From: Aestuariivirga litoralis
Lineage (GTDB): Bacteria > Pseudomonadota > Alphaproteobacteria > Rhizobiales > Aestuariivirgaceae
Assembly: GCF_015714715.1 (NCBI RefSeq)
Contig: NZ_WAHS01000002.1
Coordinates: 248,001-312,000 of the forward strand
DNA length: 64,000 bases
Reading direction: 5' to 3'
The notes under the pieces: generated by a model
Database searches by the model: none
What the model was told of the DNA's origin: nothing
What the model saw: only the letters and a program-made list of their open reading frames with translations
Position numbers and translations under genes: made by a program
Shown here: in pieces, positions 1-64,000 of the stretch
Position numbering within the stretch: position 1 is the first letter of the stretch
Layout: every line of letters starts with the position of its first letter

Positions 1-366
1 GATCGAGGCGGCGGAAAGATTGCCGCTGGTAGGATCAACATCGACAAACACCGGCGCGGCACCAGCATTCACCACGCAGGATACAGAAGCAATGAAACTG
101 CGCGGCGTGACGATCACTTCATCATCGGCAGCACCGCCATTGACGCGGCCCACTTTCAATCCATGCAGCGCCAGATCCAGCGCCAGCGTTCCATTGGACA
201 GAGCGATGGCATGCTTCGCACCCATCCAGGATGCGAATTCCTTTTCGAACAGGCGGCCTTCTTCGCCCGTCCAGTAATTCACCTTGTTTGACATCAACAC
301 GCGCGAAACGGCTTGCGCTTCATCTTGCGTGAAATTTGGCCAGACTGAAAATCCACTATTGAGCAT
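1..366 (-). CDS. pglE: PglE-like DegT/DnrJ/EryC1 aminotransferase, N-terminal part (runs off the window)
   Basis: The 122 residues present start MLNSGFSVWPNFTQDEAQAV and contain NYWTGEEGRLFEKEFASWMG followed by HAIALSNGTLALDLAL, the standard N-terminus of PLP-dependent sugar aminotransferases of the DegT fold. The catalytic lysine lies beyond the window edge and cannot be checked. It starts 3 bases after the stop of the PglD-like gene, in the order dehydratase, glycosyl transferase, acetyltransferase, aminotransferase. By family knowledge it would transaminate the 4-keto sugar made by the PglF-like enzyme, giving UDP-4-amino-4,6-dideoxy-GlcNAc. The specificity is inferred from context. Confidence 0.85.
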   Translation of the reverse strand, partial: MLNSGFSVWPNFTQDEAQAVSRVLMSNKVNYWTGEEGRLFEKEFASWMGAKHAIALSNGTLALDLALHGLKVGRVNGGAADDEVIVTPRSFIASVSCVVNAGAAPVFVDVDPTSGNLSAASI

Positions 367-369
367 TTT

Positions 370-1005
370 TTATTTGCGTTCCATTGGCCGCGCCGGATTG
401 CCCACCACGGTCACACCGGGTGCCACGTCTTTCGTTACCACCGCACCCATGCCGATTACAGCGCCGGCACCAATCACCAATGGCTTGTCATGCGAGCCTT
501 GCCGCAACACAGCGCCCGTGCCGATATAGACATCATCACCAATGATCACCCGGCCATTGCAATTCACCCGCGGCCCGAAGGTGACGAAATCACCGATGCG
601 GCAATCGTGCCCCACATAAGAATAGATGTTGAGATGGAATTGCTGTCCGACACGGATATTCGCGGTCATCAGCGCCTGGGTATAGATGAGTGCGCCTTCA
701 CCCAATTCCACATCGTCATAGGTCATCGAAGTCGGCGCATGGATTGAAATGAAACTTGCGCCCGCCGCGTTGATCTTGGCGGCGAGCTTGCGGCGCACCA
801 CGCTGCTGGCGATCGCAATGGAAAATTTGCGGCCCTGATCCAAAGCGTCTTCAAAGCTCATCACCAGGCTGCCATTCACCGTGCGGCCCTGCTTATCGCC
901 ATCATCATCGACATATACGATGTCGGCCGCAGGGAAGGCCTGCTTGACGAAAGGCAGCACTTCGCGCCCGCCATCCGCACCGTAAATCGCAATGCGTTCG
1001 GTCAT
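370..1005 (-). CDS. pglD: PglD/NeuD-like sugar N- or O-acyltransferase
   Basis: A 211-residue protein with an N-terminal nucleotide-sugar binding part (IAIYGADGGREV, residues 5-16) and a C-terminal left-handed beta-helix of hexapeptide repeats from about residue 95 to 200. His133 in SYVGHDCRIGDF sits where the catalytic base of PglD lies. Length and layout match PglD, which acetylates the 4-amino group of the UDP-amino sugar with acetyl-CoA. The start codon overlaps the stop of the upstream PglC-like gene by ATGA. Related NeuD-type enzymes acetylate other sugars, so the exact acceptor is inferred from the neighbours. Confidence 0.85.
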   Translation of the reverse strand: MTERIAIYGADGGREVLPFVKQAFPAADIVYVDDDGDKQGRTVNGSLVMSFEDALDQGRKFSIAIASSVVRRKLAAKINAAGASFISIHAPTSMTYDDVELGEGALIYTQALMTANIRVGQQFHLNIYSYVGHDCRIGDFVTFGPRVNCNGRVIIGDDVYIGTGAVLRQGSHDKPLVIGAGAVIGMGAVVTKDVAPGVTVVGNPARPMERK

Positions 1006-1604
1006 GGGCGTGCACTTCCCTTGAAAGCCGGCATGGTGGCATGGCCCTCCGCCGCCACATCCTTGCTGAGTAGAACTGAGGTAAACGTCTTCACCAGGAT
1101 GCGCAGATCGAGCCAGAAGCCTTGCGTCTCGACATAGCGCACATCAAGTTCCAGCTTTTCATCCCAGCCCAACGCATTGCGGCCATTCACTTGCGCAAGT
1201 CCGGTAATGCCGGGGCGCACATTGTGGCGCAGTGCCTGCCGTGCAGAATAAAGCGGAAGATAGGAAACCAGTAAGGGCCGCGGGCCAACCAGGCTCATGT
1301 CGCCGCGCAAAATATTCCAAAGTTCCGGCAATTCATCCAGGCTCGATGCACGCAACATTTTGCCGAAGCGCGTAAGGCGCTCCGCATCGCTGCCATCGCC
1401 ATTCTTCATGCTGCGGAATTTGATCAGCGTGAACACTTGGCCACCGCGTCCGGGTCGCGCTTGGCGGAAAAGAACCGGGCGGCCCAACTTCATTGCAACC
1501 AACAGCGCCACGACCAGCAGCACCGGGCAAAGCAACGCGAGAAGCACACCCGCAACAACAAGATCGAAAACGCGTTTGCCGCGATAGCTCCCGGCAGGCA
1601 TCAC
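1002..1604 (-). CDS. pglC: PglC-like monotopic phosphoglycosyl transferase
   Basis: A 200-residue bacterial sugar transferase. One hydrophobic re-entrant helix (about residues 12-37) precedes the core, with FRQARPGRGGQVFTLIKFRS, the catalytic Asp-Glu pair at residues 90-91 (SLDELPELWN) and GDMSLVGPRP at 101-110. It has the short PglC architecture, without the extra N-terminal membrane segments of WcaJ. It transfers a phospho-sugar, here probably diacetylbacillosamine phosphate, from UDP to undecaprenyl phosphate, the first membrane step of glycan assembly. It overlaps the dehydratase gene by ATGA. Confidence 0.9.
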   Translation of the reverse strand: MMPAGSYRGKRVFDLVVAGVLLALLCPVLLVVALLVAMKLGRPVLFRQARPGRGGQVFTLIKFRSMKNGDGSDAERLTRFGKMLRASSLDELPELWNILRGDMSLVGPRPLLVSYLPLYSARQALRHNVRPGITGLAQVNGRNALGWDEKLELDVRYVETQGFWLDLRILVKTFTSVLLSKDVAAEGHATMPAFKGSARP

Positions 1605-3520
1605 GCCGCTTCCATCACGGAAGGTTGAATCTCGCGCACATCATCGCCCGCGCGCCACGCCAGTTCCATGGTTAGGATCACCGCATCATCAATGCGTTCG
1701 GCATCGAGAAGTGCATTCAGCTTCTTCAATTGCGCGGCCAACGCGGAATAAGGCATGAAATATTCTTTGCTGCGCAGGATACGGCGGTGCGTGGTGGGCG
1801 AAAGATCATGCCCGATCTCCAGCTCCTCATACATTTTCTCGCCGTCACGCAGGCCGGTATATCGGATTTCAATATCGCCATCCGGCATCTCAGGTGTTTT
1901 CACCGTGTGGCCGGCCAGTTCGATCATCGTGCGCGCCAGTTTGGAAATCTTGATCGGCTCTCCCATGTCGAGCACCAGCACTTCGCCGCTGCGCGCCAGA
2001 CCCGCGGCTTGCAGCACCAGTTGTGCGGCTTCAGGGATCGCCATGAAATAACGCGTCACGTCAGGATGCGTCACCGTCACCGGGCCGCCCTTGGCAATCT
2101 GGTCGCGGAAGATCGGCACCACGGAACCATTGGATCCCAGCACATTGCCGAAGCGCACCATGCAGAACAGCGTCTTGGAATCGCGCCGTGCTGCAAGCGC
2201 CTGCACGGTGAGTTCACCCAGCCGCTTGCTCGCACCCATCACACTGGTGGGGCGCACCGCCTTGTCGGTGGAGATCAGGATGAAGCGCTGCACCTGCGCT
2301 TTCATCGCGGCCTCGGCCAGAATGCGCGTGCCGTTCACATTGTTGCGGATACCGGCCTTGGCATTCTCCTGCACCATGCGCACATGCTTGTAGGCGGCAG
2401 CATGAAACACAATGTCGATAGCGATGCTGCGGAACAGGGCCTCAATCTGCGGTGCTGATTTCACATCACCCAAAACAGCCGTCACCTGCAGGCCCGGATG
2501 CTGCGGTAGCAGCTTCTCGATCTCGCGATGAATTTCAAACAGCGCAAATTCTGATGCGTCCAGCAGCACCAGATGCCGCGGCCGGTGCTTCAGGCATTGC
2601 CGCACCAGTTCTGAACCGATCGACCCACCAGCCCCCGTCACCAGAATGGTCTTGCCACCAACAGCGAGTGCAATCGTGGCCAGATCGGGCGACACTTGCT
2701 CGCGCCCCAGCAGATCTTCGATCTTCAATTCGCGGATGGCGCGCGCGGCGGAACGGCCTGCGGCGAGATCATTCACATTGGGCACCAGCTTGGTGGAAAG
2801 CCCCTGCCCCACCATCATTTCAAAAAGGCTGCGCAGGCTTTGGCCCGGCATATCGGGATTGGAAATCAGAATCTGGCGTGCGCCATGGCGGCGCTTGGCC
2901 TCGCCCACTTCGACAGTGTCATAGACACGCAAGCCCGCCAGCTTGCGCCCAACCAGTGTATAGTCGGTGGTGATGAAGGCCACCGGCACATAACGCCCGC
3001 CCTGGCGCAACGCATCAACAAGCTGCAGGCCTTCGCGGCCCGCGCCATAAATGAAAACCGGAATCCGCTCTTGGTCGCGCAGCGGCGATACCGGCGTCTG
3101 CAGCAGATAAACTGCAAGGCGCCGCGTCGCCACCAAGCCCAGCGTGGCAAAAACCGGATAGATGCCCAGCATCGACCGCGGCAATCCGCCGAGATCGAAA
3201 ACATGCAGATACATGAACCACAGGGCAGCAGCGAGAACTTGCGAAGCCAGGATGCCTTGCTCGCTGCGCATCGAATGCCCGCGTGAAGCTGTTTTGTAAA
3301 AGCCCATCAACGCCAGTGAAAAAATCGAAAACATTGGGCCCGAAAGATGCAGATGCATCGTGCCATCCGGCGGCCACATATCAAACGGCACGCGCAGGAA
3401 GCGCGCGGCCATGATGGCGGCCAACACGGCCGCAACATCCGCAGCAAGGATAACACTGATCTTCAGCGGCGTCGGCAGCAGCGTCAGATAGACAAGCAAC
3501 TTCGGAATGCGGCGCGGCAT
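1601..3520 (-). CDS. pglF: PglF/FlaA1-like UDP-GlcNAc 4,6-dehydratase, membrane-anchored
   Basis: A 639-residue protein with four membrane segments in the first 140 residues, a CoA-binding-like Rossmann domain (about 150-270) and a C-terminal extended SDR domain with GAGGSIG at 296-302. The usual Tyr of the YxxxK motif is Met (TDKAVRPTSVMGASKR, 418-433), which is typical of PglF/WbpM-type inverting or retaining 4,6-dehydratases. It makes the UDP-4-keto-6-deoxy sugar that the aminotransferase and acetyltransferase downstream would use. It is the first gene of the minus-strand operon, with GGAAAG just before the ATG. Confidence 0.9.
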   Translation of the reverse strand: MPRRIPKLLVYLTLLPTPLKISVILAADVAAVLAAIMAARFLRVPFDMWPPDGTMHLHLSGPMFSIFSLALMGFYKTASRGHSMRSEQGILASQVLAAALWFMYLHVFDLGGLPRSMLGIYPVFATLGLVATRRLAVYLLQTPVSPLRDQERIPVFIYGAGREGLQLVDALRQGGRYVPVAFITTDYTLVGRKLAGLRVYDTVEVGEAKRRHGARQILISNPDMPGQSLRSLFEMMVGQGLSTKLVPNVNDLAAGRSAARAIRELKIEDLLGREQVSPDLATIALAVGGKTILVTGAGGSIGSELVRQCLKHRPRHLVLLDASEFALFEIHREIEKLLPQHPGLQVTAVLGDVKSAPQIEALFRSIAIDIVFHAAAYKHVRMVQENAKAGIRNNVNGTRILAEAAMKAQVQRFILISTDKAVRPTSVMGASKRLGELTVQALAARRDSKTLFCMVRFGNVLGSNGSVVPIFRDQIAKGGPVTVTHPDVTRYFMAIPEAAQLVLQAAGLARSGEVLVLDMGEPIKISKLARTMIELAGHTVKTPEMPDGDIEIRYTGLRDGEKMYEELEIGHDLSPTTHRRILRSKEYFMPYSALAAQLKKLNALLDAERIDDAVILTMELAWRAGDDVREIQPSVMEAA

Positions 3521-3803
3521 TCAGGCTTTCCCAATACGCATTAAAGGCGGCGATGGCTTGCCATTCCGCGGCCCAGAAAAATTTTCAAATCTGCTCATCG
3601 TCAAGTGGCCCGTCGGCGTTTTTGCGTTCAACCTGGCGCCAACCATGCGTATGATTCACTTGGTCGATTCGGCGGCACCGGCTTTGGATTACAACCGCAA
3701 GCTTGCACCAAAGCGGTTCAATCCTGGATTGCATCTAGTTGAAAACCGCTTAAAAGTTGCAGCCGTGTAAGTTCCTGCGTCTCCCTCTTGAAGCCTTTAA
3801 AAA
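3521..3803. other. Intergenic divergent region between the pgl-type operon and the flippase gene
   Basis: This 283-base stretch separates two divergent transcription units, so promoters for both should lie here. I see AT-richer patches near 3585-3600 and 3745-3760, but no convincing -35/-10 pair, no strong palindrome and no small gene with a ribosome site. An imperfect inverted repeat (GGTTCAA near 3714, TTGAAAACC near 3739) is the only structure of note. Confidence 0.4.
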
Positions 3804-5111
3804 ATGCTCCGTGACTTGATCAATTCGACCATCCAGCTACTTCGGCTGCTCGTTATACGCGCCGGCGGATTGCTGTTTCTGTTTCTCGCCAATGTGATCA
3901 TCTCACGCAGTTTCGGCGTCGATGTACTGGGCCAGTTTCAATATTGCCTCGCCCTCGTCATGATCCTCAGCACTGTAGGCCGCTTGGGCCAGGATCAGTT
4001 TCTGCTGCGCGCGGCAGCACAAGCCAAGGCGCAGGGCGATGCAAACTCCATTACCGTAAAACTGGCCTCCTCTCTCACAGCGCTTGCTTTGCCACTGGCT
4101 GCGGCAACGCTGGCGCTGATCGCTTGGTTGCTTGTGATGCAGCCGGCGGCACCTGGCCGCGTGGCGATGCAGATCGTAATGGCGCTCACCATCTTGCCGC
4201 TCGGCATATTGATGGTGACCAGTGAAACCATGCGCGGCGCGCAGCGTGTCGAAGCGTCAATGTTCCTGCAATCTTTCCTGCCGCAAGCGCTGTTTCTCGC
4301 TGCACTCTACGCGCTGGTGCAATGGGGCGGCGTGCGCAGTGCCTGGATTGGTGCGGCTTATGCGGCCTCCTTCGCCGCCAGCGTGCTGGCCACGTTCGCC
4401 TTCTGGCCCACACTCGCACATGCCAAAAGCGGCGGCGTGTTCCGCGCGACGCAGCAGGCCTGGGCTGATGGACGGCACTTCTGGCTCGCCGCATGCCTCA
4501 ATGCAGGCACCGCCTGGATTGATATTCTGGTACTCGGCCTCATTGCGGGAGCCACTGATGTTGGCATCTATGCCGCCATCATCCGCACCGGCGCGTTGAT
4601 CGGCACCTTCATCATGTTGGTGGCAAACCCGGCAGTACCCAAACTCGCCATGCTCTACGCGCAGAAAGACATGAAGCGATTCATCAGCACCTTCATCACC
4701 TACCAGGCGCTGTTCGCGGCTTCTGCCATTCCCATCGCAGCTTTGTTTCTGATCTGGCCACAGAATGTCCTGAAAATTTGGGGTGGCGAAGTCACCAGCG
4801 CGTCCACCGCCTTCATGATTTATGCGGCCTTCCAGATCTTGCAGCTGTTCCTCGCTTTGCCCGGCCAACTCATCGCCGTGATGGGATTGGAACGCGAGCT
4901 GTCGCGCATCAATGGTGTGGCCTTCGTGCTGAAGGGCCTGTTGCTGGTGGCAGGCTATAGCCTCGCGGGGCTTGAAGGTGCAGCACTCGGTGCCGGCCTT
5001 TCTTTGCTCATTGGAAACCTGCTCTGCGCCGGAAGCTTCATCCGCCAGTTGCTGCGCGACGGTGCTTTCGGCAGCAAAGCAATTGAACTGCCCCATGCGA
5101 GGAAAGTCTGA
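3804..5111 (+). CDS. Wzx-type polysaccharide/lipid-linked oligosaccharide flippase
   Basis: A 435-residue, very hydrophobic protein with about 12 predicted membrane helices. The N-terminus (RAGGLLFLFLANVIISRSFG, then GQFQYCLAL) is the usual start of the MATE/MurJ-related polysaccharide exporter superfamily. It should move undecaprenyl-linked glycan across the inner membrane. Its stop codon shares a base with the start of the methyltransferase gene (TGATG), so the two are translationally coupled. No strong Shine-Dalgarno sequence precedes the ATG. The exact substrate is unknown. Confidence 0.85.
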   Translation: MLRDLINSTIQLLRLLVIRAGGLLFLFLANVIISRSFGVDVLGQFQYCLALVMILSTVGRLGQDQFLLRAAAQAKAQGDANSITVKLASSLTALALPLAAATLALIAWLLVMQPAAPGRVAMQIVMALTILPLGILMVTSETMRGAQRVEASMFLQSFLPQALFLAALYALVQWGGVRSAWIGAAYAASFAASVLATFAFWPTLAHAKSGGVFRATQQAWADGRHFWLAACLNAGTAWIDILVLGLIAGATDVGIYAAIIRTGALIGTFIMLVANPAVPKLAMLYAQKDMKRFISTFITYQALFAASAIPIAALFLIWPQNVLKIWGGEVTSASTAFMIYAAFQILQLFLALPGQLIAVMGLERELSRINGVAFVLKGLLLVAGYSLAGLEGAALGAGLSLLIGNLLCAGSFIRQLLRDGAFGSKAIELPHARKV

Positions 5112-5743
5112 TGGCGATCACTGACAAGAATAAGGTTCTGAAAGATCTGAAGCAGCGAGCCGAAGTCAAAATCGAACTCGGCTGCGGCCCCACCAAGCAG
5201 GACAAGGATGCCCTGGGTATCGACATTCTTGATTATCCCGGCGTGGATTTGATCGGTGATGTCTATGAGGTGCTGAAGGCTTTTCCCGCGTCATCGGTGG
5301 ATTCAGTCTATGCCCGCCATTTCATTGAACATGTGCCGGACGTGATCATGCTGCTCGATGAGCTGGAGCGCATCGTGAAACCCGGCGGCACGCTGCATTT
5401 TATCGCACCCCATTTCTCCAACCCGTATTTCTATTCCGACCCCACCCACAAGACCTATTTCGGTCTCTACACGTTCTGCTATCTGGCGGAATGCAAACTG
5501 TTCAAGCGCACTGTGCCCAATTACAAACGCGAACTGCGTTTCACGGTGACGGATGTGAAGCTCGGCTTTAAATCATCCAGCGCCTTCCCGGTGCGTTATG
5601 CATTGAAGCGCATGTGGCATTACATTTTCAATGCCACGAACTATCTGCGGGAATTTCATGAGGAAAACCTGTGTTACCTCATCCCCTGTTATGAAGTGGA
5701 ATATTTCCTCACGCGCCGGCCATCATCCGCACCGGCGGTCTGA
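5111..5743 (+). CDS. Class I SAM-dependent methyltransferase
   Basis: A 210-residue protein with the SAM-binding motif IELGCGPTKQDKDALGIDIL, an acidic second strand (GVDLIGDVYE), the motif HFIEHVPDVIMLLDELERIV and post-motif KPGGTLHFIAPHFSNPYFYS. This matches Methyltransf_11/12-type enzymes seen in surface glycan loci, where they methylate sugars or the chain end. The acceptor is not evident from sequence. The last 55 bases overlap the 3' end of the convergent polymerase gene, and both reading frames look genuine there. Confidence 0.8.
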   Translation: MAITDKNKVLKDLKQRAEVKIELGCGPTKQDKDALGIDILDYPGVDLIGDVYEVLKAFPASSVDSVYARHFIEHVPDVIMLLDELERIVKPGGTLHFIAPHFSNPYFYSDPTHKTYFGLYTFCYLAECKLFKRTVPNYKRELRFTVTDVKLGFKSSSAFPVRYALKRMWHYIFNATNYLREFHEENLCYLIPCYEVEYFLTRRPSSAPAV

Positions 5744-6975
5744 GCCCGTTCACGCAGCAAGCTTGACATCAGGAATGGCAGGAAGCTGATCCACACGGCA
5801 TCAAAAGCATCCAGCACTGGATTGAAAGCATAGGCAATATAGGCACCCAGCACGCCCACGATGAGCGCGCGCTGCTTCGGTTGAAGTTGGCTATAATGAC
5901 TGAACACGCGGATCACCGGCGTGACATAGAGCCAGAGCAACAGGCCGCAGGCCAGCACGCCATAACGAAACAGCGCCGCAATATAGGAAAGCTCATAGCG
6001 CCACGGCGTGACCTCATCGCGGATCACCGCGACGGAACTTCCCAGCCCATTGCCGATCACGGGGTGTTTCCAGAATCCTTCCAGCAAGGAATAAGTCTGG
6101 TCCACGCGCGCCATTTCGTCATAAAGCGAAAGCGTGTCCCAGCGTTCCGACAGCATGCTTTGCAGCGACAGATAATCAAATGCATACATGATGGAGCCGG
6201 CCACCAGCAAAGCACACAATGAAACCAGCGCGGCAATGCGCGCCTTCATGTTGGATACGAAAACCAGCTGGTTGATGACAACCGCAATCACAATGCCAAA
6301 CAGGATCGAGCGCCGCCCAGTGGCAAGAATGCCCACCGCGAAAATCAACAGCACCGCATTGGCCAGCATGGATTTACGCTCGAGCAAGTGGATGGCAACA
6401 ACCGGTGCCGAAAACAGCAGGCCGCTCACCGCGCTGGAGGCAACGCGCAACGAATTGAGATCGGTATTTTCCACTTCGTAGAAATGCGGCATGGGAACCG
6501 GCAGCAGGCCGGCAGATTCCAGCAACAGCCCCATCGAATATGCTAGACTAAGCCACGCCGCCGCAAAAGTCGCATCGCTCAGCAGGTTCAAATCTTGCCA
6601 GCGCAGATTGCGCAGCATCAGCCACCAGTAAAGCGGAAACACGATATGCAGCGGCACCAGATAGCCCAGTTCAAACTGACCTATGGCACCATTCGAATAG
6701 GGAATACCCAAATAAATCGCGCCCAATACCAGGATCACGACGACGGCCAGATCGGAAGCATCAACTTGGCGGATGCCGCGCATCCAGATCAATGCGATCA
6801 ATGCCGTGCCGCCAAACAGCTTCACCCATACAAAGGCGAAAGGAAACGCCAGGCACGGAATCCAGAAGGCCAGGAACAGCCATTTGAAAACGATCGGCAC
6901 CAGCGAAGGCTTGGTGCCGCCGGACTCGTAAGAGTCAAAGCGCACCGGCCCCTGTGCGATGCCGGGTCTGTTCAT
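5689..6975 (-). CDS. O-antigen polymerase/ligase-like membrane protein (Wzy/WaaL type)
   Basis: A 428-residue protein with roughly 10-12 hydrophobic helices and a large periplasmic loop near residues 270-330. The loop carries the Wzy_C/O-antigen ligase hallmark FWKHPVIGNGLGSSVA, followed by YELSYIAALFRYGVLACG. Such proteins polymerise lipid-linked repeat units or ligate them to a carrier, and sequence alone does not decide which. The gene is third in the minus-strand run after asnB and a glycosyltransferase, with an ATGA overlap at its start. Its 3' end overlaps the convergent methyltransferase gene by 55 bases. Confidence 0.8.
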   Translation of the reverse strand: MNRPGIAQGPVRFDSYESGGTKPSLVPIVFKWLFLAFWIPCLAFPFAFVWVKLFGGTALIALIWMRGIRQVDASDLAVVVILVLGAIYLGIPYSNGAIGQFELGYLVPLHIVFPLYWWLMLRNLRWQDLNLLSDATFAAAWLSLAYSMGLLLESAGLLPVPMPHFYEVENTDLNSLRVASSAVSGLLFSAPVVAIHLLERKSMLANAVLLIFAVGILATGRRSILFGIVIAVVINQLVFVSNMKARIAALVSLCALLVAGSIMYAFDYLSLQSMLSERWDTLSLYDEMARVDQTYSLLEGFWKHPVIGNGLGSSVAVIRDEVTPWRYELSYIAALFRYGVLACGLLLWLYVTPVIRVFSHYSQLQPKQRALIVGVLGAYIAYAFNPVLDAFDAVWISFLPFLMSSLLRERAQTAGADDGRRVRKYSTS

Positions 6976-8045
6976 GACGTCAGCCCCCGCATCAGCGCCA
7001 CCAGCCGCGGTCCCGTCACTTGCACTGAATATTCACGCGCCACCTTCTTGCGCCCCGCAGCGCCCATGCGTTTGGCGAGAGCTCGGTCTTTCAGGATCGT
7101 GCCCAAGGCATCGCGCCATTCCTGCGGCGTCTCTGCCAGAAAGCCATTCACGCCATGTTCCACAATGCTGCGGTTCACACCCACGGGTGATGCCACCACG
7201 GGCAACCCGCAGGCCATATATTGAATCAGCTTATAGCCGCATTTGCCACGCGCAAACGGGCTGTCATCCAGCGGCATGATGCCCACATGCATCGCCTGAA
7301 TATCCGCCACTTCTTCGCTCTCGCGCCAGCGCGCATTACAGATGAAGTCAATGCCATCGGCCTGCGCACCAGCGCCCACCACTTTCAACGTGGCATCATG
7401 CGCGGCACAGGCATTTTCCAAAACATCCAGCTTTTGCTTGACGAAATTCCAGGTGGAAGGCGAGCCGATCCAGCCAATCGTCTTGCGCTCCGGTTGCCGC
7501 GAAAGATCAAGCTGATATTCATCCGCATCAATTACCGTGGGGATCACGGCAACATTGTCGCAGAACTGCCTTGCATATGAGGCCAAGTAATCATTGCCCG
7601 CCACCACAAGACTGGCCTGGCGCATCACCGGCTGCAACTTGCGGCCCAGCAGAGCGCGAACGGCTGAAGAAGCATGTCCGTCATACTGATGGAAAATCGC
7701 ATCGTCATAATCATAAACCAGCGGCACCCCGCTCAACCGCGCCAGCCGCTCGACAAAGCCCGGCAGGTACGGAAACAACTCGCAATAAATCCAGATCAGA
7801 TCATGCCTGCGGCTGGCCAACACTTGCGCCACGCGCACGCCATAGCGGCTGATCATTTTCGCCGCCGCAGAGCCACGGCCCTCGAAGCGCGCCTGCAATT
7901 GCGCATTCTCGATCAACGAGAAAACCTCAAGCTCAAAGCCCGCCGCTTCCAGCTGGGGAAAATATTGCAGCAACCTTTGCCGCGTGGATGCAGCAAGGTC
8001 GCCATACTTGGCAAACACGGCAATGCGCTTAGAGGCCTTGCGCAT
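6972..8045 (-). CDS. Family 4 (GT-B) glycosyltransferase
   Basis: A 357-residue GT-B enzyme. The C-terminal nucleotide-sugar site reads GIMPLDDSPFARGKCGYKLI, then QYMACGLPVVASPVGVNRSI, a group-1 glycosyltransferase signature. The N-terminal acceptor domain has IAVFAKYGDLAASTRQRLLQ and VYDYDDAIFHQYDG. It is clearly paralogous to the plus-strand transferase beyond asnB (same motifs, similar length). It overlaps the asnB stop by 17 bases and the polymerase start by 4. It probably adds one sugar to the lipid-linked glycan in the cytoplasm; donor and acceptor are unknown. Confidence 0.85.
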   Translation of the reverse strand: MRKASKRIAVFAKYGDLAASTRQRLLQYFPQLEAAGFELEVFSLIENAQLQARFEGRGSAAAKMISRYGVRVAQVLASRRHDLIWIYCELFPYLPGFVERLARLSGVPLVYDYDDAIFHQYDGHASSAVRALLGRKLQPVMRQASLVVAGNDYLASYARQFCDNVAVIPTVIDADEYQLDLSRQPERKTIGWIGSPSTWNFVKQKLDVLENACAAHDATLKVVGAGAQADGIDFICNARWRESEEVADIQAMHVGIMPLDDSPFARGKCGYKLIQYMACGLPVVASPVGVNRSIVEHGVNGFLAETPQEWRDALGTILKDRALAKRMGAAGRKKVAREYSVQVTGPRLVALMRGLTS

Positions 8046-9951
8046 TGATCCAGCTCTGCAACATCAGAAGTGTCCAGATATGCGTGCCGGTTACCCCAGC
8101 CGCATCGTTTTGAAAGCCGGCCCAGATGCGCCGCACTTCCTGCACGTTGAGAAGCCCGTCGCGCTTCAACCGCGCTTCGCTCAACAGATCTTCGGCCCAA
8201 GTTTTCAGCGGCCCGCGCAACCAGGTATCCAATGGGACGGCAAAACCGCGCTTGGGCCGGTCCACCAAATCTTGCGGCACTTTCTTGTAAAGCAACTGCC
8301 GCAGGATCCATTTTCCGCGCCCATCGCGCCAACGCATATGCTGCGGCAAGCGCCAGGCAAAGACGGCAATGCGCGGGTCAAGGGCCGGGATGCGCGTTTC
8401 GAGACTCACTGCCATGGAAGCGCGGTCCACCTTGGTGAGAATATCACCGGGTAGATAATTCACTGTATCAGACCAGACGAATTGATCGAGGCTGTCGGTA
8501 AAGGCAGGTTTCTGCGGCGCCCAGCTTTCGGCAATTTCCGTTCCATCCTTCATCAGCGACAGCGGCTGCCGCCACCGCGCCAGATAGGATGAAAAAATCT
8601 CCTCGGCATTTTCCGCCCGCAGCAAATGGCTGGAATGGCGCAACTTGCGCCGCAGGCTTTCGGGGTTCACGCCTTGTGGCACCAAGGGCGAAAGTACTTT
8701 CGCCGCAGCCCCCACCACAAAATCCGGCAGATGCGGCACCAGTTTGGCCAATGAATGGCGCATCGGAATGCGTTTCATCGAAGCCCAGGCCTTCTGCGCC
8801 AAAACATGCCGGGCATAACCGGAGAACAATTCATCACAACCATCACCTGATAAAGCCATTGTCACTTTTTTCCGGGCAAACTGGCTCACCAGAAAGGTCG
8901 GCACCTGCGAGGCATCGGAGAAAGGCTCGTCGTAAATTTCGCCCATGCGCTGTGCGGCATCCAGGGCCATCGCATCCGTCAACAGCAGCGTTTCATGCCG
9001 GGTGCCCAGATGCCGGGCCACGGCACTCGCATGTTCAGCCTCGTCGACGGACTTGTCAGTATGCCCGATGCAGAATGTATGCACCGGCTTTGAAAGCAAC
9101 TCCTGCATATAGGCGACCACCAAGGATGAATCGATCCCGCCGGAGAGAAACGCGCCCAACGGCACATCGGACATCAGCCGTACCCGCACCGCATCCTTGA
9201 ACAGCGCGTCCAATTCTTCTAGTGCCGCATCATCATCAGTGAACTTGTTGGCAAGCCCGGCTTCCGCCACTTGATGCAAATGAAAATAAGGCGTCACCAC
9301 CGGCGCCGCTCCGCGCTTCCACTGCAACATGCATCCAGGAGGCAATTTCTTCACACCGGCAATGATGGAATGCGCGGCGGGCACATAGCCTTCCCGCAAG
9401 TAAGCGGCTACTGCAGCCCGGTCCACTTCGCCGCGCAAGGCCCGCACCGAAGTCAGCGCGCCAAGCTCTGATGCAAAGCCGAACATGCCGTCCTGCAATC
9501 CATAGAGCAACGGCTTCTCACCGAACGGATCACGAGCCAAAGTCAGCTCCTGCGCGCGCATCTCCCAATGCCCAAAGGCAAACATGCCGTTGAGCTTCGG
9601 CAGAACCGCCGCAACGCCCCAATGGGCAATCGCTTCCACTAAAGTTTCAGTATCGGAATGCCCGCGCCACTTCACTTTTTTCTCGCGCAGCAAGGCGGCG
9701 CGGAGATCGAGATGATTATAGATTTCACCATTATAGGTGACGGCATGGTGCCCATCGGCAGAAAGCATCGGCTGATGGCCCGCCGCAGTCAGGTCCACCA
9801 CGGCCAGTCGCTTGTGGCCGAAATAAACCCCGTCCTGCTCCCAATGGCCTTCGCTGTCGGGCCCACGATGGCTGAGGCGCTCGATCATCTTTCTGGCGCC
9901 GGCAAGCCGCGTTCCCGTCCGCCCGGCGATCAAGCCCGCAATACCGCACAT
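8029..9951 (-). CDS. asnB: Asparagine synthase (glutamine-hydrolysing), AsnB type in a glycan locus
   Basis: The start is set at 9951, because there the protein begins MCGIAGL and Cys2 becomes the free N-terminal nucleophile of the class II glutaminase. The upstream in-frame codons would block it. The glutaminase half includes SHRGPDSEGHWEQDG, YNGEIYNHLDLR and SDTETLVEA. The synthetase half has the PP-loop LSGGIDSSLVVAYMQ and LSGDGCDELFSGYARH. At 640 residues it matches the AsnB subfamily found in exopolysaccharide clusters, where it may amidate a sugar acid rather than make free asparagine (inference). It is followed by a glycosyltransferase overlapping 17 bases. Confidence 0.9.
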   Translation of the reverse strand: MCGIAGLIAGRTGTRLAGARKMIERLSHRGPDSEGHWEQDGVYFGHKRLAVVDLTAAGHQPMLSADGHHAVTYNGEIYNHLDLRAALLREKKVKWRGHSDTETLVEAIAHWGVAAVLPKLNGMFAFGHWEMRAQELTLARDPFGEKPLLYGLQDGMFGFASELGALTSVRALRGEVDRAAVAAYLREGYVPAAHSIIAGVKKLPPGCMLQWKRGAAPVVTPYFHLHQVAEAGLANKFTDDDAALEELDALFKDAVRVRLMSDVPLGAFLSGGIDSSLVVAYMQELLSKPVHTFCIGHTDKSVDEAEHASAVARHLGTRHETLLLTDAMALDAAQRMGEIYDEPFSDASQVPTFLVSQFARKKVTMALSGDGCDELFSGYARHVLAQKAWASMKRIPMRHSLAKLVPHLPDFVVGAAAKVLSPLVPQGVNPESLRRKLRHSSHLLRAENAEEIFSSYLARWRQPLSLMKDGTEIAESWAPQKPAFTDSLDQFVWSDTVNYLPGDILTKVDRASMAVSLETRIPALDPRIAVFAWRLPQHMRWRDGRGKWILRQLLYKKVPQDLVDRPKRGFAVPLDTWLRGPLKTWAEDLLSEARLKRDGLLNVQEVRRIWAGFQNDAAGVTGTHIWTLLMLQSWINAQGL

Positions 9952-10125
9952 TTCAAGTCTCAAACCTCTTCAGCTGATTCTTTTAGCCAGCGGAGCTTGC
10001 GCCGGGCCAAAGCCCGCGCCATAAAAACAATCGTCAGTTGCGCCGGTATTGCACCGCTGTACCGTCATCGTAAATGGATGAAATTTCCTTCATCTTGTTT
10101 TAAAATGGTTTGGCGCAATTCCTGA

Positions 10126-11244
10126 TTGCGACTTCCCGACGCGGCATCGGAACCACCTGTTGTGCGAGATCTGAAAATACTGGCTTTGACGTCCTATGGC
10201 CGCCTCGCGGCCAGCAGCCGCTTGCGCATGATGCAGTTCCAGCAGCCATTGGCCGATGCCGGGATCCATGTCGATCATTCGCCCTGGCTTAGTGATGCGC
10301 AATTGGCCCGGCATTATGCTTCGGGCGCGCGTTATGGCCTGCGCGATGTGATCGTTCCAAGCCTGCAGCGGTTGGCGCGCATGTGGCGGGCCGGACACTA
10401 TGACGCGATCTGGCTGCAAAAGGAGGCCTTCACCTATCTGCCCTGGCCGCTCGAACGCCTGGCTTGGGCAGGCCTGCCACCGGTCGTCGTCGATTATGAT
10501 GACGCCACCTTCCATTATTACGACATGCACCCCAATCCCAAGGTGCGGGCGCTGCTTAAGACAAAGATTGACCGAGTGATGAGGGCCGCGGCCACCGTGG
10601 TGGCCGGCAATGACTATCTCGCGGCGCGCGCATGCACGGCGGGGGCAAAAACCATCGTCACCATACCCACCGTGGTGGATGCGGCACGCTATGTGACGAA
10701 CGCCAAGTTTTCGGCGGCTCCGGAGTTCCGCATTGGCTGGATCGGCAGCAAGACCACGACGAAATATCTTAGAGCTCTGGCACCAGTCCTGGCCCGCGCC
10801 GAGCGTGAGCTGGGTGCTGAAATCGTCACCATAGGCCCAGGCAAGGTCGAGATCGAGGGCACGCATCCGACAAATATTCCGTGGACGGAGGAAACTGAGG
10901 CCGCTGAACTTGCGAAACTCTCGGTCGGCATCATGCCGCTGGATGATACGCCGTGGGAACGCGGCAAATGCGGCTACAAGCTCATTCAATACATGGCCAG
11001 CGGCCTGCCCACCGTGGCATCGCCAGTGGGCGCCAATACCGGCATTGTGGACCATGGCAAAACCGGCCTGATGGCCTCAACACCGGATGAATGGTTCGAA
11101 GCCCTGCGCAGCCTGAAGGAAAATCCAAAACGCGCGGCAAGCCTCGGCATGGCCGGGCGCGCCGTGGTGGAACAGAAATTTTCAATAGCCGCCGTGCTGC
11201 CGCAACTGGAAGCAACCTTGCGCGCTGCAGCTAGAACGATTTGA
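10126..11244 (+). CDS. Family 4 (GT-B) glycosyltransferase, paralogue of the minus-strand transferase
   Basis: Up to 372 residues. Its donor site reads GIMPLDDTPWERGKCGYKLI, then QYMASGLPTVASPVGANTG, nearly identical to the transferase across asnB. The N-terminus has LALTSYGRLAASSRLRMMQF and VVDYDDATFHYYDM. The start is uncertain: an in-frame stop lies at 10123 and the first candidate is TTG at 10126. A GTG at 10162 would give an N-terminus closer to its paralogue; neither has a good ribosome site. It is a single-gene plus-strand unit divergent from asnB, and its last 14 bases overlap the convergent DoxX gene. Confidence 0.8.
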   Translation: MRLPDAASEPPVVRDLKILALTSYGRLAASSRLRMMQFQQPLADAGIHVDHSPWLSDAQLARHYASGARYGLRDVIVPSLQRLARMWRAGHYDAIWLQKEAFTYLPWPLERLAWAGLPPVVVDYDDATFHYYDMHPNPKVRALLKTKIDRVMRAAATVVAGNDYLAARACTAGAKTIVTIPTVVDAARYVTNAKFSAAPEFRIGWIGSKTTTKYLRALAPVLARAERELGAEIVTIGPGKVEIEGTHPTNIPWTEETEAAELAKLSVGIMPLDDTPWERGKCGYKLIQYMASGLPTVASPVGANTGIVDHGKTGLMASTPDEWFEALRSLKENPKRAASLGMAGRAVVEQKFSIAAVLPQLEATLRAAARTI

Positions 11245-11689
11245 ACCAAAGCCGCCAACGCTCAAGCCCCACCGCATAAAGCGTCACCCACACCAGAACC
11301 GGCTGCGCCAGCAAGCGCGGAATATGATAGGCCAGCCCCAGTTGCGGTTGCGCCAGCGCCATATCCAGAAACGCATGGTGAATATTGGCCGGATAAACCG
11401 CAACCGCATAAAGCGCCAGCCCGATGCCCGCTGACTTGCGCAGGCGCGGCACCCACAGGCCCACAGCGCCTGCCAATTCGCACAGTCCGGTGAACAGGAT
11501 CACCGCAGAGGGCCAAGGCACCCAATCCGGCGTGATCATGATAAAGGGTGCAGGCAGCAGAATGTGAAACACGCCAGCGGTCAAATAGAACAACGAAAGA
11601 AAAATGCGAAACCCCAGCCGCCGCCGCTGTGCGCCAGTCGAATCCGTTTGCACCGTATCTGTCACAACTCCAGGAGGCGCGCGCTTCAT
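11231..11689 (-). CDS. DoxX family membrane protein
   Basis: A 152-residue protein with four hydrophobic helices: FLSLFYLTAGVFHILL, AVILFTGLCELAGAVGLW, GIGLALYAVAVYPANIHHAF and LLAQPVLVWVTLYAVGL. This is the DoxX/MauE-like fold of small quinone- or redox-linked membrane proteins of mostly unknown role. The ATG at 11689 is preferred over an upstream in-frame TTG at 11719 because it sits 2 bases after the stop of the flavoprotein gene. Pairing with a flavin amine oxidase suggests a redox partner role, but this is only a guess. Confidence 0.75.
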   Translation of the reverse strand: MKRAPPGVVTDTVQTDSTGAQRRRLGFRIFLSLFYLTAGVFHILLPAPFIMITPDWVPWPSAVILFTGLCELAGAVGLWVPRLRKSAGIGLALYAVAVYPANIHHAFLDMALAQPQLGLAYHIPRLLAQPVLVWVTLYAVGLERWRLWFKSF

Positions 11690-11691
11690 GG

Positions 11692-12984
11692 CTATTTTGC
11701 GCTCTGCAGCAGAACCCAATCCGCCGCCGCCTCGCCGGATTTCACGGCCCCCTCAAACCAGCCCGCTTGATCAGGGGCATAATCTGATGACGCAAAGGCC
11801 AGCCGGCCAAACGGCTGCCATGCCGCAGGTTCAAATGCCGGACCCAGATCAGCAGGCATAGCCACCCAGGTGCCGCGCGCATAGGGATCGCTCACCCAGT
11901 CGTGCCAATCATACGAGATGAATTCAGCATTGGGCGCCAGCTTCTGCAATTGCCCGCGCACCCAATCTGCATCACCGGGATTCGCATCATTCAGCTGCAA
12001 TCCAAAGCCAATCAGCATCACGCTGCCATCCGGCCCTGCACGCTCGGCCAGCAGTAACTCAATCCCCTGACCATCGCCGGTGATCAGCGTGCCCAGTGGA
12101 ACACCGCGTGCCTTGATCCATACTTTGAAAGAGCAACCGCCATGCTTCTGTGCAATCGCCAGTGCGCGCGGAGATGGCAAAGCGGGAGAGAAGGTCATCG
12201 CATTCATTACGTTGATGCTGGCCGCAAGGATCACACGCTCCGCCTGCAAAAGTTCGCCACTGACCAGTGTGACGGAGACCTTGTGCTCATCCTGCGTGAT
12301 GCCCACCACAGGGCAGGACAGGCGCAAATCAGCTCCCGAAGCCTCCAGCATCAGCTGCGCCAGCAAGGCCATGCCCGGCACCACCGTGTCGCTCCAATTG
12401 TCGATCATGTTTTCAGCCAGCCCGCCGCCATAGGCGCAGCTCGACAAAAATTCCGAAGCAGCAACACTGTCATGCGCACCATTGCCAGAAACTGACCACC
12501 ATGCGTCGAACATGTGCCGCGTGGCAGGTGGCGGGGCAACGCGCTCCATATAGGCAGCATAGGTAATGCCTAGCAGAGGCCGCCCCAGCTCATCTTCCGC
12601 CATGCCCTTTTTGCAAAGCACTGCATCAGCCGCCACCCGCGTCAGCGCTTTCTCATGTGCGCGCCGTTCCTCAGCAGAAAGCATATGTGCGGCACGCACA
12701 TTGCCCTCCCGCAGACTGAACCGCTGCGTCAGCGCCGCACGTGGCCGCAGAGAAAGCCCCAGTTCAGCCACCAGCGCGCGAATGCGATCATGATAAGGCG
12801 TGATCCACGACCCGCCATATTCCAGCAACGCATCATTTGGCGCGCCCGCATAGGCCTTGCTGAACGCCCGCCCACCAATCCGGTCCTGCGCTTCTAGCAC
12901 CACACATTTAATGCCGGCCTTGCCAAGCTTCAGCGCAGCGGCGGCCCCAGCCATTCCAGCTCCGATGATGACAACGGACTTCAT
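11692..12984 (-). CDS. Flavin-containing amine oxidase family protein
   Basis: A 430-residue protein beginning VVIIGAGMAGAAAALKLGKA, the dinucleotide-binding fold, followed by VVLEAQDRIGGRAFS, the conserved amine-oxidase GGR motif. The C-terminus has WVAMPADLGPAFEP and LAFASSDYAPDQAGWFEGAV, the second FAD contact. It has the monoamine oxidase/phytoene desaturase fold with a long substrate domain. No signal peptide is seen, so it is probably cytosolic. The substrate is unknown. It follows the small protein gene at 12989 by 4 bases and precedes the DoxX gene by 2, forming a three-gene minus-strand operon. Confidence 0.8.
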   Translation of the reverse strand: MKSVVIIGAGMAGAAAALKLGKAGIKCVVLEAQDRIGGRAFSKAYAGAPNDALLEYGGSWITPYHDRIRALVAELGLSLRPRAALTQRFSLREGNVRAAHMLSAEERRAHEKALTRVAADAVLCKKGMAEDELGRPLLGITYAAYMERVAPPPATRHMFDAWWSVSGNGAHDSVAASEFLSSCAYGGGLAENMIDNWSDTVVPGMALLAQLMLEASGADLRLSCPVVGITQDEHKVSVTLVSGELLQAERVILAASINVMNAMTFSPALPSPRALAIAQKHGGCSFKVWIKARGVPLGTLITGDGQGIELLLAERAGPDGSVMLIGFGLQLNDANPGDADWVRGQLQKLAPNAEFISYDWHDWVSDPYARGTWVAMPADLGPAFEPAAWQPFGRLAFASSDYAPDQAGWFEGAVKSGEAAADWVLLQSAK

Positions 12985-12988
12985 CTCG

Positions 12989-13222
12989 TCACGAAGCCGA
13001 GAACTTCACCGTCACACCGCGCTTCCGAAAATAGGACTCCATCAGCTTTCTACCAGCGCGATTGCTCTGCGCCAGCTTGGCCGGATCGAACACCGCTTCT
13101 TTCAAGCCCGCCCGCACCAAGGCCGCCTTGAGCGCTGCGATATGCAAGTCGATCTCGTCATTGTCCGCCTTGAAGGATTCATAAATGCGGTTTGTTGCCT
13201 CTTCCACGGTCGGTTCGCTCAC
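12989..13222 (-). CDS. Small conserved protein of unknown function (77 aa)
   Basis: A GTG start at 13222 is chosen because AGGAG lies 8 bases upstream. A longer in-frame reading to 13567 would run into the divergent DUF3422 gene. The protein is mostly helical and charged: VSEPTVEEATNRIYESFKAD, then LHIAALKAALVRAGLKEAV and RKLMESYFRKRGVTVKFS. I recognise no domain. It is the first gene of the operon with the amine oxidase-like and DoxX proteins, so it may be a helper for the flavoprotein, but nothing in the sequence proves this. Confidence 0.65.
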   Translation of the reverse strand: MSEPTVEEATNRIYESFKADNDEIDLHIAALKAALVRAGLKEAVFDPAKLAQSNRAGRKLMESYFRKRGVTVKFSAS

Positions 13223-13333
13223 GATAACACTCCTGTTCGGTGGCCAAGCGCTTACCACATTTTCGAGGCAGAGATGCAACACTGCGTCATCTAAAGCACT
13301 TGTCTGCGCAAAATCTCGTGCCAAGCTTCTGCG

Positions 13334-14590
13334 ATGGACCATGATCTCCGCCAGTCCCTGAACGATGAGCTGCACGGCCGCACCGGCCTGGCGATCACTG
13401 CGCCCACGCGCATCACCCATCTGGCCTTCACCATTGACGAGGGCGACGCTGCCCCCTGGGAACATCTGGTGGCCTTGACCGCCCTTCTCGGCCTGCCGCC
13501 GCCGCAGGAAGCGGCACTTCATCTCCACATGAAAATCCCCGGTGGTTTGGTGCGCTTTGAGCGACATGGCGAGTTCTACCGCCTCGCGGTGATTGCCGAA
13601 GGCAAGCAGCCCTCCGGCAGCGAAGCGATTGACCTGTTGCCGCCCGCCTGGGTCGAAGGATTACCTGGGCAACGTCTGGTCGCCATCCACACTCATCTCA
13701 TCAGTGCACGGACGAAATCGCCTGACGATGCTGAGCTGATGCGCCTGTTCGGCCATGATGATCTGGCGGCAGCCAGCGTGGCGCATGGCGATGCGCAGAT
13801 CTGGACGGATTTTCGCATCGGGCCTGATAGCTTTTCGCGCTGGCTGGTGCAGGACAAGGGCCTGCCGCCCTTGCGCCTCGGCCGCGTCATCCGCCGCATC
13901 CATGAGATTGAAACCTACCGCATGATGGCGCTTCTCGCGCTGCCACTGGCCCGCGCCGCGCAGAAGGAATTGCGCCCGCTGGAGCAGGAATTGCATGACG
14001 TGATCGCCAGCATGACCGAGGAAAAATCTGCCGAGCATGACGCCACTCTGCTGGCGCGCCTTTCGGTCGTAGCGCGCAAAGTGGAGGAGCTTTCCAACCG
14101 CACCAATTACCGCTTCGCCGCCACCCGCGCCTATGCGGCATTGGTCGAAAAGCGCGTGACCGAACTCAACGAAACCAAGCTGCGCAACTATCAACGCATC
14201 GGCGTGTTTCTGGATCGGCGCTTTAGCCCGGCAGTCGCCACCTGCAATGCCGTCACCGCGCGCATCGAAGGCCTGGCGCAACGTTCCGAACGCGCCAACA
14301 ATTTGCTGCGCACCCGCGTGGACATAGCACTTGAAGGCCAGAACCAGGCACTGCTCCGCTCGATGGACAGGCGCGCACGGCAACAGCTGTTGCTGCAAGA
14401 GACAGTGGAAGGCCTCTCGGTCGTCGCCATCAGCTATTATCTGATCAGCATTTTGCAGAAAATGTTCGAAGCCGCCGGCGGCGAATGGGTGGCCGCCCAT
14501 GAAGGCCTGATCAAGCTCATCGGTATCCCGGTCCTGATGCTCGGCGTCTGGCTCGCCATCCGTAGCCTGCGGAAGCGCGCAGGGAGTTAG
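13334..14590 (+). CDS. DUF3422 family membrane-anchored protein
   Basis: A 418-residue protein opening HDLRQSLNDELHGRTGLAIT, the conserved start of DUF3422. A long helical middle (about residues 190-340) includes RKVEELSNRTNYRFAATRAY and KLRNYQRIGVFLDRRFSPAV. Two C-terminal membrane helices enclose GLSVVAISYYLISILQKMF and GIPVLMLGVWLAIRSLRKR. The layout resembles CorA-like membrane-anchored proteins, but the GMN motif is absent and the family has no settled function. It is a single gene, divergent from the small protein at 13222. Confidence 0.8.
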   Translation: MDHDLRQSLNDELHGRTGLAITAPTRITHLAFTIDEGDAAPWEHLVALTALLGLPPPQEAALHLHMKIPGGLVRFERHGEFYRLAVIAEGKQPSGSEAIDLLPPAWVEGLPGQRLVAIHTHLISARTKSPDDAELMRLFGHDDLAAASVAHGDAQIWTDFRIGPDSFSRWLVQDKGLPPLRLGRVIRRIHEIETYRMMALLALPLARAAQKELRPLEQELHDVIASMTEEKSAEHDATLLARLSVVARKVEELSNRTNYRFAATRAYAALVEKRVTELNETKLRNYQRIGVFLDRRFSPAVATCNAVTARIEGLAQRSERANNLLRTRVDIALEGQNQALLRSMDRRARQQLLLQETVEGLSVVAISYYLISILQKMFEAAGGEWVAAHEGLIKLIGIPVLMLGVWLAIRSLRKRAGS

Positions 14591-14605
14591 ACGCCCCCAC
14601 AATTC

Positions 14606-14634
14606 TGTTGAATTATGCTCGAATATGTTGAATT
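14606..14634. repeat. Direct repeat TGTTGAATT x2, 20-base period, upstream of the first DMGDH-like gene
   Basis: TGTTGAATT occurs at 14606-14614 and again at 14626-14634. The second copy ends 7 bases before the ATG at 14642. A spacing of 20 bases places both copies on nearly the same helix face, as for a tandem activator or repressor site. The short gap to the start codon also overlaps where a ribosome site would be. Its role is inferred from position only. Confidence 0.4.
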
Positions 14635-14641
14635 TTGAGCC

Positions 14642-17065
14642 ATGACTCAATTCTCAACCAAACACCTCATCATCGGTGGCGGCATCATTGGCTGCTCTAT
14701 CGCCTATCACCTTGCAAAGAATGGCGAAAAGGACGTTGTCCTGCTCGAACGCGCTTCCTTGACCGAAGGTGCCACCTGGCATGCCGCGGGACTGGTTGGC
14801 CAGCTCCGCTCGTCCCGCAACACCACCCGCATGTTGAAGCGCTCGGTCGCCATGTATGACCAGCTGGAAGCCGAAACCGGCATGGCCTTCGACTGGAAAA
14901 AAGTCGGCAGCTTGCGGTTGTGCGCCACGAGCGACCGCATGCTGGAAGCCAAGCGCCTCACCACCATGGCGCGCAGCTTCGATCTTGAAATGCGCATGAT
15001 CACGCCCGCCGAAGCCAAGGCGCTATTCCCCTATATCAATGAGAAAGATTTGCTCGGCGCCGCCTTCATCCCGTCTGATGGCCATGTCGATCCCGCCAGC
15101 CTGTGTCAGGCCGTGGCCGCCGGTGCGAGGAAGCACGGCGCGCAGATCAAGCAGGGCATTGAAGTCACCGATTTCAAAATCGAAGAAGGCCGCATCACCG
15201 AGATGCACACCTCGGAAGGCATCTGGACCGCAGATAATGTCGTCCTCGCCGCCGGCATGTGGAGCCGCGAACTCGGCCAGAAGCTCAGCATCCAGGTGCC
15301 CGCCTGCGCAGTCGAGCATCAATATATCGTCACCGAACCCTTGCCCGATATCGAACTGGTCAAACGCCTGCCCACTTTGCGAGACCCCGAACGCCTGGTC
15401 TATTACAAGCCGGATGCCGGCGGCCGCCTCGTCATTGGCGGCTATGAGGACGACACGCTGCCCTTCGGCAACAATGGCATCCCCGGCAGCTTCGTGCGCG
15501 AATTGCTGCCCGACAATATGGAGCGCTTCGCACCGCTTGCGGAACTGGCCGGCAAGGTCACACCGATCGTCAACGAGGTCGGCATCCGCCGGATGATCAA
15601 CGGCCCCATCCCTTACTCGGCCGACGGCGATTTCGTCCTCGGCTGGATGCCCGGCTTCAAGAACCTGATGATGGCCACCGGCTTCCTCTACGGCATCGCC
15701 GCGGGCGGTGGCGCGGGCGAGATGATCGCCGAATGGATCATCAAGGGCCAGCCCTCACTCAATCTCTGGCCTTTGGATGTGCGCCGCTTCGGCCCGCATC
15801 ACGGTGCACGCGCCTTCATGTATCCCCGCGCTGTTGAACATTACGCGCATCACTACAAGATGCGTTATCCCGGCCAGGAACATCAGACTGTCCGCCAGCT
15901 CCGCCTGTCACCGCTTTATCAGCGGCTGAACGAGAACGGCGCCATCTACGGCTCGCGCAATGGCTGGGAGCGCCCGCTGTGGTTTGCGCCCAAAGGCGTG
16001 GAGCAGAAAGACCAGCTCGATTTCCTCAATCCCGGCTGGCACAAATACGTGGCCGAGGAACACAAGGCCACCCGCGAAGGCGTGGTATTGATCGATCAAA
16101 CCAGCTTCTCGAAATTCGAACTGATCGGCACCGGCGCGCTGCCTTTGCTGCAGAAAATCTGCGTCTCCAACATGGACAAGCCCGCAGGTTCGGTGATCTA
16201 CACCCAGATGTGCAACGACTGGGGCGGCATCGAAGCCGATCTTACGATCACCCGCCTGGCCAAGGACCATTTCTACATCGTCACTGGCTCAGCCTTCGGC
16301 ACGCATGACTCAGATTGGATACGCCGCCAGATGCCGGAGGATGGCAGCGTGCATCTGATCGACGTCACTTCGTCGCGCGCCGTCATCAATATCTGCGGCC
16401 CTAAAGCGCGCGCCGTTCTGGAACAGGTCGTGGAACAGGATGTCAGCAACGCAGCCTTCCCCTTCGGCACGGCCCGCAACATCACCATCGGCACAGCACC
16501 GGTGCGCGCCGCACGCATCGGCTTTGTCGGTGAACTGGGCTACGAACTCCACGTCCCCACTGAATTCGGCCTGCATGTCTACGATACGCTGCGTGAAGCC
16601 GGCGAGGAATTCAGTATCCGCGATGTGGGCTACCGCGCCATCGAAACCATGCGCCTCGAAAAGGGCTACCTCTATTGGTCCTCCGACATTTCGCCCGATT
16701 ACACGCCCTACGAAGCCGGCCTCGGCTTCCGCGTCCATCTGAAATCGAAGGGTGACTTCCGCGGCCGCAAGGCGTTGGAAGCACAAGCAGCCAACGGGCC
16801 GAAGCGCAAGCTTTGCACTTTCGTTACCGACAAGGAACTGCCGCTCTATGGTGGCGAAACAATCCTGCAAGGCGACAAGGTTGTCTCCCTCGCCAGTTCC
16901 GCCGGGTTCGGCAATACGGTGCAGAAAACCATCATCTTCGGCTATCTCGACGCCAGCGAAGCGAAAAACAGAAATTTCGAAATCGAAGTCTTCGGCGACC
17001 GCCACAACGTGACTCGCGTTGATGGCCCACTCTATGATCCTGAAAATCGGAATCTCAAGGCATGA
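14642..17065 (+). CDS. DMGDH/sarcosine dehydrogenase-type FAD oxidoreductase with GcvT domain (copy 1)
   Basis: An 807-residue protein. The N-terminal DAO-type FAD domain has GGGIIGCSIAYHLAKNG and ATWHAAGLVGQLR; His47 of WHAAG is the position that carries covalent FAD in mammalian dimethylglycine dehydrogenase. From about residue 430 a GcvT-type folate-binding half follows (VLIDQTSFSKFELIG, FVGELGYELHVPTEFG, ETMRLEKGYLYWSSDISPDY). The family oxidatively demethylates secondary or tertiary N-methyl amines and passes formaldehyde to tetrahydrofolate. The true substrate is unknown. It overlaps the kinase gene by ATGA. It has no signal peptide and is probably cytosolic. Confidence 0.85.
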   Translation: MTQFSTKHLIIGGGIIGCSIAYHLAKNGEKDVVLLERASLTEGATWHAAGLVGQLRSSRNTTRMLKRSVAMYDQLEAETGMAFDWKKVGSLRLCATSDRMLEAKRLTTMARSFDLEMRMITPAEAKALFPYINEKDLLGAAFIPSDGHVDPASLCQAVAAGARKHGAQIKQGIEVTDFKIEEGRITEMHTSEGIWTADNVVLAAGMWSRELGQKLSIQVPACAVEHQYIVTEPLPDIELVKRLPTLRDPERLVYYKPDAGGRLVIGGYEDDTLPFGNNGIPGSFVRELLPDNMERFAPLAELAGKVTPIVNEVGIRRMINGPIPYSADGDFVLGWMPGFKNLMMATGFLYGIAAGGGAGEMIAEWIIKGQPSLNLWPLDVRRFGPHHGARAFMYPRAVEHYAHHYKMRYPGQEHQTVRQLRLSPLYQRLNENGAIYGSRNGWERPLWFAPKGVEQKDQLDFLNPGWHKYVAEEHKATREGVVLIDQTSFSKFELIGTGALPLLQKICVSNMDKPAGSVIYTQMCNDWGGIEADLTITRLAKDHFYIVTGSAFGTHDSDWIRRQMPEDGSVHLIDVTSSRAVINICGPKARAVLEQVVEQDVSNAAFPFGTARNITIGTAPVRAARIGFVGELGYELHVPTEFGLHVYDTLREAGEEFSIRDVGYRAIETMRLEKGYLYWSSDISPDYTPYEAGLGFRVHLKSKGDFRGRKALEAQAANGPKRKLCTFVTDKELPLYGGETILQGDKVVSLASSAGFGNTVQKTIIFGYLDASEAKNRNFEIEVFGDRHNVTRVDGPLYDPENRNLKA

Positions 17066-17988
17066 GCGAATATCTCCCGAAAGTCATTTCCATCCTGCAG
17101 AATGTGCCGGGCTTTGCCGATGTGAAGGCATCTGAAATAAAACTCACCCGCCTCGGCGGCCTCACCAATCTGGTGCATCGGGTCGAAGCACGTGGACAGA
17201 GAGTCGTCGTGCGCATTCCAGGTGACGGCACCGAGAGCTACATCAACCGCGCGGTCGAAGTGCATAATGCCCGCGCGGCCGAGAAGGCGGGCGTGGCACC
17301 CAATGTGTTGTGGGCCGATGCAGCTTCCGGAGCTTTGGTCACCCGCGCGCTTGATAATATCGAAACGATGACCCCTGCCCTGTTCAAGTCCCGCCCCGGC
17401 TCCCCTGCACGCGCCGGGGCGGCACTGGCCAAGCTGCATCGCTCTGGCCAAAGCTTCGATTTCCGTTTTGAACTCTTTGCGATGATCGATGATTATCTCA
17501 AAGTGCTCGCCACCAAGGATGTCGCATTGCCAGAGGGCTATCATAATGTGGTCGCCGCCGCGAAACCCATCCGCGAAGCACTGGAGAAAAGCGCGGTGCC
17601 GCTCGCGCCCTGCCATTGCGATCCGCTGAGCGAAAACTTCCTCGATGATGGCGCCAGGATGTGGATGGTCGATTGGGAATATTCCGGCATGAATGATCCG
17701 CATTGGGATATCGGCGATCTTTCCGTCGAAGCTGAAATGGATGACGCACAAGAAGCCGAATTGCTGCACGGCTATTTCGGCCGCACACCGACGCCCGCCG
17801 AAATGGGCCGCGTGGTGATTTACAAGGCCATGTGCGATTTGCTGTGGACGCTGTGGGGCCTCATCCAGCTCGCCGACAAAAATCCGGCCCTCGATTTCCG
17901 TGCCTATGCCGATGGCCGCTTCGCCCGCTGCCGCGCCTTGATGAACAGCCCGGCCTTCGCCGGCCACGCAGCCGCCATTTCGGCTTGA
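17062..17988 (+). CDS. Choline/ethanolamine kinase-like (APH fold) phosphotransferase
   Basis: A 308-residue protein. The N-lobe has LGGLTNLVHRVEARGQRVVV with the nucleotide-binding turn and VVVRIPGDGTESYINRAVEV. The catalytic loop PCHCDPLSENFL (HxDxxxxN) and the metal site MVDWEYSGMNDPHWDIGDLS follow. This is the choline kinase/LicA branch of the aminoglycoside phosphotransferase superfamily. The gene is fused by ATGA overlap to the first DMGDH-like gene and lies 9 bases before the second, so it must serve the same substrate or product. Phosphorylation of an N-methylated amino alcohol is a reasonable guess. Confidence 0.8.
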   Translation: MSEYLPKVISILQNVPGFADVKASEIKLTRLGGLTNLVHRVEARGQRVVVRIPGDGTESYINRAVEVHNARAAEKAGVAPNVLWADAASGALVTRALDNIETMTPALFKSRPGSPARAGAALAKLHRSGQSFDFRFELFAMIDDYLKVLATKDVALPEGYHNVVAAAKPIREALEKSAVPLAPCHCDPLSENFLDDGARMWMVDWEYSGMNDPHWDIGDLSVEAEMDDAQEAELLHGYFGRTPTPAEMGRVVIYKAMCDLLWTLWGLIQLADKNPALDFRAYADGRFARCRALMNSPAFAGHAAAISA

Positions 17989-17997
17989 GGAGTTTCC

Positions 17998-20442
17998 ATG
18001 ACTGATCTTCCCGCCTCATCCAAAGTCGTCATTGTCGGCGGTGGCATCGTCGGTTGCTCAACTGCCTATCACCTGGCCAAACTCGGCGTTGAAGTGACTT
18101 TGCTGGAGCAGAACAAGCTCACCTCTGGCTCCACTTGGCATGCCGCCGGCCTCGTTGGCCAGTTACGCACCAGCGCCAACATCACCCAGTTGCTGGGTTA
18201 CTCCGTCGATCTCTACAAGAAACTCGAAGCCGAAACTGGCCAGGCGACGGGCTGGAAAATGAATGGCGGCATGCGCCTCGCCTGCAATCAGGAACGCTGG
18301 ACCGAGGTGAAGCGCCAGGCCACCACGGCGCATTCTTTCGGCCTCGACATGCAGCTGCTCACGCCGAAGGAAGCGCAGGCGCTCTGGCCGCTGATGAATG
18401 TGGATGATGTGGTCGGCGCCGCCTTCCTGCCCACCGACGGCCAGGCCAACCCGGCAGACATCGCCGCCGGCCTCGCCAAAGGTGCCCGCATGGCCGGCGC
18501 CAAGATCGTCGAAGGCGTGTCGGTCACCTCCGTCGAGATCGAGAATGGCGTGATCAAAGCCGTGATCACCAATCAAGGCCGCATCGCTTGTGGAAAAGTC
18601 GTGGCCTGCTGTGGCCTGTGGACCCGCGCTTTTGCCAAGTCTGTCGGCGTGAATGTGCCGCTGGTGCCGATGCAGCACCAATATATCGTTACCGAAAAGA
18701 TCGAAGGCGTCACGCCAAACCTGCCCACTTTGCGCGACCCCGACCGCCTCACCTATTACAAGGAAGATGTCGGCGGCCTCGTCATGGGCGGCTATGAGCC
18801 GAACCCGGTCTATTGGGCCAAGGATGGAATCCCGGAAGGCTTCCACTTCACTTTGCTCGAAAACAATTTCGATCATTTCGAACCGATCATGGAACTGGCT
18901 TTGGGCCGCGTGCCAACCCTCGCCAATGCCGGCATCAAGCAGATGATCAACGGTCCTGAAAGCTTCACGCCCGATGGCATGTTCATTCTGGGCGAAGCAC
19001 CGGAGCTGAAGAACTTTTTCGTTGGCGCGGGCTTCAACGCCTTCGGCATCGCCTCTGGCGGCGGTGCCGGCATGTGCCTCGCGGAATGGGTGGCCAAAGG
19101 CGAAGCGCCCTTCGACCTGTGGCCCGCCGATATCCGCCGCTTCGGCCGCCCGCATTTCGATGACGACTGGATCCGCCGCCGCACGTATGAAGCTTACGGC
19201 AAGCACTACACCATGGCCTGGCCATCGGAAGAACATCACTCCGGCCGCCCCGCGCGCAAGTCACCACTCTATGAAACGTTGAAGAATGATGGCGCAGTCT
19301 TCGGCGAAAAACTGGGTTGGGAACGGCCCAACTGGTTTGCCGATGTGAAAGCTGGCGAAGCGCAACACGATATCTACACCTACCAGCGCCCCAACTGGCA
19401 CGCCGCCGTGGGCCGCGAACACAAGGTCTGCCGGGAAGCCGCCGTGCTGTTCGATCAAACCTCCTTCGCCAAATTTGCACTGAAGGGCCCGGACGCAGAA
19501 GCAGCCTTGAGCTGGATCGCCGCCAATGACGTGGCCAAGCCAGTAGGCGCGCTGGTCTATACCCAGATGCTGAACGACAAGGGCGGCATCGAAGCCGATG
19601 TGACCGTGGTGCGCGTGAAGCCGGACGAATATTACATCGTCACCGGCACCGGCTATGCCACCCATGATTTTGACTGGATCGCCCGCAACATCCCCAAGGG
19701 CATGAATGCGCAATTGTTCGACGTGACCAGCGCGTCCTCCGTGTTGGTGCTGATGGGCCCGAAGTCTCGCGAGATTTTGCAAGCCGTAACGCATGCGGAT
19801 TTCTCCAAGGCTGCCTTCCCCTTCGGTACATTCAAGACCATCGGCATTGCCGGTTGCCCGGTCAATGCACTGCGCGTCACTTATGTGGGTGAGCTGGGCT
19901 GGGAGCTGCATGTGCCGATTGAATATGCAACGGCGGTCTATGCCGCCCTGCATGAAGCCGGCGAAAAATTCGGCCTGCGCAATGCCGGCTACCGCGCGAT
20001 TGAAACTTTGCGTCTTGAAAAAGGGTACCGCGCCTGGGCCTCTGACATCGGCCCCGATCACACACCGGATGAAGCAGGCCTCGGCTGGGCGGTGAAGCTG
20101 AAAAAGAACATCGCCTTCAAGGGCCGCGAAGCTGTCACCAACCAGCGCGCCAAAGGCGTGAAAAAAATGCTGGCCACTTTCACGGCCGCACCAGAAGTGA
20201 TCCTCTATGGCCGCGAAACCATTTACCGCAATGGCAAGCGCGCCGGCTGGCTCACCTCAGGCGGCTTCGGCCACACCATCAGAAAATCCATCGGCCTCGG
20301 CTATGTGCGCAACCCCGAAGGCGTCACCGCGGATTATGTACTCTCCGGCACTTACGAGCTGGAAGTGGCAGGTGAGCGGGTACCTTGCGAGGTAACACTC
20401 TCGCCGCTCTACGATCCGAAAATGGAACGCATCAAGGCCTGA
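17998..20442 (+). CDS. DMGDH/sarcosine dehydrogenase-type FAD oxidoreductase with GcvT domain (copy 2)
   Basis: An 814-residue paralogue of the protein at 14642 with the same domain order. FAD fold VVIVGGGIVGCSTAYHLAKL, flavinylation-type motif STWHAAGLVGQLRTSAN (His48), and GcvT half (VLFDQTSFAKFALKG, YVGELGWELHVPIEYA, ETLRLEKGYRAWASDIGPDH). GAGGAG precedes the ATG. Two such enzymes side by side suggest stepwise removal of two methyl groups or two related substrates (inference). The gene ends directly against the stop of the convergent DeoR gene, with no bases between the two stop codons and no visible terminator. Confidence 0.85.
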   Translation: MTDLPASSKVVIVGGGIVGCSTAYHLAKLGVEVTLLEQNKLTSGSTWHAAGLVGQLRTSANITQLLGYSVDLYKKLEAETGQATGWKMNGGMRLACNQERWTEVKRQATTAHSFGLDMQLLTPKEAQALWPLMNVDDVVGAAFLPTDGQANPADIAAGLAKGARMAGAKIVEGVSVTSVEIENGVIKAVITNQGRIACGKVVACCGLWTRAFAKSVGVNVPLVPMQHQYIVTEKIEGVTPNLPTLRDPDRLTYYKEDVGGLVMGGYEPNPVYWAKDGIPEGFHFTLLENNFDHFEPIMELALGRVPTLANAGIKQMINGPESFTPDGMFILGEAPELKNFFVGAGFNAFGIASGGGAGMCLAEWVAKGEAPFDLWPADIRRFGRPHFDDDWIRRRTYEAYGKHYTMAWPSEEHHSGRPARKSPLYETLKNDGAVFGEKLGWERPNWFADVKAGEAQHDIYTYQRPNWHAAVGREHKVCREAAVLFDQTSFAKFALKGPDAEAALSWIAANDVAKPVGALVYTQMLNDKGGIEADVTVVRVKPDEYYIVTGTGYATHDFDWIARNIPKGMNAQLFDVTSASSVLVLMGPKSREILQAVTHADFSKAAFPFGTFKTIGIAGCPVNALRVTYVGELGWELHVPIEYATAVYAALHEAGEKFGLRNAGYRAIETLRLEKGYRAWASDIGPDHTPDEAGLGWAVKLKKNIAFKGREAVTNQRAKGVKKMLATFTAAPEVILYGRETIYRNGKRAGWLTSGGFGHTIRKSIGLGYVRNPEGVTADYVLSGTYELEVAGERVPCEVTLSPLYDPKMERIKA

Positions 20443-21198
20443 TCAGGCCACTTCGACTTTGAAGGGCTTGAGCAATCCGGCATAATCGGATGCAGGAGCT
20501 TTGTCAGTCACCACGCGTGACTGCGCCTTCAGTGTCATCATCGCCACCATCCCGGGCTTCTGAGTGGGGCGGAATTTCGAATGATCCACCGCCATGATGG
20601 TGCGGTCGGAAATCCCCTGCATCGCCTCGACAATATCGGCCTCGCATTGCTCATAGGTGAGAAACCCGCGCGCAGGATCGACACTCGAAGCCGACAGGAT
20701 GCAATGATCAGCCCGCATCCGCTCGATGGTGGTGAAGGCCAGCCGATCAAACGCCGCGCCATCATGATCGCGCAACTGGCTGCCCGCCATGTAAACGCGG
20801 TTGCCCGGCACAGTGGCCAGCGTGCTCGCCACATAAGCAGAATTGGTGACGACGACGAGATTCTTCCGGATCTGCAAGGCCTGCGCGATGAAGCCGGATG
20901 TGGAACCGGTATCAATCGCCAGCGATGCGCCATCTGCAATCTGCGCCACAACCCGTGCTGCAATCGCCGTCTTCTCGGCGCGCATGATTTGCATGCGGGC
21001 ATGAAATGGCGGGTCGGCCAGCCGCTCGGTGCTGACAATCGCGCCATGCACCTTGATGACTTTGCCTTCGTCCACCAGTGGCTTCACCACGCGGCGAATG
21101 GTCTGGTCGGAGACACCCAGAAGATCAGACAATTCGCCAACCGAGATCGATCCGCGCAAGGCCACGGCATTTTCGATCTTGTGGGAATACTTCGTCAT
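20443..21198 (-). CDS. DeoR/GlpR family transcriptional regulator
   Basis: A 251-residue repressor. The N-terminal winged helix has IENAVALRGSISVGELSDLL, then GVSDQTIRRVVKPLVDEGKV. The C-terminal DeoR sensor domain has ADGASLAIDTGSTSGFIAQA, the fold that binds phosphorylated sugars. It is the last gene of the minus-strand sugar-transport operon, 22 bases after the ATPase gene, so it probably senses a phosphorylated intermediate from that sugar. It also abuts the convergent DMGDH-like unit, and a role there cannot be excluded. Confidence 0.85.
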   Translation of the reverse strand: MTKYSHKIENAVALRGSISVGELSDLLGVSDQTIRRVVKPLVDEGKVIKVHGAIVSTERLADPPFHARMQIMRAEKTAIAARVVAQIADGASLAIDTGSTSGFIAQALQIRKNLVVVTNSAYVASTLATVPGNRVYMAGSQLRDHDGAAFDRLAFTTIERMRADHCILSASSVDPARGFLTYEQCEADIVEAMQGISDRTIMAVDHSKFRPTQKPGMVAMMTLKAQSRVVTDKAPASDYAGLLKPFKVEVA

Positions 21199-21220
21199 TG
21201 CGGCATTCTAGCCGCCCGGT

Positions 21221-22255
21221 TCACTTGCGCAAGGCCAAGCCTTTGTCGTCGAACAGATGCAAATGATCGAGATCAAAATCCAGTGCAATCTTGCTGCCCA
21301 GCGCCAGCGGGTTGATGCCGCGCAGCGAAAAAGCCACTGCCTCACCAGTAGTCAGCTCCGCCTTGGCAATCGTCTCCGATCCCAGCACTTCACACTGGAT
21401 GACTTTCGCCACAAGCCCGCTTTTGCCACCCAGGCTCACATGCTCAGGCCGGATGCCAATCGTAGCCACGGCTTTTCCCTGCGGAACAGCAACACTCTTC
21501 GGCAGCTTGAATGCGTCCTTGCTCAGATCGAGAAAATTCATCTGCGGCGTGCCGAGAAACCCGGCCACGAACATATTTGCAGGCTTGGTATAAAGCTCAA
21601 TCGGCGAGCCCGTCTGTTCGATGATGCCATCGCGCAGCACCACAATCTTGTCGGCCATGGTCATGGCTTCCACCTGATCATGCGTCACATAAACCATCGT
21701 GGCCTTCAGGCGGTGATGCAGCGCCACTAATTCGCCGCGCATCTTCAACCGCAATTCGGCATCAAGATTCGAAAGCGGTTCATCAAACAGAAACGCCTTC
21801 GGCTCTTTCACAATCGCACGGCCGATGGCCACGCGCTGGCTCTGCCCGCCGGACAGCTGATGCGGCCGCCGCTGCAACAGATGCTGAATCTGCAGAATAT
21901 CCGCCGCCGCTTTCACGCGGGCTGAAATCTCTGCCTTGGGCAGCTTCTGGTTTTCCAAACCGAAGCGCAGATTCTGTTCCACATTCATATGCGGATAAAG
22001 CGCGTAGGATTGAAACACCATCGCCATGCCACGTGCCGCCGGCATCAGATGATCGCAGCGCGCGCCATCAATGTGAATCTCGCCGTTGGTGACAGGTTCA
22101 AGCCCGGCCATCATCCGTAACAAAGTGGATTTGCCGCAGCCCGAGGGACCGACAAAAACCGTGAACGCCCCATCATCGATTTTCAGATCAACACCGTGGA
22201 TCACCTCGGCGGTTTGAAAACTTTTGCGCAGGTTTTTAAGTTCAATGCTCGCCAT
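21221..22255 (-). CDS. UgpC/MalK-type sugar ABC transporter ATPase
   Basis: A 344-residue ATPase with Walker A GPSGCGKSTLLRMMAGLE, signature LSGGQSQRVAIGRAIVKEP, Walker B AFLFDEPLSNLDAEL and switch TMVYVTHDQVEAM. The C-terminal OB-type regulatory domain contains IGIRPEHVSLGGKSG, characteristic of the CUT1 carbohydrate group. It energises the two permeases encoded upstream in the same operon. Its ATG shares one base with the GH116-like stop codon. Confidence 0.9.
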   Translation of the reverse strand: MASIELKNLRKSFQTAEVIHGVDLKIDDGAFTVFVGPSGCGKSTLLRMMAGLEPVTNGEIHIDGARCDHLMPAARGMAMVFQSYALYPHMNVEQNLRFGLENQKLPKAEISARVKAAADILQIQHLLQRRPHQLSGGQSQRVAIGRAIVKEPKAFLFDEPLSNLDAELRLKMRGELVALHHRLKATMVYVTHDQVEAMTMADKIVVLRDGIIEQTGSPIELYTKPANMFVAGFLGTPQMNFLDLSKDAFKLPKSVAVPQGKAVATIGIRPEHVSLGGKSGLVAKVIQCEVLGSETIAKAELTTGEAVAFSLRGINPLALGSKIALDFDLDHLHLFDDKGLALRK

Positions 22256-24825
22256 TATTTCAGATCCAGCGCCCCGCCGCCTTTCAACCTGGCGCCAGCA
22301 TAGCGCTTGCCCGAGACATGAACAGTCTCGGCATCGAGCGCGCCTTCAATCACGCTGAGCTTCAGCTTGCCCTTCTTGGAGATGAGTTCGCCCCAGCCCG
22401 TGCCGCTGGACCAGAACAGGCGGTAATCACCCTTGTCCTGCGGATCGAAAGACAGCGTCTTCGCCACCGCATCGGCATGAAAGCCATTCCACGCATTCAC
22501 CAGCTGCCATGCTGACATCGAGCGCGCATAATATGATCCACATTCGATTTCATTGAACGGATTGCGGTTACTGCCATCATAACGGTCACGCACCGCCTGC
22601 ACCACGGCCAAGCCCTCTTTCACCAAGCCATGCGCAATCATGTGCGAAGCCGAAGCATATTCAATCCCCGTCCACACTTCCTCGGCATAGGGTGCCGCCA
22701 CATAAGGTTGGCGCGTGCCCTTCGGGTATGTGGCAATCAGCAAACCACCCTCATCCTCGAACCCATAATTGCGGCAGGGATTGGCATAGTCTCGCAAGCT
22801 GGCACGGAAATTATGAGTGAACACTGATTTCAATGCCGTCTTCACTTTCTTCTTGTCGAGGAATGTGCCGAGGCCCGCCACTTCAGCATGCCACACGCCC
22901 AGCATCTGGTCGGCAATGCAGCCCTCGCCGAATTGATACTTAACTTCTTGGTGTTCATCCGACCAATAGGCCGCCATGAAATCATCGGCCAGCACACCGG
23001 CTTTCAAACCCGTATCGAAAGGTTCAAGGATCGACTTGTCACCCAAATCAATCGCCTGGAAATAATATTTGCCGTTATAGAGTTCCTTGTCGATGTAAGC
23101 GGCACCGGTATTCGCCATCTTCGCGCACTTCGCTGCAAGCGCCGCATCGCTCATCGCCTCGGCCATATGTGAGCTGGCCATCAACGCGGCCACATACATG
23201 CTGGCCAGCCAACTATTGGGGCCGAACAATTCCATATCAAGTGTCTGATGCTGGCGACCGGAGAGAATGCCGGTCTGTTCCGGGTCCCACTTGTCGGGAT
23301 TGTCCTTCGACCAAACATAGTCGAGGCCCTTCTTCACAAAACCCCAATTGCGCTTCAGCCATTCGGTATCGCCCGAAAGCCGCCATTCGCGATAGGTCTT
23401 GATCAGCGCACCAAAATGACCGTCCGCACACGGACCAATCACATCGAAGGCCGAGCCCAGCGGCAATTTCTGCCGGAAGGTCAAACCACCATGCGGCAGC
23501 TGATTATAGCGCCACTCGGAATCGCGCAGTGAACGTTCCAGCGCCGGGAACAGATGCGACAAAGCCTGCTGATAATTCCACACATGCGTGCAGGAACCCT
23601 CGCAAGACCCATCCTTGGTGTGCTGCCCTTCCCAGCCCCACAATGTGCCGTCTTCAAGGCGGATCACAGTCGCTGTTCGCAGCAAGGCCAAAGTGCCAGA
23701 AGCCGCATCGGTAATCTCAGCTGGCTGCGAAGACCCAAACAGCGCATCACGGAACGCAAAAGTGCGGCCCTGCAGCGAATCCCAATCATTCATCGCATCG
23801 CGCGCACTGGCCTGCGAATCCTTCCACTGTGTGCCGTAATAGTTGGTCCACAGCGGCGTCGGATCAGGTGGAATGGGTGAATCGGGCGAGCGGCGGAAGG
23901 CCCAATAAATATCACCTCTCGGGAAGCTCCATGAAATCACGAAGCGCACAATCTTGCTCTCATCCGGCGCCAGCGTAATGCGCGCCGCCAGCGTGGCGTG
24001 CTCCGGCTGCTTCGCCATATGCATGCTCTTGCGTGGCGCATCATAGCGCCGCTTCGGCAACGCACCTGCCTTGGCAAAATCTTTCCAGAACACGGTGAGA
24101 TCATCAAACCACTGGCCGCGGAAGTGATAATCCTGATGCTCAACTTGCGCGGCATCAGTCGCGATGGTGAGATTGCCGCGATCAGCTTCCTTCACCTGAT
24201 CGGCACTGGCCAGCATCAGCGTGGAAATGCCGTTCTCTTGATGGAAATCATGCAAGCCGGAATTCGCACCATGATTGGCCAGCGTGCCAGCCAGCGTGTA
24301 ATCAAGCTTCTGCTTTGTCGTGTTGGTGATCTCATAAGCCAGCATCGCCACCGGCATCGAAGACGAGCGATCATCATGCGGAATGAAAGGCGAGAACGCC
24401 GTCAGCCGCACCCGCGCCGGCATGTTCTTGTCACTGAACACCAGATCAGCCGATGGAAACCGCCCGTAGAAATCCACCTTCTCACAATGTGGCAAGCCCA
24501 CGAGGCTCTGGCGCATGGCACCATGGCCGAAGCCGTCAAACATCGGCCGCAGCCCCAATCCACCCGCCGGATTTTCATCATAGGGCCCGTTCAACACGCG
24601 CGCGTCAACCAGCTTGCCTCTGGCCTCAGCCTTGATGGCGAAATGCGAATAGCCGTTCCAGCTTTGCATATTGGGCTTGTTGCGGATCGACCAATCGGTG
24701 AAGCGCCCCGAACCCGAAATCGAAAATCCGCCAGAGCCAATGCCGCCCAGCGGAAAGCGCACATAGCGCGCGCGCTCCCCATTATATTTGAATCGCGGAT
24801 TGATCTTCGACAAGTCCTTCGACAT
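22255..24825 (-). CDS. GH116-like glycosidase (glucosylceramidase-related), atypical active site
   Basis: An 856-residue protein. The N-terminal beta domain begins RYVRFPLGGIGSGGFSISGS with GRFTDWSIRNKP, and the C-terminal (alpha/alpha)6 barrel has DQMLGVWHAEVAGLGTFLD, where Asp639 matches the family acid/base. The family cleaves beta-glucosides or beta-xylosides. The segment equivalent to the nucleophile region reads TGILSGRQHQTLDMELFGPN and lacks Glu at the place I expect from GBA2-type enzymes; Glu532 lies a few residues later. No signal peptide is seen, so the substrate would be imported by the flanking transporter and cleaved inside the cell. Confidence 0.75.
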   Translation of the reverse strand: MSKDLSKINPRFKYNGERARYVRFPLGGIGSGGFSISGSGRFTDWSIRNKPNMQSWNGYSHFAIKAEARGKLVDARVLNGPYDENPAGGLGLRPMFDGFGHGAMRQSLVGLPHCEKVDFYGRFPSADLVFSDKNMPARVRLTAFSPFIPHDDRSSSMPVAMLAYEITNTTKQKLDYTLAGTLANHGANSGLHDFHQENGISTLMLASADQVKEADRGNLTIATDAAQVEHQDYHFRGQWFDDLTVFWKDFAKAGALPKRRYDAPRKSMHMAKQPEHATLAARITLAPDESKIVRFVISWSFPRGDIYWAFRRSPDSPIPPDPTPLWTNYYGTQWKDSQASARDAMNDWDSLQGRTFAFRDALFGSSQPAEITDAASGTLALLRTATVIRLEDGTLWGWEGQHTKDGSCEGSCTHVWNYQQALSHLFPALERSLRDSEWRYNQLPHGGLTFRQKLPLGSAFDVIGPCADGHFGALIKTYREWRLSGDTEWLKRNWGFVKKGLDYVWSKDNPDKWDPEQTGILSGRQHQTLDMELFGPNSWLASMYVAALMASSHMAEAMSDAALAAKCAKMANTGAAYIDKELYNGKYYFQAIDLGDKSILEPFDTGLKAGVLADDFMAAYWSDEHQEVKYQFGEGCIADQMLGVWHAEVAGLGTFLDKKKVKTALKSVFTHNFRASLRDYANPCRNYGFEDEGGLLIATYPKGTRQPYVAAPYAEEVWTGIEYASASHMIAHGLVKEGLAVVQAVRDRYDGSNRNPFNEIECGSYYARSMSAWQLVNAWNGFHADAVAKTLSFDPQDKGDYRLFWSSGTGWGELISKKGKLKLSVIEGALDAETVHVSGKRYAGARLKGGGALDLK

Positions 24826-24851
24826 CTAACATACCTTTCGAGAAATAATTT

Positions 24852-25691
24852 TCACCCGCGGATGCCCGACATGGTGACGCCTTCAATGATCATCTTTTGC
24901 GCGATGAGAAAAAGCAGGATGACGGGCGCCACCGCCATGCTCATTGCCGCCATGACGAGCGAGAGATTGCCGGATTGCATGTAGCCGCGCAGCGCATCCA
25001 TCGCGAGCGGCAGGTTCATCGAATTCTGTGCCTGCAGCAAAACCTTGGCCTGGAAATAATAATTCCAGGTCTGCGTGAACGTGATGATGCCAAGGGCCGA
25101 AAGTGCAGGCCGCAATTGCGGCAGCGAAATCCGCCAGAAGATTTTGAAATAGCCCGCACCATCCATCAGCGCCGCTTCCTCCAGTGCGCGCGGCTGGCTC
25201 AACATGAATTGCCGCATCATGAACACGCCGAAGCTGGAGGTGAGATACATCAGCGCCAGCCCCATGGGCTTGTTCAGTAGGCCGATCTGCGCATAGCCAA
25301 GATAAATCGGCAGGATGGTCACTTGTGCCGGGAACATCAGGCCCACCAGCAGGATGAAGAACAAGCTGTCACGGCCAGGAAAACTCAGCCGTGCGAATGC
25401 AAAGGCGGCCAGCGTGCATGTGACCAATTGGCCAATGGTAACCAGCAGCGCGATTTCAATCGAGTTCAAATAGATCTGTCCGAACGGCACGGATGTATGC
25501 AGCACCGTCCAGTAATTCTTGAAATCCAGATTGGGCGGAAAGAAACTCGGCGGCATTTTATATGCGTCCGCCACCGATCGGAACGACATGGAGAACAGCC
25601 AGAAAAACGGCATCACCATGAAAAAGCCCAACACCGCCATCACTGAAAGTATGGCGCGGTCGATCCAGCGGCTCGCACTTTGCGTCTGCAT
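24852..25691 (-). CDS. CUT1 sugar ABC transporter permease (MalG/UgpE type)
   Basis: The start is set at 25691 (MQTQSASRWIDRAILSVMAV), where the ATG overlaps the stop of the other permease. The longer in-frame reading only shadows that gene. The 279-residue protein has six hydrophobic helices. It carries the cytoplasmic EAA loop as EEAALMDGAGYFKIFWRISL, then PQLRPALSALGI, which contacts the ATPase. It pairs with the permease at 25691-26602 in the inner membrane. Confidence 0.9.
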   Translation of the reverse strand: MQTQSASRWIDRAILSVMAVLGFFMVMPFFWLFSMSFRSVADAYKMPPSFFPPNLDFKNYWTVLHTSVPFGQIYLNSIEIALLVTIGQLVTCTLAAFAFARLSFPGRDSLFFILLVGLMFPAQVTILPIYLGYAQIGLLNKPMGLALMYLTSSFGVFMMRQFMLSQPRALEEAALMDGAGYFKIFWRISLPQLRPALSALGIITFTQTWNYYFQAKVLLQAQNSMNLPLAMDALRGYMQSGNLSLVMAAMSMAVAPVILLFLIAQKMIIEGVTMSGIRG

Positions 25692-26602
25692 CAGCGCACC
25701 TGCTCCTGCACCAGCCAGCGCGACAGCAGCATCTGCGCCGCCGTGATCAGCAGGATCACCAGCGTCATCACCACCGCGACCGATGCGCCATAGCCGATCT
25801 GGAAACTGCCAAACGCCTCTTCCACAATGTTGATCGACATCGAGCGCGTCGCATCGCCCGGCCCACCCTTGGTGAGAATCCAGATCGATTCGTAAACCTG
25901 CAGCGCACCGATCGAGGCATAGACGATGCAGAAAAACACCACCGGCGAAATCCATGGCAGCGTGATGCGCCAGAAGCGCCGCCAGCCCGATGTGCCATCC
26001 ATGATCGCGGCCTCAACCAAAGTCTTCGGCACGCCCTGAAGAGCGGCAATGAAAATGATCATGAAGAAGCCGGTATTCTTCCACACATCCATGAACACGA
26101 TGGAATACATCGCCGTGTTCGCATTGGTCAGCCAATGCACGGCGGGAAGGCCCATATGGCCGAGATAATAATTGAAGATGCCATTGTCGTGCAGGAAATA
26201 GCCCCACACGATGGAAACGAAAGCCGCAGCAATGATCACCGGCAGAAAAAACGCCAACCGAAACAGATAGCGCACCCATTCCGGCATCGCGCGGTTCAGC
26301 GCCAGCGCCAGCAGAAGGCCCACACTCACATTGCCGGTGACCGCCAAGGCGGTGAAGCGCAGCGTGTTCCAGAAAATCTTGATCGAACGGTCATCAGTGA
26401 AAAACCGGGTGAAATTCTCAAACCCGACAAACCGCGAGCCCAGCTGCGGGTCGTAATACATGAAGCTCAACACAACTGTGAGCAGCACGGGAGCAAGCAC
26501 AAAGCTGACATACAGCACATAGGCCGGAAGGATGAAGCTATACGCGCTTAGCATTTGCGCACGCTCCATCTCAGTCCGTGGAGGAAGGGCTGTCGTCGCC
26601 AT
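25691..26602 (-). CDS. CUT1 sugar ABC transporter permease (MalF/UgpA type)
   Basis: The start at 26602 (MATTALPPRTEMERAQMLSA) is preferred because GGGAG lies 7 bases upstream; the first in-frame codon at 26623 has no site. The 303-residue protein has six membrane helices starting with FILPAYVLYVSFVLAPVLLT. The EAA loop reads VEAAIMDGTSGWRRFWRITL, then PWISPVVFF. It forms the heterodimeric channel with the downstream permease. It lies 60 bases after the binding-protein gene in the same operon. Confidence 0.9.
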   Translation of the reverse strand: MATTALPPRTEMERAQMLSAYSFILPAYVLYVSFVLAPVLLTVVLSFMYYDPQLGSRFVGFENFTRFFTDDRSIKIFWNTLRFTALAVTGNVSVGLLLALALNRAMPEWVRYLFRLAFFLPVIIAAAFVSIVWGYFLHDNGIFNYYLGHMGLPAVHWLTNANTAMYSIVFMDVWKNTGFFMIIFIAALQGVPKTLVEAAIMDGTSGWRRFWRITLPWISPVVFFCIVYASIGALQVYESIWILTKGGPGDATRSMSINIVEEAFGSFQIGYGASVAVVMTLVILLITAAQMLLSRWLVQEQVR

Positions 26603-26662
26603 ACAATTGCTCCCGCTCGGCATGGCCCCAGGGAGCCAGGGCCATGCCTGCTGTGGTGGCCC

Positions 26663-27934
26663 TTAGCCCTGCTGTTTCTTCAGGCGATCAAACGATGCCG
26701 TCAGCTCATCATGCGCCTGCTTGCAGCCATCGGCAATCGACACTGCATCGCTCATCATCGCTGTGTAATAACGCATGAAGATCTTTTCCACTTCCTGGAA
26801 ATTGGCAGGTGAAGGCACCGGCTGCGTATGTGGCAGCGATGCGTAATAAAGTGCAGCACTCGGCGGGAAGGCCAGGAATTCCGGCGTTGCCGCAGCAGAG
26901 GCACGGCCGGGCACACCGCCACCGCCAACACCTTCTTCCTTCTGCGTTTCAACAGAAGTCAGTTCCGTCACCAAAGCTTGCGCCAGCTCAGCGTCCTTGG
27001 TGTTCTTGTTGATCGCATAGGCGCCAAAGCCGATCACTGTGTTCGGCGTGGCTTTCGACGGCACATTGGCAATATCCATTTTCAGGTTTGCCTTCTTGCA
27101 GTTTTCAACGATCCAGTGGCCGCGTGAAATCATCGCCACTTGCCCGCCGACAAACTGGTTGTCCATCGTGTCGCTGCCCGGAACGGGTGATACACCGTCG
27201 ACATGAATGAGGTCATGCAGGAACTGCAGGCTCTCGGCCACTTTGGGGTCCAGCATGTTGGAGCCAGACCAATCAGCCGACAGTGTCGATGTGCCGTTGG
27301 AGAAGAACCACGGCTGCACGAAGAAGTTCTGGTTCGGCACTTCATAGCCATATTGCGAAACGTTGCCGGAAGCGTCCTTCACTGTCAGCTTCTTGGCGGC
27401 TTCGCGGAACTGGTCCCAGGTCCAATCAGCCGGCTTTGTCACGCCGGCCTTGGCGAACAGATCAAGATTGCAATTGATCATGATGTTGTTCCAGCCGATC
27501 GGGATATAAAGCTTCTTTCCCTTGTAGGAGCCTTGCTCCAGCAAGCTCGGCGCGAAGTCCGAGAAATCGGCATTGGCCTTCACGTAGTCATCCAGCGGCA
27601 TCCACAAATCGCGCGAGGCGAAAGCCTGGAAGGTTTCGATGGCGGTGCCATAAACGTCGGCGGTGTCGCCGGAAGTGAACTGGCCCAGCACCTTGGTCAC
27701 ATAATCGCCCCAGCCGGTAGCGATCGGATCCATGGCGAGCTCAACCTTCACCTTGGGGAATTTCTTGTTGAAGCGCTCGATGGCGTGATTGATCGCCGTG
27801 GTCTGCGCATCGCCGCCGAAGCTCAGCACTTTCAGCGTGCCTTCCTTGTCGGCCGCAAAGGCTTTTGAGCCCACGAGTGCTGTCGCAGCTACCGCACTGG
27901 TTGATTTCAACAGGTCGCGCCTGGTCAGTTTCAT
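26663..27934 (-). CDS. Family 1 extracellular sugar-binding protein of the ABC importer, Tat signal
   Basis: The start at 27934 is fixed by GGGAGGA a few bases upstream. The 423-residue protein begins MKLTRRDLLKSTSAVAATAL, a twin-arginine signal (TRRDLLK) ending near SKAFAAD. The mature part has LKVLSFGGDAQTTAINHAIE and FNKKFPKVKVELAMDP, typical of CUT1 solute-binding proteins. It is the first gene of the operon with two permeases, a GH116-like enzyme, an ATPase and a DeoR regulator. The ligand is probably a beta-linked oligosaccharide or glucoside, inferred from the glycosidase. Confidence 0.9.
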   Translation of the reverse strand: MKLTRRDLLKSTSAVAATALVGSKAFAADKEGTLKVLSFGGDAQTTAINHAIERFNKKFPKVKVELAMDPIATGWGDYVTKVLGQFTSGDTADVYGTAIETFQAFASRDLWMPLDDYVKANADFSDFAPSLLEQGSYKGKKLYIPIGWNNIMINCNLDLFAKAGVTKPADWTWDQFREAAKKLTVKDASGNVSQYGYEVPNQNFFVQPWFFSNGTSTLSADWSGSNMLDPKVAESLQFLHDLIHVDGVSPVPGSDTMDNQFVGGQVAMISRGHWIVENCKKANLKMDIANVPSKATPNTVIGFGAYAINKNTKDAELAQALVTELTSVETQKEEGVGGGGVPGRASAAATPEFLAFPPSAALYYASLPHTQPVPSPANFQEVEKIFMRYYTAMMSDAVSIADGCKQAHDELTASFDRLKKQQG

Positions 27935-27980
27935 GTCTTCCTCCCATGATTGGCAGCAACTCAGGATGAGTCCCACCTTA

Positions 27981-27996
27981 AACGAAACGTTTCGTT
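27981..27996. promoter_or_regulatory. LacI-type operator AACGAAACGTTTCGTT (perfect 16-base palindrome)
   Basis: The palindrome lies 47 bases before the binding-protein start, in the divergent region shared with the LacI gene. Its core GAAACGTTTC has the central CG typical of LacI-family sites. A second copy of the core lies 76 bases away, centre to centre, consistent with joint control or looping. Assignment to the neighbouring LacI regulator is inference. Confidence 0.8.
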
Positions 27997-28058
27997 GTTT
28001 TTGCTTTTATAAAGGGCCGAAACGTGCATTTCTGCACATCCCTTCGCCCTTCTTGCCA

Positions 28059-28070
28059 CGAAACGTTTCG
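28059..28070. promoter_or_regulatory. Second LacI-type operator CGAAACGTTTCG
   Basis: A perfect 12-base palindrome that repeats the core of the site at 27981. It sits 43 bases before the LacI start codon, so it probably mediates autoregulation and, with the first site, control of the sugar operon. Confidence 0.75.
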
Positions 28071-28112
28071 CCTAGTAATGCATATATTGGAATTTCTGGC
28101 AAGGATCGAAAC

Positions 28113-29120
28113 ATGGCAACCATCAGGGATGTTGCAAAAGCTGCAGGGCTGGCCATCTCGACCGTGTCTGCCGTGATCAACCGTTCCGCCCCTGTCAGCG
28201 AAGACGCGATCAAGCGCGTGGAGAAGGCCGTGGAGGCCGTGGGCTATATCCCAAATGGTGCTGCGCGTTCCCTGCGAAGCGGCAAATCCAGCCTCATCGG
28301 CCTGCTGGTGCCCAATGTCGCCAACCCGATTTTTTCCGCCGTAGCGCGCGAGGTGGAGCATTTCTGCTTTGAACGCGGCTACACATCCGTGGTGTTCTCG
28401 ACGGGCCAGGACGCAGACCGCGAGGCGCAAATCTTGAAGATGATGCGCATGCACCGCGTGGGTGGCCTCGTCATCATTCCAACCCGCTCTGATGCACAGC
28501 ACGGCGCCAAACTGCGCGCGATGATTCACGTGCCCACCGTGCTGCTGGATATGTTCGTCGAGGGCCTGCCCTTTGATGTGGTGAAAACCGACAATGTAGA
28601 AGCCGGCCGCATCGCCACCGAACATTTGCTGAGCCTCGGTCACCGCCGCATCGGCATCATCGTCGGCATTCCCGGCCTCGCCACCAGCGATGATCGCTTT
28701 GAAGGCTTCATCCGCGCCCATGCCAGTGCGGGCCTTGAAGTGGACAATGATCTTGTCATCGCTGGCCAGTTCGATACGGCAGGCGCGCATGAAGCGGCGC
28801 TGGAACTTCTGGCGCGGCCCAATCCGCCCACCGCCATCGTCACCATTTCAAACCTGATGACCACCGGGCTCCTGTTCGCCCTTAAGGAAAAGAAGATCAG
28901 GGTGCCCGAGCAGCTGTCCATCATCGGCATTGATGAGTTGGATTTCTCCGAGCTTCTCGATCCTGTGCCAACAGTGGTGGCCACACCCGTCATCGACATG
29001 GCCCGCCGCACCATCGAAATGTTGCTGGCAGAGATCGAAGGTGGTGAACCTCCAGCGGGAAAATGGGAATTATGGAAGCCAAAACTGCTGCAGCGGAACT
29101 CAACGGCGCCCACAGGCTGA
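28113..29120 (+). CDS. LacI family transcriptional regulator of the GH116/ABC sugar operon
   Basis: The start at 28113 gives the classical LacI N-terminus MATIRDVAKAAGLAISTVSA, then VINRSAPVSEDAIKRVEKAV. The longer in-frame reading from 27789 is antisense to the binding-protein gene and is rejected. The 335-residue protein has the hinge GAARSLRSGKSSLIGLLVP and a periplasmic-binding-protein-like sensor domain with LSLGHRRIGIIVGIPGLATS. It is divergent from the sugar operon and flanked by two GAAACGTTTC palindromes. The effector is probably the transported sugar or its product. Confidence 0.9.
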   Translation: MATIRDVAKAAGLAISTVSAVINRSAPVSEDAIKRVEKAVEAVGYIPNGAARSLRSGKSSLIGLLVPNVANPIFSAVAREVEHFCFERGYTSVVFSTGQDADREAQILKMMRMHRVGGLVIIPTRSDAQHGAKLRAMIHVPTVLLDMFVEGLPFDVVKTDNVEAGRIATEHLLSLGHRRIGIIVGIPGLATSDDRFEGFIRAHASAGLEVDNDLVIAGQFDTAGAHEAALELLARPNPPTAIVTISNLMTTGLLFALKEKKIRVPEQLSIIGIDELDFSELLDPVPTVVATPVIDMARRTIEMLLAEIEGGEPPAGKWELWKPKLLQRNSTAPTG

Positions 29121-29252
29121 CAAGCCGCTGACGGATATTTGACAGTACACTGACAAATTCCTCAATGACGAAAAGGTAAGGCGTTAACAGGCTTATTTAC
29201 AGTTCCGGGCAAGTGCGCGCCCTCACTCTTGCTCCGTCATAAGGAGCAGAAA

Positions 29253-30068
29253 ATGCAAGTCAGTTCGAGCAGCCGGTCGCAACTCTATCAACTTCTCAGC
29301 CAGAGAAACAAAGCCATCCTCGAGATGGCGCAAAGCATCCAGGCCGGAAATATCGGCACAGCACAACAGGCCCTCGGCCAGGTGCAGCAGGCCGATCAGT
29401 CGCTCGGCATTGATGACACTACTAGCAGCAGCTCATCGTCGCCTGTGTCAGCCAGCGCCGGACTCAGCAGCATGAAGACCGATCTCACCGCGATGATGTC
29501 AGCCGTGCAGTCGGGGGATCTCGCCAGCGCGCAAACCGCCTGGAGTCAGATGCAATCCGACATGGCGCAAGGCATGAAGCCACACGGCCCGCCGCCCCCG
29601 CACGGCCCACCACCTACCGACAAGAACTCTGACGACAGCAGCACAGACACAGCGACCAACGACCTGACGTCGCTGCTCAATGCGGTTCAGTCGGGTGATA
29701 CCGACAGCATGAAGACATCGGCCACCGCCTTCGCCAAGGATCTCGAAAGCCTGCTCGGCACATCGTCAAGCACCGATCAAACGTCAAGCACATCAAGCAC
29801 CGGCAATCCGCTGATTGATGATCTAAAGGCACTGATCAAAGCCGCACAATCTGGCGATACCACATCCGCACAGGCGGCTGAGCAGAAGCTGCAGCAGGAT
29901 ATGCATGACACTGAGCAAGCATCAGGCACTGAACACGCGCATCACCATCATCACGGCGGCCCACCACCGCCCGCTGCCACCGCCAGCAGCCAGACCACAT
30001 CGGCAAGCACGGCGGCAACGCTTCTGTCAGCTGAAGCGACCGCCACCAGCGCTGAAACCACCAGCTAA
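29253..30068 (+). CDS. Four-repeat, Ser/Thr- and His/Pro-rich protein of unknown function (271 aa)
   Basis: AAGGAG six bases before the ATG at 29253 sets the start. I see no signal peptide. Four helical repeats of about 28 residues lie at 22-50, 78-106, 138-166 and 191-219, each with a core like AVQSGD followed by an Ala/Gln-rich stretch (SAVQSGDLASAQTAWSQMQ; NAVQSGDTDSMKTSA). Linkers are low-complexity: Ser-rich (58-67), HGPPPPHGPPP (111-121) and HAHHHHHGGPPPP (228-240). Similar uncharacterised repeat proteins occur in other proteobacteria (recalled, not searched). The His-rich linker might bind metal. It is a single gene whose stop is 3 bases from the convergent BKACE gene. Confidence 0.75.
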   Translation: MQVSSSSRSQLYQLLSQRNKAILEMAQSIQAGNIGTAQQALGQVQQADQSLGIDDTTSSSSSSPVSASAGLSSMKTDLTAMMSAVQSGDLASAQTAWSQMQSDMAQGMKPHGPPPPHGPPPTDKNSDDSSTDTATNDLTSLLNAVQSGDTDSMKTSATAFAKDLESLLGTSSSTDQTSSTSSTGNPLIDDLKALIKAAQSGDTTSAQAAEQKLQQDMHDTEQASGTEHAHHHHHGGPPPPAATASSQTTSASTAATLLSAEATATSAETTS

Positions 30069-30071
30069 ACT

Positions 30072-30905
30072 CTATTGTCTGAGCGGCAGGCCCAGCACAG
30101 CGCGGGCCTGCTGCCACGTCGCTACTGGCCGCTCGTACTTTTCGCAAAGCTCCACCGCGCGCTTCACTAAAGCGGCATTGGAAGGTGCCAGCGTGTTCTT
30201 GTCGAAGCGCACATTGTCTTCCATGCCTGTCCGCGTATGGCCATCCTTCTTGATGCACCATTCATTGATCAGGATTTGCGCCGGGCCAATGCCCGCCGCG
30301 CACCATTGTGCATCAGGTGAAAGCCGCTTGAGAGTCTCGATATAGAAATCAAAAATCGGCTCATCCGCCGGCATGGCATTTTTCACGCCCATCACGAATT
30401 GCACATAGAGCGGGCCTTTCAGCCGCCCATCCTTCTGCATGATCGAAGCCTGCACGATGTGCGAGAGATCAAAACATTCCAGCTCCGGCTTCACATCATA
30501 GGCCAGCATTTCAGACGCCAGCCAATCCACCAGATCAGGCGGGTTCTCATAAACCCGTGTCGGGAAATTATTGGAGCCCACCGTCAGCGAGGCCATATCA
30601 GGCCTTAACGGAAGCATCCCCCCGCGCGCCTTTCCCGCCCCAGAACGCCCACCGGTTGAAAGCTGCACGATCATGCCGGGGCAATGTTTCTCCAGCCCTT
30701 CCTTAAGCCGCGCAAACCGCTCCGGATCGGATGTCGGCTTGCCCTCATCATCGCGCACATGGCAATGCGCAATGCTCGCCCCCGCTTCAAACGCCGCCTG
30801 CGTGCTTTCGATCTGCTCGGCAATGGTAATCGGCACCGCCGGGTTGTTCGCCTTGGTCGGCAGCGAACCAGTGATCGCCACGCAGATGATGCAGGGATCG
30901 CTCAT
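30072..30905 (-). CDS. BKACE (DUF849) beta-keto acid cleavage enzyme, copy 1
   Basis: The start at 30905 (MSDPCIICVAITGSLPTKAN) overlaps the dioxygenase stop by ATGA. The 277-residue TIM-barrel protein has the zinc-binding HxH pair at His47 and His49 (IAHCHVRDDEGKPTSD) and VQLSTGGRSGAGKARG. Family members condense a beta-keto acid with acetyl-CoA and split it into acetoacetate and a CoA ester. Directly after hydroxyquinol dioxygenase and with maleylacetate reductase in the operon, 3-oxoadipate is the obvious candidate substrate, giving succinyl-CoA. That assignment is inference. It is the last gene of the aromatic operon. Confidence 0.85.
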   Translation of the reverse strand: MSDPCIICVAITGSLPTKANNPAVPITIAEQIESTQAAFEAGASIAHCHVRDDEGKPTSDPERFARLKEGLEKHCPGMIVQLSTGGRSGAGKARGGMLPLRPDMASLTVGSNNFPTRVYENPPDLVDWLASEMLAYDVKPELECFDLSHIVQASIMQKDGRLKGPLYVQFVMGVKNAMPADEPIFDFYIETLKRLSPDAQWCAAGIGPAQILINEWCIKKDGHTRTGMEDNVRFDKNTLAPSNAALVKRAVELCEKYERPVATWQQARAVLGLPLRQ

Positions 30906-31834
30906 TTCTTTTCTTTGCTCAGAACGAAATTCCATTCCACGCTCTTGAATGGGTTGGGCATGCCCAGCTCCGCCGCCTTCTTCGCGTCATTCACATCCTT
31001 GAAATCCGCGATCAGGCTTTCCTTCACGCCGAACACCGCATCGTCCTTCAGCCACGGGCAATCGGGCGTGAAAATATGCGTGGTCACCGTTTCATAACCG
31101 GGCGCAGAAACGATGAAATGCAAATGCGCCGGGCGGTTGGGGTTGCGGTCCAGCGCCTTCAGCATGTCACCCACCGAGCCATCATAAGGAATGGGATAGA
31201 ATTTCGGATAGGCCGAGCGGAAATAATACCGCCCCTTGTCATCAGACTCAAACACGCCGCGCAGATTCATGTCGGGCTGCACGCCCTTCTGCTGCACGTC
31301 ATAGAAGCCATCTTCATTGGCCTGCCACACATCAAGCTTGGCTCCAGGAATAGGCCTGCGCTTGCTGTCCAGCACGCGGCCATGCACCCAGACCGGTGCG
31401 CCCTTGCCATCAAGACAAATGTTTGCACCATTCGGATAATGCGGCGCGTTGGCAATATAGAAAGGTCCCAAAACCGTGCTCTCAGTCTCACCCGACATCT
31501 TGGAGTGGTTGAGGCTTTCCACCAGCATCGAAACACCCAGCGTGTCCGACAGCAAAATGAATTCCTGTCGCCAGTCGGTGGAAAGATGCCCGGTGCGCGT
31601 CAGAAAATTGATGCCATACATCCACTCATTCATCGAGGGCCGCGCTTCCTTGATGAAAGCATGCAGATGCTTGACCAGCGTATCGGTCAGATACTTCACC
31701 CGCTTGTCGGCCTTTGGACCGCTGCGATCCTGGACCACCTTCACGGAATCTTTCACCGTGAAATAATAGCTCATCTTGCGCGCCGGCTTCTTGGCAGGCC
31801 TTTTCTTCGCAACTTTCTTCGCAGCCTTGGCCAT
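30902..31834 (-). CDS. Intradiol ring-cleavage dioxygenase, hydroxyquinol 1,2-dioxygenase type
   Basis: The start at 31834 (MAKAAKKVAKKRP) is the first ATG; the codon at 31840 is TTG. The 310-residue protein has a helical N-terminal dimer domain, then GPFYIANAPHYPNGANICLD and the non-haem Fe(III) ligands Tyr178 (DGFYDVQ), Tyr213 (FYPIPYDG), His237 and His239 (RPAHLHFIV). This is the hydroxyquinol/chlorocatechol branch, which cleaves between two ring hydroxyls to give maleylacetate or a muconate. The maleylacetate reductase in the operon supports hydroxyquinol. An odd 22-residue lysine/arginine-rich N-terminal tail precedes the normal start of the family. Confidence 0.88.
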   Translation of the reverse strand: MAKAAKKVAKKRPAKKPARKMSYYFTVKDSVKVVQDRSGPKADKRVKYLTDTLVKHLHAFIKEARPSMNEWMYGINFLTRTGHLSTDWRQEFILLSDTLGVSMLVESLNHSKMSGETESTVLGPFYIANAPHYPNGANICLDGKGAPVWVHGRVLDSKRRPIPGAKLDVWQANEDGFYDVQQKGVQPDMNLRGVFESDDKGRYYFRSAYPKFYPIPYDGSVGDMLKALDRNPNRPAHLHFIVSAPGYETVTTHIFTPDCPWLKDDAVFGVKESLIADFKDVNDAKKAAELGMPNPFKSVEWNFVLSKEKK

Positions 31835-31836
31835 GA

Positions 31837-33591
31837 TCAATGCCCCAGAATTTTCTTGAGCGCAGCGCCGAGATCTTTCTCTGCACTCTTGCTCGCATTC
31901 ATCGCGCGCCAGCCCACATGATGATCAGGCCGCACCAGCAGGCAGCCGCCATCGCTGATCTCGCGCATCCGCGCCCAGTCACCGGCATGGTCTTCGAAAT
32001 CACGCCGCGGTCCAATCACCCGCGTGACCAGATCCAGCTTCATCTCAGCGGCTAGTTTCTTCGCTGCATCAACCCAAGCCTCACCACCAATGCCGGTGAT
32101 TAGCGTGAATGTGCCATGCCCGCACAAATCCAGCGTCGAATGTTGCTTGCCCAAACTGTCAAACACCCAGACATGCGGCAACCGCGCGCCCGGCCAGGTG
32201 GTCGGCGCGTAATGCAGCTCCTTGTCTTTTTCGAAAGCCGGTTCCTTCTGCCCATCGGTCACCGCAGCGGAAGACACATAGCGCTGGTTCATCTCCACGC
32301 CGTGGCAGTCGAATTCATATTTCTTGAATTCAATTGCCTTGCGCAGCGCCTCGCGCTGCTTCTCAGCCGCAGGCGTGGCATCACAACGCGCATCCATGTT
32401 GCGCTGGATCTTGCCATGGTCCACGCCGCCATCCATGCCCAAGGCTTCAAAGATCGGCCCGAATTCGGCAATCGATTGATTGGCCCGCGTCACGATCTGC
32501 TTGGCAATCGGCGCACGCTCGACGGAATAGGAATCCAGCAACTTCGGCGTCGCCTGCCCCTTGATCACCGCCGCCAGTTTCCACGCGAGATTAAACGCGT
32601 CCTGAATCGATGTGTTGGAGCCCAAGCCGTTAGACGGCGGATGCCGATGCGCCGCATCGCCCATGATGAACACGCGGTCTTTCTGCATGTGCGTGGCATA
32701 CATGTTGTTCACCGTCCATACGCTGGCCGAGATCAGATCAATCTCCAGCGCTGGGTCGCCCACCAATTGTCGCGCCACTTGCGTGGCCATCGCCGCATCC
32801 ACCTTCGGCGGCGGCTGGTTGATGTCATAGCCCCACACAATCAGCCATTCATTCCACGGCCGTACCATGCGTACCAAGCCCATGCCAATGCCGCCCACAT
32901 CAGCACCGGGCTGCATCACCCAGTAAAGCACCGAGGGCCGGTGCGCGACATATTTGGAAAGATCAGCACGGAACAGAATGTTCATCGAGCCGCCTACGCC
33001 CATCTTGCCTTCGAAAGGCAGCTTCTCCGCTTCCGCCACCAGCGAATTGCCGCCATCGGCCCCCACCAGATATTTGCAAGCGACTGTGAAATCCTTGCCG
33101 GTCAACCGGTCCTTGACGGTGGCAACAACGCCATCCTTGTCTTGAACATGCGAGAGATATTCGCACGACATGCGCGACTGCGATCCGCGCGAACCCGCCG
33201 TCTTGAACAACAGCGGCTCCATGAAAGTCTGCGGTAGATCATTCATGTGGCAGGGCGAAGAGAGATAATGCTCGGCGCGCGACAGCGCACCCTTGCCCCA
33301 GCTTTTCATCCGCCCCAGTTCTTCACCGGCGAGTGAAACGCAAAACACATTCTCGCCCATCAAATCCTGCTCGGTGGCCTGCATGTAAGCTTCGTCTTCC
33401 ACCTCGCGGCCCAGGTCGCGCAGCACTTCCATCGTGCGCTGATTGGTGATGTGCGCGCGCGGCGTAGTGGCCAGCCAGCGATAGCGGTTGATGATCAGAT
33501 TATCGATGCCGTAGGACGCCAGCAGCGCCGCCGTCGCCGAACCCGCCGGGCCGGTGCCCACGATCAACACATCTGTGGTAATATCCGCCAT
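31837..33591 (-). CDS. FAD-dependent aromatic hydroxylase (PheA/TfdB family)
   Basis: A 584-residue flavoprotein monooxygenase. FAD-binding VLIVGTGPAGSATAALLASY, NAD(P)H/FAD DG-type motif YLVGADGGNSLVAE, and GDAAHRHPPSNGLGSNTSIQ, followed by a thioredoxin-like C-terminal domain. Enzymes of this group ortho-hydroxylate phenols, chlorophenols or resorcinols using NAD(P)H and oxygen. Before a hydroxyquinol dioxygenase the expected reaction is resorcinol-type substrate to hydroxyquinol (inference). GGGAG lies just before the ATG, and the stop is 2 bases from the dioxygenase start. Confidence 0.88.
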   Translation of the reverse strand: MADITTDVLIVGTGPAGSATAALLASYGIDNLIINRYRWLATTPRAHITNQRTMEVLRDLGREVEDEAYMQATEQDLMGENVFCVSLAGEELGRMKSWGKGALSRAEHYLSSPCHMNDLPQTFMEPLLFKTAGSRGSQSRMSCEYLSHVQDKDGVVATVKDRLTGKDFTVACKYLVGADGGNSLVAEAEKLPFEGKMGVGGSMNILFRADLSKYVAHRPSVLYWVMQPGADVGGIGMGLVRMVRPWNEWLIVWGYDINQPPPKVDAAMATQVARQLVGDPALEIDLISASVWTVNNMYATHMQKDRVFIMGDAAHRHPPSNGLGSNTSIQDAFNLAWKLAAVIKGQATPKLLDSYSVERAPIAKQIVTRANQSIAEFGPIFEALGMDGGVDHGKIQRNMDARCDATPAAEKQREALRKAIEFKKYEFDCHGVEMNQRYVSSAAVTDGQKEPAFEKDKELHYAPTTWPGARLPHVWVFDSLGKQHSTLDLCGHGTFTLITGIGGEAWVDAAKKLAAEMKLDLVTRVIGPRRDFEDHAGDWARMREISDGGCLLVRPDHHVGWRAMNASKSAEKDLGAALKKILGH

Positions 33592-33602
33592 TGAAATTCT
33601 CC

Positions 33603-34634
33603 CTATTCAGCGGGTCTTCGCCCGTCATATGCATTCTGTAAAAGCTGCCGCAGCGCCGCGCGCTCCAAAGGCTTCGGATTGGGATAGGGTGCCGCCACTG
33701 CCATGTCGGCCGCCTTGTCCAATCCATCCTCCGGCATCCCCAATTCCTTCAGCGAAGTAGGCGCATTCAAATTCTTGGCCAAATCAAAAAGCCCCGCCGC
33801 CGCAGACTTGGCATTCAGCGCACGCGCAATGCGCAGCATAGCATCCGGCGCAGCAGACGCGTTGTAAGCCGTGGCCTGTGGCAGAACCACCGTGTGCGTT
33901 TCCGAATGCGGCAGATTGAACGTTCCGCCGAGCACATGGCAAAGCTTGTGATGCAGCGCCATCGAAACACTGCCCAGCACTGTGCCGCACAGCCACGCAC
34001 CATAAAGCGCCTTCTCGGTATCACCTGCCGGCAAGGCCGCAGCCAAAGCCACAATCCCCTCTTCCGCCATCAGCGCAATAATCGGATTGCCATCCACCGC
34101 ATAAAGCCCTTCCACCGCATGGGCGATAGCATTCATGCCGGAAGTCGCCGCCATCAGCGGCGGCAGCGTGCCGACAAGATCAGGATCATAAATCACCGTC
34201 TCCGGCTGGATCTTCGCATCACGCTTGGTGGTCTTCGTCCCCGCCGCCGTTTCGCCTAGGATGTTCGTCATCTCGGAACCCGCAAAGGTCGTCGGCAAAC
34301 ACAGCTGCGCGCAATCGGTACGTAGAGCAATCGCCTTGCCCAGCCCGATGGCAGAACCGCCACCCAGCGCGATCACGCCATCAGCGCCTTCAGATTTGAA
34401 AACTGCAAGCGCCGTATCCGTCACATCGACGGGCGTATGCATCTTCGCCCCGTCCCAATGCGGCCAGCCGTTTTGCGCAGCCAGAGCCTTGCCCAAAGCC
34501 GATTGCTGCTTGCCGGTAATCACCAGCGGCCGCTTCAGCCCCAGCCGCTCAGCCCCCGCCTTCACAGCCTGTTGCTTGCCGCGCCCAAAGATCACGCGCG
34601 TCGGCAGGGCCTGATAAATGAAGGGCTGGATCAT
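33603..34634 (-). CDS. Maleylacetate reductase (iron-containing alcohol dehydrogenase superfamily)
   Basis: A 343-residue protein beginning MIQPFIYQALPTRVIFGRGK, typical of maleylacetate reductases. The dinucleotide site is VIALGGGSAIGLGKAIAL, then LPTTFAGSEMTNILGETAAG. Metal-site or active-site histidines lie in NAIAHAVEGLYA and in SMALHHKLCHVLGG. The enzyme reduces maleylacetate from hydroxyquinol cleavage to 3-oxoadipate with NAD(P)H. It stands between the second BKACE and the aromatic hydroxylase in the operon, 11 bases from the latter. Confidence 0.92.
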   Translation of the reverse strand: MIQPFIYQALPTRVIFGRGKQQAVKAGAERLGLKRPLVITGKQQSALGKALAAQNGWPHWDGAKMHTPVDVTDTALAVFKSEGADGVIALGGGSAIGLGKAIALRTDCAQLCLPTTFAGSEMTNILGETAAGTKTTKRDAKIQPETVIYDPDLVGTLPPLMAATSGMNAIAHAVEGLYAVDGNPIIALMAEEGIVALAAALPAGDTEKALYGAWLCGTVLGSVSMALHHKLCHVLGGTFNLPHSETHTVVLPQATAYNASAAPDAMLRIARALNAKSAAAGLFDLAKNLNAPTSLKELGMPEDGLDKAADMAVAAPYPNPKPLERAALRQLLQNAYDGRRPAE

Positions 34635-34635
34635 T

Positions 34636-35565
34636 CTAGAAGCCTACCCTGTCTCCGCCCTTCAGCGCCAGAATTTCACGCGCTTCCTGCGGCGTGGCAA
34701 TTTCCAGCCCCAGCTCTTCAACAATCGTCCGGATCTTACGCACTTGCTCGGCATTGCTGGTGGCCAGCTTGCCCTTGCCGATATAGAGCGAATCCTCCAG
34801 CCCCACGCGCACATTGCCGCCCATCATTGCGGCCTGCGTGCAAAACGCCATCTGGTTCTTGCCCGCAGCGAGCACCGACCATTGGTAATCCTTGCCGAAC
34901 AACTTGTCGGCGGTTTCCTTCATGAACATCAGATTGCGCATGTCAGCGCCGATGCCGCCCAAGATGCCGAAAATCATCTGCACAAAGAACGGCGGCTTCA
35001 CCAATCCCTTGTCCACGAAATACGCAAGGTTATAGAGATGCCCCACATCATAGCATTCATGCTCGAACCGCGTGCCATGCGCCTCGCCGAGGTCTTTCAG
35101 GATGCGGGTAATATCCTTGAAGGTGTTGCGGAAGATGAAATCATCGGTGCCGCGCAGATACGCTTCTTCCCATTCATGCTTCCATTCTTTGTAACGGTCG
35201 GCCAAACCGAAAATGCCGAAATTCATTGAGCCCATATTCAGCGAACACATTTCTGGCTTGGCCTGTAGCGGCGCAGCGAGACGCTGCTCCACACTCATGT
35301 TCAACCCGCCACCCGTGGTGATGTTGATCACCGCATCGCAATTCTGCTTGATGCGCGGCAGAAACTGCATGAACACATCTGGGTCTGGCGTGGGCTTGCC
35401 GGTTTGCGGGTCACGCGCATGCAAGTGAATGATTGCAGCACCAGCTTTCGCCGCATCGATGGATGCAGTGGCGATTTCATCCGGCGTCACCGGCAAATGC
35501 GGCGACATGGTGGGCGTGTGAATGCCACCGGTGATCGCCACGGAAATGATAACTTTGCCTGCCAT
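34636..35565 (-). CDS. BKACE (DUF849) beta-keto acid cleavage enzyme, copy 2
   Basis: A 309-residue protein beginning MAGKVIISVAITGGIHTPTM with the zinc-binding pair His47/His49 in IIHLHARDPQTGKPTPDPDV, and NITTGGGLNMSVEQRL. AAGGAG precedes the ATG. It differs clearly from the copy at 30072 and is longer, so the two probably have different beta-keto substrates. It is the first enzyme gene after the LivM permease and lies 1 base before maleylacetate reductase. The known chemistry is acetyl-CoA plus beta-keto acid to acetoacetate plus an acyl-CoA. The actual substrate is open (3-oxoadipate, 3,5-dioxohexanoate or a similar acid). Confidence 0.87.
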   Translation of the reverse strand: MAGKVIISVAITGGIHTPTMSPHLPVTPDEIATASIDAAKAGAAIIHLHARDPQTGKPTPDPDVFMQFLPRIKQNCDAVINITTGGGLNMSVEQRLAAPLQAKPEMCSLNMGSMNFGIFGLADRYKEWKHEWEEAYLRGTDDFIFRNTFKDITRILKDLGEAHGTRFEHECYDVGHLYNLAYFVDKGLVKPPFFVQMIFGILGGIGADMRNLMFMKETADKLFGKDYQWSVLAAGKNQMAFCTQAAMMGGNVRVGLEDSLYIGKGKLATSNAEQVRKIRTIVEELGLEIATPQEAREILALKGGDRVGF

Positions 35566-35568
35566 GTT

Positions 35569-36573
35569 CTACTCCTTCGAAACGACGCGGTAACCCGTCG
35601 GGAACAGTGAAAGCCCGAAACGGTTTTTGATAAAGCCCCAGATACCCTGCGGCGCCAGCAGCATGATGGCAATCGCCAGCGCCCCCAAAATCATTAGATA
35701 GATGCTGCCCAGATCAGCGAGGAATTCGCGCAGTAGGAAATAGATGATCGTGCCAATGATCGGCCCTTCGATGGTGCCGATGCCGCCGATCACCACGATG
35801 AAAATCACAAAGGCCGTCCAGTCATTCACGCTGAAAGCGGCATCGGGCGACATGCGCACCTTCTGCAATTCGATCAGGCAGCCAATCATCGCGGTCAACC
35901 CCGCCACCAGAACATAAACCGCAAACTTCACTCGCTCGATGCGGATGCCAAGACTGACTGAAGCCGTTTCATTGTCACGGATGGCAGTGAGCGCCAGCCC
36001 CACGCGTGAGCGCAGCAGAGCGTACACAATCACCACCGCACCCACGCCCAGCGCCAGTGCCAACCAATAGATCGTCGCCTCGCGCCAGAATTTTGATTCA
36101 CCCAGCAGCTTCATCGTGGCAGCGGGAAGACTGATACCGGAGCCGCCACCGAGAACCGCAATCTGCGCGCACAGCAGCCGGAACACTTCCGCCACCACCC
36201 AGGTGCCGATCGCGAAATAAGCGCCCTGCAAACGGAACACCAGCATCGCCACAGGCACCGCAATCAGCGCCGCCGCAATTCCCGCGACTGGCACGGCCAG
36301 CAGCGGATGCCAACCCGCTAGCAGCGCCAGAGAAATCAGAATGTAAGCGCCAAAGCCCACATAGGCCTGCTGCCCGACTGAGACGAGTCCAGTATAGCCA
36401 GCCAGCAAATTCCACAAAGTCGCCAGCGCCATATAGATCATGAATTCGCCAAGCAACCGCTCGGTCGCAATCGATCCCCACCACGGCGCAGCTACCAGCG
36501 CCGCCGCAACAGCAATCGCAACCATCCCGGCAATACGCGAGGCGCGGGTGGACCGTGAAATCATCTCGGCCAT
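35569..36573 (-). CDS. livM: Branched-chain-type ABC transporter permease LivM
   Basis: The start at 36573 (MAEMISRSTRASRIAGMVAI) shares a base with the LivH stop (TGATG); the longer reading only shadows LivH. The 334-residue protein has about eight to ten membrane helices and the HAAT-family motif LALTAIRDNETASVSLGIRI, then FVIFIVVIGGIGTIEGPIIG. It has a plain LivM without a fused ATPase. In this operon it probably imports an aromatic acid or acylated phenol, not an amino acid. Confidence 0.9.
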   Translation of the reverse strand: MAEMISRSTRASRIAGMVAIAVAAALVAAPWWGSIATERLLGEFMIYMALATLWNLLAGYTGLVSVGQQAYVGFGAYILISLALLAGWHPLLAVPVAGIAAALIAVPVAMLVFRLQGAYFAIGTWVVAEVFRLLCAQIAVLGGGSGISLPAATMKLLGESKFWREATIYWLALALGVGAVVIVYALLRSRVGLALTAIRDNETASVSLGIRIERVKFAVYVLVAGLTAMIGCLIELQKVRMSPDAAFSVNDWTAFVIFIVVIGGIGTIEGPIIGTIIYFLLREFLADLGSIYLMILGALAIAIMLLAPQGIWGFIKNRFGLSLFPTGYRVVSKE

Positions 36574-37436
36574 CAATTCATCCTCGGGAACAGGCCGCGC
36601 GGCCTGAAAGCCAGCACGAGGAGAAACGCAATATGCCCGGCCAGCACTTGCCAGCCCGGATCGATCTCGGCGCCGATACCCTGCGCCACGCCGAGGATCA
36701 CGCCGCCCACCAGCGTGCCCCACAGATTGCCCAGCCCGCCGATGATCACCGCTTCAAACCCAAAGATCAAACGCCCCGGCCCCATGAACGGATCAAAGTT
36801 GGAACGGATGGCGAGGAACACACCGGCCAGTGCCACCACCGCCATGCACAGCGCCATCGCAGCAGCATAGACCTTGCGATTATCGAGGCCCATCAGCAAA
36901 GCCACTTCCTTGTCGTCGCTGGTGGCGCGGAAGGCGCGGCCTAGAGAAGTGCGGTAGAACATATATTGCAACCCCGCGATCACCGCGACGGAAGTGGCAA
37001 ACATCAGCAGCGGAAAATGTCCGAGCGACACGCCGGGCAGCAGCGAAAAACTCGCCGTCTCCAGCGCACCCGCATCCAGCTTGCGGCTGTCGGCGGTAAA
37101 GATTTGCAGCAATCCATTTTGCAAAATCACCGACAATCCAAAAGAAACCAACAGCGGCGGCAGAATATCCTTGCCCAGCGTGTGATTGAAAATCACCATC
37201 TGCAAAACATAGCCGAACACAGCCGCAATCGGGATCACCAGCACCAGGCTCACCAGCGGGTTCAAACCCGTCGCATGCACGATGCTCCACGCCAGATACG
37301 AACCCGCCACAATGAAATCGCCATGCGCAATATTCACCAGCCGCATCACGCCGAAAATCAGTGACAGGCCGGCCGCGAACAAAGCATAAAGCCCGCCGAC
37401 CAGAATCCCCTGCATGATGGCGTTGATCCAATCCAT
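36573..37436 (-). CDS. livH: Branched-chain-type ABC transporter permease LivH
   Basis: The start at 37436 (MDWINAIMQGILVGGLYALF) follows the LivF stop by 4 bases. The 287-residue protein shows about eight helices with FAAGLSLIFGVMRLVNIAHG near the N-terminus and RATSDDKEVALLMGLDNRKV and IIGGLGNLWGTLVGGVILGV further on. These are LivH hallmarks. It forms the transmembrane pore with LivM. Confidence 0.9.
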   Translation of the reverse strand: MDWINAIMQGILVGGLYALFAAGLSLIFGVMRLVNIAHGDFIVAGSYLAWSIVHATGLNPLVSLVLVIPIAAVFGYVLQMVIFNHTLGKDILPPLLVSFGLSVILQNGLLQIFTADSRKLDAGALETASFSLLPGVSLGHFPLLMFATSVAVIAGLQYMFYRTSLGRAFRATSDDKEVALLMGLDNRKVYAAAMALCMAVVALAGVFLAIRSNFDPFMGPGRLIFGFEAVIIGGLGNLWGTLVGGVILGVAQGIGAEIDPGWQVLAGHIAFLLVLAFRPRGLFPRMN

Positions 37437-37440
37437 GCCT

Positions 37441-38145
37441 TCAGGTCCCGAAATAGGCGCGCGTAATCGCCTCGCGCGAATGGGCCGCAGGTTCCCCCGC
37501 CAATGACACATGGCCTTCTTGCAGGCAAAGAAACCGCGAGGCTGAATTCAGCGCGCGCGTCACATCCTGCTCCACCAGAATGGCCGAAAGCCCGCCACCA
37601 GTGATGCGTGGCAGAAGATCGTAAATGTCCTTGATCACGATGGGCGCCAGGCCCAGGCTCAATTCATCCAGCAGCAGCAGTTCAGGATTCGACATCAGCG
37701 CGCGCCCAATCGCCACCATCTGCTGTTGCCCGCCAGACAGCGAGGTGGAAGGTTGATGCCGCTTCTCTTTCAAAATGGGAAACAACCCATAGATCGCCGC
37801 CAGATTCCACTCACCATTGCGCGCCACCTTGCCGCCGAGCACCAGATTCTCTTCCACCGAAAGCGAAGGAAACAATCGCCGCCCCTCCGGCACCAAAGCA
37901 ATGCCGCGCTTCACAATCTCATTGCCCGGCAGCCGCGAAATATCTTCGCCCTTGAAACTGATGTGCCCCTGCGTGTCAGCCACCAGCCCGCAGATCGATT
38001 TCAGCAGTGTGGATTTCCCCGCACCATTTGCCCCGATCAATGCCAGTGTCTCGCCCTTGGCAACGCTGAACGACACGCCATGCAGCGCCTTGGCGCCACC
38101 ATAGGCCGCTTTGAGGTCGTCAATCGCCAGCAGCACCTCAGGCAT
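37441..38145 (-). CDS. livF: Branched-chain-type ABC transporter ATPase LivF
   Basis: Three in-frame starts exist (GTG 38157, ATG 38151, ATG 38145). The last is chosen because GAGGA lies 5 bases upstream of it. The 234-residue ATPase has Walker A GANGAGKSTLLKSICGL, signature STSLSGGQQQMVAIGRALMS, Walker B LLLLDELSLGLAPIV and ILVEQDVTRAL. It follows LivG directly. Confidence 0.9.
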   Translation of the reverse strand: MPEVLLAIDDLKAAYGGAKALHGVSFSVAKGETLALIGANGAGKSTLLKSICGLVADTQGHISFKGEDISRLPGNEIVKRGIALVPEGRRLFPSLSVEENLVLGGKVARNGEWNLAAIYGLFPILKEKRHQPSTSLSGGQQQMVAIGRALMSNPELLLLDELSLGLAPIVIKDIYDLLPRITGGGLSAILVEQDVTRALNSASRFLCLQEGHVSLAGEPAAHSREAITRAYFGT

Positions 38146-38857
38146 GCGCATCCTCACCCAGATAAACGGATTTCACTTCGCGGCTGTTCATCACCTCATG
38201 CGGCACGCCATCCACGATCAGCTTGCCGAAATTTAGCACCACTAATCGTTGCGCTACCGACAAAAGTGCATGCACCACATGCTCGATCCACACGATAGTC
38301 ACGCCCGACGCATGCACATCCTTGATGGCCGCCAGCAAGGCCGCGCATTCACTATCGGTCAGCCCACCCGCGATTTCATCGAGCAGCAACAATTTCGGAT
38401 TGGCCGCCAGCGCCCGCGCCAGTTCCAGCCGCTTGCGGTCCAGCAGCGTAAGCCCGCCAGCCAATGTATTCGCCTTGGCCTTCATGCCGGTCTGTTCCAG
38501 CACAGCAAGCGCACGCGCCTCAGGATCTTTCGGTTCGCGCCCGAATGTGGCGCCCACCAGAACATTTTCAAACACGCTCATGCCATTGAACGGCTGCGGC
38601 ACCTGGAACGAGCGCGAGATACCCATGCGGCAACGCTCCGATGCGCCGAGTGCAGAAATATCAGCACCCTCGAATTGCACATTGCCCGCATCAGGCCGCA
38701 CAGTTCCAGCGATCAGATTGAACAGCGTAGTCTTGCCCGCACCATTGGGGCCGAGAATGCCGAGGATTTCGCCCTTGCCCACGTCAAGGCTCACCGCGTC
38801 GGTCACCACCAGCGCGCCGTATTTTTTCGAGAGAGACGAGAGCGAAAGCAAAGTCAT
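38138..38857 (-). CDS. livG: Branched-chain-type ABC transporter ATPase LivG
   Basis: A 239-residue ATPase. Walker A GPNGAGKTTLFNLIAGTVRP, the long LivG helical insert with ISRSFQVPQPFNGMSVFENV, signature-like AGGLTLLDRKRLELARALAA, and Walker B LLLLDEIAGGLTDSE. The signature LSGG is replaced by AGGLT, so the C-loop is divergent. It lies 44 bases after livK, separated by a strong hairpin, and has no good Shine-Dalgarno sequence next to the ATG. Confidence 0.88.
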   Translation of the reverse strand: MTLLSLSSLSKKYGALVVTDAVSLDVGKGEILGILGPNGAGKTTLFNLIAGTVRPDAGNVQFEGADISALGASERCRMGISRSFQVPQPFNGMSVFENVLVGATFGREPKDPEARALAVLEQTGMKAKANTLAGGLTLLDRKRLELARALAANPKLLLLDEIAGGLTDSECAALLAAIKDVHASGVTIVWIEHVVHALLSVAQRLVVLNFGKLIVDGVPHEVMNSREVKSVYLGEDAHA

Positions 38858-38865
38858 GGAAAATC

Positions 38866-38890
38866 AGGGAGGCTGAATCTCAGCCTCCCT
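38866..38890 (-). terminator. Perfect 11-base-pair hairpin between livK and livG (attenuator or mRNA stabiliser)
   Basis: AGGGAGGCTGA and TCAGCCTCCCT pair completely around a 3-base loop. In the minus-strand transcript the stem is followed by GATTTTCC rather than a clean U-run, so it looks like a weak terminator or a 3'-end protector for livK. It lets the binding protein be made in excess over the membrane parts, as is common in ABC operons (inference). It ends 8 bases before the livG start. Confidence 0.7.
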
Positions 38891-38901
38891 TTTCGTTTCT
38901 A

Positions 38902-40170
38902 TCAGTTCAACAATTTCAGCTTGCCGCCGATCGGCACTTGCGGCGCAACCGGATTGGCAACAACGGTGAGTTCATACTTGCCATCCTTGCGCACCCATTG
39001 GCCCCCAGCCAGCGGTGTCTTCGACACATTCTTCACCGGCTTGCCATCCCATTTCACCGGGCCAACAATCGTCTGCAGATCGGTGGCCGCAATCGCTTCA
39101 ATGATCGCCTTCGGATCAGACAAATCCTTCGAACGCTTCACCACATCGAGTGCCACTTCCCAGATCGCATGGCTGAAGCCCAGCGTGGCCGTCCACTGCT
39201 TGCCGGAAGCCTTTTCATAGGAAGATCCCAGATCAGCAGCAGACATGCCAGTCAGGCTGGACTTGTAGGGATAGGTCGGCGTCCACCACACTTCGGTGGT
39301 GAGGCCATCACCACGATCACCCAGCGAGTCCAACGTGGCCGGGAACAGCAGCGCCTTGCCGATGGTCACAACCTTGGGCTTGAAGCCCTGCTGTGCCGCC
39401 TGCGCCCAGAAGGTCGCAAAATCCGGCGGGATCATCACGCCGGTCACGATCTCCACACCCGCCGCCTTGAACGCCGAAATCTGCGCGGAGAAATCATTGT
39501 TCAGCGGCTGGTAGCGGCCGGGGTCCACCAGCTTGTAACCCGCAGCCGTCACCGGGCCGGGCAAGCCATGCTCGGCATCGCCCCAGGCATTGCCATCGGC
39601 GTCGTTCGGGAACAAGCCGCCAACAACTTTCGCCGCACCCGATTGGTCCCAGATGTTGACGAAATTGGCGATGATGTCTTCCAAGCCCCAGAAGAAATGA
39701 TAGGTCCAATCGAAGCCCTTGGCCGGGTCGCCCTTGCGGCCAAAGAAGTAGGGCTGCCACGGGCAATTGGTGGAGATGCAAGGCACGCCCGCCAGTTCGG
39801 CCTGATCAGCCGCCGGGTTGGTCGTGTCCGGCGTATCCTTCGCCAACAACAAATTCACTTGGTCCTTGTTGATCAACTCGGCAGCAACTTCCGCCGCACG
39901 GTTTGGGCTCGATTGCGAATCCTTGGTGATGATTTCAATCTTCACCGGCTTGGCATTGTTCTGCGCACCAGCAACGGCATCCTTGATGCCAGCGAGGATC
40001 CAGTCCTGCGCTTCGCCGAAGCCAGCCAGCGGCCCGGTCAGCGGCGAGACAAGCCCGATCTTGAACGTGTCATCGGCAGCAAAGGCGCGCCCGCGCAGAT
40101 AGGCCGGCACGGCAAGTGCCGCACCAGCGGATTTCAGAAGTGTTCTACGATTGACTTTGTAAAGTGGCAT
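38902..40170 (-). CDS. livK: Branched-chain-type ABC transporter substrate-binding protein LivK, Tat-like signal
   Basis: A 422-residue protein with signal MPLYKVNRRTLLKSAGAALA containing NRRTLLK, a twin-arginine-like motif, and cleavage near GRAFAADD. The mature part starts TFKIGLVSPLTGPLAGFGEA, the Peripla_BP_6 signature. Inside an aromatic operon such proteins usually bind aromatic acids or phenolic compounds. GGGAGG precedes the ATG by a few bases, and a TTTCTAGT direct repeat lies further upstream. Confidence 0.9.
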   Translation of the reverse strand: MPLYKVNRRTLLKSAGAALAVPAYLRGRAFAADDTFKIGLVSPLTGPLAGFGEAQDWILAGIKDAVAGAQNNAKPVKIEIITKDSQSSPNRAAEVAAELINKDQVNLLLAKDTPDTTNPAADQAELAGVPCISTNCPWQPYFFGRKGDPAKGFDWTYHFFWGLEDIIANFVNIWDQSGAAKVVGGLFPNDADGNAWGDAEHGLPGPVTAAGYKLVDPGRYQPLNNDFSAQISAFKAAGVEIVTGVMIPPDFATFWAQAAQQGFKPKVVTIGKALLFPATLDSLGDRGDGLTTEVWWTPTYPYKSSLTGMSAADLGSSYEKASGKQWTATLGFSHAIWEVALDVVKRSKDLSDPKAIIEAIAATDLQTIVGPVKWDGKPVKNVSKTPLAGGQWVRKDGKYELTVVANPVAPQVPIGGKLKLLN

Positions 40171-40195
40171 GGTTTCCTCCCTTAGCCCTTTCTTT

Positions 40196-40223
40196 TTTCT
40201 AGTATGAAAGCTCAGTTTCTAGT
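40196..40223. repeat. TTTCTAGT direct repeat (two copies, 20-base period) upstream of livK
   Basis: TTTCTAGT is present at 40196-40203 and 40216-40223, in the 68-base gap between the PhlG-like gene and livK. The exact 20-base period suggests a protein binding site on one helix face, so livK may have its own controlled promoter in addition to operon read-through. No regulator can be assigned. Confidence 0.4.
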
Positions 40224-40238
40224 CTCCCGCAAGCAACG

Positions 40239-40901
40239 TCAGGCCGCGATATCTCCTGTCACCTGGCGGTACATGATCGGCAAAATCTCGGCGAGATAGG
40301 CCATCTCTTCAGTGCAATGCTGATGCAGCCGCCGCGCCAATTCCGGCGTCACCATCTCCTTGCGCATCGCCAGTTTCTGTTCCTCGCTGAAGGTCTCACC
40401 TTCCACGCGGCTTTCGAAAATCCCAAGGAAAAACCGCGAGCGCATCTCGCAGCCCTGATCAGTGTTGCGCACAAAATGCACCATCTTGCCAAAGTTGATT
40501 GGGTGATCGAGATCACCAATCCGCGCACAGATCGCAGCGCCGGTGAAGTTGCCGTATTGCTTCTTGTCGAAAAATTCCAGCGGGTCGCGGAAATTGATGC
40601 GCAGCTTGTAAACCGGGCCGTCCGGCCCCGCGAGATATTCATGCACCAGATGGCTCGATCCCACATGCGTGCCGGGCACGCGGCCTTCCCAATCGCTGAA
40701 TAGATGATCGACAGGGTGCCACAGCTTGTATTGCTCCGTGCCGCCCAGATAGCGGAACCACCATTCAATCATCTTGGCCTTGCAGCGCGGCATGCGCGCC
40801 AAGGCACACACCGTCTTGAAGCCATCATCATAAGACACAACGCCGGATTCAATCGGCAGATAACCCGGCTTCAATAGATCATTGATTTCTTCATATCGCA
40901 T
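40239..40901 (-). CDS. PhlG/phloretin hydrolase-like C-C bond hydrolase (DAPG hydrolase family)
   Basis: A 220-residue protein with EWWFRYLGGTEQYKLWHPVD, then HLFSDWEG and GSSHLVHEYLAG, MVHFVRNTDQGCEMRSRFFL and RRLHQHCTEEMAYLAEILP. These His/Glu-rich segments are those of the zinc-dependent DAPG hydrolase family, which removes acyl groups from phloroglucinol or phloretin rings by C-C hydrolysis. GGAGGAACAG precedes the ATG. It overlaps the dehydrogenase gene by 11 bases and precedes the transporter. The family assignment is from motifs; the substrate (acylphloroglucinol, acylresorcinol or dihydrochalcone) is inferred. Confidence 0.78.
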   Translation of the reverse strand: MRYEEINDLLKPGYLPIESGVVSYDDGFKTVCALARMPRCKAKMIEWWFRYLGGTEQYKLWHPVDHLFSDWEGRVPGTHVGSSHLVHEYLAGPDGPVYKLRINFRDPLEFFDKKQYGNFTGAAICARIGDLDHPINFGKMVHFVRNTDQGCEMRSRFFLGIFESRVEGETFSEEQKLAMRKEMVTPELARRLHQHCTEEMAYLAEILPIMYRQVTGDIAA

Positions 40902-41808
40902 TCTGTTCCTCCAACAGTGCCGAGATGGCTTTGAGGTGTTCCGTCACCTTCTTGCGCAATTTGTCTTTCTTGGATGTGTCCCAAATCTTGAACCCACGGT
41001 CTGTCTTGAAACCCAGCTGCCCATCAGCAACGAGCTTCTGCAGATAGGGGCTGGGCTGATGCGCATCTTCCAGCGAGGCCAGAACCTGGTTGTGAATATC
41101 AAGCGTCAGATCAGTGCCGACCAGATCAGCATTCTCAATCGGCCCCAGCACAGCTAGCCGACGCCCGAAACTGTTCTTCACCACAAGGTCCACCGTCTCG
41201 GCATCGCACACGCCATGTTCGATCAGCGAAATCGCCTCGCGCCACAAGGCATGCTGCAAGCGGTTGCCCACAAAGCCCGGCACATCTTTCTTCACATGCA
41301 CCGGCACTTTGCCCAGGTCAGCCAGCAGCTTCATCATCCGCGTGACGATGCTGGGCTCCGTCTCTGCCGTTTGAATCACTTCAACCAGCGGCACCAGATA
41401 AGGCGGGTTCCACCAATGCGTGCCCAGCGCGCGCGCTTTGTATTTCACCTTCGCCATCACCTGCGTGATCGGGATGACGGATGTGTTGGAGGCCAGAATG
41501 CATGACATCGAAGCCGCAGCCTCGATCCGCTCAAACAGTGCCTGTTTCAGCTCAAGCTTCTCGGGTGCCGCCTCAACCACCAGTTCGGCTCGCGAAACCG
41601 CATCTTCCAAAGAAGAAGCCGCATGAATCCGGCTTACACAGTCGTCAGTCTTGCCCAGCGAGGCCAGGGTAGCCTTTACGCGTACATGCAAAGAGTCGAG
41701 CGCATCAGCCTGCGGGTCCGTCACCCAAACCTCATGCCCGCCTTGTGCAAACACCAGCGCAAGCCCATGCCCCATCAATCCCGCGCCGATGATCGCCACC
41801 CTCACCAT
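40891..41808 (-). CDS. 3-hydroxyacyl-CoA dehydrogenase-like enzyme, lambda-crystallin/L-carnitine dehydrogenase type
   Basis: A 305-residue NAD-dependent dehydrogenase. Rossmann motif VAIIGAGLMGHGLALVFAQG, active-site LGTHWWNPPYLVPLVEVIQT, and VPGFVGNRLQHALWREAISL. NPPYxxPLVEV is seen in members that act on free 3-hydroxy acids (L-gulonate, L-carnitine), not on CoA esters. With BKACE enzymes in the operon, it probably oxidises a 3-hydroxy acid to a beta-keto acid for cleavage (inference). The start overlaps the esterase stop by 7 bases. Confidence 0.82.
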   Translation of the reverse strand: MVRVAIIGAGLMGHGLALVFAQGGHEVWVTDPQADALDSLHVRVKATLASLGKTDDCVSRIHAASSLEDAVSRAELVVEAAPEKLELKQALFERIEAAASMSCILASNTSVIPITQVMAKVKYKARALGTHWWNPPYLVPLVEVIQTAETEPSIVTRMMKLLADLGKVPVHVKKDVPGFVGNRLQHALWREAISLIEHGVCDAETVDLVVKNSFGRRLAVLGPIENADLVGTDLTLDIHNQVLASLEDAHQPSPYLQKLVADGQLGFKTDRGFKIWDTSKKDKLRKKVTEHLKAISALLEEQNAI

Positions 41809-42440
41809 GGCAACCCCGCACTTTCGGTAAAATGCGTCAGCGTATTTTGCAACACGCTGATTTCGGCTTCACTCACTTCATGCCCGCGCAGGGGGAACAC
41901 ATCTGCGCGAACCCGCGCCCGCGCCGCGCCCAGTTCCTGCACCGCTTCAGAGAACGCCGAAATCGGAATCCAGCTGTCAGCATCAGACCCCGAAATATAA
42001 GCCGGAAGCCCGGTCACATCCTTGGCCGGTCGCTCATCATCAAGTGTGCCCACGCGGCATCCAGTGAAGGCAACAAGCGCACCATTCCACGGTCCGAAAT
42101 GCATCGCATATTCGATCGACAGGCATGCGCCCTGGCTGAAGCCGGCCATCACCACCGGCGTCTTCGCGGGCAATTCCGCTACCAGCGCCCGCAGCACATC
42201 AAGCGAATCCGAAAGCTGTGCCTTCGTTTTCTCCGTCAGCGCATCAACGGCCTTGGCATCATACCAACTCTTGCCCGCCGCGCGCGGCAGCACGAAGGCC
42301 ACGCCGGGCGCATCAAGCCGCCGCAAAATATCATCCTCCATCGCTTCGGGTGATTGCCCGCGGCCATGCGACAGAATGCAGATCACCTTGGCGCTCTCCA
42401 GCGCGTTGCCTTTCAGCACTGCGGCGCCAAGCTTCGTCAT
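41802..42440 (-). CDS. MhqD/YsgR-like alpha/beta hydrolase (carboxylesterase)
   Basis: The start at 42440 (MTKLGAAVLKGNALESAKVI) overlaps the dioxygenase stop by ATGA. The 212-residue protein has nucleophile elbow VVMAGFSQGACLSIEYAM (GFSQG), an acidic segment ISGSDADSWIPISAF and catalytic His in PLRGHEVSEAE. This is the phospholipase/carboxylesterase family. In Bacillus, MhqD is co-regulated with the hydroquinone dioxygenase MhqO, and the same pairing here is direct. It probably hydrolyses an ester or a ring-cleavage product. Confidence 0.8.
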   Translation of the reverse strand: MTKLGAAVLKGNALESAKVICILSHGRGQSPEAMEDDILRRLDAPGVAFVLPRAAGKSWYDAKAVDALTEKTKAQLSDSLDVLRALVAELPAKTPVVMAGFSQGACLSIEYAMHFGPWNGALVAFTGCRVGTLDDERPAKDVTGLPAYISGSDADSWIPISAFSEAVQELGAARARVRADVFPLRGHEVSEAEISVLQNTLTHFTESAGLPW

Positions 42441-43399
42441 GTGTCGAAATTCGCGGCCTCCAGCCCGGCTACCATTTCGGCGCGGCGGTCTTCGAACCAC
42501 GGCGGGAATACCAGCGTCTGGCCTGTGTGGCCCACAGGCTCATCCTTCGCCCAGCCCTCCGGCACCGTCCATGCGATTTCAAACAGCGCACCACCGGGCG
42601 AGCGCACATAGCAAGACTTGAAATAGTTCCGGTCCTTCTGCTCGGAAATATCAGTGAAGCCCAGGCCCTCGATATGCGCGCGCAGCTTCATCTGGTTTTC
42701 TTCATTGCCGGTATTGAGCGCAACATGATGAATGGTGCCGCCAGCAAGTGTCCACGTTCCCTGCGGCGTCGTGTTGTCATGCAAAACTTCAACAACCGAA
42801 GTGAGCCCATTATTTTCCGGCACCGCGAAGGCGAGGCCCTCGTGATTGTCGGCCAGCTTCTTCATTGGAATGGCTATCGTAAAGAAGTCATCCATCGCGG
42901 AACGATCCGCCACCGAAACACCCACACCATAAATGCCCTTGATGCCGTGATCCTTGCCAATGCCCTGCTTGTCATTGGTGATCGACTCGCGCCGGTCACC
43001 GGGATTTTCGACAAGCTCGAAATGAATGCCACACGGATGTTCCAGCGCCACGCGGTTGATGCCGAAGCGCGTTGTCTTTTTGGCTTTCACGCCGCGCTCA
43101 TTGAGCCGGTTCACCCAGAACTCCGAAGCCCCAACCGGAATGGCGGCCTGGATAATCTTGGTTTGGTTGGTGCCGCGCCGGCCAAACACACCGGGCTTGC
43201 GGAACGGGAAGGTTGTGAAGATGGTCGAGGCATCGCCATTCTTCGATCCGTAATACAGGTGATAAACCGGCAGCACGCCGTCAAACAGCACTGTGCGTTT
43301 GACTGAATGCAGCCCCAGCGTCTTGGTGAAGAAGTCGAAATCTTCCTGAGCGCCATCGGTGCTCATGGTCAGGTGATGATAGCCACTGATCAGGCTCAT
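42437..43399 (-). CDS. MhqO/LinE-like ring-cleaving dioxygenase (VOC superfamily)
   Basis: A 320-residue protein of two VOC halves. Half one has SGYHHLTMSTDGAQEDFDFF and CGIHFELVENPGDRRE; half two has GGTIHHVALNTGNEENQMKL and GGALFEIAWTVPEGW. The His and Glu positions give an Fe(II) or Mn(II) site as in extradiol hydroquinone dioxygenases. It probably opens a hydroquinone-type ring or detoxifies quinones. GGAGGAAAGAGC precedes the ATG. It is the first gene of the 14-gene operon and is divergent from a LysR gene. Confidence 0.82.
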   Translation of the reverse strand: MSLISGYHHLTMSTDGAQEDFDFFTKTLGLHSVKRTVLFDGVLPVYHLYYGSKNGDASTIFTTFPFRKPGVFGRRGTNQTKIIQAAIPVGASEFWVNRLNERGVKAKKTTRFGINRVALEHPCGIHFELVENPGDRRESITNDKQGIGKDHGIKGIYGVGVSVADRSAMDDFFTIAIPMKKLADNHEGLAFAVPENNGLTSVVEVLHDNTTPQGTWTLAGGTIHHVALNTGNEENQMKLRAHIEGLGFTDISEQKDRNYFKSCYVRSPGGALFEIAWTVPEGWAKDEPVGHTGQTLVFPPWFEDRRAEMVAGLEAANFDT

Positions 43400-43502
43400 G
43401 CTCTTTCCTCCGCTTGCAATCCGGGCCCATTCTGCGGGGCCTCATTGCCAGTGAAGCTAAGCCAGCTTGCCCTGCTTGTTGATAAAAAGGCGCAAGAAGA
43501 AT

Positions 43503-43517
43503 ATAACATATCGTTAT
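43503..43517. promoter_or_regulatory. LysR-type inverted repeat ATAAC-N5-GTTAT over the LysR start codon
   Basis: The dyad fits the T-N11-A pattern of LysR boxes and covers the start codon at 43516, so binding would block lysR expression. A second 5-5-5 dyad, AAGCT-N5-AGCTT, lies at 43454-43468, closer to the dioxygenase gene. Assignment to the adjacent LysR protein is inference. Confidence 0.5.
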
Positions 43518-44493
43518 GAAGATTGATGAGCGTCACTTGGTCCAGTTGGCCGCCGTGGTCGATGCCGGCGGCGTCACCGAAGGAGCGGCTTTGCTCGGCA
43601 CGTCCCAGCCCGCCATCTCGCGCACGCTCTCCATGCTGGAACGCCGCATCGGCGAGCCGCTCTTCATTCCCGGCCGCAAACCGCTGCAGCCCACCGCCAT
43701 TGGCAAGCAGCTCGCCATACATGGCCGCGCCATTCTCGCGGCTGGCCGCAAGGCGTCCGAGACCGTGAACAGTTTCCGCGGCGGCACCCAGGGTCGCGTG
43801 CGCATCGGCGGCGTGCCCTTCTTCATGGATGCCGTCGTCTCTGGGCTCATCGCGTCCTTCCAGATGAAGGAGCCTTCGATCCATTTCGACCAGTCCTACG
43901 GGCACTACAATGAACTCGTTTCGCAGCTCATCGCCAACGAGATCGATCTCGCCGTTACCCCCGCCGGCACGCATGAGATCAGCGCCGAGCTTGTGTTCGA
44001 ACCGCTGATCCTCTCGCGCAATGTTCTGGCCTGCGGGATCAACCATCCGCTGCTGGCCAAGAAGAAACTTAGCCGCGAGGATTTCCTGCGCTTCGCCTGG
44101 ATTGCGCCCCTGCCCGGCTCGCCCCTGATGCTGGACCTCACCAACATCCTGATGACACTCGGCATCGATGAACTCGCCATCCGCTATGCCGGTGGCTCGC
44201 TGCATTCGGTGGTCAACTACTTGGCGCAAAGCCAGGCACTGGCCATCATGCCGCTGTCGGTCATCCACGCGCTGCCGAAGGACACGCAGATCACTGTTCT
44301 GCCCCTCAGCATTCCGCAGCCCGAACGCATGATCGGCATTGTCTACCGCCGCCAATCGGCGCGTGATCCGGTGAATAGAAAATTCTTCAGCCACATCCGC
44401 AGCAATCTGGAAAACCTCAGCCGCGTGGTGGCGCGCCATGACGCCACCATCGCCTGGGAGCACGGCCCCTTCATGCATGCGATGATGAGCTGA
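43516..44493 (+). CDS. LysR family regulator of the aromatic operon
   Basis: A 325-residue protein with N-terminal helix-turn-helix DERHLVQLAAVVDAGGVTEG, then GTSQPAISRTLSMLERRIGE, and a C-terminal effector-binding domain beginning GRVRIGGVPFFMDAVVSGLI. It is divergent from the 14-gene operon across 116 bases that contain two short dyads, the standard layout for a LysR activator. The effector is probably an aromatic substrate or intermediate. Its stop lies 11 bases from the convergent SDR stop. Confidence 0.9.
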   Translation: MKIDERHLVQLAAVVDAGGVTEGAALLGTSQPAISRTLSMLERRIGEPLFIPGRKPLQPTAIGKQLAIHGRAILAAGRKASETVNSFRGGTQGRVRIGGVPFFMDAVVSGLIASFQMKEPSIHFDQSYGHYNELVSQLIANEIDLAVTPAGTHEISAELVFEPLILSRNVLACGINHPLLAKKKLSREDFLRFAWIAPLPGSPLMLDLTNILMTLGIDELAIRYAGGSLHSVVNYLAQSQALAIMPLSVIHALPKDTQITVLPLSIPQPERMIGIVYRRQSARDPVNRKFFSHIRSNLENLSRVVARHDATIAWEHGPFMHAMMS

Positions 44494-44504
44494 TTGCTGC
44501 ATCA

Positions 44505-45299
44505 TCACCCCGCCGTATATCCGCCATCGGCATAAAGCACATGGCCGGTATAGAAATCCGAAGCCCGCGATGAGAGAAACAGCAACGGCCCCGCCAGATC
44601 GGAAGGCTCACCCAACCGGCCCTTCGGTACGCGCGCCAGAAACCCGGCCCGCGTGGTCTTGGCCTTTTCGTCATCACCAAACATCCACGCGGTCAGCGGC
44701 GAGCGGAAAACAGTGGGCGCAATCGCATTCACCGTGATGCCAGTCGGCCCCAGCTCGCAACCCAGCGCCCGCGTGATGCCGTCAATCGCAGCTTTGGAAG
44801 CACAATAGGCGGTATAACCCGCCGGATGGCCCAGCAACCCGCGTGCGGATGACATCAGCACGATCTTGCCGCCCTCGCCCTGCTTCTGCATCTGCACGGT
44901 GACAGCCTTCGCCATCAGCCAGCTCTGCGTCACATTGGCGTCCATCACATCCAGAAAGCGCGAAGGCGCCATTTCGTGAATCTTCGACACGTCATTCTTG
45001 CCGGAAGCGACAACCAGAATATCCACCCGCCCAAACTTCGCCACCGCCTGCGCCACGATGCTGTCGCAATTTTCCTCCGTGGACGGACGAATATTGATGC
45101 CCAGCACATCCCCACCGCATTCAGCGGAAATCGCATCCAGCTCAGTCTTCTTGCCCGCCGTCAGCACCAGCCTGCACCCAGCCCCAGCAAGCACCCGTGC
45201 CGCCAGCGCACCAAACGCGCCTGAAGCCCCAGTAATAATCGCCACCTTGCCGTTCACATCGAAGAGCGAGAGCGGATTTTTCAGCCAGTCATCACTCAT
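44505..45299 (-). CDS. Short-chain dehydrogenase/reductase in the cyclase-cupin operon
   Basis: The start at 45299 (MSDDWLKNPLSLFDVNGKVA) overlaps the cupin stop by ATGA. The 264-residue protein has the cofactor motif IITGASGAFGALAARVLAGA, an altered NNAG (VVASGKND) and catalytic Ser, Tyr and Lys in SSARGLLGHPAGYTAYCASK. NNAG replaced by ASGK is unusual. The neighbours are a cyclase-family hydrolase and a cupin. It may reduce a ring or a keto group before hydrolytic ring opening (inference). Confidence 0.82.
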   Translation of the reverse strand: MSDDWLKNPLSLFDVNGKVAIITGASGAFGALAARVLAGAGCRLVLTAGKKTELDAISAECGGDVLGINIRPSTEENCDSIVAQAVAKFGRVDILVVASGKNDVSKIHEMAPSRFLDVMDANVTQSWLMAKAVTVQMQKQGEGGKIVLMSSARGLLGHPAGYTAYCASKAAIDGITRALGCELGPTGITVNAIAPTVFRSPLTAWMFGDDEKAKTTRAGFLARVPKGRLGEPSDLAGPLLFLSSRASDFYTGHVLYADGGYTAG

Positions 45300-45646
45300 G
45301 GCTTCACTCCCGGCGGATAAGGGATCACCACGATCATCTTGCACACCCCATTGGTACGATTGACGATCTCGCGCACTTCGCCCGGCGGAATGGTGCAGCT
45401 GTCCATCGCCTTCAGCACGCTCTCCTGGCCGTCGATGATCACCGTCATCTCACCCTCAAGCACCACATAAACCTTCTCGAACGGCGTCGCGTCAGGCCCC
45501 GCGCCACCACCGGGCAGGAATTGCGAAAATCCAACCCACTGGTTTTTGGGGCCACCCTCTTCAAAGCCCTGCAGACGCAAACCCACCACCCCACGGTGAT
45601 TTGGCGCCTCATAGGGCTTCGCGTCCGCAAAGCGCTTGAGCAGCAT
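45296..45646 (-). CDS. Small cupin-domain protein
   Basis: A 116-residue single-cupin protein. The first cupin motif region reads GPDATPFEKVYVVLEGEMTV and the second PPGEVREIVNRTNGVCKMIV. The usual metal histidines of the first motif are largely missing, so catalytic metal binding is doubtful. It may be an isomerase, a binding protein or a quality-control partner of the neighbouring enzymes. It is coupled to the cyclase gene by TGATG and to the SDR gene by ATGA. Confidence 0.75.
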   Translation of the reverse strand: MLLKRFADAKPYEAPNHRGVVGLRLQGFEEGGPKNQWVGFSQFLPGGGAGPDATPFEKVYVVLEGEMTVIIDGQESVLKAMDSCTIPPGEVREIVNRTNGVCKMIVVIPYPPGVKP

Positions 45647-46485
45647 CAGAACGCCTCGCCTTTTTCGATGCGGTATTTCTGCGAAGGATCAGTGATCGCA
45701 ACCAGGCGGATGATGCAGCCATCACCCCGGTCCCAATTCCATGGGAAGAACGCGAAGGTACAGCGTTTGCCCGTCACCGCATCAAGATCGCCACCCACAT
45801 TCTCAATGCCGAGGATGCCGTTCTTGAACAGGATCTGGTGCACCGGCTCCCACTCGGGGAAATCCTTGGCCCAGTCATTGCCGCCCGACCATTCCTTGTA
45901 CTCTTTCTCCAGATGCGGCAGCAGCGGCCCATTGCGCTGCGGGCCAATCGCGGTTGCCAGCGGATGGTCATTGGCCTGCGTATCATGGCCGACAACCTTC
46001 ACCTGCTTGTCCACCATCCATTGCCCGGCGGAAGGCACAAAGCCGGGGCAATACGCGAAGTAATCACCGTCTTCATAAACCTTGTGCCAGCCGGTGTTGA
46101 GGATCAGCACATCATGCGGGCGAATGGCCTTGCCGCAGGCTTTTTCGAGATCATCGGCGGTGATCGATTCCCACTTCTTCTTGGGCAGCGAAACCACAAT
46201 GCCGGAGCCGAAGAAATGCGGCAGCGGCACTTCATCGATAAAGGGCGTGCCCTGCACCACGTGGGCGGGCGCATCGATATGCGTGGTCGAATGCATCGAC
46301 GTGGTGATGCGCTGCGACAGCACGCCGGATTTCGCCATGTAGTGAATGCGCTCGATCTTCACGTCCTGGAAGTAAGGCCAGTTCGGAGATTGAAAGCCCC
46401 AGCGATGCGACAAGTTGGTGAATTCCAGCCCCATCGCATTGTTCAGGTTTTCCTGGAAATCGATTCCACGAATCTTGATCGTCAT
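45646..46485 (-). CDS. Cyclase family (kynurenine formamidase-like) metal-dependent hydrolase
   Basis: The start at 46485 is set by GGGAGGA six bases upstream. The 279-residue protein has TTSMHSTTHIDAPAHVVQGT, the HxxTHxDxPxH signature of the cyclase family (PF04199), and DVLILNTGWHKVYEDGDYFA. The family hydrolyses amides, lactones and cyclic diketones using Zn or Mn. It is the first gene of a three-gene operon with the cupin and SDR, divergent from IclR. Ring opening of a cyclic diketone is a possible role here. Confidence 0.83.
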   Translation of the reverse strand: MTIKIRGIDFQENLNNAMGLEFTNLSHRWGFQSPNWPYFQDVKIERIHYMAKSGVLSQRITTSMHSTTHIDAPAHVVQGTPFIDEVPLPHFFGSGIVVSLPKKKWESITADDLEKACGKAIRPHDVLILNTGWHKVYEDGDYFAYCPGFVPSAGQWMVDKQVKVVGHDTQANDHPLATAIGPQRNGPLLPHLEKEYKEWSGGNDWAKDFPEWEPVHQILFKNGILGIENVGGDLDAVTGKRCTFAFFPWNWDRGDGCIIRLVAITDPSQKYRIEKGEAF

Positions 46486-46523
46486 CAGGCGTCCTCCCAG
46501 ACTATGATTTTTGTTTTGTTGGA

Positions 46524-46570
46524 TGATACGATTAGAACCGTCTTGCGCATTCTGCATCAATTTCGTATCA
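46524..46570. promoter_or_regulatory. Inverted repeat TGATACGA...TCGTATCA between cyclase and IclR genes
   Basis: TGATACGA at 46524-46531 and its exact complement TCGTATCA at 46563-46570 are separated by 31 bases. The right arm lies just before the IclR start, the left arm 39 bases before the cyclase start. This is a plausible binding site for the IclR regulator, which could loop or bind as a tetramer. Function is inferred from position and symmetry only. Confidence 0.5.
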
Positions 46571-46577
46571 CGATGTG

Positions 46578-47333
46578 ATGCAAGCTGCAGATACAGGTTC
46601 TATCCAGGTTTTGTCCCGCGCCATGGCCGTGTTGAAAGCCTGCGAGCAATTGGGCCCGGGCCTGAGCTTGGGCGACATCGCGCGTCACATCGATCTGCCC
46701 CGCTCCACGGTGCAGCGCATCGTGCAATCCTTGATCGATGGCGGCTTTCTCATTTCCGGTGGCCGCTCGAAATCCATCGCACTCGGGCCTGATCTTCTCG
46801 CCATGGGCGCAGATGCCACTGTCAATGTGTTTGAAATCGCGCATCCCTATTTGAAGGAGCTCAGCGAGCAAACCGGCGAGACAGTCGATCTCGCGCGCCT
46901 CAGCCGCGATCACATGGTCTTCATCAACCAATTGCCCGGCGCGCACCGTTTGCGCGCAGTCTCAGCCGTGGGTGATACTTTCCCGCTTCACTGCACCGCC
47001 AATGGCAAGGCCGCACTTGCAAAGCTCAGCGAACAACGCCTGCACAAGCTTCTCGCCAGCAAGCTCGCCGCCTTTACCCACAACACGATCACCGATCATG
47101 CGCGCTTGTTGCGCGAGATCAAATCGATCCGGCAAAGTGCGATTGCGACAGATAATGAGGAGCACACGCTGGGCATCGCCGCCATCGGCGCGGCGTTTCT
47201 GGACCGCGCACACCAGATTTATGCGATCTCGATTCCCATTCCCACCGTGCGCTTCAAGCCGGTGCGCGCCAAGTGTGAACCACTGTTGCTGTCCACGGTG
47301 AAAGCAATCTCTGCCGCGATCATTGCGCGCTAG
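46578..47333 (+). CDS. IclR family transcriptional regulator
   Basis: A 251-residue protein with winged-helix VLSRAMAVLKACEQLGPGLS, then GDIARHIDLPRSTVQRIVQS, and an IclR effector domain with GDTFPLHCTANGKAALAKLS. The ATG at 46578 is preferred over the GTG at 46575 directly before it; neither has a clear ribosome site. It is divergent from the cyclase-cupin-SDR operon and probably controls it. Its last 14 bases overlap the convergent MFS gene. Confidence 0.88.
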   Translation: MQAADTGSIQVLSRAMAVLKACEQLGPGLSLGDIARHIDLPRSTVQRIVQSLIDGGFLISGGRSKSIALGPDLLAMGADATVNVFEIAHPYLKELSEQTGETVDLARLSRDHMVFINQLPGAHRLRAVSAVGDTFPLHCTANGKAALAKLSEQRLHKLLASKLAAFTHNTITDHARLLREIKSIRQSAIATDNEEHTLGIAAIGAAFLDRAHQIYAISIPIPTVRFKPVRAKCEPLLLSTVKAISAAIIAR

Positions 47334-48693
47334 GCGGCCTCCGCATCACACTCGCACCGGCCGCGAGTAGTGATAGCGCTGCCGCTGTCCATGCCACAAA
47401 GCTCACATCATTGCCGGCGCCGAACGCAAAGATCAGCGCCACAATGATCGCGCCAAAAGATTGCCCCAGCAAACGCCCCAGCGCCTGCAGGCCACTGGCC
47501 CCGCCACTGCGTTCACGCGGCGCACTGCTGATGATCACCCGGTTGTTAGGCGATTGCATCATGCCAAAGCCCAGCCCGCACAAAGCCAAGCGCCACACAA
47601 TGTCGAAGGGATGCGGGCTGGCACTCATCAGCGCCACCGAAACCCAGCCGCAAGAAAACACCAGAAGTCCGATTGCCGCAACACGCTCCGGTGGATAGCG
47701 ATCCGACAGACGGCCCGCGATAGGCGCAATCGATGCCGTCACCACCGGCCAGGGCGACATCAGCAATCCGGTCATCGCTTCGGAATAGCCAAGCTTGTTG
47801 GCGAAAATAAAGGGCAAGGCCACGAAGCCCATATTCTGCGCGGCAAAACAGGTGATCGATGTGGTGAGAGACAATGCAAACACCGGCATCCGCAACAGAT
47901 CCACTGGCAGGATGGGCAGCTTCATGCGCCGCTCACGCAGAACAAACGCTCCGCCAATCAGCACGGCTGCGCCCGTCATCAGAGCCGCAATGCGGAAATC
48001 ACCCGCCGTAGAAAAACTGTTCAACCCCGCAATCAGCAACCCGAAGGTTAGCGCATTGAGGATGATGCTGGTGATGCTGATCTTGACGCCCGATGCGCCT
48101 GTCTGCGGCAGATAGCGTGAGGCCATCACCAGGGCCAGCACACCCGCCGGAACATTGATGAGGAACAGCCAATGCCATTTGGCCACCGAAAGAATGGCCG
48201 CACTGATCGAAGGCCCCGCCGCTGCAGAAACGCCGACCACCAAGGCCGTGTAGCCCATGCCCACGCCCAGCTTGTTGGCGGGGAAAATATGGCGCACCAA
48301 AGCAATATTCACGCTCATGATGCCGGCGGCACCAAGGCCTTGGATAAAGCGCGCGATCACAAATGTGTTCAGGTTCACCGCATTGGCGCACAGCAGGGAT
48401 GCGATGGTGAACACCACCAGCCCCCACCAATAGACCCGCTTGTAGCCAAGGCTGTCACCCAGTGAAGCCAGCGGCAGTAGTGAAATCGTTACCGCGAGAT
48501 TATAGATGTTGACGATCCAGATCGCCTCTTCCGGCTTCAGCACCATGTCGCGCGCGATGGAAGGCAACGCCACATTGACAATGGCCCCATCCAGCACCGC
48601 CATTGTGATGGCAATCGCAATCGGAATGAACCCGATCAGATAGTGCCGATTGGGTTCTTCTGTATTGATCTGAGATTGAGTTAGAGAAGACAT
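47320..48693 (-). CDS. MFS transporter of the DHA2 (EmrB/QacA) family
   Basis: The start at 48693 (MSSLTQSQINTEEPNRHYLI) is the first good ATG; the longer reading has no support. The 457-residue protein shows about 14 membrane helices and the family motif AVLDGAIVNVALPSIARDM in helix 1, then WIVNIYNLAVTISLLPLASL and GDSLGYKRVYWWGLVVF (motif A). Such pumps export drugs or aromatic compounds. It is convergent with IclR, overlapping 14 bases, and divergent from glucoamylase. Confidence 0.85.
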   Translation of the reverse strand: MSSLTQSQINTEEPNRHYLIGFIPIAIAITMAVLDGAIVNVALPSIARDMVLKPEEAIWIVNIYNLAVTISLLPLASLGDSLGYKRVYWWGLVVFTIASLLCANAVNLNTFVIARFIQGLGAAGIMSVNIALVRHIFPANKLGVGMGYTALVVGVSAAAGPSISAAILSVAKWHWLFLINVPAGVLALVMASRYLPQTGASGVKISITSIILNALTFGLLIAGLNSFSTAGDFRIAALMTGAAVLIGGAFVLRERRMKLPILPVDLLRMPVFALSLTTSITCFAAQNMGFVALPFIFANKLGYSEAMTGLLMSPWPVVTASIAPIAGRLSDRYPPERVAAIGLLVFSCGWVSVALMSASPHPFDIVWRLALCGLGFGMMQSPNNRVIISSAPRERSGGASGLQALGRLLGQSFGAIIVALIFAFGAGNDVSFVAWTAAALSLLAAGASVMRRPPSAQ

Positions 48694-48829
48694 GGTGCCG
48701 CGAGACCTAGACCCGTTTGCGCGCTGCGTTAAGCAATCTGCGCACATGAGGCCCATGCCGAAAACGCCGTTCGATCACATTACTGAGAAGATATCTTGCG
48801 CATCAAAACTTCTGGACTAAATCAGATGC

Positions 48830-51286
48830 ATGAACGCAAGTGACGACACTGCAGCAAGGCTTGATGCAGCACCAGGCTCCCCCGGCATCGAGCCGCGCTG
48901 GACATCAAGCGCCAAGGTCGGCGTGGGCACCGCACTCAATGATGCATCGCCCGTCTGGTTCACCCACAGCCATGGCATCCTGAATGAAATCTACTATCCC
49001 GCAGTGGACAGCGCCTGCACGCGCGACTTCGGATTGCTGGTGCTGGGTCCTGATGGTGCATTGGCGGAAGAGAAGCGCGATTGCGTTTCCACTTGCAGCG
49101 CGGTGGATGGCGGCATCCCGGCTTTCACGCTCTCTAACACTGCGAAGGATGGAAGTTTCATCATCACCAAGCAGATCGTGGCCGATCCCGCCCGCGCCTG
49201 CGTGCTGCAGCGTGTGAATTTCAAATCGCTCAAGGGCAAGGCCACTGACTACAAAATCTACGCATTGATCGCCCCGCATCTGGTCAATGCCGGAAAAAAC
49301 AATTCGGCCTGGATCAGTGAACATCAGGGCCACCAGATTCTTTTCGCTTCCGGCCAATCACGCTTCCTCGCGGTCGCATCATCACTCGGCTGGCGCAACG
49401 CCTCAGCGGGCTTCGCCGGCACCTCCGATGGTTGGACGCAGTTGAAGCACCAAGGCACGCTCATCCCCTATCAGCGCGCCGACCATGGCAATGTCGCACT
49501 GACGGGCGAGATTGCCTTCAGCGAAAAAAACGCCACCGTCACCCTAGCCATCGCCTTCGGTGCAACCCATGCCGAAGCGGCGGGTGCTGCTCTGGCCAGC
49601 CTCGCTGAAGGGTTCGAAAATGCGTGGGATGGCTACCTTGCTGAGTGGCGCGTCTGGCAGCAAACGCTGCTGCCACTAGACCCTCCGGACACCCTGCCAA
49701 AAGGCTCCAAAAAGCTACGGACACCTCGCGCAAAAGCCAACAATGTGAACCACTACCGCACCTCCACGGCAGTGCTCGCCACCCACCGCGCCACAGCGCC
49801 AAGAGGTGCGGTTGTAGCCAGTCTTTCCATCCCCTGGGGCGCCTCCAAAGGCGACAATGATCTGGGTGGTTATCACCTCATTTGGCCGCGCGATCTGGTT
49901 GAAATTGCTGGCGGTTTCCTCGCCGCCGGAGACAGCAAGGAAGCCCTCGCCATTCTCGAATATTTGCGCGGCGTACAGGCCCCATCCGGTCGCTGGCCGC
50001 AGAATTTCTGGTTGGATGGTGAGCCCTATTGGTCGGGCGACCAGATGGATGAATGCGCCTTTCCAATCCTTCTGGCCGATATGCTATGGCGCCAGAATTA
50101 TCTTTCACAACAGAATGTTAAATCTTTCCTTCCGATGGTCCGCCTGGCCGCCGGCTATGTCCTGATGAACGGCCCCGTCACCGGCGAAGACCGCTGGGAA
50201 GAAGATGGCGGCTATAGCCCCTTCACCTTGGCTGTGGTCATCTCAGCCCTCCTCGCCGCAGCAGATTTCATAGAGAATTCAGGTGATTACAGCGCGGCCA
50301 CCCATCTGCGCGAAGCCGCCGATTGTTGGAACGAGCAGATCGAAAACTGGACCTTGGCCGCCAATGACGAGCTTTGCGTTTCAGCAGGTGTGAAAAGCTA
50401 CTACGTCCGCATGTCCGGCACCTCCCCAACCGATGTAGCCAGCGCGATGCGCGGAACTTTGGCCATCAAAAACCGCCCGGCTGACTTCGTAAGCCCTTCA
50501 TCCGAAACGATTATCAGCCCGGATGCTTTGGCCCTCGTCCGCTTCGGCCTGCGCGCCGCCGATGATCCCCGCATCACCGACACGGTAAAAGTCATCGATC
50601 ATGTCTTGCGCAAAGACGTCCCCCAAGGCTCTCTCTGGTACCGCTACAATCAAGACGGTTACGGCGAACATGATGACGGCGCCCCCTTCGACGGCACTGG
50701 CCGCGGCCGCCTCTGGCCGCTTCTCGCCGCCGAGCGAGCACACTACGAAATCGCCGCTAACAATCTCAAAAAAGCTGCAAATCTCATCGCCACCGTCGAA
50801 GCATCTAGCAATGAAGGTGGCCTCCTCCCTGAGCAAACCTGGGATTCACCCGATATCCCAGAGCGCGAGCTTTTCTTCGGCCGCCCATCCGGCAGTGCCA
50901 TGCCATTGGCCTGGGCCCATGCCGAACACATCAAACTCCTCCGCTCACTGCATGACGGAAGAGTCTTCGACATGCCGCCGCAAACATTGGCGCGTTACGT
51001 GAAAAAGCAATCGCCATCGCATCTGCGCATTTGGCGTTTCAACAACAAGCTGTCATCCATTCCACAAGGAAAAACCCTTCGTATTCAATTGGGTGCAAGG
51101 GCCATGATCCACTGGAGCGTGGACGATTGGAACACCACCACCGATACCAATACGCAGGAAACCAGTTTCGGCTCGCATTTCACAGATTTGGGAATCGCCG
51201 CCAAAAGCCATTATGTGGTGTTCACAATCTTCTGGCCTGATGACAACAGGTGGGAAGGCGAAAACTTCACCATCGAAATCATTTGA
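48830..51286 (+). CDS. GH15 glucoamylase (glucan 1,4-alpha-glucosidase), cytosolic-looking
   Basis: An 818-residue enzyme with an N-terminal beta domain (VGVGTALNDASPVWFTHSHG, then ILNEIYYPAVD) and an (alpha/alpha)6 catalytic domain. The catalytic glutamates are expected in YWSGDQMDECAFP and GGLLPEQTWDSPD, with GGYHLIWPRDLVE in the substrate pocket. It releases glucose from the non-reducing ends of alpha-glucans. No signal peptide is visible, so it probably acts on internal glycogen or imported maltodextrin. It lies 17 bases before gnd, in a likely operon gnd-zwf-glucokinase. Confidence 0.9.
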   Translation: MNASDDTAARLDAAPGSPGIEPRWTSSAKVGVGTALNDASPVWFTHSHGILNEIYYPAVDSACTRDFGLLVLGPDGALAEEKRDCVSTCSAVDGGIPAFTLSNTAKDGSFIITKQIVADPARACVLQRVNFKSLKGKATDYKIYALIAPHLVNAGKNNSAWISEHQGHQILFASGQSRFLAVASSLGWRNASAGFAGTSDGWTQLKHQGTLIPYQRADHGNVALTGEIAFSEKNATVTLAIAFGATHAEAAGAALASLAEGFENAWDGYLAEWRVWQQTLLPLDPPDTLPKGSKKLRTPRAKANNVNHYRTSTAVLATHRATAPRGAVVASLSIPWGASKGDNDLGGYHLIWPRDLVEIAGGFLAAGDSKEALAILEYLRGVQAPSGRWPQNFWLDGEPYWSGDQMDECAFPILLADMLWRQNYLSQQNVKSFLPMVRLAAGYVLMNGPVTGEDRWEEDGGYSPFTLAVVISALLAAADFIENSGDYSAATHLREAADCWNEQIENWTLAANDELCVSAGVKSYYVRMSGTSPTDVASAMRGTLAIKNRPADFVSPSSETIISPDALALVRFGLRAADDPRITDTVKVIDHVLRKDVPQGSLWYRYNQDGYGEHDDGAPFDGTGRGRLWPLLAAERAHYEIAANNLKKAANLIATVEASSNEGGLLPEQTWDSPDIPERELFFGRPSGSAMPLAWAHAEHIKLLRSLHDGRVFDMPPQTLARYVKKQSPSHLRIWRFNNKLSSIPQGKTLRIQLGARAMIHWSVDDWNTTTDTNTQETSFGSHFTDLGIAAKSHYVVFTIFWPDDNRWEGENFTIEII

Positions 51287-51303
51287 GACTTCAGGAGGAT
51301 AGA

Positions 51304-52317
51304 ATGCAAATCGGAATGATCGGGCTGGGCCGCATGGGTGCCAACATGGTACGGCGCTTGCTCAAGGCCGGGCATGAATGCGTGGTCTTCGACGTCAACA
51401 AGGCCAATGTAGAAGCACTGGTGAATGAAGGTGCCACCGGCGCCACCTCGATGGCCGATCTCGCCTCCAAGCTCGCAGCGCCTCGCGCTGTATGGCTGAT
51501 GCTGCCCGCTGCCATCACCAGCCGTATCGCACACGAGGTGGCCGGCAGTTTGCAAAAAGGTGACGCCATCATCGATGGTGGAAACTCCATGTATCGCGAT
51601 GCGATGGACCTGGCCGAAGAACTGTCAACAAAGGGCATCGACATGATCGACGTCGGAACTTCCGGCGGCGTCTGGGGCCTCGACCGCGGCTATTGCCTGA
51701 TGATCGGCGGCCCCAAAGCCGCGGTGCTGCGTCTTGATCCTCTCCTCGCTGCTTTGGCGCCAGGTGCGGATGCAGGAGTAACGCCCGATCCCGGCGCCAG
51801 CACCGCCACGCGCGGTTATCTGCATTGTGGCCCTACAGGTGCTGGGCACTTCGTGAAGATGGTGCATAATGGTATCGAATATGGCGTCATGGCCGCCTAT
51901 GCCGAAGGCATCAACCTGCTGCACGCAGCGAATGCCGGCAAAGAGTCTCGCGAGATTGATGCGGAAACAACGCCGCTCAAGGATCCGCAATATTACCAGT
52001 TTGATTTTGATTTGCCCGCGATCACCGAAGTGTGGCGCCATTCCAGCGTGATCAGTTCCTGGTTGCTGGATCTCACCGCCGCCGCCTTGAAGTCTGACCC
52101 GCAGCTGGCCACTTTCGGTGGCCGCGTTTCAGATTCCGGTGAAGGCCGCTGGACCTTGAATGCCGCGATTGATACGGGCGTTCCTGCCCCGGTTCTGGCC
52201 TCGGCCTTGTTCGAACGCTTCGCTTCACGGGGCAATGATGAATTCGCCGGCAAGCTTCTCTCCGCCATGCGCCACGCTTTCGGCGGCCATCTCGAAAAGC
52301 CGGCGGCCAAGTCATGA
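51304..52317 (+). CDS. gnd: 6-phosphogluconate dehydrogenase, decarboxylating (short YqeC/GndA type)
   Basis: AGGAGG seven bases before the ATG at 51304 fixes the start. The 337-residue protein has [35 protein letters not shown], and catalytic lysine in [20 protein letters not shown]. It belongs to the short, mostly NAD-linked branch, about 130 residues shorter than enterobacterial Gnd. It converts 6-phosphogluconate to ribulose 5-phosphate and carbon dioxide. It overlaps zwf by ATGA. Confidence 0.92.
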
Positions 52318-53690
52318 GTGAAGTGAGATCAGATGTTCTGGTGGTTTTCGGCGCTACCGGAGACCTTGCCCATAAGATGATTTTTCCAGCGCTCTACGCG
52401 CTGGTGAAATCGGGCCATTTGAACGAGCCGGTGATCGGCGTAGCCTTTGACGCCTGGACGCTGGATCAACTGATTGCCCGCGCCCGAGATGCGGTGGCCA
52501 CGCAAATCCCCGGTTACGACGAAGCCACCTTCCTGAAACTCGCGAGCCTTCTGAAATATGTTTCAGGCGATTACCGTTCCCCAGATACATTCGAGAAATT
52601 GCGCGTCGCATTGAACGGCGCGAAGAATCCGCTGTTCTATCTCGCCATCCCGCCGTCTCTGTTCGAGACAGTGGCGCAGGCATTGCAAACGGCAAAAATC
52701 TCCGATGGCGCGCGCGTGATGGTCGAAAAACCTTTCGGCCATGATTATGAATCGGCACACCACCTCAACGCCGCGCTGCATGCGGTGTTTGATGAAGATG
52801 CCATTTTCCGCATCGATCACTATCTTGGCAAAGAGTCGATCCAGAACATCCTCTACACGCGCTTCGGCAATGCGATCCTCGAACCGATCTGGAATCGTGA
52901 CCGTGTTTCATCGGTGCAAATCACGATGGCCGAAAATTTCGGCATCAAGGGCCGTGGCAAATTCTATGATGAAGTGGGCTGCATCCGCGATGTGATCCAG
53001 AATCACTTGATCCAGGTTCTGCTGCTGCTCGGTATGGAGCCACCGGCTTCGGGGGCAAGCGACGATCTGGCGGATGAAAAAATCCAAGTCCTGAAATCCA
53101 TCCGTCCACTGACGAAAGACAACGTGCTGCGCGGCCAGTTTGAAGGCTATCTCGATGAGCCCGGTGTAGCCCCAGGCTCCACCATGGAAACCTTCGCCGT
53201 GGTGCGCCTCTTCATTGATGCCTGGCGCTGGAAGGATGTGCCCTTCTATATCCGCGCCGGCAAGAATCTCCCGGTGCGCGCGACTGAAGTGGTGGTGCGC
53301 TTCAAGCAGCCGCCCGTCTTCGTATTCGATGAGATCAAGCTGGAAGAATCCAACTATGTCCGTTTCCGCCTTAGCCCGGAAGTCGTGGCCGCTATCGGTG
53401 CCAGGCGTAAAGCTGCGGGCGAAACCATGGTGGGTGAGCCGATTGAACTGGCAGCTGTGGACAATAATGAAGGAGACATGGAACCCTATGAACGCTTGAT
53501 CGGTGACGCCATGAATGGCAGCCGCCAATTGTTCACCCGTCAGGACGCCGCCGAACTCGCGTGGAAAATCGTTGATCCGATCATTGGGGACTTAGTTCCT
53601 CCGCTGCTCTATAAACCAGGCACCTGGGGGCCCGTGCAGTCCGACACAGATTTCTGCCCGCCCGGCGGCTGGATCAATCCAAAGCCTTGA
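52314..53690 (+). CDS. zwf: Glucose-6-phosphate 1-dehydrogenase
   Basis: A 458-residue protein with nucleotide-binding [20 protein letters not shown] and the active-site motif [19 protein letters not shown], where His and Lys act on glucose 6-phosphate. EKPFGHD, also conserved, lies upstream. It oxidises glucose 6-phosphate to 6-phosphogluconolactone with NAD(P). It overlaps gnd at its start and is followed 20 bases later by a sugar kinase. No pgl lactonase is seen in the operon. Confidence 0.95.
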
Positions 53691-53710
53691 GACCACAAAA
53701 GGAGGATGAA

Positions 53711-54406
53711 ATGCCAGAAGCTCCGCGCACAAAATCTAATCCGATCGTGTTGGCCATCGACATTGGCGGTTCGCATGTAAAGCTGAAGCTCAGCAATTCT
53801 GATGAAGTGCTGCGCGATGATTCCGGCCTGCAATTCACCCCCGAAGCCATGATGGCCATCATCAAGCGGCTGACCGAGGGAAAGCCGTTTGACCTTGTAT
53901 CCATGGGCTATCCCGGACCCATCATTCACAACCGGATTCTGGCGGAGCCGCATAATCTCGGCCCCGGCTGGGTCAAATTCGATTTCGAAAAGGCCTTCGG
54001 CAAACCCCTGAAAATCGTCAATGACGCGTTGATGCAAGCCATCGGCAGTTATAATGGTGGGCGTATGCTGTTTCTCGGTCTGGGCACCGGCATGGGTGCT
54101 GCGATGATCGCCGAGAATGTCGCGCAACCGATGGAACTGGCGCATCTGCCCTACAAAAAGGGCAAGACCTTCGAGGATTATGCGGGTGAGCGCGGTCTGG
54201 AAAAATACGGCAAGAAAAAATGGCGCAAGAACATTTTCGATATTGTCGAGCACATCACGGCGGCGCTCGAGCCTGATGAGATCGTAATCGGTGGCGGGAA
54301 TGTCGTAAAGCTTGATGAGCTCCCGCCCAAATGCCGCGCCGGTTCCAATGCCAATGCCTTCATTGGCGGGTTCCGCGTGTGGCAAGACAAGGATTTGCGA
54401 GTTTGA
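53711..54406 (+). CDS. ROK-fold glucokinase (polyphosphate glucokinase-like)
   Basis: The start at 53711 follows AGGAGG. The 231-residue kinase has phosphate-1 motif IVLAIDIGGSHVKLKLSNSD, catalytic Asp in IVNDALMQAIGSY, and phosphate-2 motif GGRMLFLGLGTGMGAAMIAE. The zinc-binding CxCGxxGC loop of regulatory ROK proteins is absent, and the compact size resembles polyphosphate glucokinases. It most likely makes glucose 6-phosphate from the glucose released by the glucoamylase. Phosphate donor (ATP or polyphosphate) is not evident. Confidence 0.83.
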   Translation: MPEAPRTKSNPIVLAIDIGGSHVKLKLSNSDEVLRDDSGLQFTPEAMMAIIKRLTEGKPFDLVSMGYPGPIIHNRILAEPHNLGPGWVKFDFEKAFGKPLKIVNDALMQAIGSYNGGRMLFLGLGTGMGAAMIAENVAQPMELAHLPYKKGKTFEDYAGERGLEKYGKKKWRKNIFDIVEHITAALEPDEIVIGGGNVVKLDELPPKCRAGSNANAFIGGFRVWQDKDLRV

Positions 54407-54418
54407 TTTTGCTAGAGA

Positions 54419-54757
54419 CTAGTCGGCCAATTTTACATCGTGCCGCAAGTCAAACACGGTATGAAAAATCCGCCCGTCAAACATCTTGATCAACTCGCCC
54501 GTCACGTCGCGGCTCTTGAAACGCACATCCGAGGCTAGCGCCCGTTCGATCGCGGCCATTGAGGGATATTTTATCGAGAGCACCATGGCATAGTGCGGGC
54601 TTTCCGTGTCGCTTTCCTTCTGGCTCAGCACGCGCACTTCTTCGGCACCTGGAAACTGCGTCCAAAGCGGTACAAGCTTTTCCGATACGAATTCATGGAA
54701 GGTTTTTTCCTGACCCGGCCTCACCTTGCCTTCGAAAAATGCGCAGCGGATGAACAT
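54419..54757 (-). CDS. Small dimeric alpha/beta-barrel-like protein (unknown function)
   Basis: A 112-residue protein: MFIRCAFFEGKVRPGQEKTF, then LVPLWTQFPGAEEVRVLSQK, HYAMVLSIKYPSMAAIERAL, and SRDVTGELIKMFDGRIFHTV. The alternating pattern looks like a ferredoxin-like dimeric barrel (EthD/antibiotic monooxygenase class), but no catalytic residue is recognised. It lies after the terminator of the sugar-transport operon on the same strand and is convergent with the glucokinase gene. It is probably a stand-alone gene. Confidence 0.7.
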   Translation of the reverse strand: MFIRCAFFEGKVRPGQEKTFHEFVSEKLVPLWTQFPGAEEVRVLSQKESDTESPHYAMVLSIKYPSMAAIERALASDVRFKSRDVTGELIKMFDGRIFHTVFDLRHDVKLAD

Positions 54758-54771
54758 GGATGCTCCTTCAG

Positions 54772-54803
54772 AAATAAAAAGGGCGCGCCATCACAGCGCG
54801 CCC
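54772..54803 (-). terminator. Rho-independent terminator after the sugar-binding protein gene
   Basis: On the minus strand GGGCGCGC pairs with GCGCGCCC around a 7-base loop (54781-54803), followed directly by TTTTTATTTC. It lies 15 bases after the stop at 54818 and ends the rbsA-rbsC-rbsB-type transcript. Confidence 0.9.
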
Positions 54804-54817
54804 GGCAGTCAGGGAGG

Positions 54818-55927
54818 TTAAGCTTTGCCCCAGATCTTCTTGTAGGCATCCTGGTAGCCGTTGCCAGGGTCGAAGGTGTTCTTCGGGCCGCCGTCGAATT
54901 CAACATTGGCCTTGGTCACCACATGCAGCGGCGAAACATAGCCCGACCACTTTTCACCCGAGACAGCACGATTGAGTTCATCAACAAGTTGCCAACCCTG
55001 CAGGTTCAGCGGCTCAGCCACTGTTGCGGCCTGGAACTGGCCGGAGCGAATGCGCTGATAGGCGGATTCCGAACCGTCACCAGCAGACACATTCACCGGT
55101 GCTTGGCCAGAGCCGGCGATACCAGCCGCAGCCAGAGACGGGCCCATGAAGTCGAAATACAGATCGTTGATTGCCAGCGAATGCGTCCACTTCGCACCAT
55201 GCTTTTGCAGCAAAGTTGTGGTCAGCTGCGGCATGCGCTGCGAAGTTTCAGCAATCGGAGTATCCACCCACTCAACCGTCGTGCCGCCCAGCTTCTCGAT
55301 CACTTCCTGCATCTTCTTCGCCTTGGCGACTGCGATGGCATAGGTCGAATCTGTGAAGTAAATGCAGCCCGGCTTGCCCTTGGCATCGATATAGGCCCAC
55401 ATCGCCGCAGCGGTCGAAACCTGCATCGGATCTGTGGTTACGTTGGCAAACACACCCGCATCGGCCATCGGGCCGATCACAGGGCCGGCATGCCACGACA
55501 CGAAGGGGATCTTGGCGTCGAAAGCGGCCTTCATGGCCGGAGCCTGTTCAACAGCATCGAAACCAAGGATGGTGATTCCGTTCGGCTTCAGCGCCATGGC
55601 CTGGTTCATGGCAGCTGTACGACCGGCCACAGAACCGGCACCGTCGATGGTCTTCACCGTCCAGCCGATGGCAGCGGCGGCTTCTTCAAGGCCCTTGGTC
55701 ACACCCACGATGCCGCCATTCTTCATGTCACCGGCAAGGTTCACGATGGTCTGGCCTTCTTTGGCCTTCGGGCCAGTCGTGGGGCCATCCCACTTGTCAA
55801 CTTTGACGGCGTATTTGTCGACAATGGCTTGAGCTTCAGCCATCGAGTCGGCATAGGCCACGCGGGTCAATGCCGGAATGGACATGCCAAGTGCCATGCC
55901 CCTCATCAGTAACTGTCTACGATCCAT
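54818..55927 (-). CDS. RbsB-type sugar-binding protein of an ABC importer, Tat-like signal
   Basis: A 369-residue protein with N-terminus MDRRQLLMRGMALGMSIPAL, a twin-arginine-type signal (DRRQLLMRG) ending near TRVAYADS. The mature part has GQTIVNLAGDMKNGGIVGVT and NGITILGFDAVEQAPAMKAA, the Peripla_BP_4 (ribose/galactose) fold. It is the last gene of the transporter operon. Because the operon carries the same operator as gluconate/idonate genes, the ligand may be a sugar acid or a related hexose derivative (inference). Confidence 0.88.
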   Translation of the reverse strand: MDRRQLLMRGMALGMSIPALTRVAYADSMAEAQAIVDKYAVKVDKWDGPTTGPKAKEGQTIVNLAGDMKNGGIVGVTKGLEEAAAAIGWTVKTIDGAGSVAGRTAAMNQAMALKPNGITILGFDAVEQAPAMKAAFDAKIPFVSWHAGPVIGPMADAGVFANVTTDPMQVSTAAAMWAYIDAKGKPGCIYFTDSTYAIAVAKAKKMQEVIEKLGGTTVEWVDTPIAETSQRMPQLTTTLLQKHGAKWTHSLAINDLYFDFMGPSLAAAGIAGSGQAPVNVSAGDGSESAYQRIRSGQFQAATVAEPLNLQGWQLVDELNRAVSGEKWSGYVSPLHVVTKANVEFDGGPKNTFDPGNGYQDAYKKIWGKA

Positions 55928-55951
55928 AGTTTCCTCCTGTTGATTGTTGCT

Positions 55952-57010
55952 TCAGTTGTTGGGTGGATTGGTGGGAACGGAAGGCATCCTTTGCACGGCA
56001 CCGCGACGGCGCTGGGCATACCCCGCAATGCCGATGGCGATGAGCAGGGTGACACCATTGAACATCGGTTCGACCCAGAAGGACCCGCCGAATTGCTGAA
56101 TGCCGGAAATGCCAACGGCGAGAATGATGATGCCCACCATCGTGCCCCAGACATTGACGCGGCCGGGCTTGATGGTGGTGGAACCAAGGAAAGCGCCGAC
56201 AAGGGCGGGAAGCAGATATTCAAGCCCCACGCTGGCCTGGCCGATGCGCAGCTTGGCGGCAAGTAAAATCCCGGCGAGCGCCGTGAACAAACCCGATGCA
56301 ATGAAAGAGCCCATCACAAACTTGCGCACTGGAATGCCGTTCAATGCAGCAGCCTTTGGGCTGGCCCCAATTGCGTAGAGATAGCGGCCAATCGGCAGGT
56401 ATTCATAAGCCAGCCACATGGCGATCGCGATGGCGATCACGTAATAGCCGGTGATCGGCAGGCCGAGTACCATGGTAGAATTCAGGGCGTAGAATGAATC
56501 AGGCACCACGCCGACGATTTGGCGTCCGCCGGAATGCCAAAGCGCCAATGCATAGAGAATGGTGCCCGTGCCTAGCGTGGCGATGAAACTGTCGATGCGC
56601 GCCACTTCCACAAGCAGCCCGTTGATTGTGCCCATCAGAGCGCCAAGCACCAGCACGGTGAGCACCGCCATCGGCCAAGGAAAGCCATAAAGCGTCTGCA
56701 GCGAAATCGCCAGGATGTGCCACAGCACGATGCCGTAACCCACGGTCAAATCGATGCGGCCGGCGGACATCGGGATCATTACGCCCAGCGAGAGGATCAG
56801 AATGATCGCTTTGTCCGAAATGATTGAGCGTACATTCAGCAATGTCGGGAATGTGTCGGGCAAGAGAACAGAAAAGAGAAGGACCAGCAGCACCATCAGC
56901 AGCACAAGGCCATAAGTCGGGAGGTAACGCCCCAGGCGTTGGCTGAAGCTCAAGCCCGCCAGTTCACTGCGGGTGGGCTCAAGCGCGGTTGACTGAATGG
57001 AATTGCTCAT
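55952..57010 (-). CDS. RbsC-type sugar ABC transporter permease
   Basis: A 352-residue protein with about 8-10 helices beginning YLPTYGLVLLMVLLVLLFSV. RbsC features include DKAIILILSLGVMIPMSAGR, then IDLTVGYGI, and LPALVGAFLGSTTIKPGRVN. It overlaps RbsA by ATGA at 57007. It forms the homodimeric pore of the CUT2 importer. Confidence 0.9.
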   Translation of the reverse strand: MSNSIQSTALEPTRSELAGLSFSQRLGRYLPTYGLVLLMVLLVLLFSVLLPDTFPTLLNVRSIISDKAIILILSLGVMIPMSAGRIDLTVGYGIVLWHILAISLQTLYGFPWPMAVLTVLVLGALMGTINGLLVEVARIDSFIATLGTGTILYALALWHSGGRQIVGVVPDSFYALNSTMVLGLPITGYYVIAIAIAMWLAYEYLPIGRYLYAIGASPKAAALNGIPVRKFVMGSFIASGLFTALAGILLAAKLRIGQASVGLEYLLPALVGAFLGSTTIKPGRVNVWGTMVGIIILAVGISGIQQFGGSFWVEPMFNGVTLLIAIGIAGYAQRRRGAVQRMPSVPTNPPNN

Positions 57011-58500
57011 GCGGCCTCGCTGGCAGATGCGGCGTGGATGAGCGCCGCGGTCGAAAGTTTGGATTCGGGAATTTCGGCAACAATGCTCCCACGGGAAAAC
57101 ACCAGCGCACGGTGGCAGATATGCGCCACCTCTTCAAAGTCCGTGGAGACTACAATCACCGTCAGTCCGCGCTCCAGCGCAGCCGCGATCAGCCGGTAGA
57201 TTTCGGCCTTTGCGCCAACGTCCACGCCTGAGGTCGGGTCCTCCGCGATCAGTACTTTGCGACCCGTGGCCAGCCAACGCCCGATCACCACCTTCTGCTG
57301 GTTACCGCCGGAAAGGGCTTCCACAGGCAGGTGTGGATCATTGGGGCGCAGTCCCACTTCCAGGCCGATGCCATGAGTTTTTTCACCCTCGGCTGCGGGT
57401 GATAGCACCGACATCAATGTGCGCCCGATAGCAAAGGGATTGAGGAACATGTTTTCACGCACAGAAAGAGACAGCGCCACGCTTTCTTCTGTGCGGTCAC
57501 GCGCGACAAGCCCCAAGCCCTGCTCCAGTGCCGCTTGCGGCGAGGAGAGATCAAGCAGCTTGCCGTCAAGATAGGCAGTGCCCGCACTTTCCTGCGCGCC
57601 AAAGAGCGCCCGGCCAATCGCCTCGTGCCCGGCACCACGCAGGCCAACGAGGCCCAGCACTTCGCCTTGGTGAGCCGCGAAATTCACCGGTCCACCGCCG
57701 AATGTTACAAAGCTGGAAAGTTTCAGCGTCTCGCGCCCGCGCTTACCAGCACCACGCACATAGAGATCCTTCACTTCGCGGCCGACGATCATGTTGACCA
57801 ACTCGGATGGAGTCGTGTCTTTTACCCTCTTGGAACCCACCAGACGGCCATCTCGCAGCACGGCCACACGGTCAGCGATACGGAAAATTTCATCCAACCG
57901 GTGCGAGACATAAATCATGCCTACGCCGCGCGCGCGGAGTTCACGGAGCACCTTGAACATCCGCTCCACTTCATCCGCCGGAAGGCTGGCCGTTGGCTCG
58001 TCCAGCACCAGCACATCAGCCTCGGCAGCGAGCGCACGGGCGATGGCGACGAGAGATTTTTCTGTGCGACTCAAATCATGCACGCGCTTGGTCGGATCGA
58101 AATCGCAACCGACCATGTTCAGCGCCTCGACGGCACGCTGCTCCGTCTGCCGCCAGCTGATGAGTCCACCGCGCTTTGAATAGCGCTGCCCCAGCCCTAC
58201 ATTCTCGGCCACCGTCATCCATTCGATCAGGCCCAGATCCTGATGAATGAAGGCCACGCGTTGCTTTTCATTGGGGCGCGGCGGACGATGCGCATAGGCC
58301 TCGCCTTTGAACAGGATGCGGCCTTGGTCGGGGGTATGAATTCCGGCAAGAGATTTAATCAGGGTGGATTTACCAGCACCATTTTCACCCAGCAGTGCCA
58401 GCACCTCGCCGGCATCGAGATGCAGCGACACATCATTTAGCGCAACGGTGCCACCGAAGCGCTTGGTGATGTTTTCGAAGGCGAGCAACCGCTCAGTCAA
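57007..58500 (-). CDS. RbsA-type ABC transporter ATPase with two nucleotide-binding domains
   Basis: A 497-residue protein starting with TTG at 58500; GGGAGAGGA just upstream supports this start. NBD1 has GENGAGKSTLIKSLAGIH, DVLVLDEPTASLPADEVE and GMIYVSHRLDEIFRIADRVA. NBD2 is degenerate at Walker A (GLRGAGHEAIGRALFGAQ) but has the signature EALSGGNQQKVVIGRWLATG and VLIAEDPTSGVDVGAKAEIY. This asymmetry is normal for CUT2 ATPases. The operator at 58542 lies 42 bases upstream. Confidence 0.9.
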   Translation of the reverse strand: MTERLLAFENITKRFGGTVALNDVSLHLDAGEVLALLGENGAGKSTLIKSLAGIHTPDQGRILFKGEAYAHRPPRPNEKQRVAFIHQDLGLIEWMTVAENVGLGQRYSKRGGLISWRQTEQRAVEALNMVGCDFDPTKRVHDLSRTEKSLVAIARALAAEADVLVLDEPTASLPADEVERMFKVLRELRARGVGMIYVSHRLDEIFRIADRVAVLRDGRLVGSKRVKDTTPSELVNMIVGREVKDLYVRGAGKRGRETLKLSSFVTFGGGPVNFAAHQGEVLGLVGLRGAGHEAIGRALFGAQESAGTAYLDGKLLDLSSPQAALEQGLGLVARDRTEESVALSLSVRENMFLNPFAIGRTLMSVLSPAAEGEKTHGIGLEVGLRPNDPHLPVEALSGGNQQKVVIGRWLATGRKVLIAEDPTSGVDVGAKAEIYRLIAAALERGLTVIVVSTDFEEVAHICHRALVFSRGSIVAEIPESKLSTAALIHAASASEAA

Positions 58501-58541
58501 ATTCCTCTCCCGGGCTCGGCAGTGTTCTCACCGCTCGAATA

Positions 58542-58557
58542 ATGTTATCGATAACAT
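58542..58557. promoter_or_regulatory. GntR-type operator ATGTTATCGATAACAT before the transporter operon
   Basis: A perfect 16-base palindrome 42 bases before the RbsA-type start. The same 14-base core TGTTATCGATAACA occurs at 62740 and 63862 and resembles the E. coli gluconate operator with a central CG. It therefore links the importer to the sugar-acid catabolic genes, presumably under the LacI protein at 62789. Confidence 0.85.
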
Positions 58558-58593
58558 CGTAGGACGTGTTTCAAAGTCAAGTCAACTGCAAAA

Positions 58594-59466
58594 TCACTTT
58601 CCGTCGAGCAGACGCATCGCCTCGGCGCTGTCCTTTGCGCCCAGTCCCATCACGATCAACAGGCGGTGAATCTCGGTGACGGCACTCGTCACCGGCAAGG
58701 GTGTTCTGGTTTTCAATGCAAAGGCCTGGATGGAATCCAGGTCCTTCAACATGTTACCCAGCGAACCGGTGGCGGTGAAATCACGCGCAGCAAATTTCGC
58801 CATGAACTCCTGCATGATGCGCCCATCAGCCCGGCCACCAGCGAGTGCCGCAGGAATCTTGGCAGGGTCCACACCACCTGCTTCCGCCAGCTTCACGGCT
58901 TCCGCCACGGCCTGGAAGGCCAAGGCGCAGAACAGCTGGTTCACCAATTTCGTGGTTTGCCCCGCTCCAGACCCGCCCATCAAAGTATAATTGGCCGAGA
59001 GATCTTTCATCACCGCACGGGCCCGCTCAAAATCTTGCGGCGTGCCACCTGCCATGATGGTCAGCGTGCCATTGATGGCACCGGGCGTGCCGCCTGACAG
59101 CGGGCAATCAACCCAGGCCATGTTGAATTTTTCTTTCAACAAAGCGGCCATTTCCGCAGTGGCTGCCGGGTCAATCGACGACATATCGATCAGCAACTTG
59201 TCTGCGCTTGCCGCTTCGGCAACGCCGCCTTCATCAAACACCACCTTGCGCACGATGTCGGCATGATTGAGACTCAGGATCACAAAGTCAGATTTTGACG
59301 CGGCTTCAGCCGCCGTCTTCGCCGCATGAGCCCCTTTGGCAACCAATGCAGCCACCTTTTCAGCATCCACGTCGAACGCATGGACGTGGTGCCCGCGTTC
59401 GAGGAAACGCGTGGTGATGGCCGCCCCCATAATGCCTGCACCGATGACGGCGACCTTCTCAGCCAT
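58594..59466 (-). CDS. 3-hydroxyisobutyrate dehydrogenase/GLYR family dehydrogenase
   Basis: A 290-residue protein with VAVIGAGIMGAAITTRFLER, substrate-binding DCPLSGGTPGAINGTLTIMA and catalytic lysine in GGSGAGQTTKLVNQLFCALA. This beta-hydroxyacid dehydrogenase family oxidises or reduces short 3-hydroxy acids such as tartronate semialdehyde, 3-hydroxyisobutyrate or sugar acids. The gene is coupled to gntK by an 8-base overlap, so a role in sugar-acid catabolism is likely. The exact substrate cannot be read from the sequence. Confidence 0.85.
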   Translation of the reverse strand: MAEKVAVIGAGIMGAAITTRFLERGHHVHAFDVDAEKVAALVAKGAHAAKTAAEAASKSDFVILSLNHADIVRKVVFDEGGVAEAASADKLLIDMSSIDPAATAEMAALLKEKFNMAWVDCPLSGGTPGAINGTLTIMAGGTPQDFERARAVMKDLSANYTLMGGSGAGQTTKLVNQLFCALAFQAVAEAVKLAEAGGVDPAKIPAALAGGRADGRIMQEFMAKFAARDFTATGSLGNMLKDLDSIQAFALKTRTPLPVTSAVTEIHRLLIVMGLGAKDSAEAMRLLDGK

Positions 59467-59968
59467 GAGATTTTTCTTCCAGCCAGGTTGCAGCCTGCGA
59501 AATCAGATGCGGCACATCATCCGCAACATCCAGCCGCAACGCATCTTCATCAGCCACGGGAGGTTCCAGTGTTCTAAGTTGGCTATCGAGCAAGGAAGGC
59601 GGCATGAAATGGCCCTTGCGCGCATCGATACGCTCCTGCAGCAGGCCGCGCGCGCCATCCAGAAAAACGAAAGCCACCGGGCGGCCTGCAGCGCGCACGA
59701 TGCATTCGCGGTAAGACCGCTTGAGCGCCGAGCAGGAGGCGATTGCGCCTTCCGTGCCGGCCAGTTCAGCACCAATCCGCTTCAGCCACGGCCAGCGATC
59801 TTCATCCGTCAAGGCAATGCCAGCCGACATCTTGGCAATGTTCGCCTCTGGATGCAGCCTGTCGCCTTCAACGAAAGCTTTGATCCCAAGCTTCTGCGCC
59901 AATCCCTCACCCACTGTGGTCTTGCCACAGCTGGTAACGCCCATGACAACTGCAGCCCCCTTGAACAT
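59459..59968 (-). CDS. gntK: Gluconokinase
   Basis: A 169-residue P-loop kinase: VVMGVTSCGKTTVGEGLAQK, then EGDRLHPEANIAKMSAGIAL, DEDRWPWLKRIGAEL and SCSALKRSYRECIVRAAGRP. These are GntK hallmarks. The P-loop reads GVTSCGKTT, with Cys where many homologues have Ser or Gly. It phosphorylates gluconate to 6-phosphogluconate, which enters the pathway through gnd at 51304. It lies directly after idnO and overlaps the following dehydrogenase gene by 8 bases. Confidence 0.93.
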   Translation of the reverse strand: MFKGAAVVMGVTSCGKTTVGEGLAQKLGIKAFVEGDRLHPEANIAKMSAGIALTDEDRWPWLKRIGAELAGTEGAIASCSALKRSYRECIVRAAGRPVAFVFLDGARGLLQERIDARKGHFMPPSLLDSQLRTLEPPVADEDALRLDVADDVPHLISQAATWLEEKSHG

Positions 59969-60736
59969 CTAGAGCACCGACGTGATGCCGCCATCCACAT
60001 AAAGGATGTGGCCGTTAACGAATGACGAAGCCGGTGAAGCCAGGAAGATGGCCGCGCCAATCAGTTCTTCCACATCACCCCAGCGGCCTGCGGGCGTGCG
60101 CTTTTCCAGCCAGGATGAAAATTCCGGATTATCGACCAAGGCCTGGTTCAGCGGCGTCTTGAAATAACCCGGGCCAATTGCATTCACCTGAATGCCATGC
60201 TTGGCCCAATCAGCGCACATGCCCTTCGTGAGCATTTTGATGGCACCTTTGGTTGCTGTGTAAGGCGCAATCGATGGGCGACCCAGTTCGCTCTGTACCG
60301 AGCAGATATTGATGATCTTGCCAGCCTTGCGCGCAATCATTCCTTTGGCCACCGCTTTGCCCACCAGAAACGCGCTTTCAATATTGACGCGCAGCAGTTC
60401 GCGGAATTTATCCGCCGGAAAATCCTCCAGCGGCGTGCGGAACTGCATCCCGGCATTGTTGATCAAAATATCAATCGCGCCATGGTTCTTCCCAATGTCC
60501 GCAATGGCGGCGTTCACCTCCGACTCTTCCGTCACGTCAAAAGCAGCAGCCACAACATCAAGCCCCTTTGCCGCCATGTCCTTGCGCGCCGTTTCAAGCT
60601 TGGCCTTGTCGCGGCCATTGAGCACCAACCTCGCACCCGCCTGCCCCAAGCCTTCCGCCATGGCATAGCCAATGCCTTGGCTTGAACCGGTGACTAAAAC
60701 CAATTTGCCTTTGAGATTGAAACGTTCCAGCGACAT
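59969..60736 (-). CDS. idnO: Gluconate 5-dehydrogenase (IdnO-like SDR)
   Basis: A 255-residue SDR with cofactor motif LVLVTGSSQGIGYAMAEGLG, structural NNAG (DILINNAGMQFRTPLEDFP) and catalytic Ser, Tyr and Lys in ICSVQSELGRPSIAPYTATK. The combination SVQSELGRPSIAPYTATKG is that of gluconate 5-dehydrogenases, which interconvert 5-ketogluconate and gluconate. It sits between idnD and gntK with 10-base or smaller gaps. Confidence 0.9.
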   Translation of the reverse strand: MSLERFNLKGKLVLVTGSSQGIGYAMAEGLGQAGARLVLNGRDKAKLETARKDMAAKGLDVVAAAFDVTEESEVNAAIADIGKNHGAIDILINNAGMQFRTPLEDFPADKFRELLRVNIESAFLVGKAVAKGMIARKAGKIINICSVQSELGRPSIAPYTATKGAIKMLTKGMCADWAKHGIQVNAIGPGYFKTPLNQALVDNPEFSSWLEKRTPAGRWGDVEELIGAAIFLASPASSFVNGHILYVDGGITSVL

Positions 60737-60746
60737 CAGATTTCCT

Positions 60747-61778
60747 TCATGCGAATGCGATCTGCACTTTCATGGCTTGGGCGCGGTCATTGGCAAGGTT
60801 AAAGCCAGACAGCGCATCATCCAGCCTTACCCTATGCGTGATCAGCGGCTTCACATCAATAAGCCCCTTTTGCATCAGGCTGACGGCCGTCTTGTATTCG
60901 CTGTGAAAACGGAACGTGCCTTTGAGTGACAGCTCCTTCGCAGTCACCTGCATCATTGGAAGCGTCATGTCGCCGCTCATGCCCAGTTGCATCAGCGTGC
61001 CACCGGGCCGCATGACGGAAATGGCCGAGACCAAGGCTCGCTGCGCGCCGGAGCATTCATAAAGCACATCGAATGCGCCCTTGTCGGCTTTGTATTTCTC
61101 CAACGCATCCGGCGCCTCAGCCGTATTAAGCGTGACATCGGCACCCAATTGCTTTGCCATGCCGAGCGTAAAGTCAGTGAGGTCGGTGGCGACAATCAAA
61201 TCAGCGCCCGCACGGCGCGCGCAGATAATGGACAGAAGCCCGATTGGGCCGCAGCCTGTCACCAGCACGGACTTGCCCAGCAACTCTCCTGCCCGGCGCG
61301 TAGCATGCAGCGTCACAGAAAGCGGCTCAGCCATCGCAGCCTCACCGGCAGTAAGACCATCGGCTACAACGCATTGCGTGGTGTCAGCCACCAGCACTTC
61401 GCGGAACGCGCCCTGAATGTGGGGAAAGGGCATGGCCGAACCATAAAAGCGCATGTTCAGACATTGGTTGTGCATGCCCTCACGGCAATATTTGCATTGA
61501 TAGCAAGGACGCGATGGTGAAACCGCCACCAGTTGCCCGATCGCAAGTCCCTGCACGCCGTCACCGAGTTTGGTGATATGCCCGGCCACTTCATGGCCCA
61601 AGATCATCGGTTCCTTCAGCTTCACCGTGCCAAAGCCGCCATGATTATAGTAATGCAAATCCGATCCGCAGATCCCGCCCGCCGCCAGTTTGACTTGCAC
61701 TTGGCCGGGCCCCGGCTCTTCCACATCGCGCTCCTCGATGCGCAAGTCCTTGGGTGCGTGAATGACAATGGCCTTCAT
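60747..61778 (-). CDS. idnD: L-idonate 5-dehydrogenase (zinc alcohol dehydrogenase family)
   Basis: A 343-residue MDR enzyme. Catalytic zinc site in GGICGSDLHYYNHGGFGTVK, then MILGHEVAGHITKL; structural zinc Cys residues in CYQCKYCREGMHNQC; Rossmann motif VLVTGCGPIGLLSIICARRA. It resembles IdnD, which oxidises L-idonate to 5-ketogluconate for IdnO and GntK next door. Sorbitol and threonine dehydrogenases share the fold, so context supports the call. Confidence 0.9.
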   Translation of the reverse strand: MKAIVIHAPKDLRIEERDVEEPGPGQVQVKLAAGGICGSDLHYYNHGGFGTVKLKEPMILGHEVAGHITKLGDGVQGLAIGQLVAVSPSRPCYQCKYCREGMHNQCLNMRFYGSAMPFPHIQGAFREVLVADTTQCVVADGLTAGEAAMAEPLSVTLHATRRAGELLGKSVLVTGCGPIGLLSIICARRAGADLIVATDLTDFTLGMAKQLGADVTLNTAEAPDALEKYKADKGAFDVLYECSGAQRALVSAISVMRPGGTLMQLGMSGDMTLPMMQVTAKELSLKGTFRFHSEYKTAVSLMQKGLIDVKPLITHRVRLDDALSGFNLANDRAQAMKVQIAFA

Positions 61779-61779
61779 T

Positions 61780-62727
61780 TCAGATCACCGGTGTGAGCAA
61801 TGGTTTTCCAGCAAAATGCGCTGAGAGATTGTCCCGCAGCAACTGGCCCATGGCCTTTCTGGTTTCCAAAGTGCCCGATGCATGATGCGGCTGCAACAAC
61901 ACATTCTGGAGCTGCAGAAAGCGCGGATTGAGCCGAGGCTCGCCCTCAAACACATCAAGTGCAGCGGCGCCAAGCTTGCCAGTTTCCAGCGCCGCGAGCA
62001 GCGCCTCCTCGTCAATATTGGCTGCACGTGAAATATTAATCAGCATCCCTTCGGAGCCAAGCGCCGCGATCACTCCGCCATTCACGATGTGCCGGGTTTG
62101 GGCATTGGCGGCCAATGTCACAAAGAGGAAATCGGACTCACGTGCCAATTCAACCGGGTCTGCAACATAGCGCCAGTGAGCAGCATCTTTCTTGGGCGTC
62201 CGGCTGGAATAGGTGATGTCCATTCCAAAGCCTTCGAGCCTTTTGCCAACCTCAAAACCAATCCGCCCGAGGCCCAGGATGCCGGCGCGCTTGCCCCATA
62301 CGCGGCGCTGCAACGGATAACCGCCCTTTTCAATCCAGCTGCCATCACGGGCCCATTTTTCAGCACCGATCATGCCGCGTGACAGGCAAATCATCATCGC
62401 CACGCCCAGGTCAGCGCAATCCTTGGTGAGCACGTCGGGTGTGTTGGAAACCCGCACGTCATGCTCGCGCGCCGCAATCAGATCAACCGCATCAGTGCCC
62501 ACACCATAAACTGAAACCACTTCGAGTTTGGGGCACGCTTCGATCATCGCTCGGTTGGCACCCAGCTCGCCACGCGTGGCAATGCCGCGAATGACAGGAC
62601 CAATCTTGGCAAGAAACGCAGCCTTGTCGGGCGCTTCAAAATAGCGATGCACGTTGAAAGCTTGTTCAAGCGGTTCCTGGTCCCAATTCGGGTATGGCCC
62701 CACTTGCAATATGTCTGGCTTGGTCAT
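61780..62727 (-). CDS. D-2-hydroxyacid dehydrogenase (glyoxylate/2-ketogluconate reductase type)
   Basis: The start at 62727 (MTKPDILQVGPYPNWDQEPL) is the first ATG; the codon at 62739 is TTG inside the operator. The 315-residue protein has GKRAGILGLGRIGFEVGKRL, catalytic Arg in INISRAANIDEEALLAALET, Glu in VFEGEPRLNPRFLQLQNV and His in LLQPHHASGTLETRKAMG. In this regulon, reduction of 2-ketogluconate or hydroxypyruvate is likely. It is the first gene of the catabolic operon, 13 bases from the operator. Confidence 0.88.
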   Translation of the reverse strand: MTKPDILQVGPYPNWDQEPLEQAFNVHRYFEAPDKAAFLAKIGPVIRGIATRGELGANRAMIEACPKLEVVSVYGVGTDAVDLIAAREHDVRVSNTPDVLTKDCADLGVAMMICLSRGMIGAEKWARDGSWIEKGGYPLQRRVWGKRAGILGLGRIGFEVGKRLEGFGMDITYSSRTPKKDAAHWRYVADPVELARESDFLFVTLAANAQTRHIVNGGVIAALGSEGMLINISRAANIDEEALLAALETGKLGAAALDVFEGEPRLNPRFLQLQNVLLQPHHASGTLETRKAMGQLLRDNLSAHFAGKPLLTPVI

Positions 62728-62739
62728 TTTGATCCACAA

Positions 62740-62755
62740 ATGTTATCGATAACAT
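62740..62755. promoter_or_regulatory. GntR-type operator ATGTTATCGATAACAT before the catabolic operon
   Basis: Identical over all 16 bases to the operator at 58542. It lies 13 bases before the start of the 2-hydroxyacid dehydrogenase gene, overlapping the likely promoter or transcription start, so bound repressor would block the operon. Confidence 0.88.
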
Positions 62756-62788
62756 AAACACCGAAAACATCGCCTGTCCAGTCCCGAC

Positions 62789-63838
62789 TTACGTGCTCTC
62801 CCGCGCAATCACTTCATAGCGGGTGATCACCGTGTCGGGCGCGGTCGGTTTGCCCGTTCGCTCGCCCTCAATGGCGCGCATCAGCAACTCACCCGCCCGG
62901 CGGCCGATGTCGTAGCAATGCACCCCCACGGTGGTGATGGTAGGATAAGAACAACTCGAAATCTCGAAATCGCCGAAGCCCGCAATCGCAACTCTCTTGG
63001 GTACAGCCCATTTGCGCTTCTGGCATTCCATCAGCGCACCAAAGGCCGAAAGGTCAGACACGCATATGGCGGCTTCCACCTCTGGCCACTGCTCGATCAA
63101 CTTCGCCAGCGCCTCGCCGCCCTGTTTCATGCTGATCGGCGGCGTACCAAATGAAATGACACGCGTTTCCTTCAGGCCCAGTTCGGCCATGGCACGCTCG
63201 TAGCCCATGCGCCGGTCAGCGCCGCGCGTGTCGCGGTTGGTGGTGCCACCGATAAAACCGATCTTGCGATAACCCTGCTTGTGCAAATAACGCACGAGAG
63301 CCGCAGACGCTTCCGCATTGGAAAAGCCGACCACATGCTGGATGGGTTTTGCCGGCAGGTCCCAGGTTTCGATGACGGGAATGCCGGCATTTTCCAGCAG
63401 CCTGCGCCCCCGCTCGGTATGCTTGCCACCGGTCACCACAATCGCTTCCGGCCTGCGGCGCAGCATGGATTCAATCAGCTCTTCTTCCTTCTCCACCGAA
63501 TAATCTGTGTAGCTGAGAAGAATTTGCAGGCCCGTGCCCTTCAAGGCGTCCGTCAATCCGCGCGCCGTATCGGCAAAGTTGGAATTGTTGATCGAGGGAA
63601 TAAGTGCCGCCACAAAACCCGTGCGCTTGGATGAGAGGCTTCCCGCCGATTGATCCAGCACATAGCCAAGCTCATCCACGGCACGCTTGATGCGTTCACG
63701 CGTCTCTTCGGCAATCGACGCGCCGTCCTTCAGGGCGCGGGACACCGTCATGGTCGAAACGCCCGCCTTGCGCGCCACGTCTGACATGGTGGGCGCTGCG
63801 ACGCGCTGTTCCTTGGATTTTAGGTTCCGTGCCCGCAA
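62789..63838 (-). CDS. GntR/IdnR-like LacI family repressor of the sugar-acid regulon
   Basis: A TTG start at 63838 gives 349 residues; the first ATG is 17 codons later, just before the helix-turn-helix MSDVARKAGVSTMTVSRALK. E. coli GntR also has a short basic N-terminal extension, so TTG is plausible. The sensor domain has GFVAALIPSINNSNFADTAR, PEAIVVTGGKHTERGRRLLE and VAIAGFGDFEISSCSYPTIT, close to GntR. It probably binds the three TGTTATCGATAACA sites, one of them 24 bases before its own start. The effector is likely gluconate, idonate or 6-phosphogluconate. Confidence 0.9.
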   Translation of the reverse strand: MRARNLKSKEQRVAAPTMSDVARKAGVSTMTVSRALKDGASIAEETRERIKRAVDELGYVLDQSAGSLSSKRTGFVAALIPSINNSNFADTARGLTDALKGTGLQILLSYTDYSVEKEEELIESMLRRRPEAIVVTGGKHTERGRRLLENAGIPVIETWDLPAKPIQHVVGFSNAEASAALVRYLHKQGYRKIGFIGGTTNRDTRGADRRMGYERAMAELGLKETRVISFGTPPISMKQGGEALAKLIEQWPEVEAAICVSDLSAFGALMECQKRKWAVPKRVAIAGFGDFEISSCSYPTITTVGVHCYDIGRRAGELLMRAIEGERTGKPTAPDTVITRYEVIAREST

Positions 63839-63861
63839 AGTTCCGCCCCGAGCAATTTATC

Positions 63862-63875
63862 TGTTATCGATAACA
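63862..63875. promoter_or_regulatory. GntR-type operator TGTTATCGATAACA before the LacI gene
   Basis: A 14-base perfect palindrome identical to the cores at 58542 and 62740, located 24 bases before the repressor start. It indicates autoregulation. It may also affect the next upstream transcription unit, which is cut by the window edge. Confidence 0.85.
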
Positions 63876-63921
63876 CATAGCAGACGGGTGGCGCGCGTGA
63901 CAATGAAGTTTTGGAACAGCG

Positions 63922-64000
63922 CTACCGTGTCGTGTACCCGCCATCGATCACCAGCACTTCGCCTGTGATATAGCTCGAAGCATCAGAGCAAAGGAACAAA
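63922..64000 (-). CDS. SDR family oxidoreductase, C-terminal fragment (runs off the window)
   Basis: The last 25 codons read LFLCSDASSYITGEVLVIDG and end GYTTR before a TAG stop at 63922-63924. This is the conserved C-terminal end of classical short-chain dehydrogenases. The cofactor and catalytic motifs lie outside the window. The same strand and short distance to the repressor suggest it belongs to the sugar-acid locus. Confidence 0.75.
   Translation of the reverse strand, partial: LFLCSDASSYITGEVLVIDGGYTTR

Follow-up and report, generated by a model that had tools for sequence, protein, structure and literature searches.

Within the window, by which is meant the whole 64,000-nucleotide stretch of Aestuariivirga litoralis DNA analysed, an array of 14 open reading frames occupies positions 30072-43399 of the minus strand, its families and close packing being as the first-pass annotation had described them, with an overlap of at most 151 bases and a gap of at most 68 at the junctions. 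The largest overlap, LivH/LivM, is probably an artefact of a start codon assigned too far upstream for LivM. The array begins with a VOC ring-cleavage dioxygenase of hydroquinone-dioxygenase type (42437..43399) and an Abhydrolase_2 esterase paired with it (41802..42500, PF02230), then come a 3HCDH-type dehydrogenase (40891..41808, PF02737 at 178 bits), a C-C hydrolase of the DAPG/phloretin-hydrolase family (PhlG-like; 40239..40901), a LivK-type binding protein (38902..40170, PF13458), the ATPases LivG (38138..38857) and LivF (37441..38157; both PF00005), the permeases LivH (36573..37511) and LivM (35569..36723; both PF02653), a BKACE (34636..35565), an Fe-ADH predicted to be a maleylacetate reductase (MAR; 33603..34634, PF25137), an FAD aromatic hydroxylase (31837..33591), an intradiol dioxygenase of hydroxyquinol type (HQdiox; 30902..31840) and a further BKACE (30072..30935). 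Domain matches across the array are strong, those to Pfam being weak for the VOC enzyme, whose identity leans on its PDB match and on neighbourhoods, and for the esterase, whose identity leans on neighbourhoods. A perfect hairpin (38866..38890, no strand) lies between LivK and LivG, and two genus relatives, G021 and G036, have hairpins of other sequence at the same place. Divergent from the array, as had also been noted, is a LysR regulator (43516..44493, plus strand, PF03466). A promoter scan gave 7 candidates against 6.5 expected from shuffles, and so no excess. The genome that holds the window yielded no 16S gene, and its rpoB gave matches of 68-79% in the 23 genomes covered, counted over the matching parts.

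Past LysR, and just outside the range previously considered, the minus strand carries an SDR (44505..45344; likely start ATG 45299, which overlaps the cupin stop), a 116-aa cupin (45296..45646, Cupin_2 at 46 bits) and a PF04199 cyclase (45646..46560, 109 bits; likely start ATG 46485). An IclR-family regulator (46575..47333, plus strand, PF01614 at 158 bits) diverges from the cyclase. The cyclase has a candidate metal motif, HSTTHIDAPAH, picked by eye, and is 72-86% identical to the cyclases of relatives' clusters (36% in locus L036). A reductive phloroglucinol route in which the ring is opened without oxygen, the order being phloroglucinol reductase (PGR), dihydrophloroglucinol cyclohydrolase (DPGC), triacetate-forming dehydrogenase (TfD) and triacetate acetoacetate-lyase (TAL), is reported with measured activities from Clostridium scatologenes in PMC10470551. 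All four of its families (SDR, PF04199 cyclase, 3HCDH and BKACE) are present in one neighbourhood of the window and, judged by sequence, the cyclase, cupin, SDR, BKACE 34636 and the dehydrogenase earlier labelled lambda-crystallin type match that route, as predicted DPGC, a conserved companion, PGR, TAL and TfD, respectively.

For the SDR the best PDB sequence match is 5g4k/5g4l, with a modest lead over other PDB SDRs (173 against 144 bits), and identity to the SDRs of relatives' clusters is 70-77%; the TR(S/N) NADPH motif given for PGR in PMC10470551 is absent, the window having TAGKK where 5g4k has TGRNE, though 5g4k itself does not carry the exact motif letters. Residue criteria for the pathway also comprise Trp20/Tyr22 for DPGC and the lack of Lys56 and Asn221 for TfD. 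BKACE 34636 scores 546 bits on the 3,5-dioxohexanoate model NF053538 (cutoff 430), a model that is not pathway-specific, since a BKACE adjoining a PRK06129-type dehydrogenase in genome G858 also passes it. Its identity to the BKACE that neighbours PhlG in Clostridium magnum is only 36%, and at the position of TAL Trp16 (Glu14 in Kce), set here by alignment, the window protein has Ile; among the aligned rows only C. magnum has Trp there.

In relatives the reductive genes form a cluster of their own. All four accompany PhlG in 19 of 28 PhlG-bearing loci (at least 53% identity), and at least three do so in 24. Where TfD and SDR are both present they are 15-126 bases apart (24/24 relatives), and an IclR gene of 43-48% identity (48% in G021) adjoins the cyclase in 17 of 22 cyclase-bearing loci. 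The cupin is kept at 73-85% identity in 23/28 PhlG loci (85% in G021), its occurrence beside the cyclase ranges from Alphaproteobacteria to a Freyarchaeota MAG, and it is also kept in clusters without neighbouring oxidative genes.

LysR, the VOC enzyme, the esterase, MAR, the FAD hydroxylase, HQdiox and BKACE 30072 match, again by sequence, a second cluster, oxidative and of hydroxyquinol type. It has an independent existence: among 38 FAD-hydroxylase neighbourhoods of the order, HQdiox occurs in 35, MAR in 35, the VOC gene in 20 and the esterase gene in at least 18, and TAL is absent from 35. As the mapping dropped any match overlapping a better one by at least 60 bases, some neighbourhood gene counts are too low, and contig ends truncated several of the neighbourhoods mapped. 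Orthologue-level matches of the hydroxylase are present in 39 of 397 genomes of the order, its own genome counted. Its best solved match is 2-hydroxybiphenyl 3-monooxygenase (4cy6, 594 bits) rather than a resorcinol enzyme, with 2,4-dichlorophenol 6-monooxygenase also among the best solved relatives, and ‘resorcinol-type’ is to be taken as a prediction. The earlier naming of a hydroxyquinol-type dioxygenase holds up well, 8r2x (6-chlorohydroxyquinol-1,2-dioxygenase) at 267 bits and 3n9t at 252 being far above the best catechol enzyme, catechol 1,2-dioxygenase 5umh, at 123. BKACE 30072, of 3-oxoadipate:acetyl-CoA type, passes NF053568 (489 bits, cutoff 350), and a similar gene (69-79% identical) follows HQdiox in 4 of the 38 neighbourhoods. 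MAR is 52% identical to an L066 gene annotated as maleylacetate reductase, and LysR, a regulator of oxidative-module type, 37-52% to the LysR of five oxidative clusters (28% in L110, 75% in G021). The best PDB match of the VOC enzyme is 2,6-dichloro-p-hydroquinone 1,2-dioxygenase (4huz, 220 bits), and we take it to group with PcpA/LinE and MhqO; with its esterase it probably provides a second cleavage entry. The corresponding VOC region of Variovorax is unannotated in its record.

For the PhlG-like protein encoded at 40239, the first-pass annotation had named beforehand, as one result that would tell against it, a placement outside the DAPG hydrolase family. The protein falls inside: PF18089 (DAPG_hydrolase) gives 150.9 bits against a cutoff of 22.7, and the best Foldseek matches are 5xey/5xe5 and 3hwp (E 3.5e-15 to 5xey), PhlG and phloretin hydrolase thus having their fold in common with it. 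Its H66, E88, H195 and E199 align with 3hwp chain positions H137, E168, H278 and E282, which we take to be metal ligands, so that four candidate ligands are kept. It differs in being 220 aa long and without the N-terminal part, matches beginning at residue 61-73 of those chains, and it scores 52.3 bits on the PhlG equivalog NF047887, below the cutoff of 600. Pfam matches of some neighbours of the PhlG-like genes in L018, L021 and L022, which have no reductive genes beside them, gave no pointer to a substrate.

In the window the reductive and oxidative modules are interleaved, with short gaps. This order is conserved in G021, of the same genus, from IclR to HQdiox, the proteins being from 48% (IclR) to 90% (VOC) identical, with the esterase at 55%, and BKACE 30072 absent. 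G036 retains the order over TfD to HQdiox, as far as its contig reaches. Only the 3′ part is present in G017, a portion of LivM followed by TAL, MAR, FAD hydroxylase and HQdiox, the upstream half being missing beside these. In both G021 and G036 the PhlG-like gene is missing at its place in the fused operon, and because of this an acylated polyphenol, which had been put forward as the defining substrate, is not established as such; hydrolysis of acyl-phenols seems to be an accessory way in.

Ancestry of the components is a further consideration, with trees made by a quick method with SH-aLRT support only and, for the transporter, covering LivK and LivH. LivK pairs with that of L013 (support 99), and a starred branch (97) parts it from the LivKs of oxidative clusters and from the second LivK of phloroglucinol clusters. 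LivH groups with seven rows from phloroglucinol clusters, at a support of only 90. For both, the nearest transporter rows are phloroglucinol clusters, the transporters of oxidative clusters forming one separate group. With LivH at 90 and the trees covering these two genes, derivation of the whole transporter from a phloroglucinol cluster was rejected as a plain statement. PhlG is likewise nearest L013 (95), the FAD hydroxylase nearest L111 without starred support, the cyclase nearest L033, HQdiox and MAR nearest L116, and SDR, TfD and TAL nearest other loci. Since the nearest loci differ by gene, one inherited fused cluster common to the window and L013/L111 was rejected, and the origin of the locus genes is, on these sequence comparisons, mosaic.

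As to substrates, reaction order, regulation and co-transcription, what we infer is a locus that combines two catabolic routes for meta-polyhydroxylated benzenes, a reading we consider likely. The earlier notion of a phenolics degradation locus with an importer is supported. Phloroglucinol would be imported via LivKGFHM, or the PhlG-like hydrolase would free it from an acyl-phloroglucinol; the SDR would reduce it to dihydrophloroglucinol, the cyclase would open that hydrolytically, the 3HCDH enzyme would oxidise the ring-opened product to triacetate, and BKACE 34636 would cleave triacetate with acetyl-CoA to acetoacetate and acetoacetyl-CoA. In the other route the FAD enzyme would hydroxylate a resorcinol-type phenol to hydroxyquinol, HQdiox would cleave this to maleylacetate, reduction would yield 3-oxoadipate, and BKACE 30072 would split that to succinyl-CoA and acetoacetate, which would thus be the common end of both routes. 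A bolder version, held only tentatively, has the two chemistries, hydrolytic-reductive and oxygen-dependent, serving one pool of A-ring phenols and reaching acetoacetate via the paired BKACEs, with the cupin acting in the phloroglucinol pathway as a fifth enzyme not yet described.

The two modules might instead act in series, phloroglucinol passing via dihydrophloroglucinol and a dehydration to resorcinol and hence to hydroxyquinol, a sequence said to come from older work on catechin-degrading rhizobia; we think this improbable. Both modules are in one locus, the cupin could in principle supply the missing step, and PMC3877349 lists both maleylacetate and ketoadipate as products of catechin in a number of genera, Bradyrhizobium and Rhizobium among them. 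However, none of the locus genes is recognisable as a dehydratase, a complete ring-opening set (cyclase, TfD and TAL) is kept, and the cupin is not confined to clusters with oxidative genes alongside. Little credence is given, too, to two functionally unlinked clusters brought together by chance of transfer. Each module is patchy across the class sample, and they are apart in other genomes with both, e.g. in G151, where PhlG and hydroxylase are ~270 kb from each other on one contig; but the genes in the window are interleaved rather than merely adjacent, and G021 keeps their order despite the divergence of its proteins.

The single linear route originally proposed, in which an imported acylated polyphenol is deacylated by the PhlG-like enzyme and the phenol then hydroxylated to hydroxyquinol and degraded via maleylacetate and 3-oxoadipate, also now appears unlikely. 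The family fold and metal-site residues speak for it, as does the presence of HQdiox and the 3-oxoadipate BKACE in the same array, yet TfD and BKACE 34636 match the reductive route, the rest of which lies just beyond the range then in view, and cyclase, cupin, SDR, 3HCDH and TAL are left unexplained, while a PhlG gene is found in none of the 38 oxidative neighbourhoods (at least 40% identity). Reading the operon as oxidative throughout was rejected, since the genes that usually accompany the nearest PhlG-like ones belong to the reductive pathway.

Both routes of the preferred composite reading are known; what appears to be new is that a single locus, conserved in a genus relative, combines them for the phenol rings of plants. 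A literature search found no description of both in one cluster and, in a search that was weak in part, no paper on the substrate of the oxidative cluster. PMC10470551 places phloroglucinol among the intermediates of flavonoid breakdown, and PMC11069340 reports that resorcinol arises when rhizobia cleave isoflavones, so a locus of this kind could handle plant-derived rings of either type. The biochemistry of the reductive route was established in an anaerobe, its genes being listed in other bacteria too, and here it would stand beside oxygenase genes; whether the phloroglucinol ring is opened hydrolytically and oxygen used for resorcinol-type rings is testable in such bacteria.

In comparison with known systems, oxidative clusters of the order LysR-(HQdiox)-(VOC-Est)-MAR-LivKGFHM-FADhyd-HQdiox are present, for example, in Rhizobium johnstonii 3841 pRL12, Martelella and Pararhodobacter, the FAD hydroxylase being 62-74% identical to that of the window in six loci, MAR 47-55% and the VOC enzyme, where present, 71-75%; they usually carry a Liv set of their own, and neighbourhoods of the order are mostly without TAL and all without PhlG. 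On the reductive side, the text of PMC10470551 already lists clusters for alpha-proteobacteria, Mesorhizobium and Bradyrhizobium, and phloretin hydrolase in Mycobacterium clusters. The same four enzyme families as in its C. scatologenes pathway are present in the window, where the set is split by LysR-VOC-esterase and joined to an oxidative module and TAL is of a different BKACE subgroup; the window's cupin and its Liv ABC importer go unmentioned in that text. Being conserved, the cupin may be an enzyme missing from the published pathway, and the locus is, as far as sequence goes, best regarded as a new arrangement of known pathways, this cupin included.

The array of fourteen genes that the first-pass annotation had proposed was recovered by ORF listing and hmmscan on the minus strand from 43399 down to 30072, hmmscan also bearing out the families named for them, and the divergent LysR gene is indeed present at 43516-44493 on the plus strand. 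Its junctions range from ORF overlaps of up to 151 bases to gaps of up to 68 bases. Three further genes, absent from that annotation's list, lie beyond LysR on the strand of the array: those for an SDR at 44505-45344, a cupin of 116 aa at 45296-45646 and a cyclase (PF04199) at 45646-46560. A gene for an IclR regulator, from 46575, is divergent from the cyclase. The cyclase stop is overlapped by the cupin ATG, and an ATG at 45299, spanning the cupin stop, is a possible SDR start. The cupin gene is smaller than usual ORF cut-offs and is kept alongside that of the cyclase. Adjoining the other end of the array is a Ser/Gln-rich plus-strand ORF (29229-30068) whose PsbQ and MPH2 Pfam matches, barely above cutoff, are possibly an effect of composition. 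Carbohydrate genes flank the array on both sides (22255-27976 and 48830-53690), with sugar ABC transporter parts, GH116, GH15 glucodextranase, and 6-phosphogluconate-type and glucose-6-phosphate dehydrogenases.

We consider it likely that the locus serves phloroglucinol via a reductive route and a resorcinol-type phenol via an oxidative one, each compound being degraded with acetoacetate as the end product; one common transporter and two regulators would coordinate both. In Clostridium scatologenes, according to the main text of PMC10470551, phloroglucinol degradation involves PGR, a reductase of the SDR family, DPGC, a cyclohydrolase of the cyclase family, TfD, a dehydrogenase of 3HCDH type, and TAL, a lyase of BKACE type, and all four families are present in the window locus; a text search of that main text did not find the word cupin. 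The TfD candidate is at 40891-41808 (minus strand), and the TAL candidate, a BKACE (34636-35565, minus strand), scored 546 bits with NCBIfam's 3,5-dioxohexanoate enzyme model, above the cutoff of 430. Among solved structures the SDR matches 5g4k/5g4l best by sequence, at 173 bits against 144 for the next SDR; we take 5g4k to be Clostridium PGR, its structure record itself saying SDR only. Counting against the two-route reading are the lack in the SDR of the PGR motif as printed, the lack in the window TAL of the clostridial Trp, a match to the TAL model by a BKACE from a different gene context and, among solved structures, no resorcinol-specific relative of the FAD hydroxylase.

Genomes were scanned using four aligned PhlG-like proteins as query, which yielded 55 loci. 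Those reaching 53% identity or more, 28 in all (L011-L037, L042), were retained and 27 more distant ones dropped. With presence set at 60% identity or more for cyclase and SDR, and 33% or more for TfD and TAL, all four reductive genes are in 19 of the 28 and at least three in 24; L031, cut by a contig end, has two, and L018, L021 and L022 have none beside the PhlG-like gene at these cut-offs. SDR-TfD spacing is 15-126 bases in 24 of the 24 loci having matches to both. The cupin is in 23 of the 28, not being found in L018, L021, L022 or the short contigs L031 and L035, and relatives of 45-46% identity occur with pathway genes at L162, in a genome from a different class of the phylum, and at L044, in a Freyarchaeota MAG. 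Tandem PhlG-like genes are seen in two otherwise standard reductive clusters (L014, L017). At L160, L161 and L163, loci from other genomes of the order, a cupin relative (38-42%) occurs together with genes for an intradiol dioxygenase (identity 40-41%) and for a BKACE (32-33%), L161 additionally having model matches to a TAL-type BKACE and, below cutoff, a LacI-type regulator.

The PhlG-like protein itself (40239-40901, minus strand) matches PF18089 at 150.9 bits, and its AlphaFold2 model (pLDDT 96.3, alignment of 36 sequences) has phloretin hydrolase (5xey, 5xe5) and PhlG (3hwp) as best Foldseek matches. H66, E88, H195 and E199 align with four 3hwp residues that, given a constant offset of 8, are presumably the zinc ligands. 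Since it scores far under the PhlG equivalog model (52 versus 600 bits), it is placed as a family member only. Seven loci of the Holophagaceae MAG CTSoil_007 (L046, L047, L049, L052, L056, L060, L061) have PhlG-family genes of 26-31% identity.

On the oxidative side, the FAD hydroxylase belongs to the 2-hydroxybiphenyl 3-monooxygenase/2,4-dichlorophenol 6-monooxygenase type, the dioxygenase is hydroxyquinol-type, and the VOC enzyme resembles dichlorohydroquinone dioxygenase. The window genome has one PcaI/ScoA CoA-transferase family gene, which is compatible with, though not proof of, action of the BKACE at 30072-30935 (minus strand) on 3-oxoadipate. The hydroxylase is in 39 of 397 genomes of an order-wide sample, the window genome included. 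The other 38 neighborhoods contain the hydroxyquinol-type dioxygenase and maleylacetate reductase (MAR) in at least 35 each, LivK in at least 36, LysR in at least 29, VOC in at least 20, the esterase in at least 18 and a 3-oxoadipate-type BKACE in at least 4, these being lower bounds as contig ends truncate some of the neighborhoods and matches that overlapped were dropped. None of the 38 as mapped has a PhlG match at the cut-offs used.

In other genomes the two modules mostly lie separately. Among 385 genomes sampled from the class, cyclase and hydroxylase were found in four each, the window genome alone being on both lists. Of the 28 genomes with PhlG, all but that of L030 were searched for the hydroxylase and six carry it; in five of these no reductive gene mapped beside it. 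The sixth is a Rhodobacteraceae MAG, one contig of which (L111) has LysR divergent from MAR, FAD hydroxylase and a hydroxyquinol-type dioxygenase within which it ends, while another (L013) begins inside the dioxygenase, followed by IclR divergent from cyclase-cupin-SDR-TfD-PhlG-LivK-LivG. The last 171 bases of the one and the first of the other align at 93%; the two contigs may thus be adjacent, giving a possible second fusion, although the overlap is not identical.

TAL, MAR, FAD hydroxylase and hydroxyquinol-type dioxygenase are together in three of the 38 neighborhoods, all from the window's genus (G021, G036, G017). G021 has IclR divergent from cyclase-cupin-SDR, then LysR and VOC-esterase-TfD-LivKGFHM-TAL-MAR-FAD hydroxylase-dioxygenase, the window's order minus PhlG and the BKACE at 30072, with no PhlG match between TfD and LivK. 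G036 is visible from TfD, inside which its contig ends, through the dioxygenase, its TfD and LivK matches being about 100 bases apart, and G017 has part of LivM, then TAL to the dioxygenase, upstream genes not being found in the adjoining stretch. A PhlG search among relatives found it in five of 199 genomes, none of them these three (G021 and G036 presumably having been included). Not being found in these relatives, the PhlG-like gene and the BKACE at 30072 may be extras of the window's species or may have been lost from the others; for PhlG, its occurrence in the same place, before LivK, in other taxa favors loss. Relative to separate clusters, a TfD-(PhlG)-Liv-TAL block lies within the oxidative order. 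Trees place LivK and LivH of the window closest to transporters from phloroglucinol clusters, oxidative-cluster transporters forming one separate group, with firm support for LivK (97 and 99) and, for LivH, support short of the limit (90); a recombination swap at the transporter genes is our guess. A perfect hairpin (38866-38890) lies between LivK and LivG, and G021 and G036 have hairpins of different sequence in the same place, which would fit a single transcript with extra expression of the binding protein.

The literature searched, with most subscription journals outside it, yielded no description of both pathways in one operon; individually, each is of a known kind. For the oxidative one, Rhizobium johnstonii 3841 pRL12 has LysR divergent from dioxygenase-MAR-LivKGFHM-FAD hydroxylase-dioxygenase. 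The VOC-esterase pair is within the same oxidative cluster in Martelella and Pararhodobacter, between a dioxygenase and MAR in Agrobacterium tumefaciens LN-1, and in Pseudarthrobacter chlorophenolicus it comes after an FAD monooxygenase gene and before those for YceI, MAR, a thiolase and a CoA-transferase.
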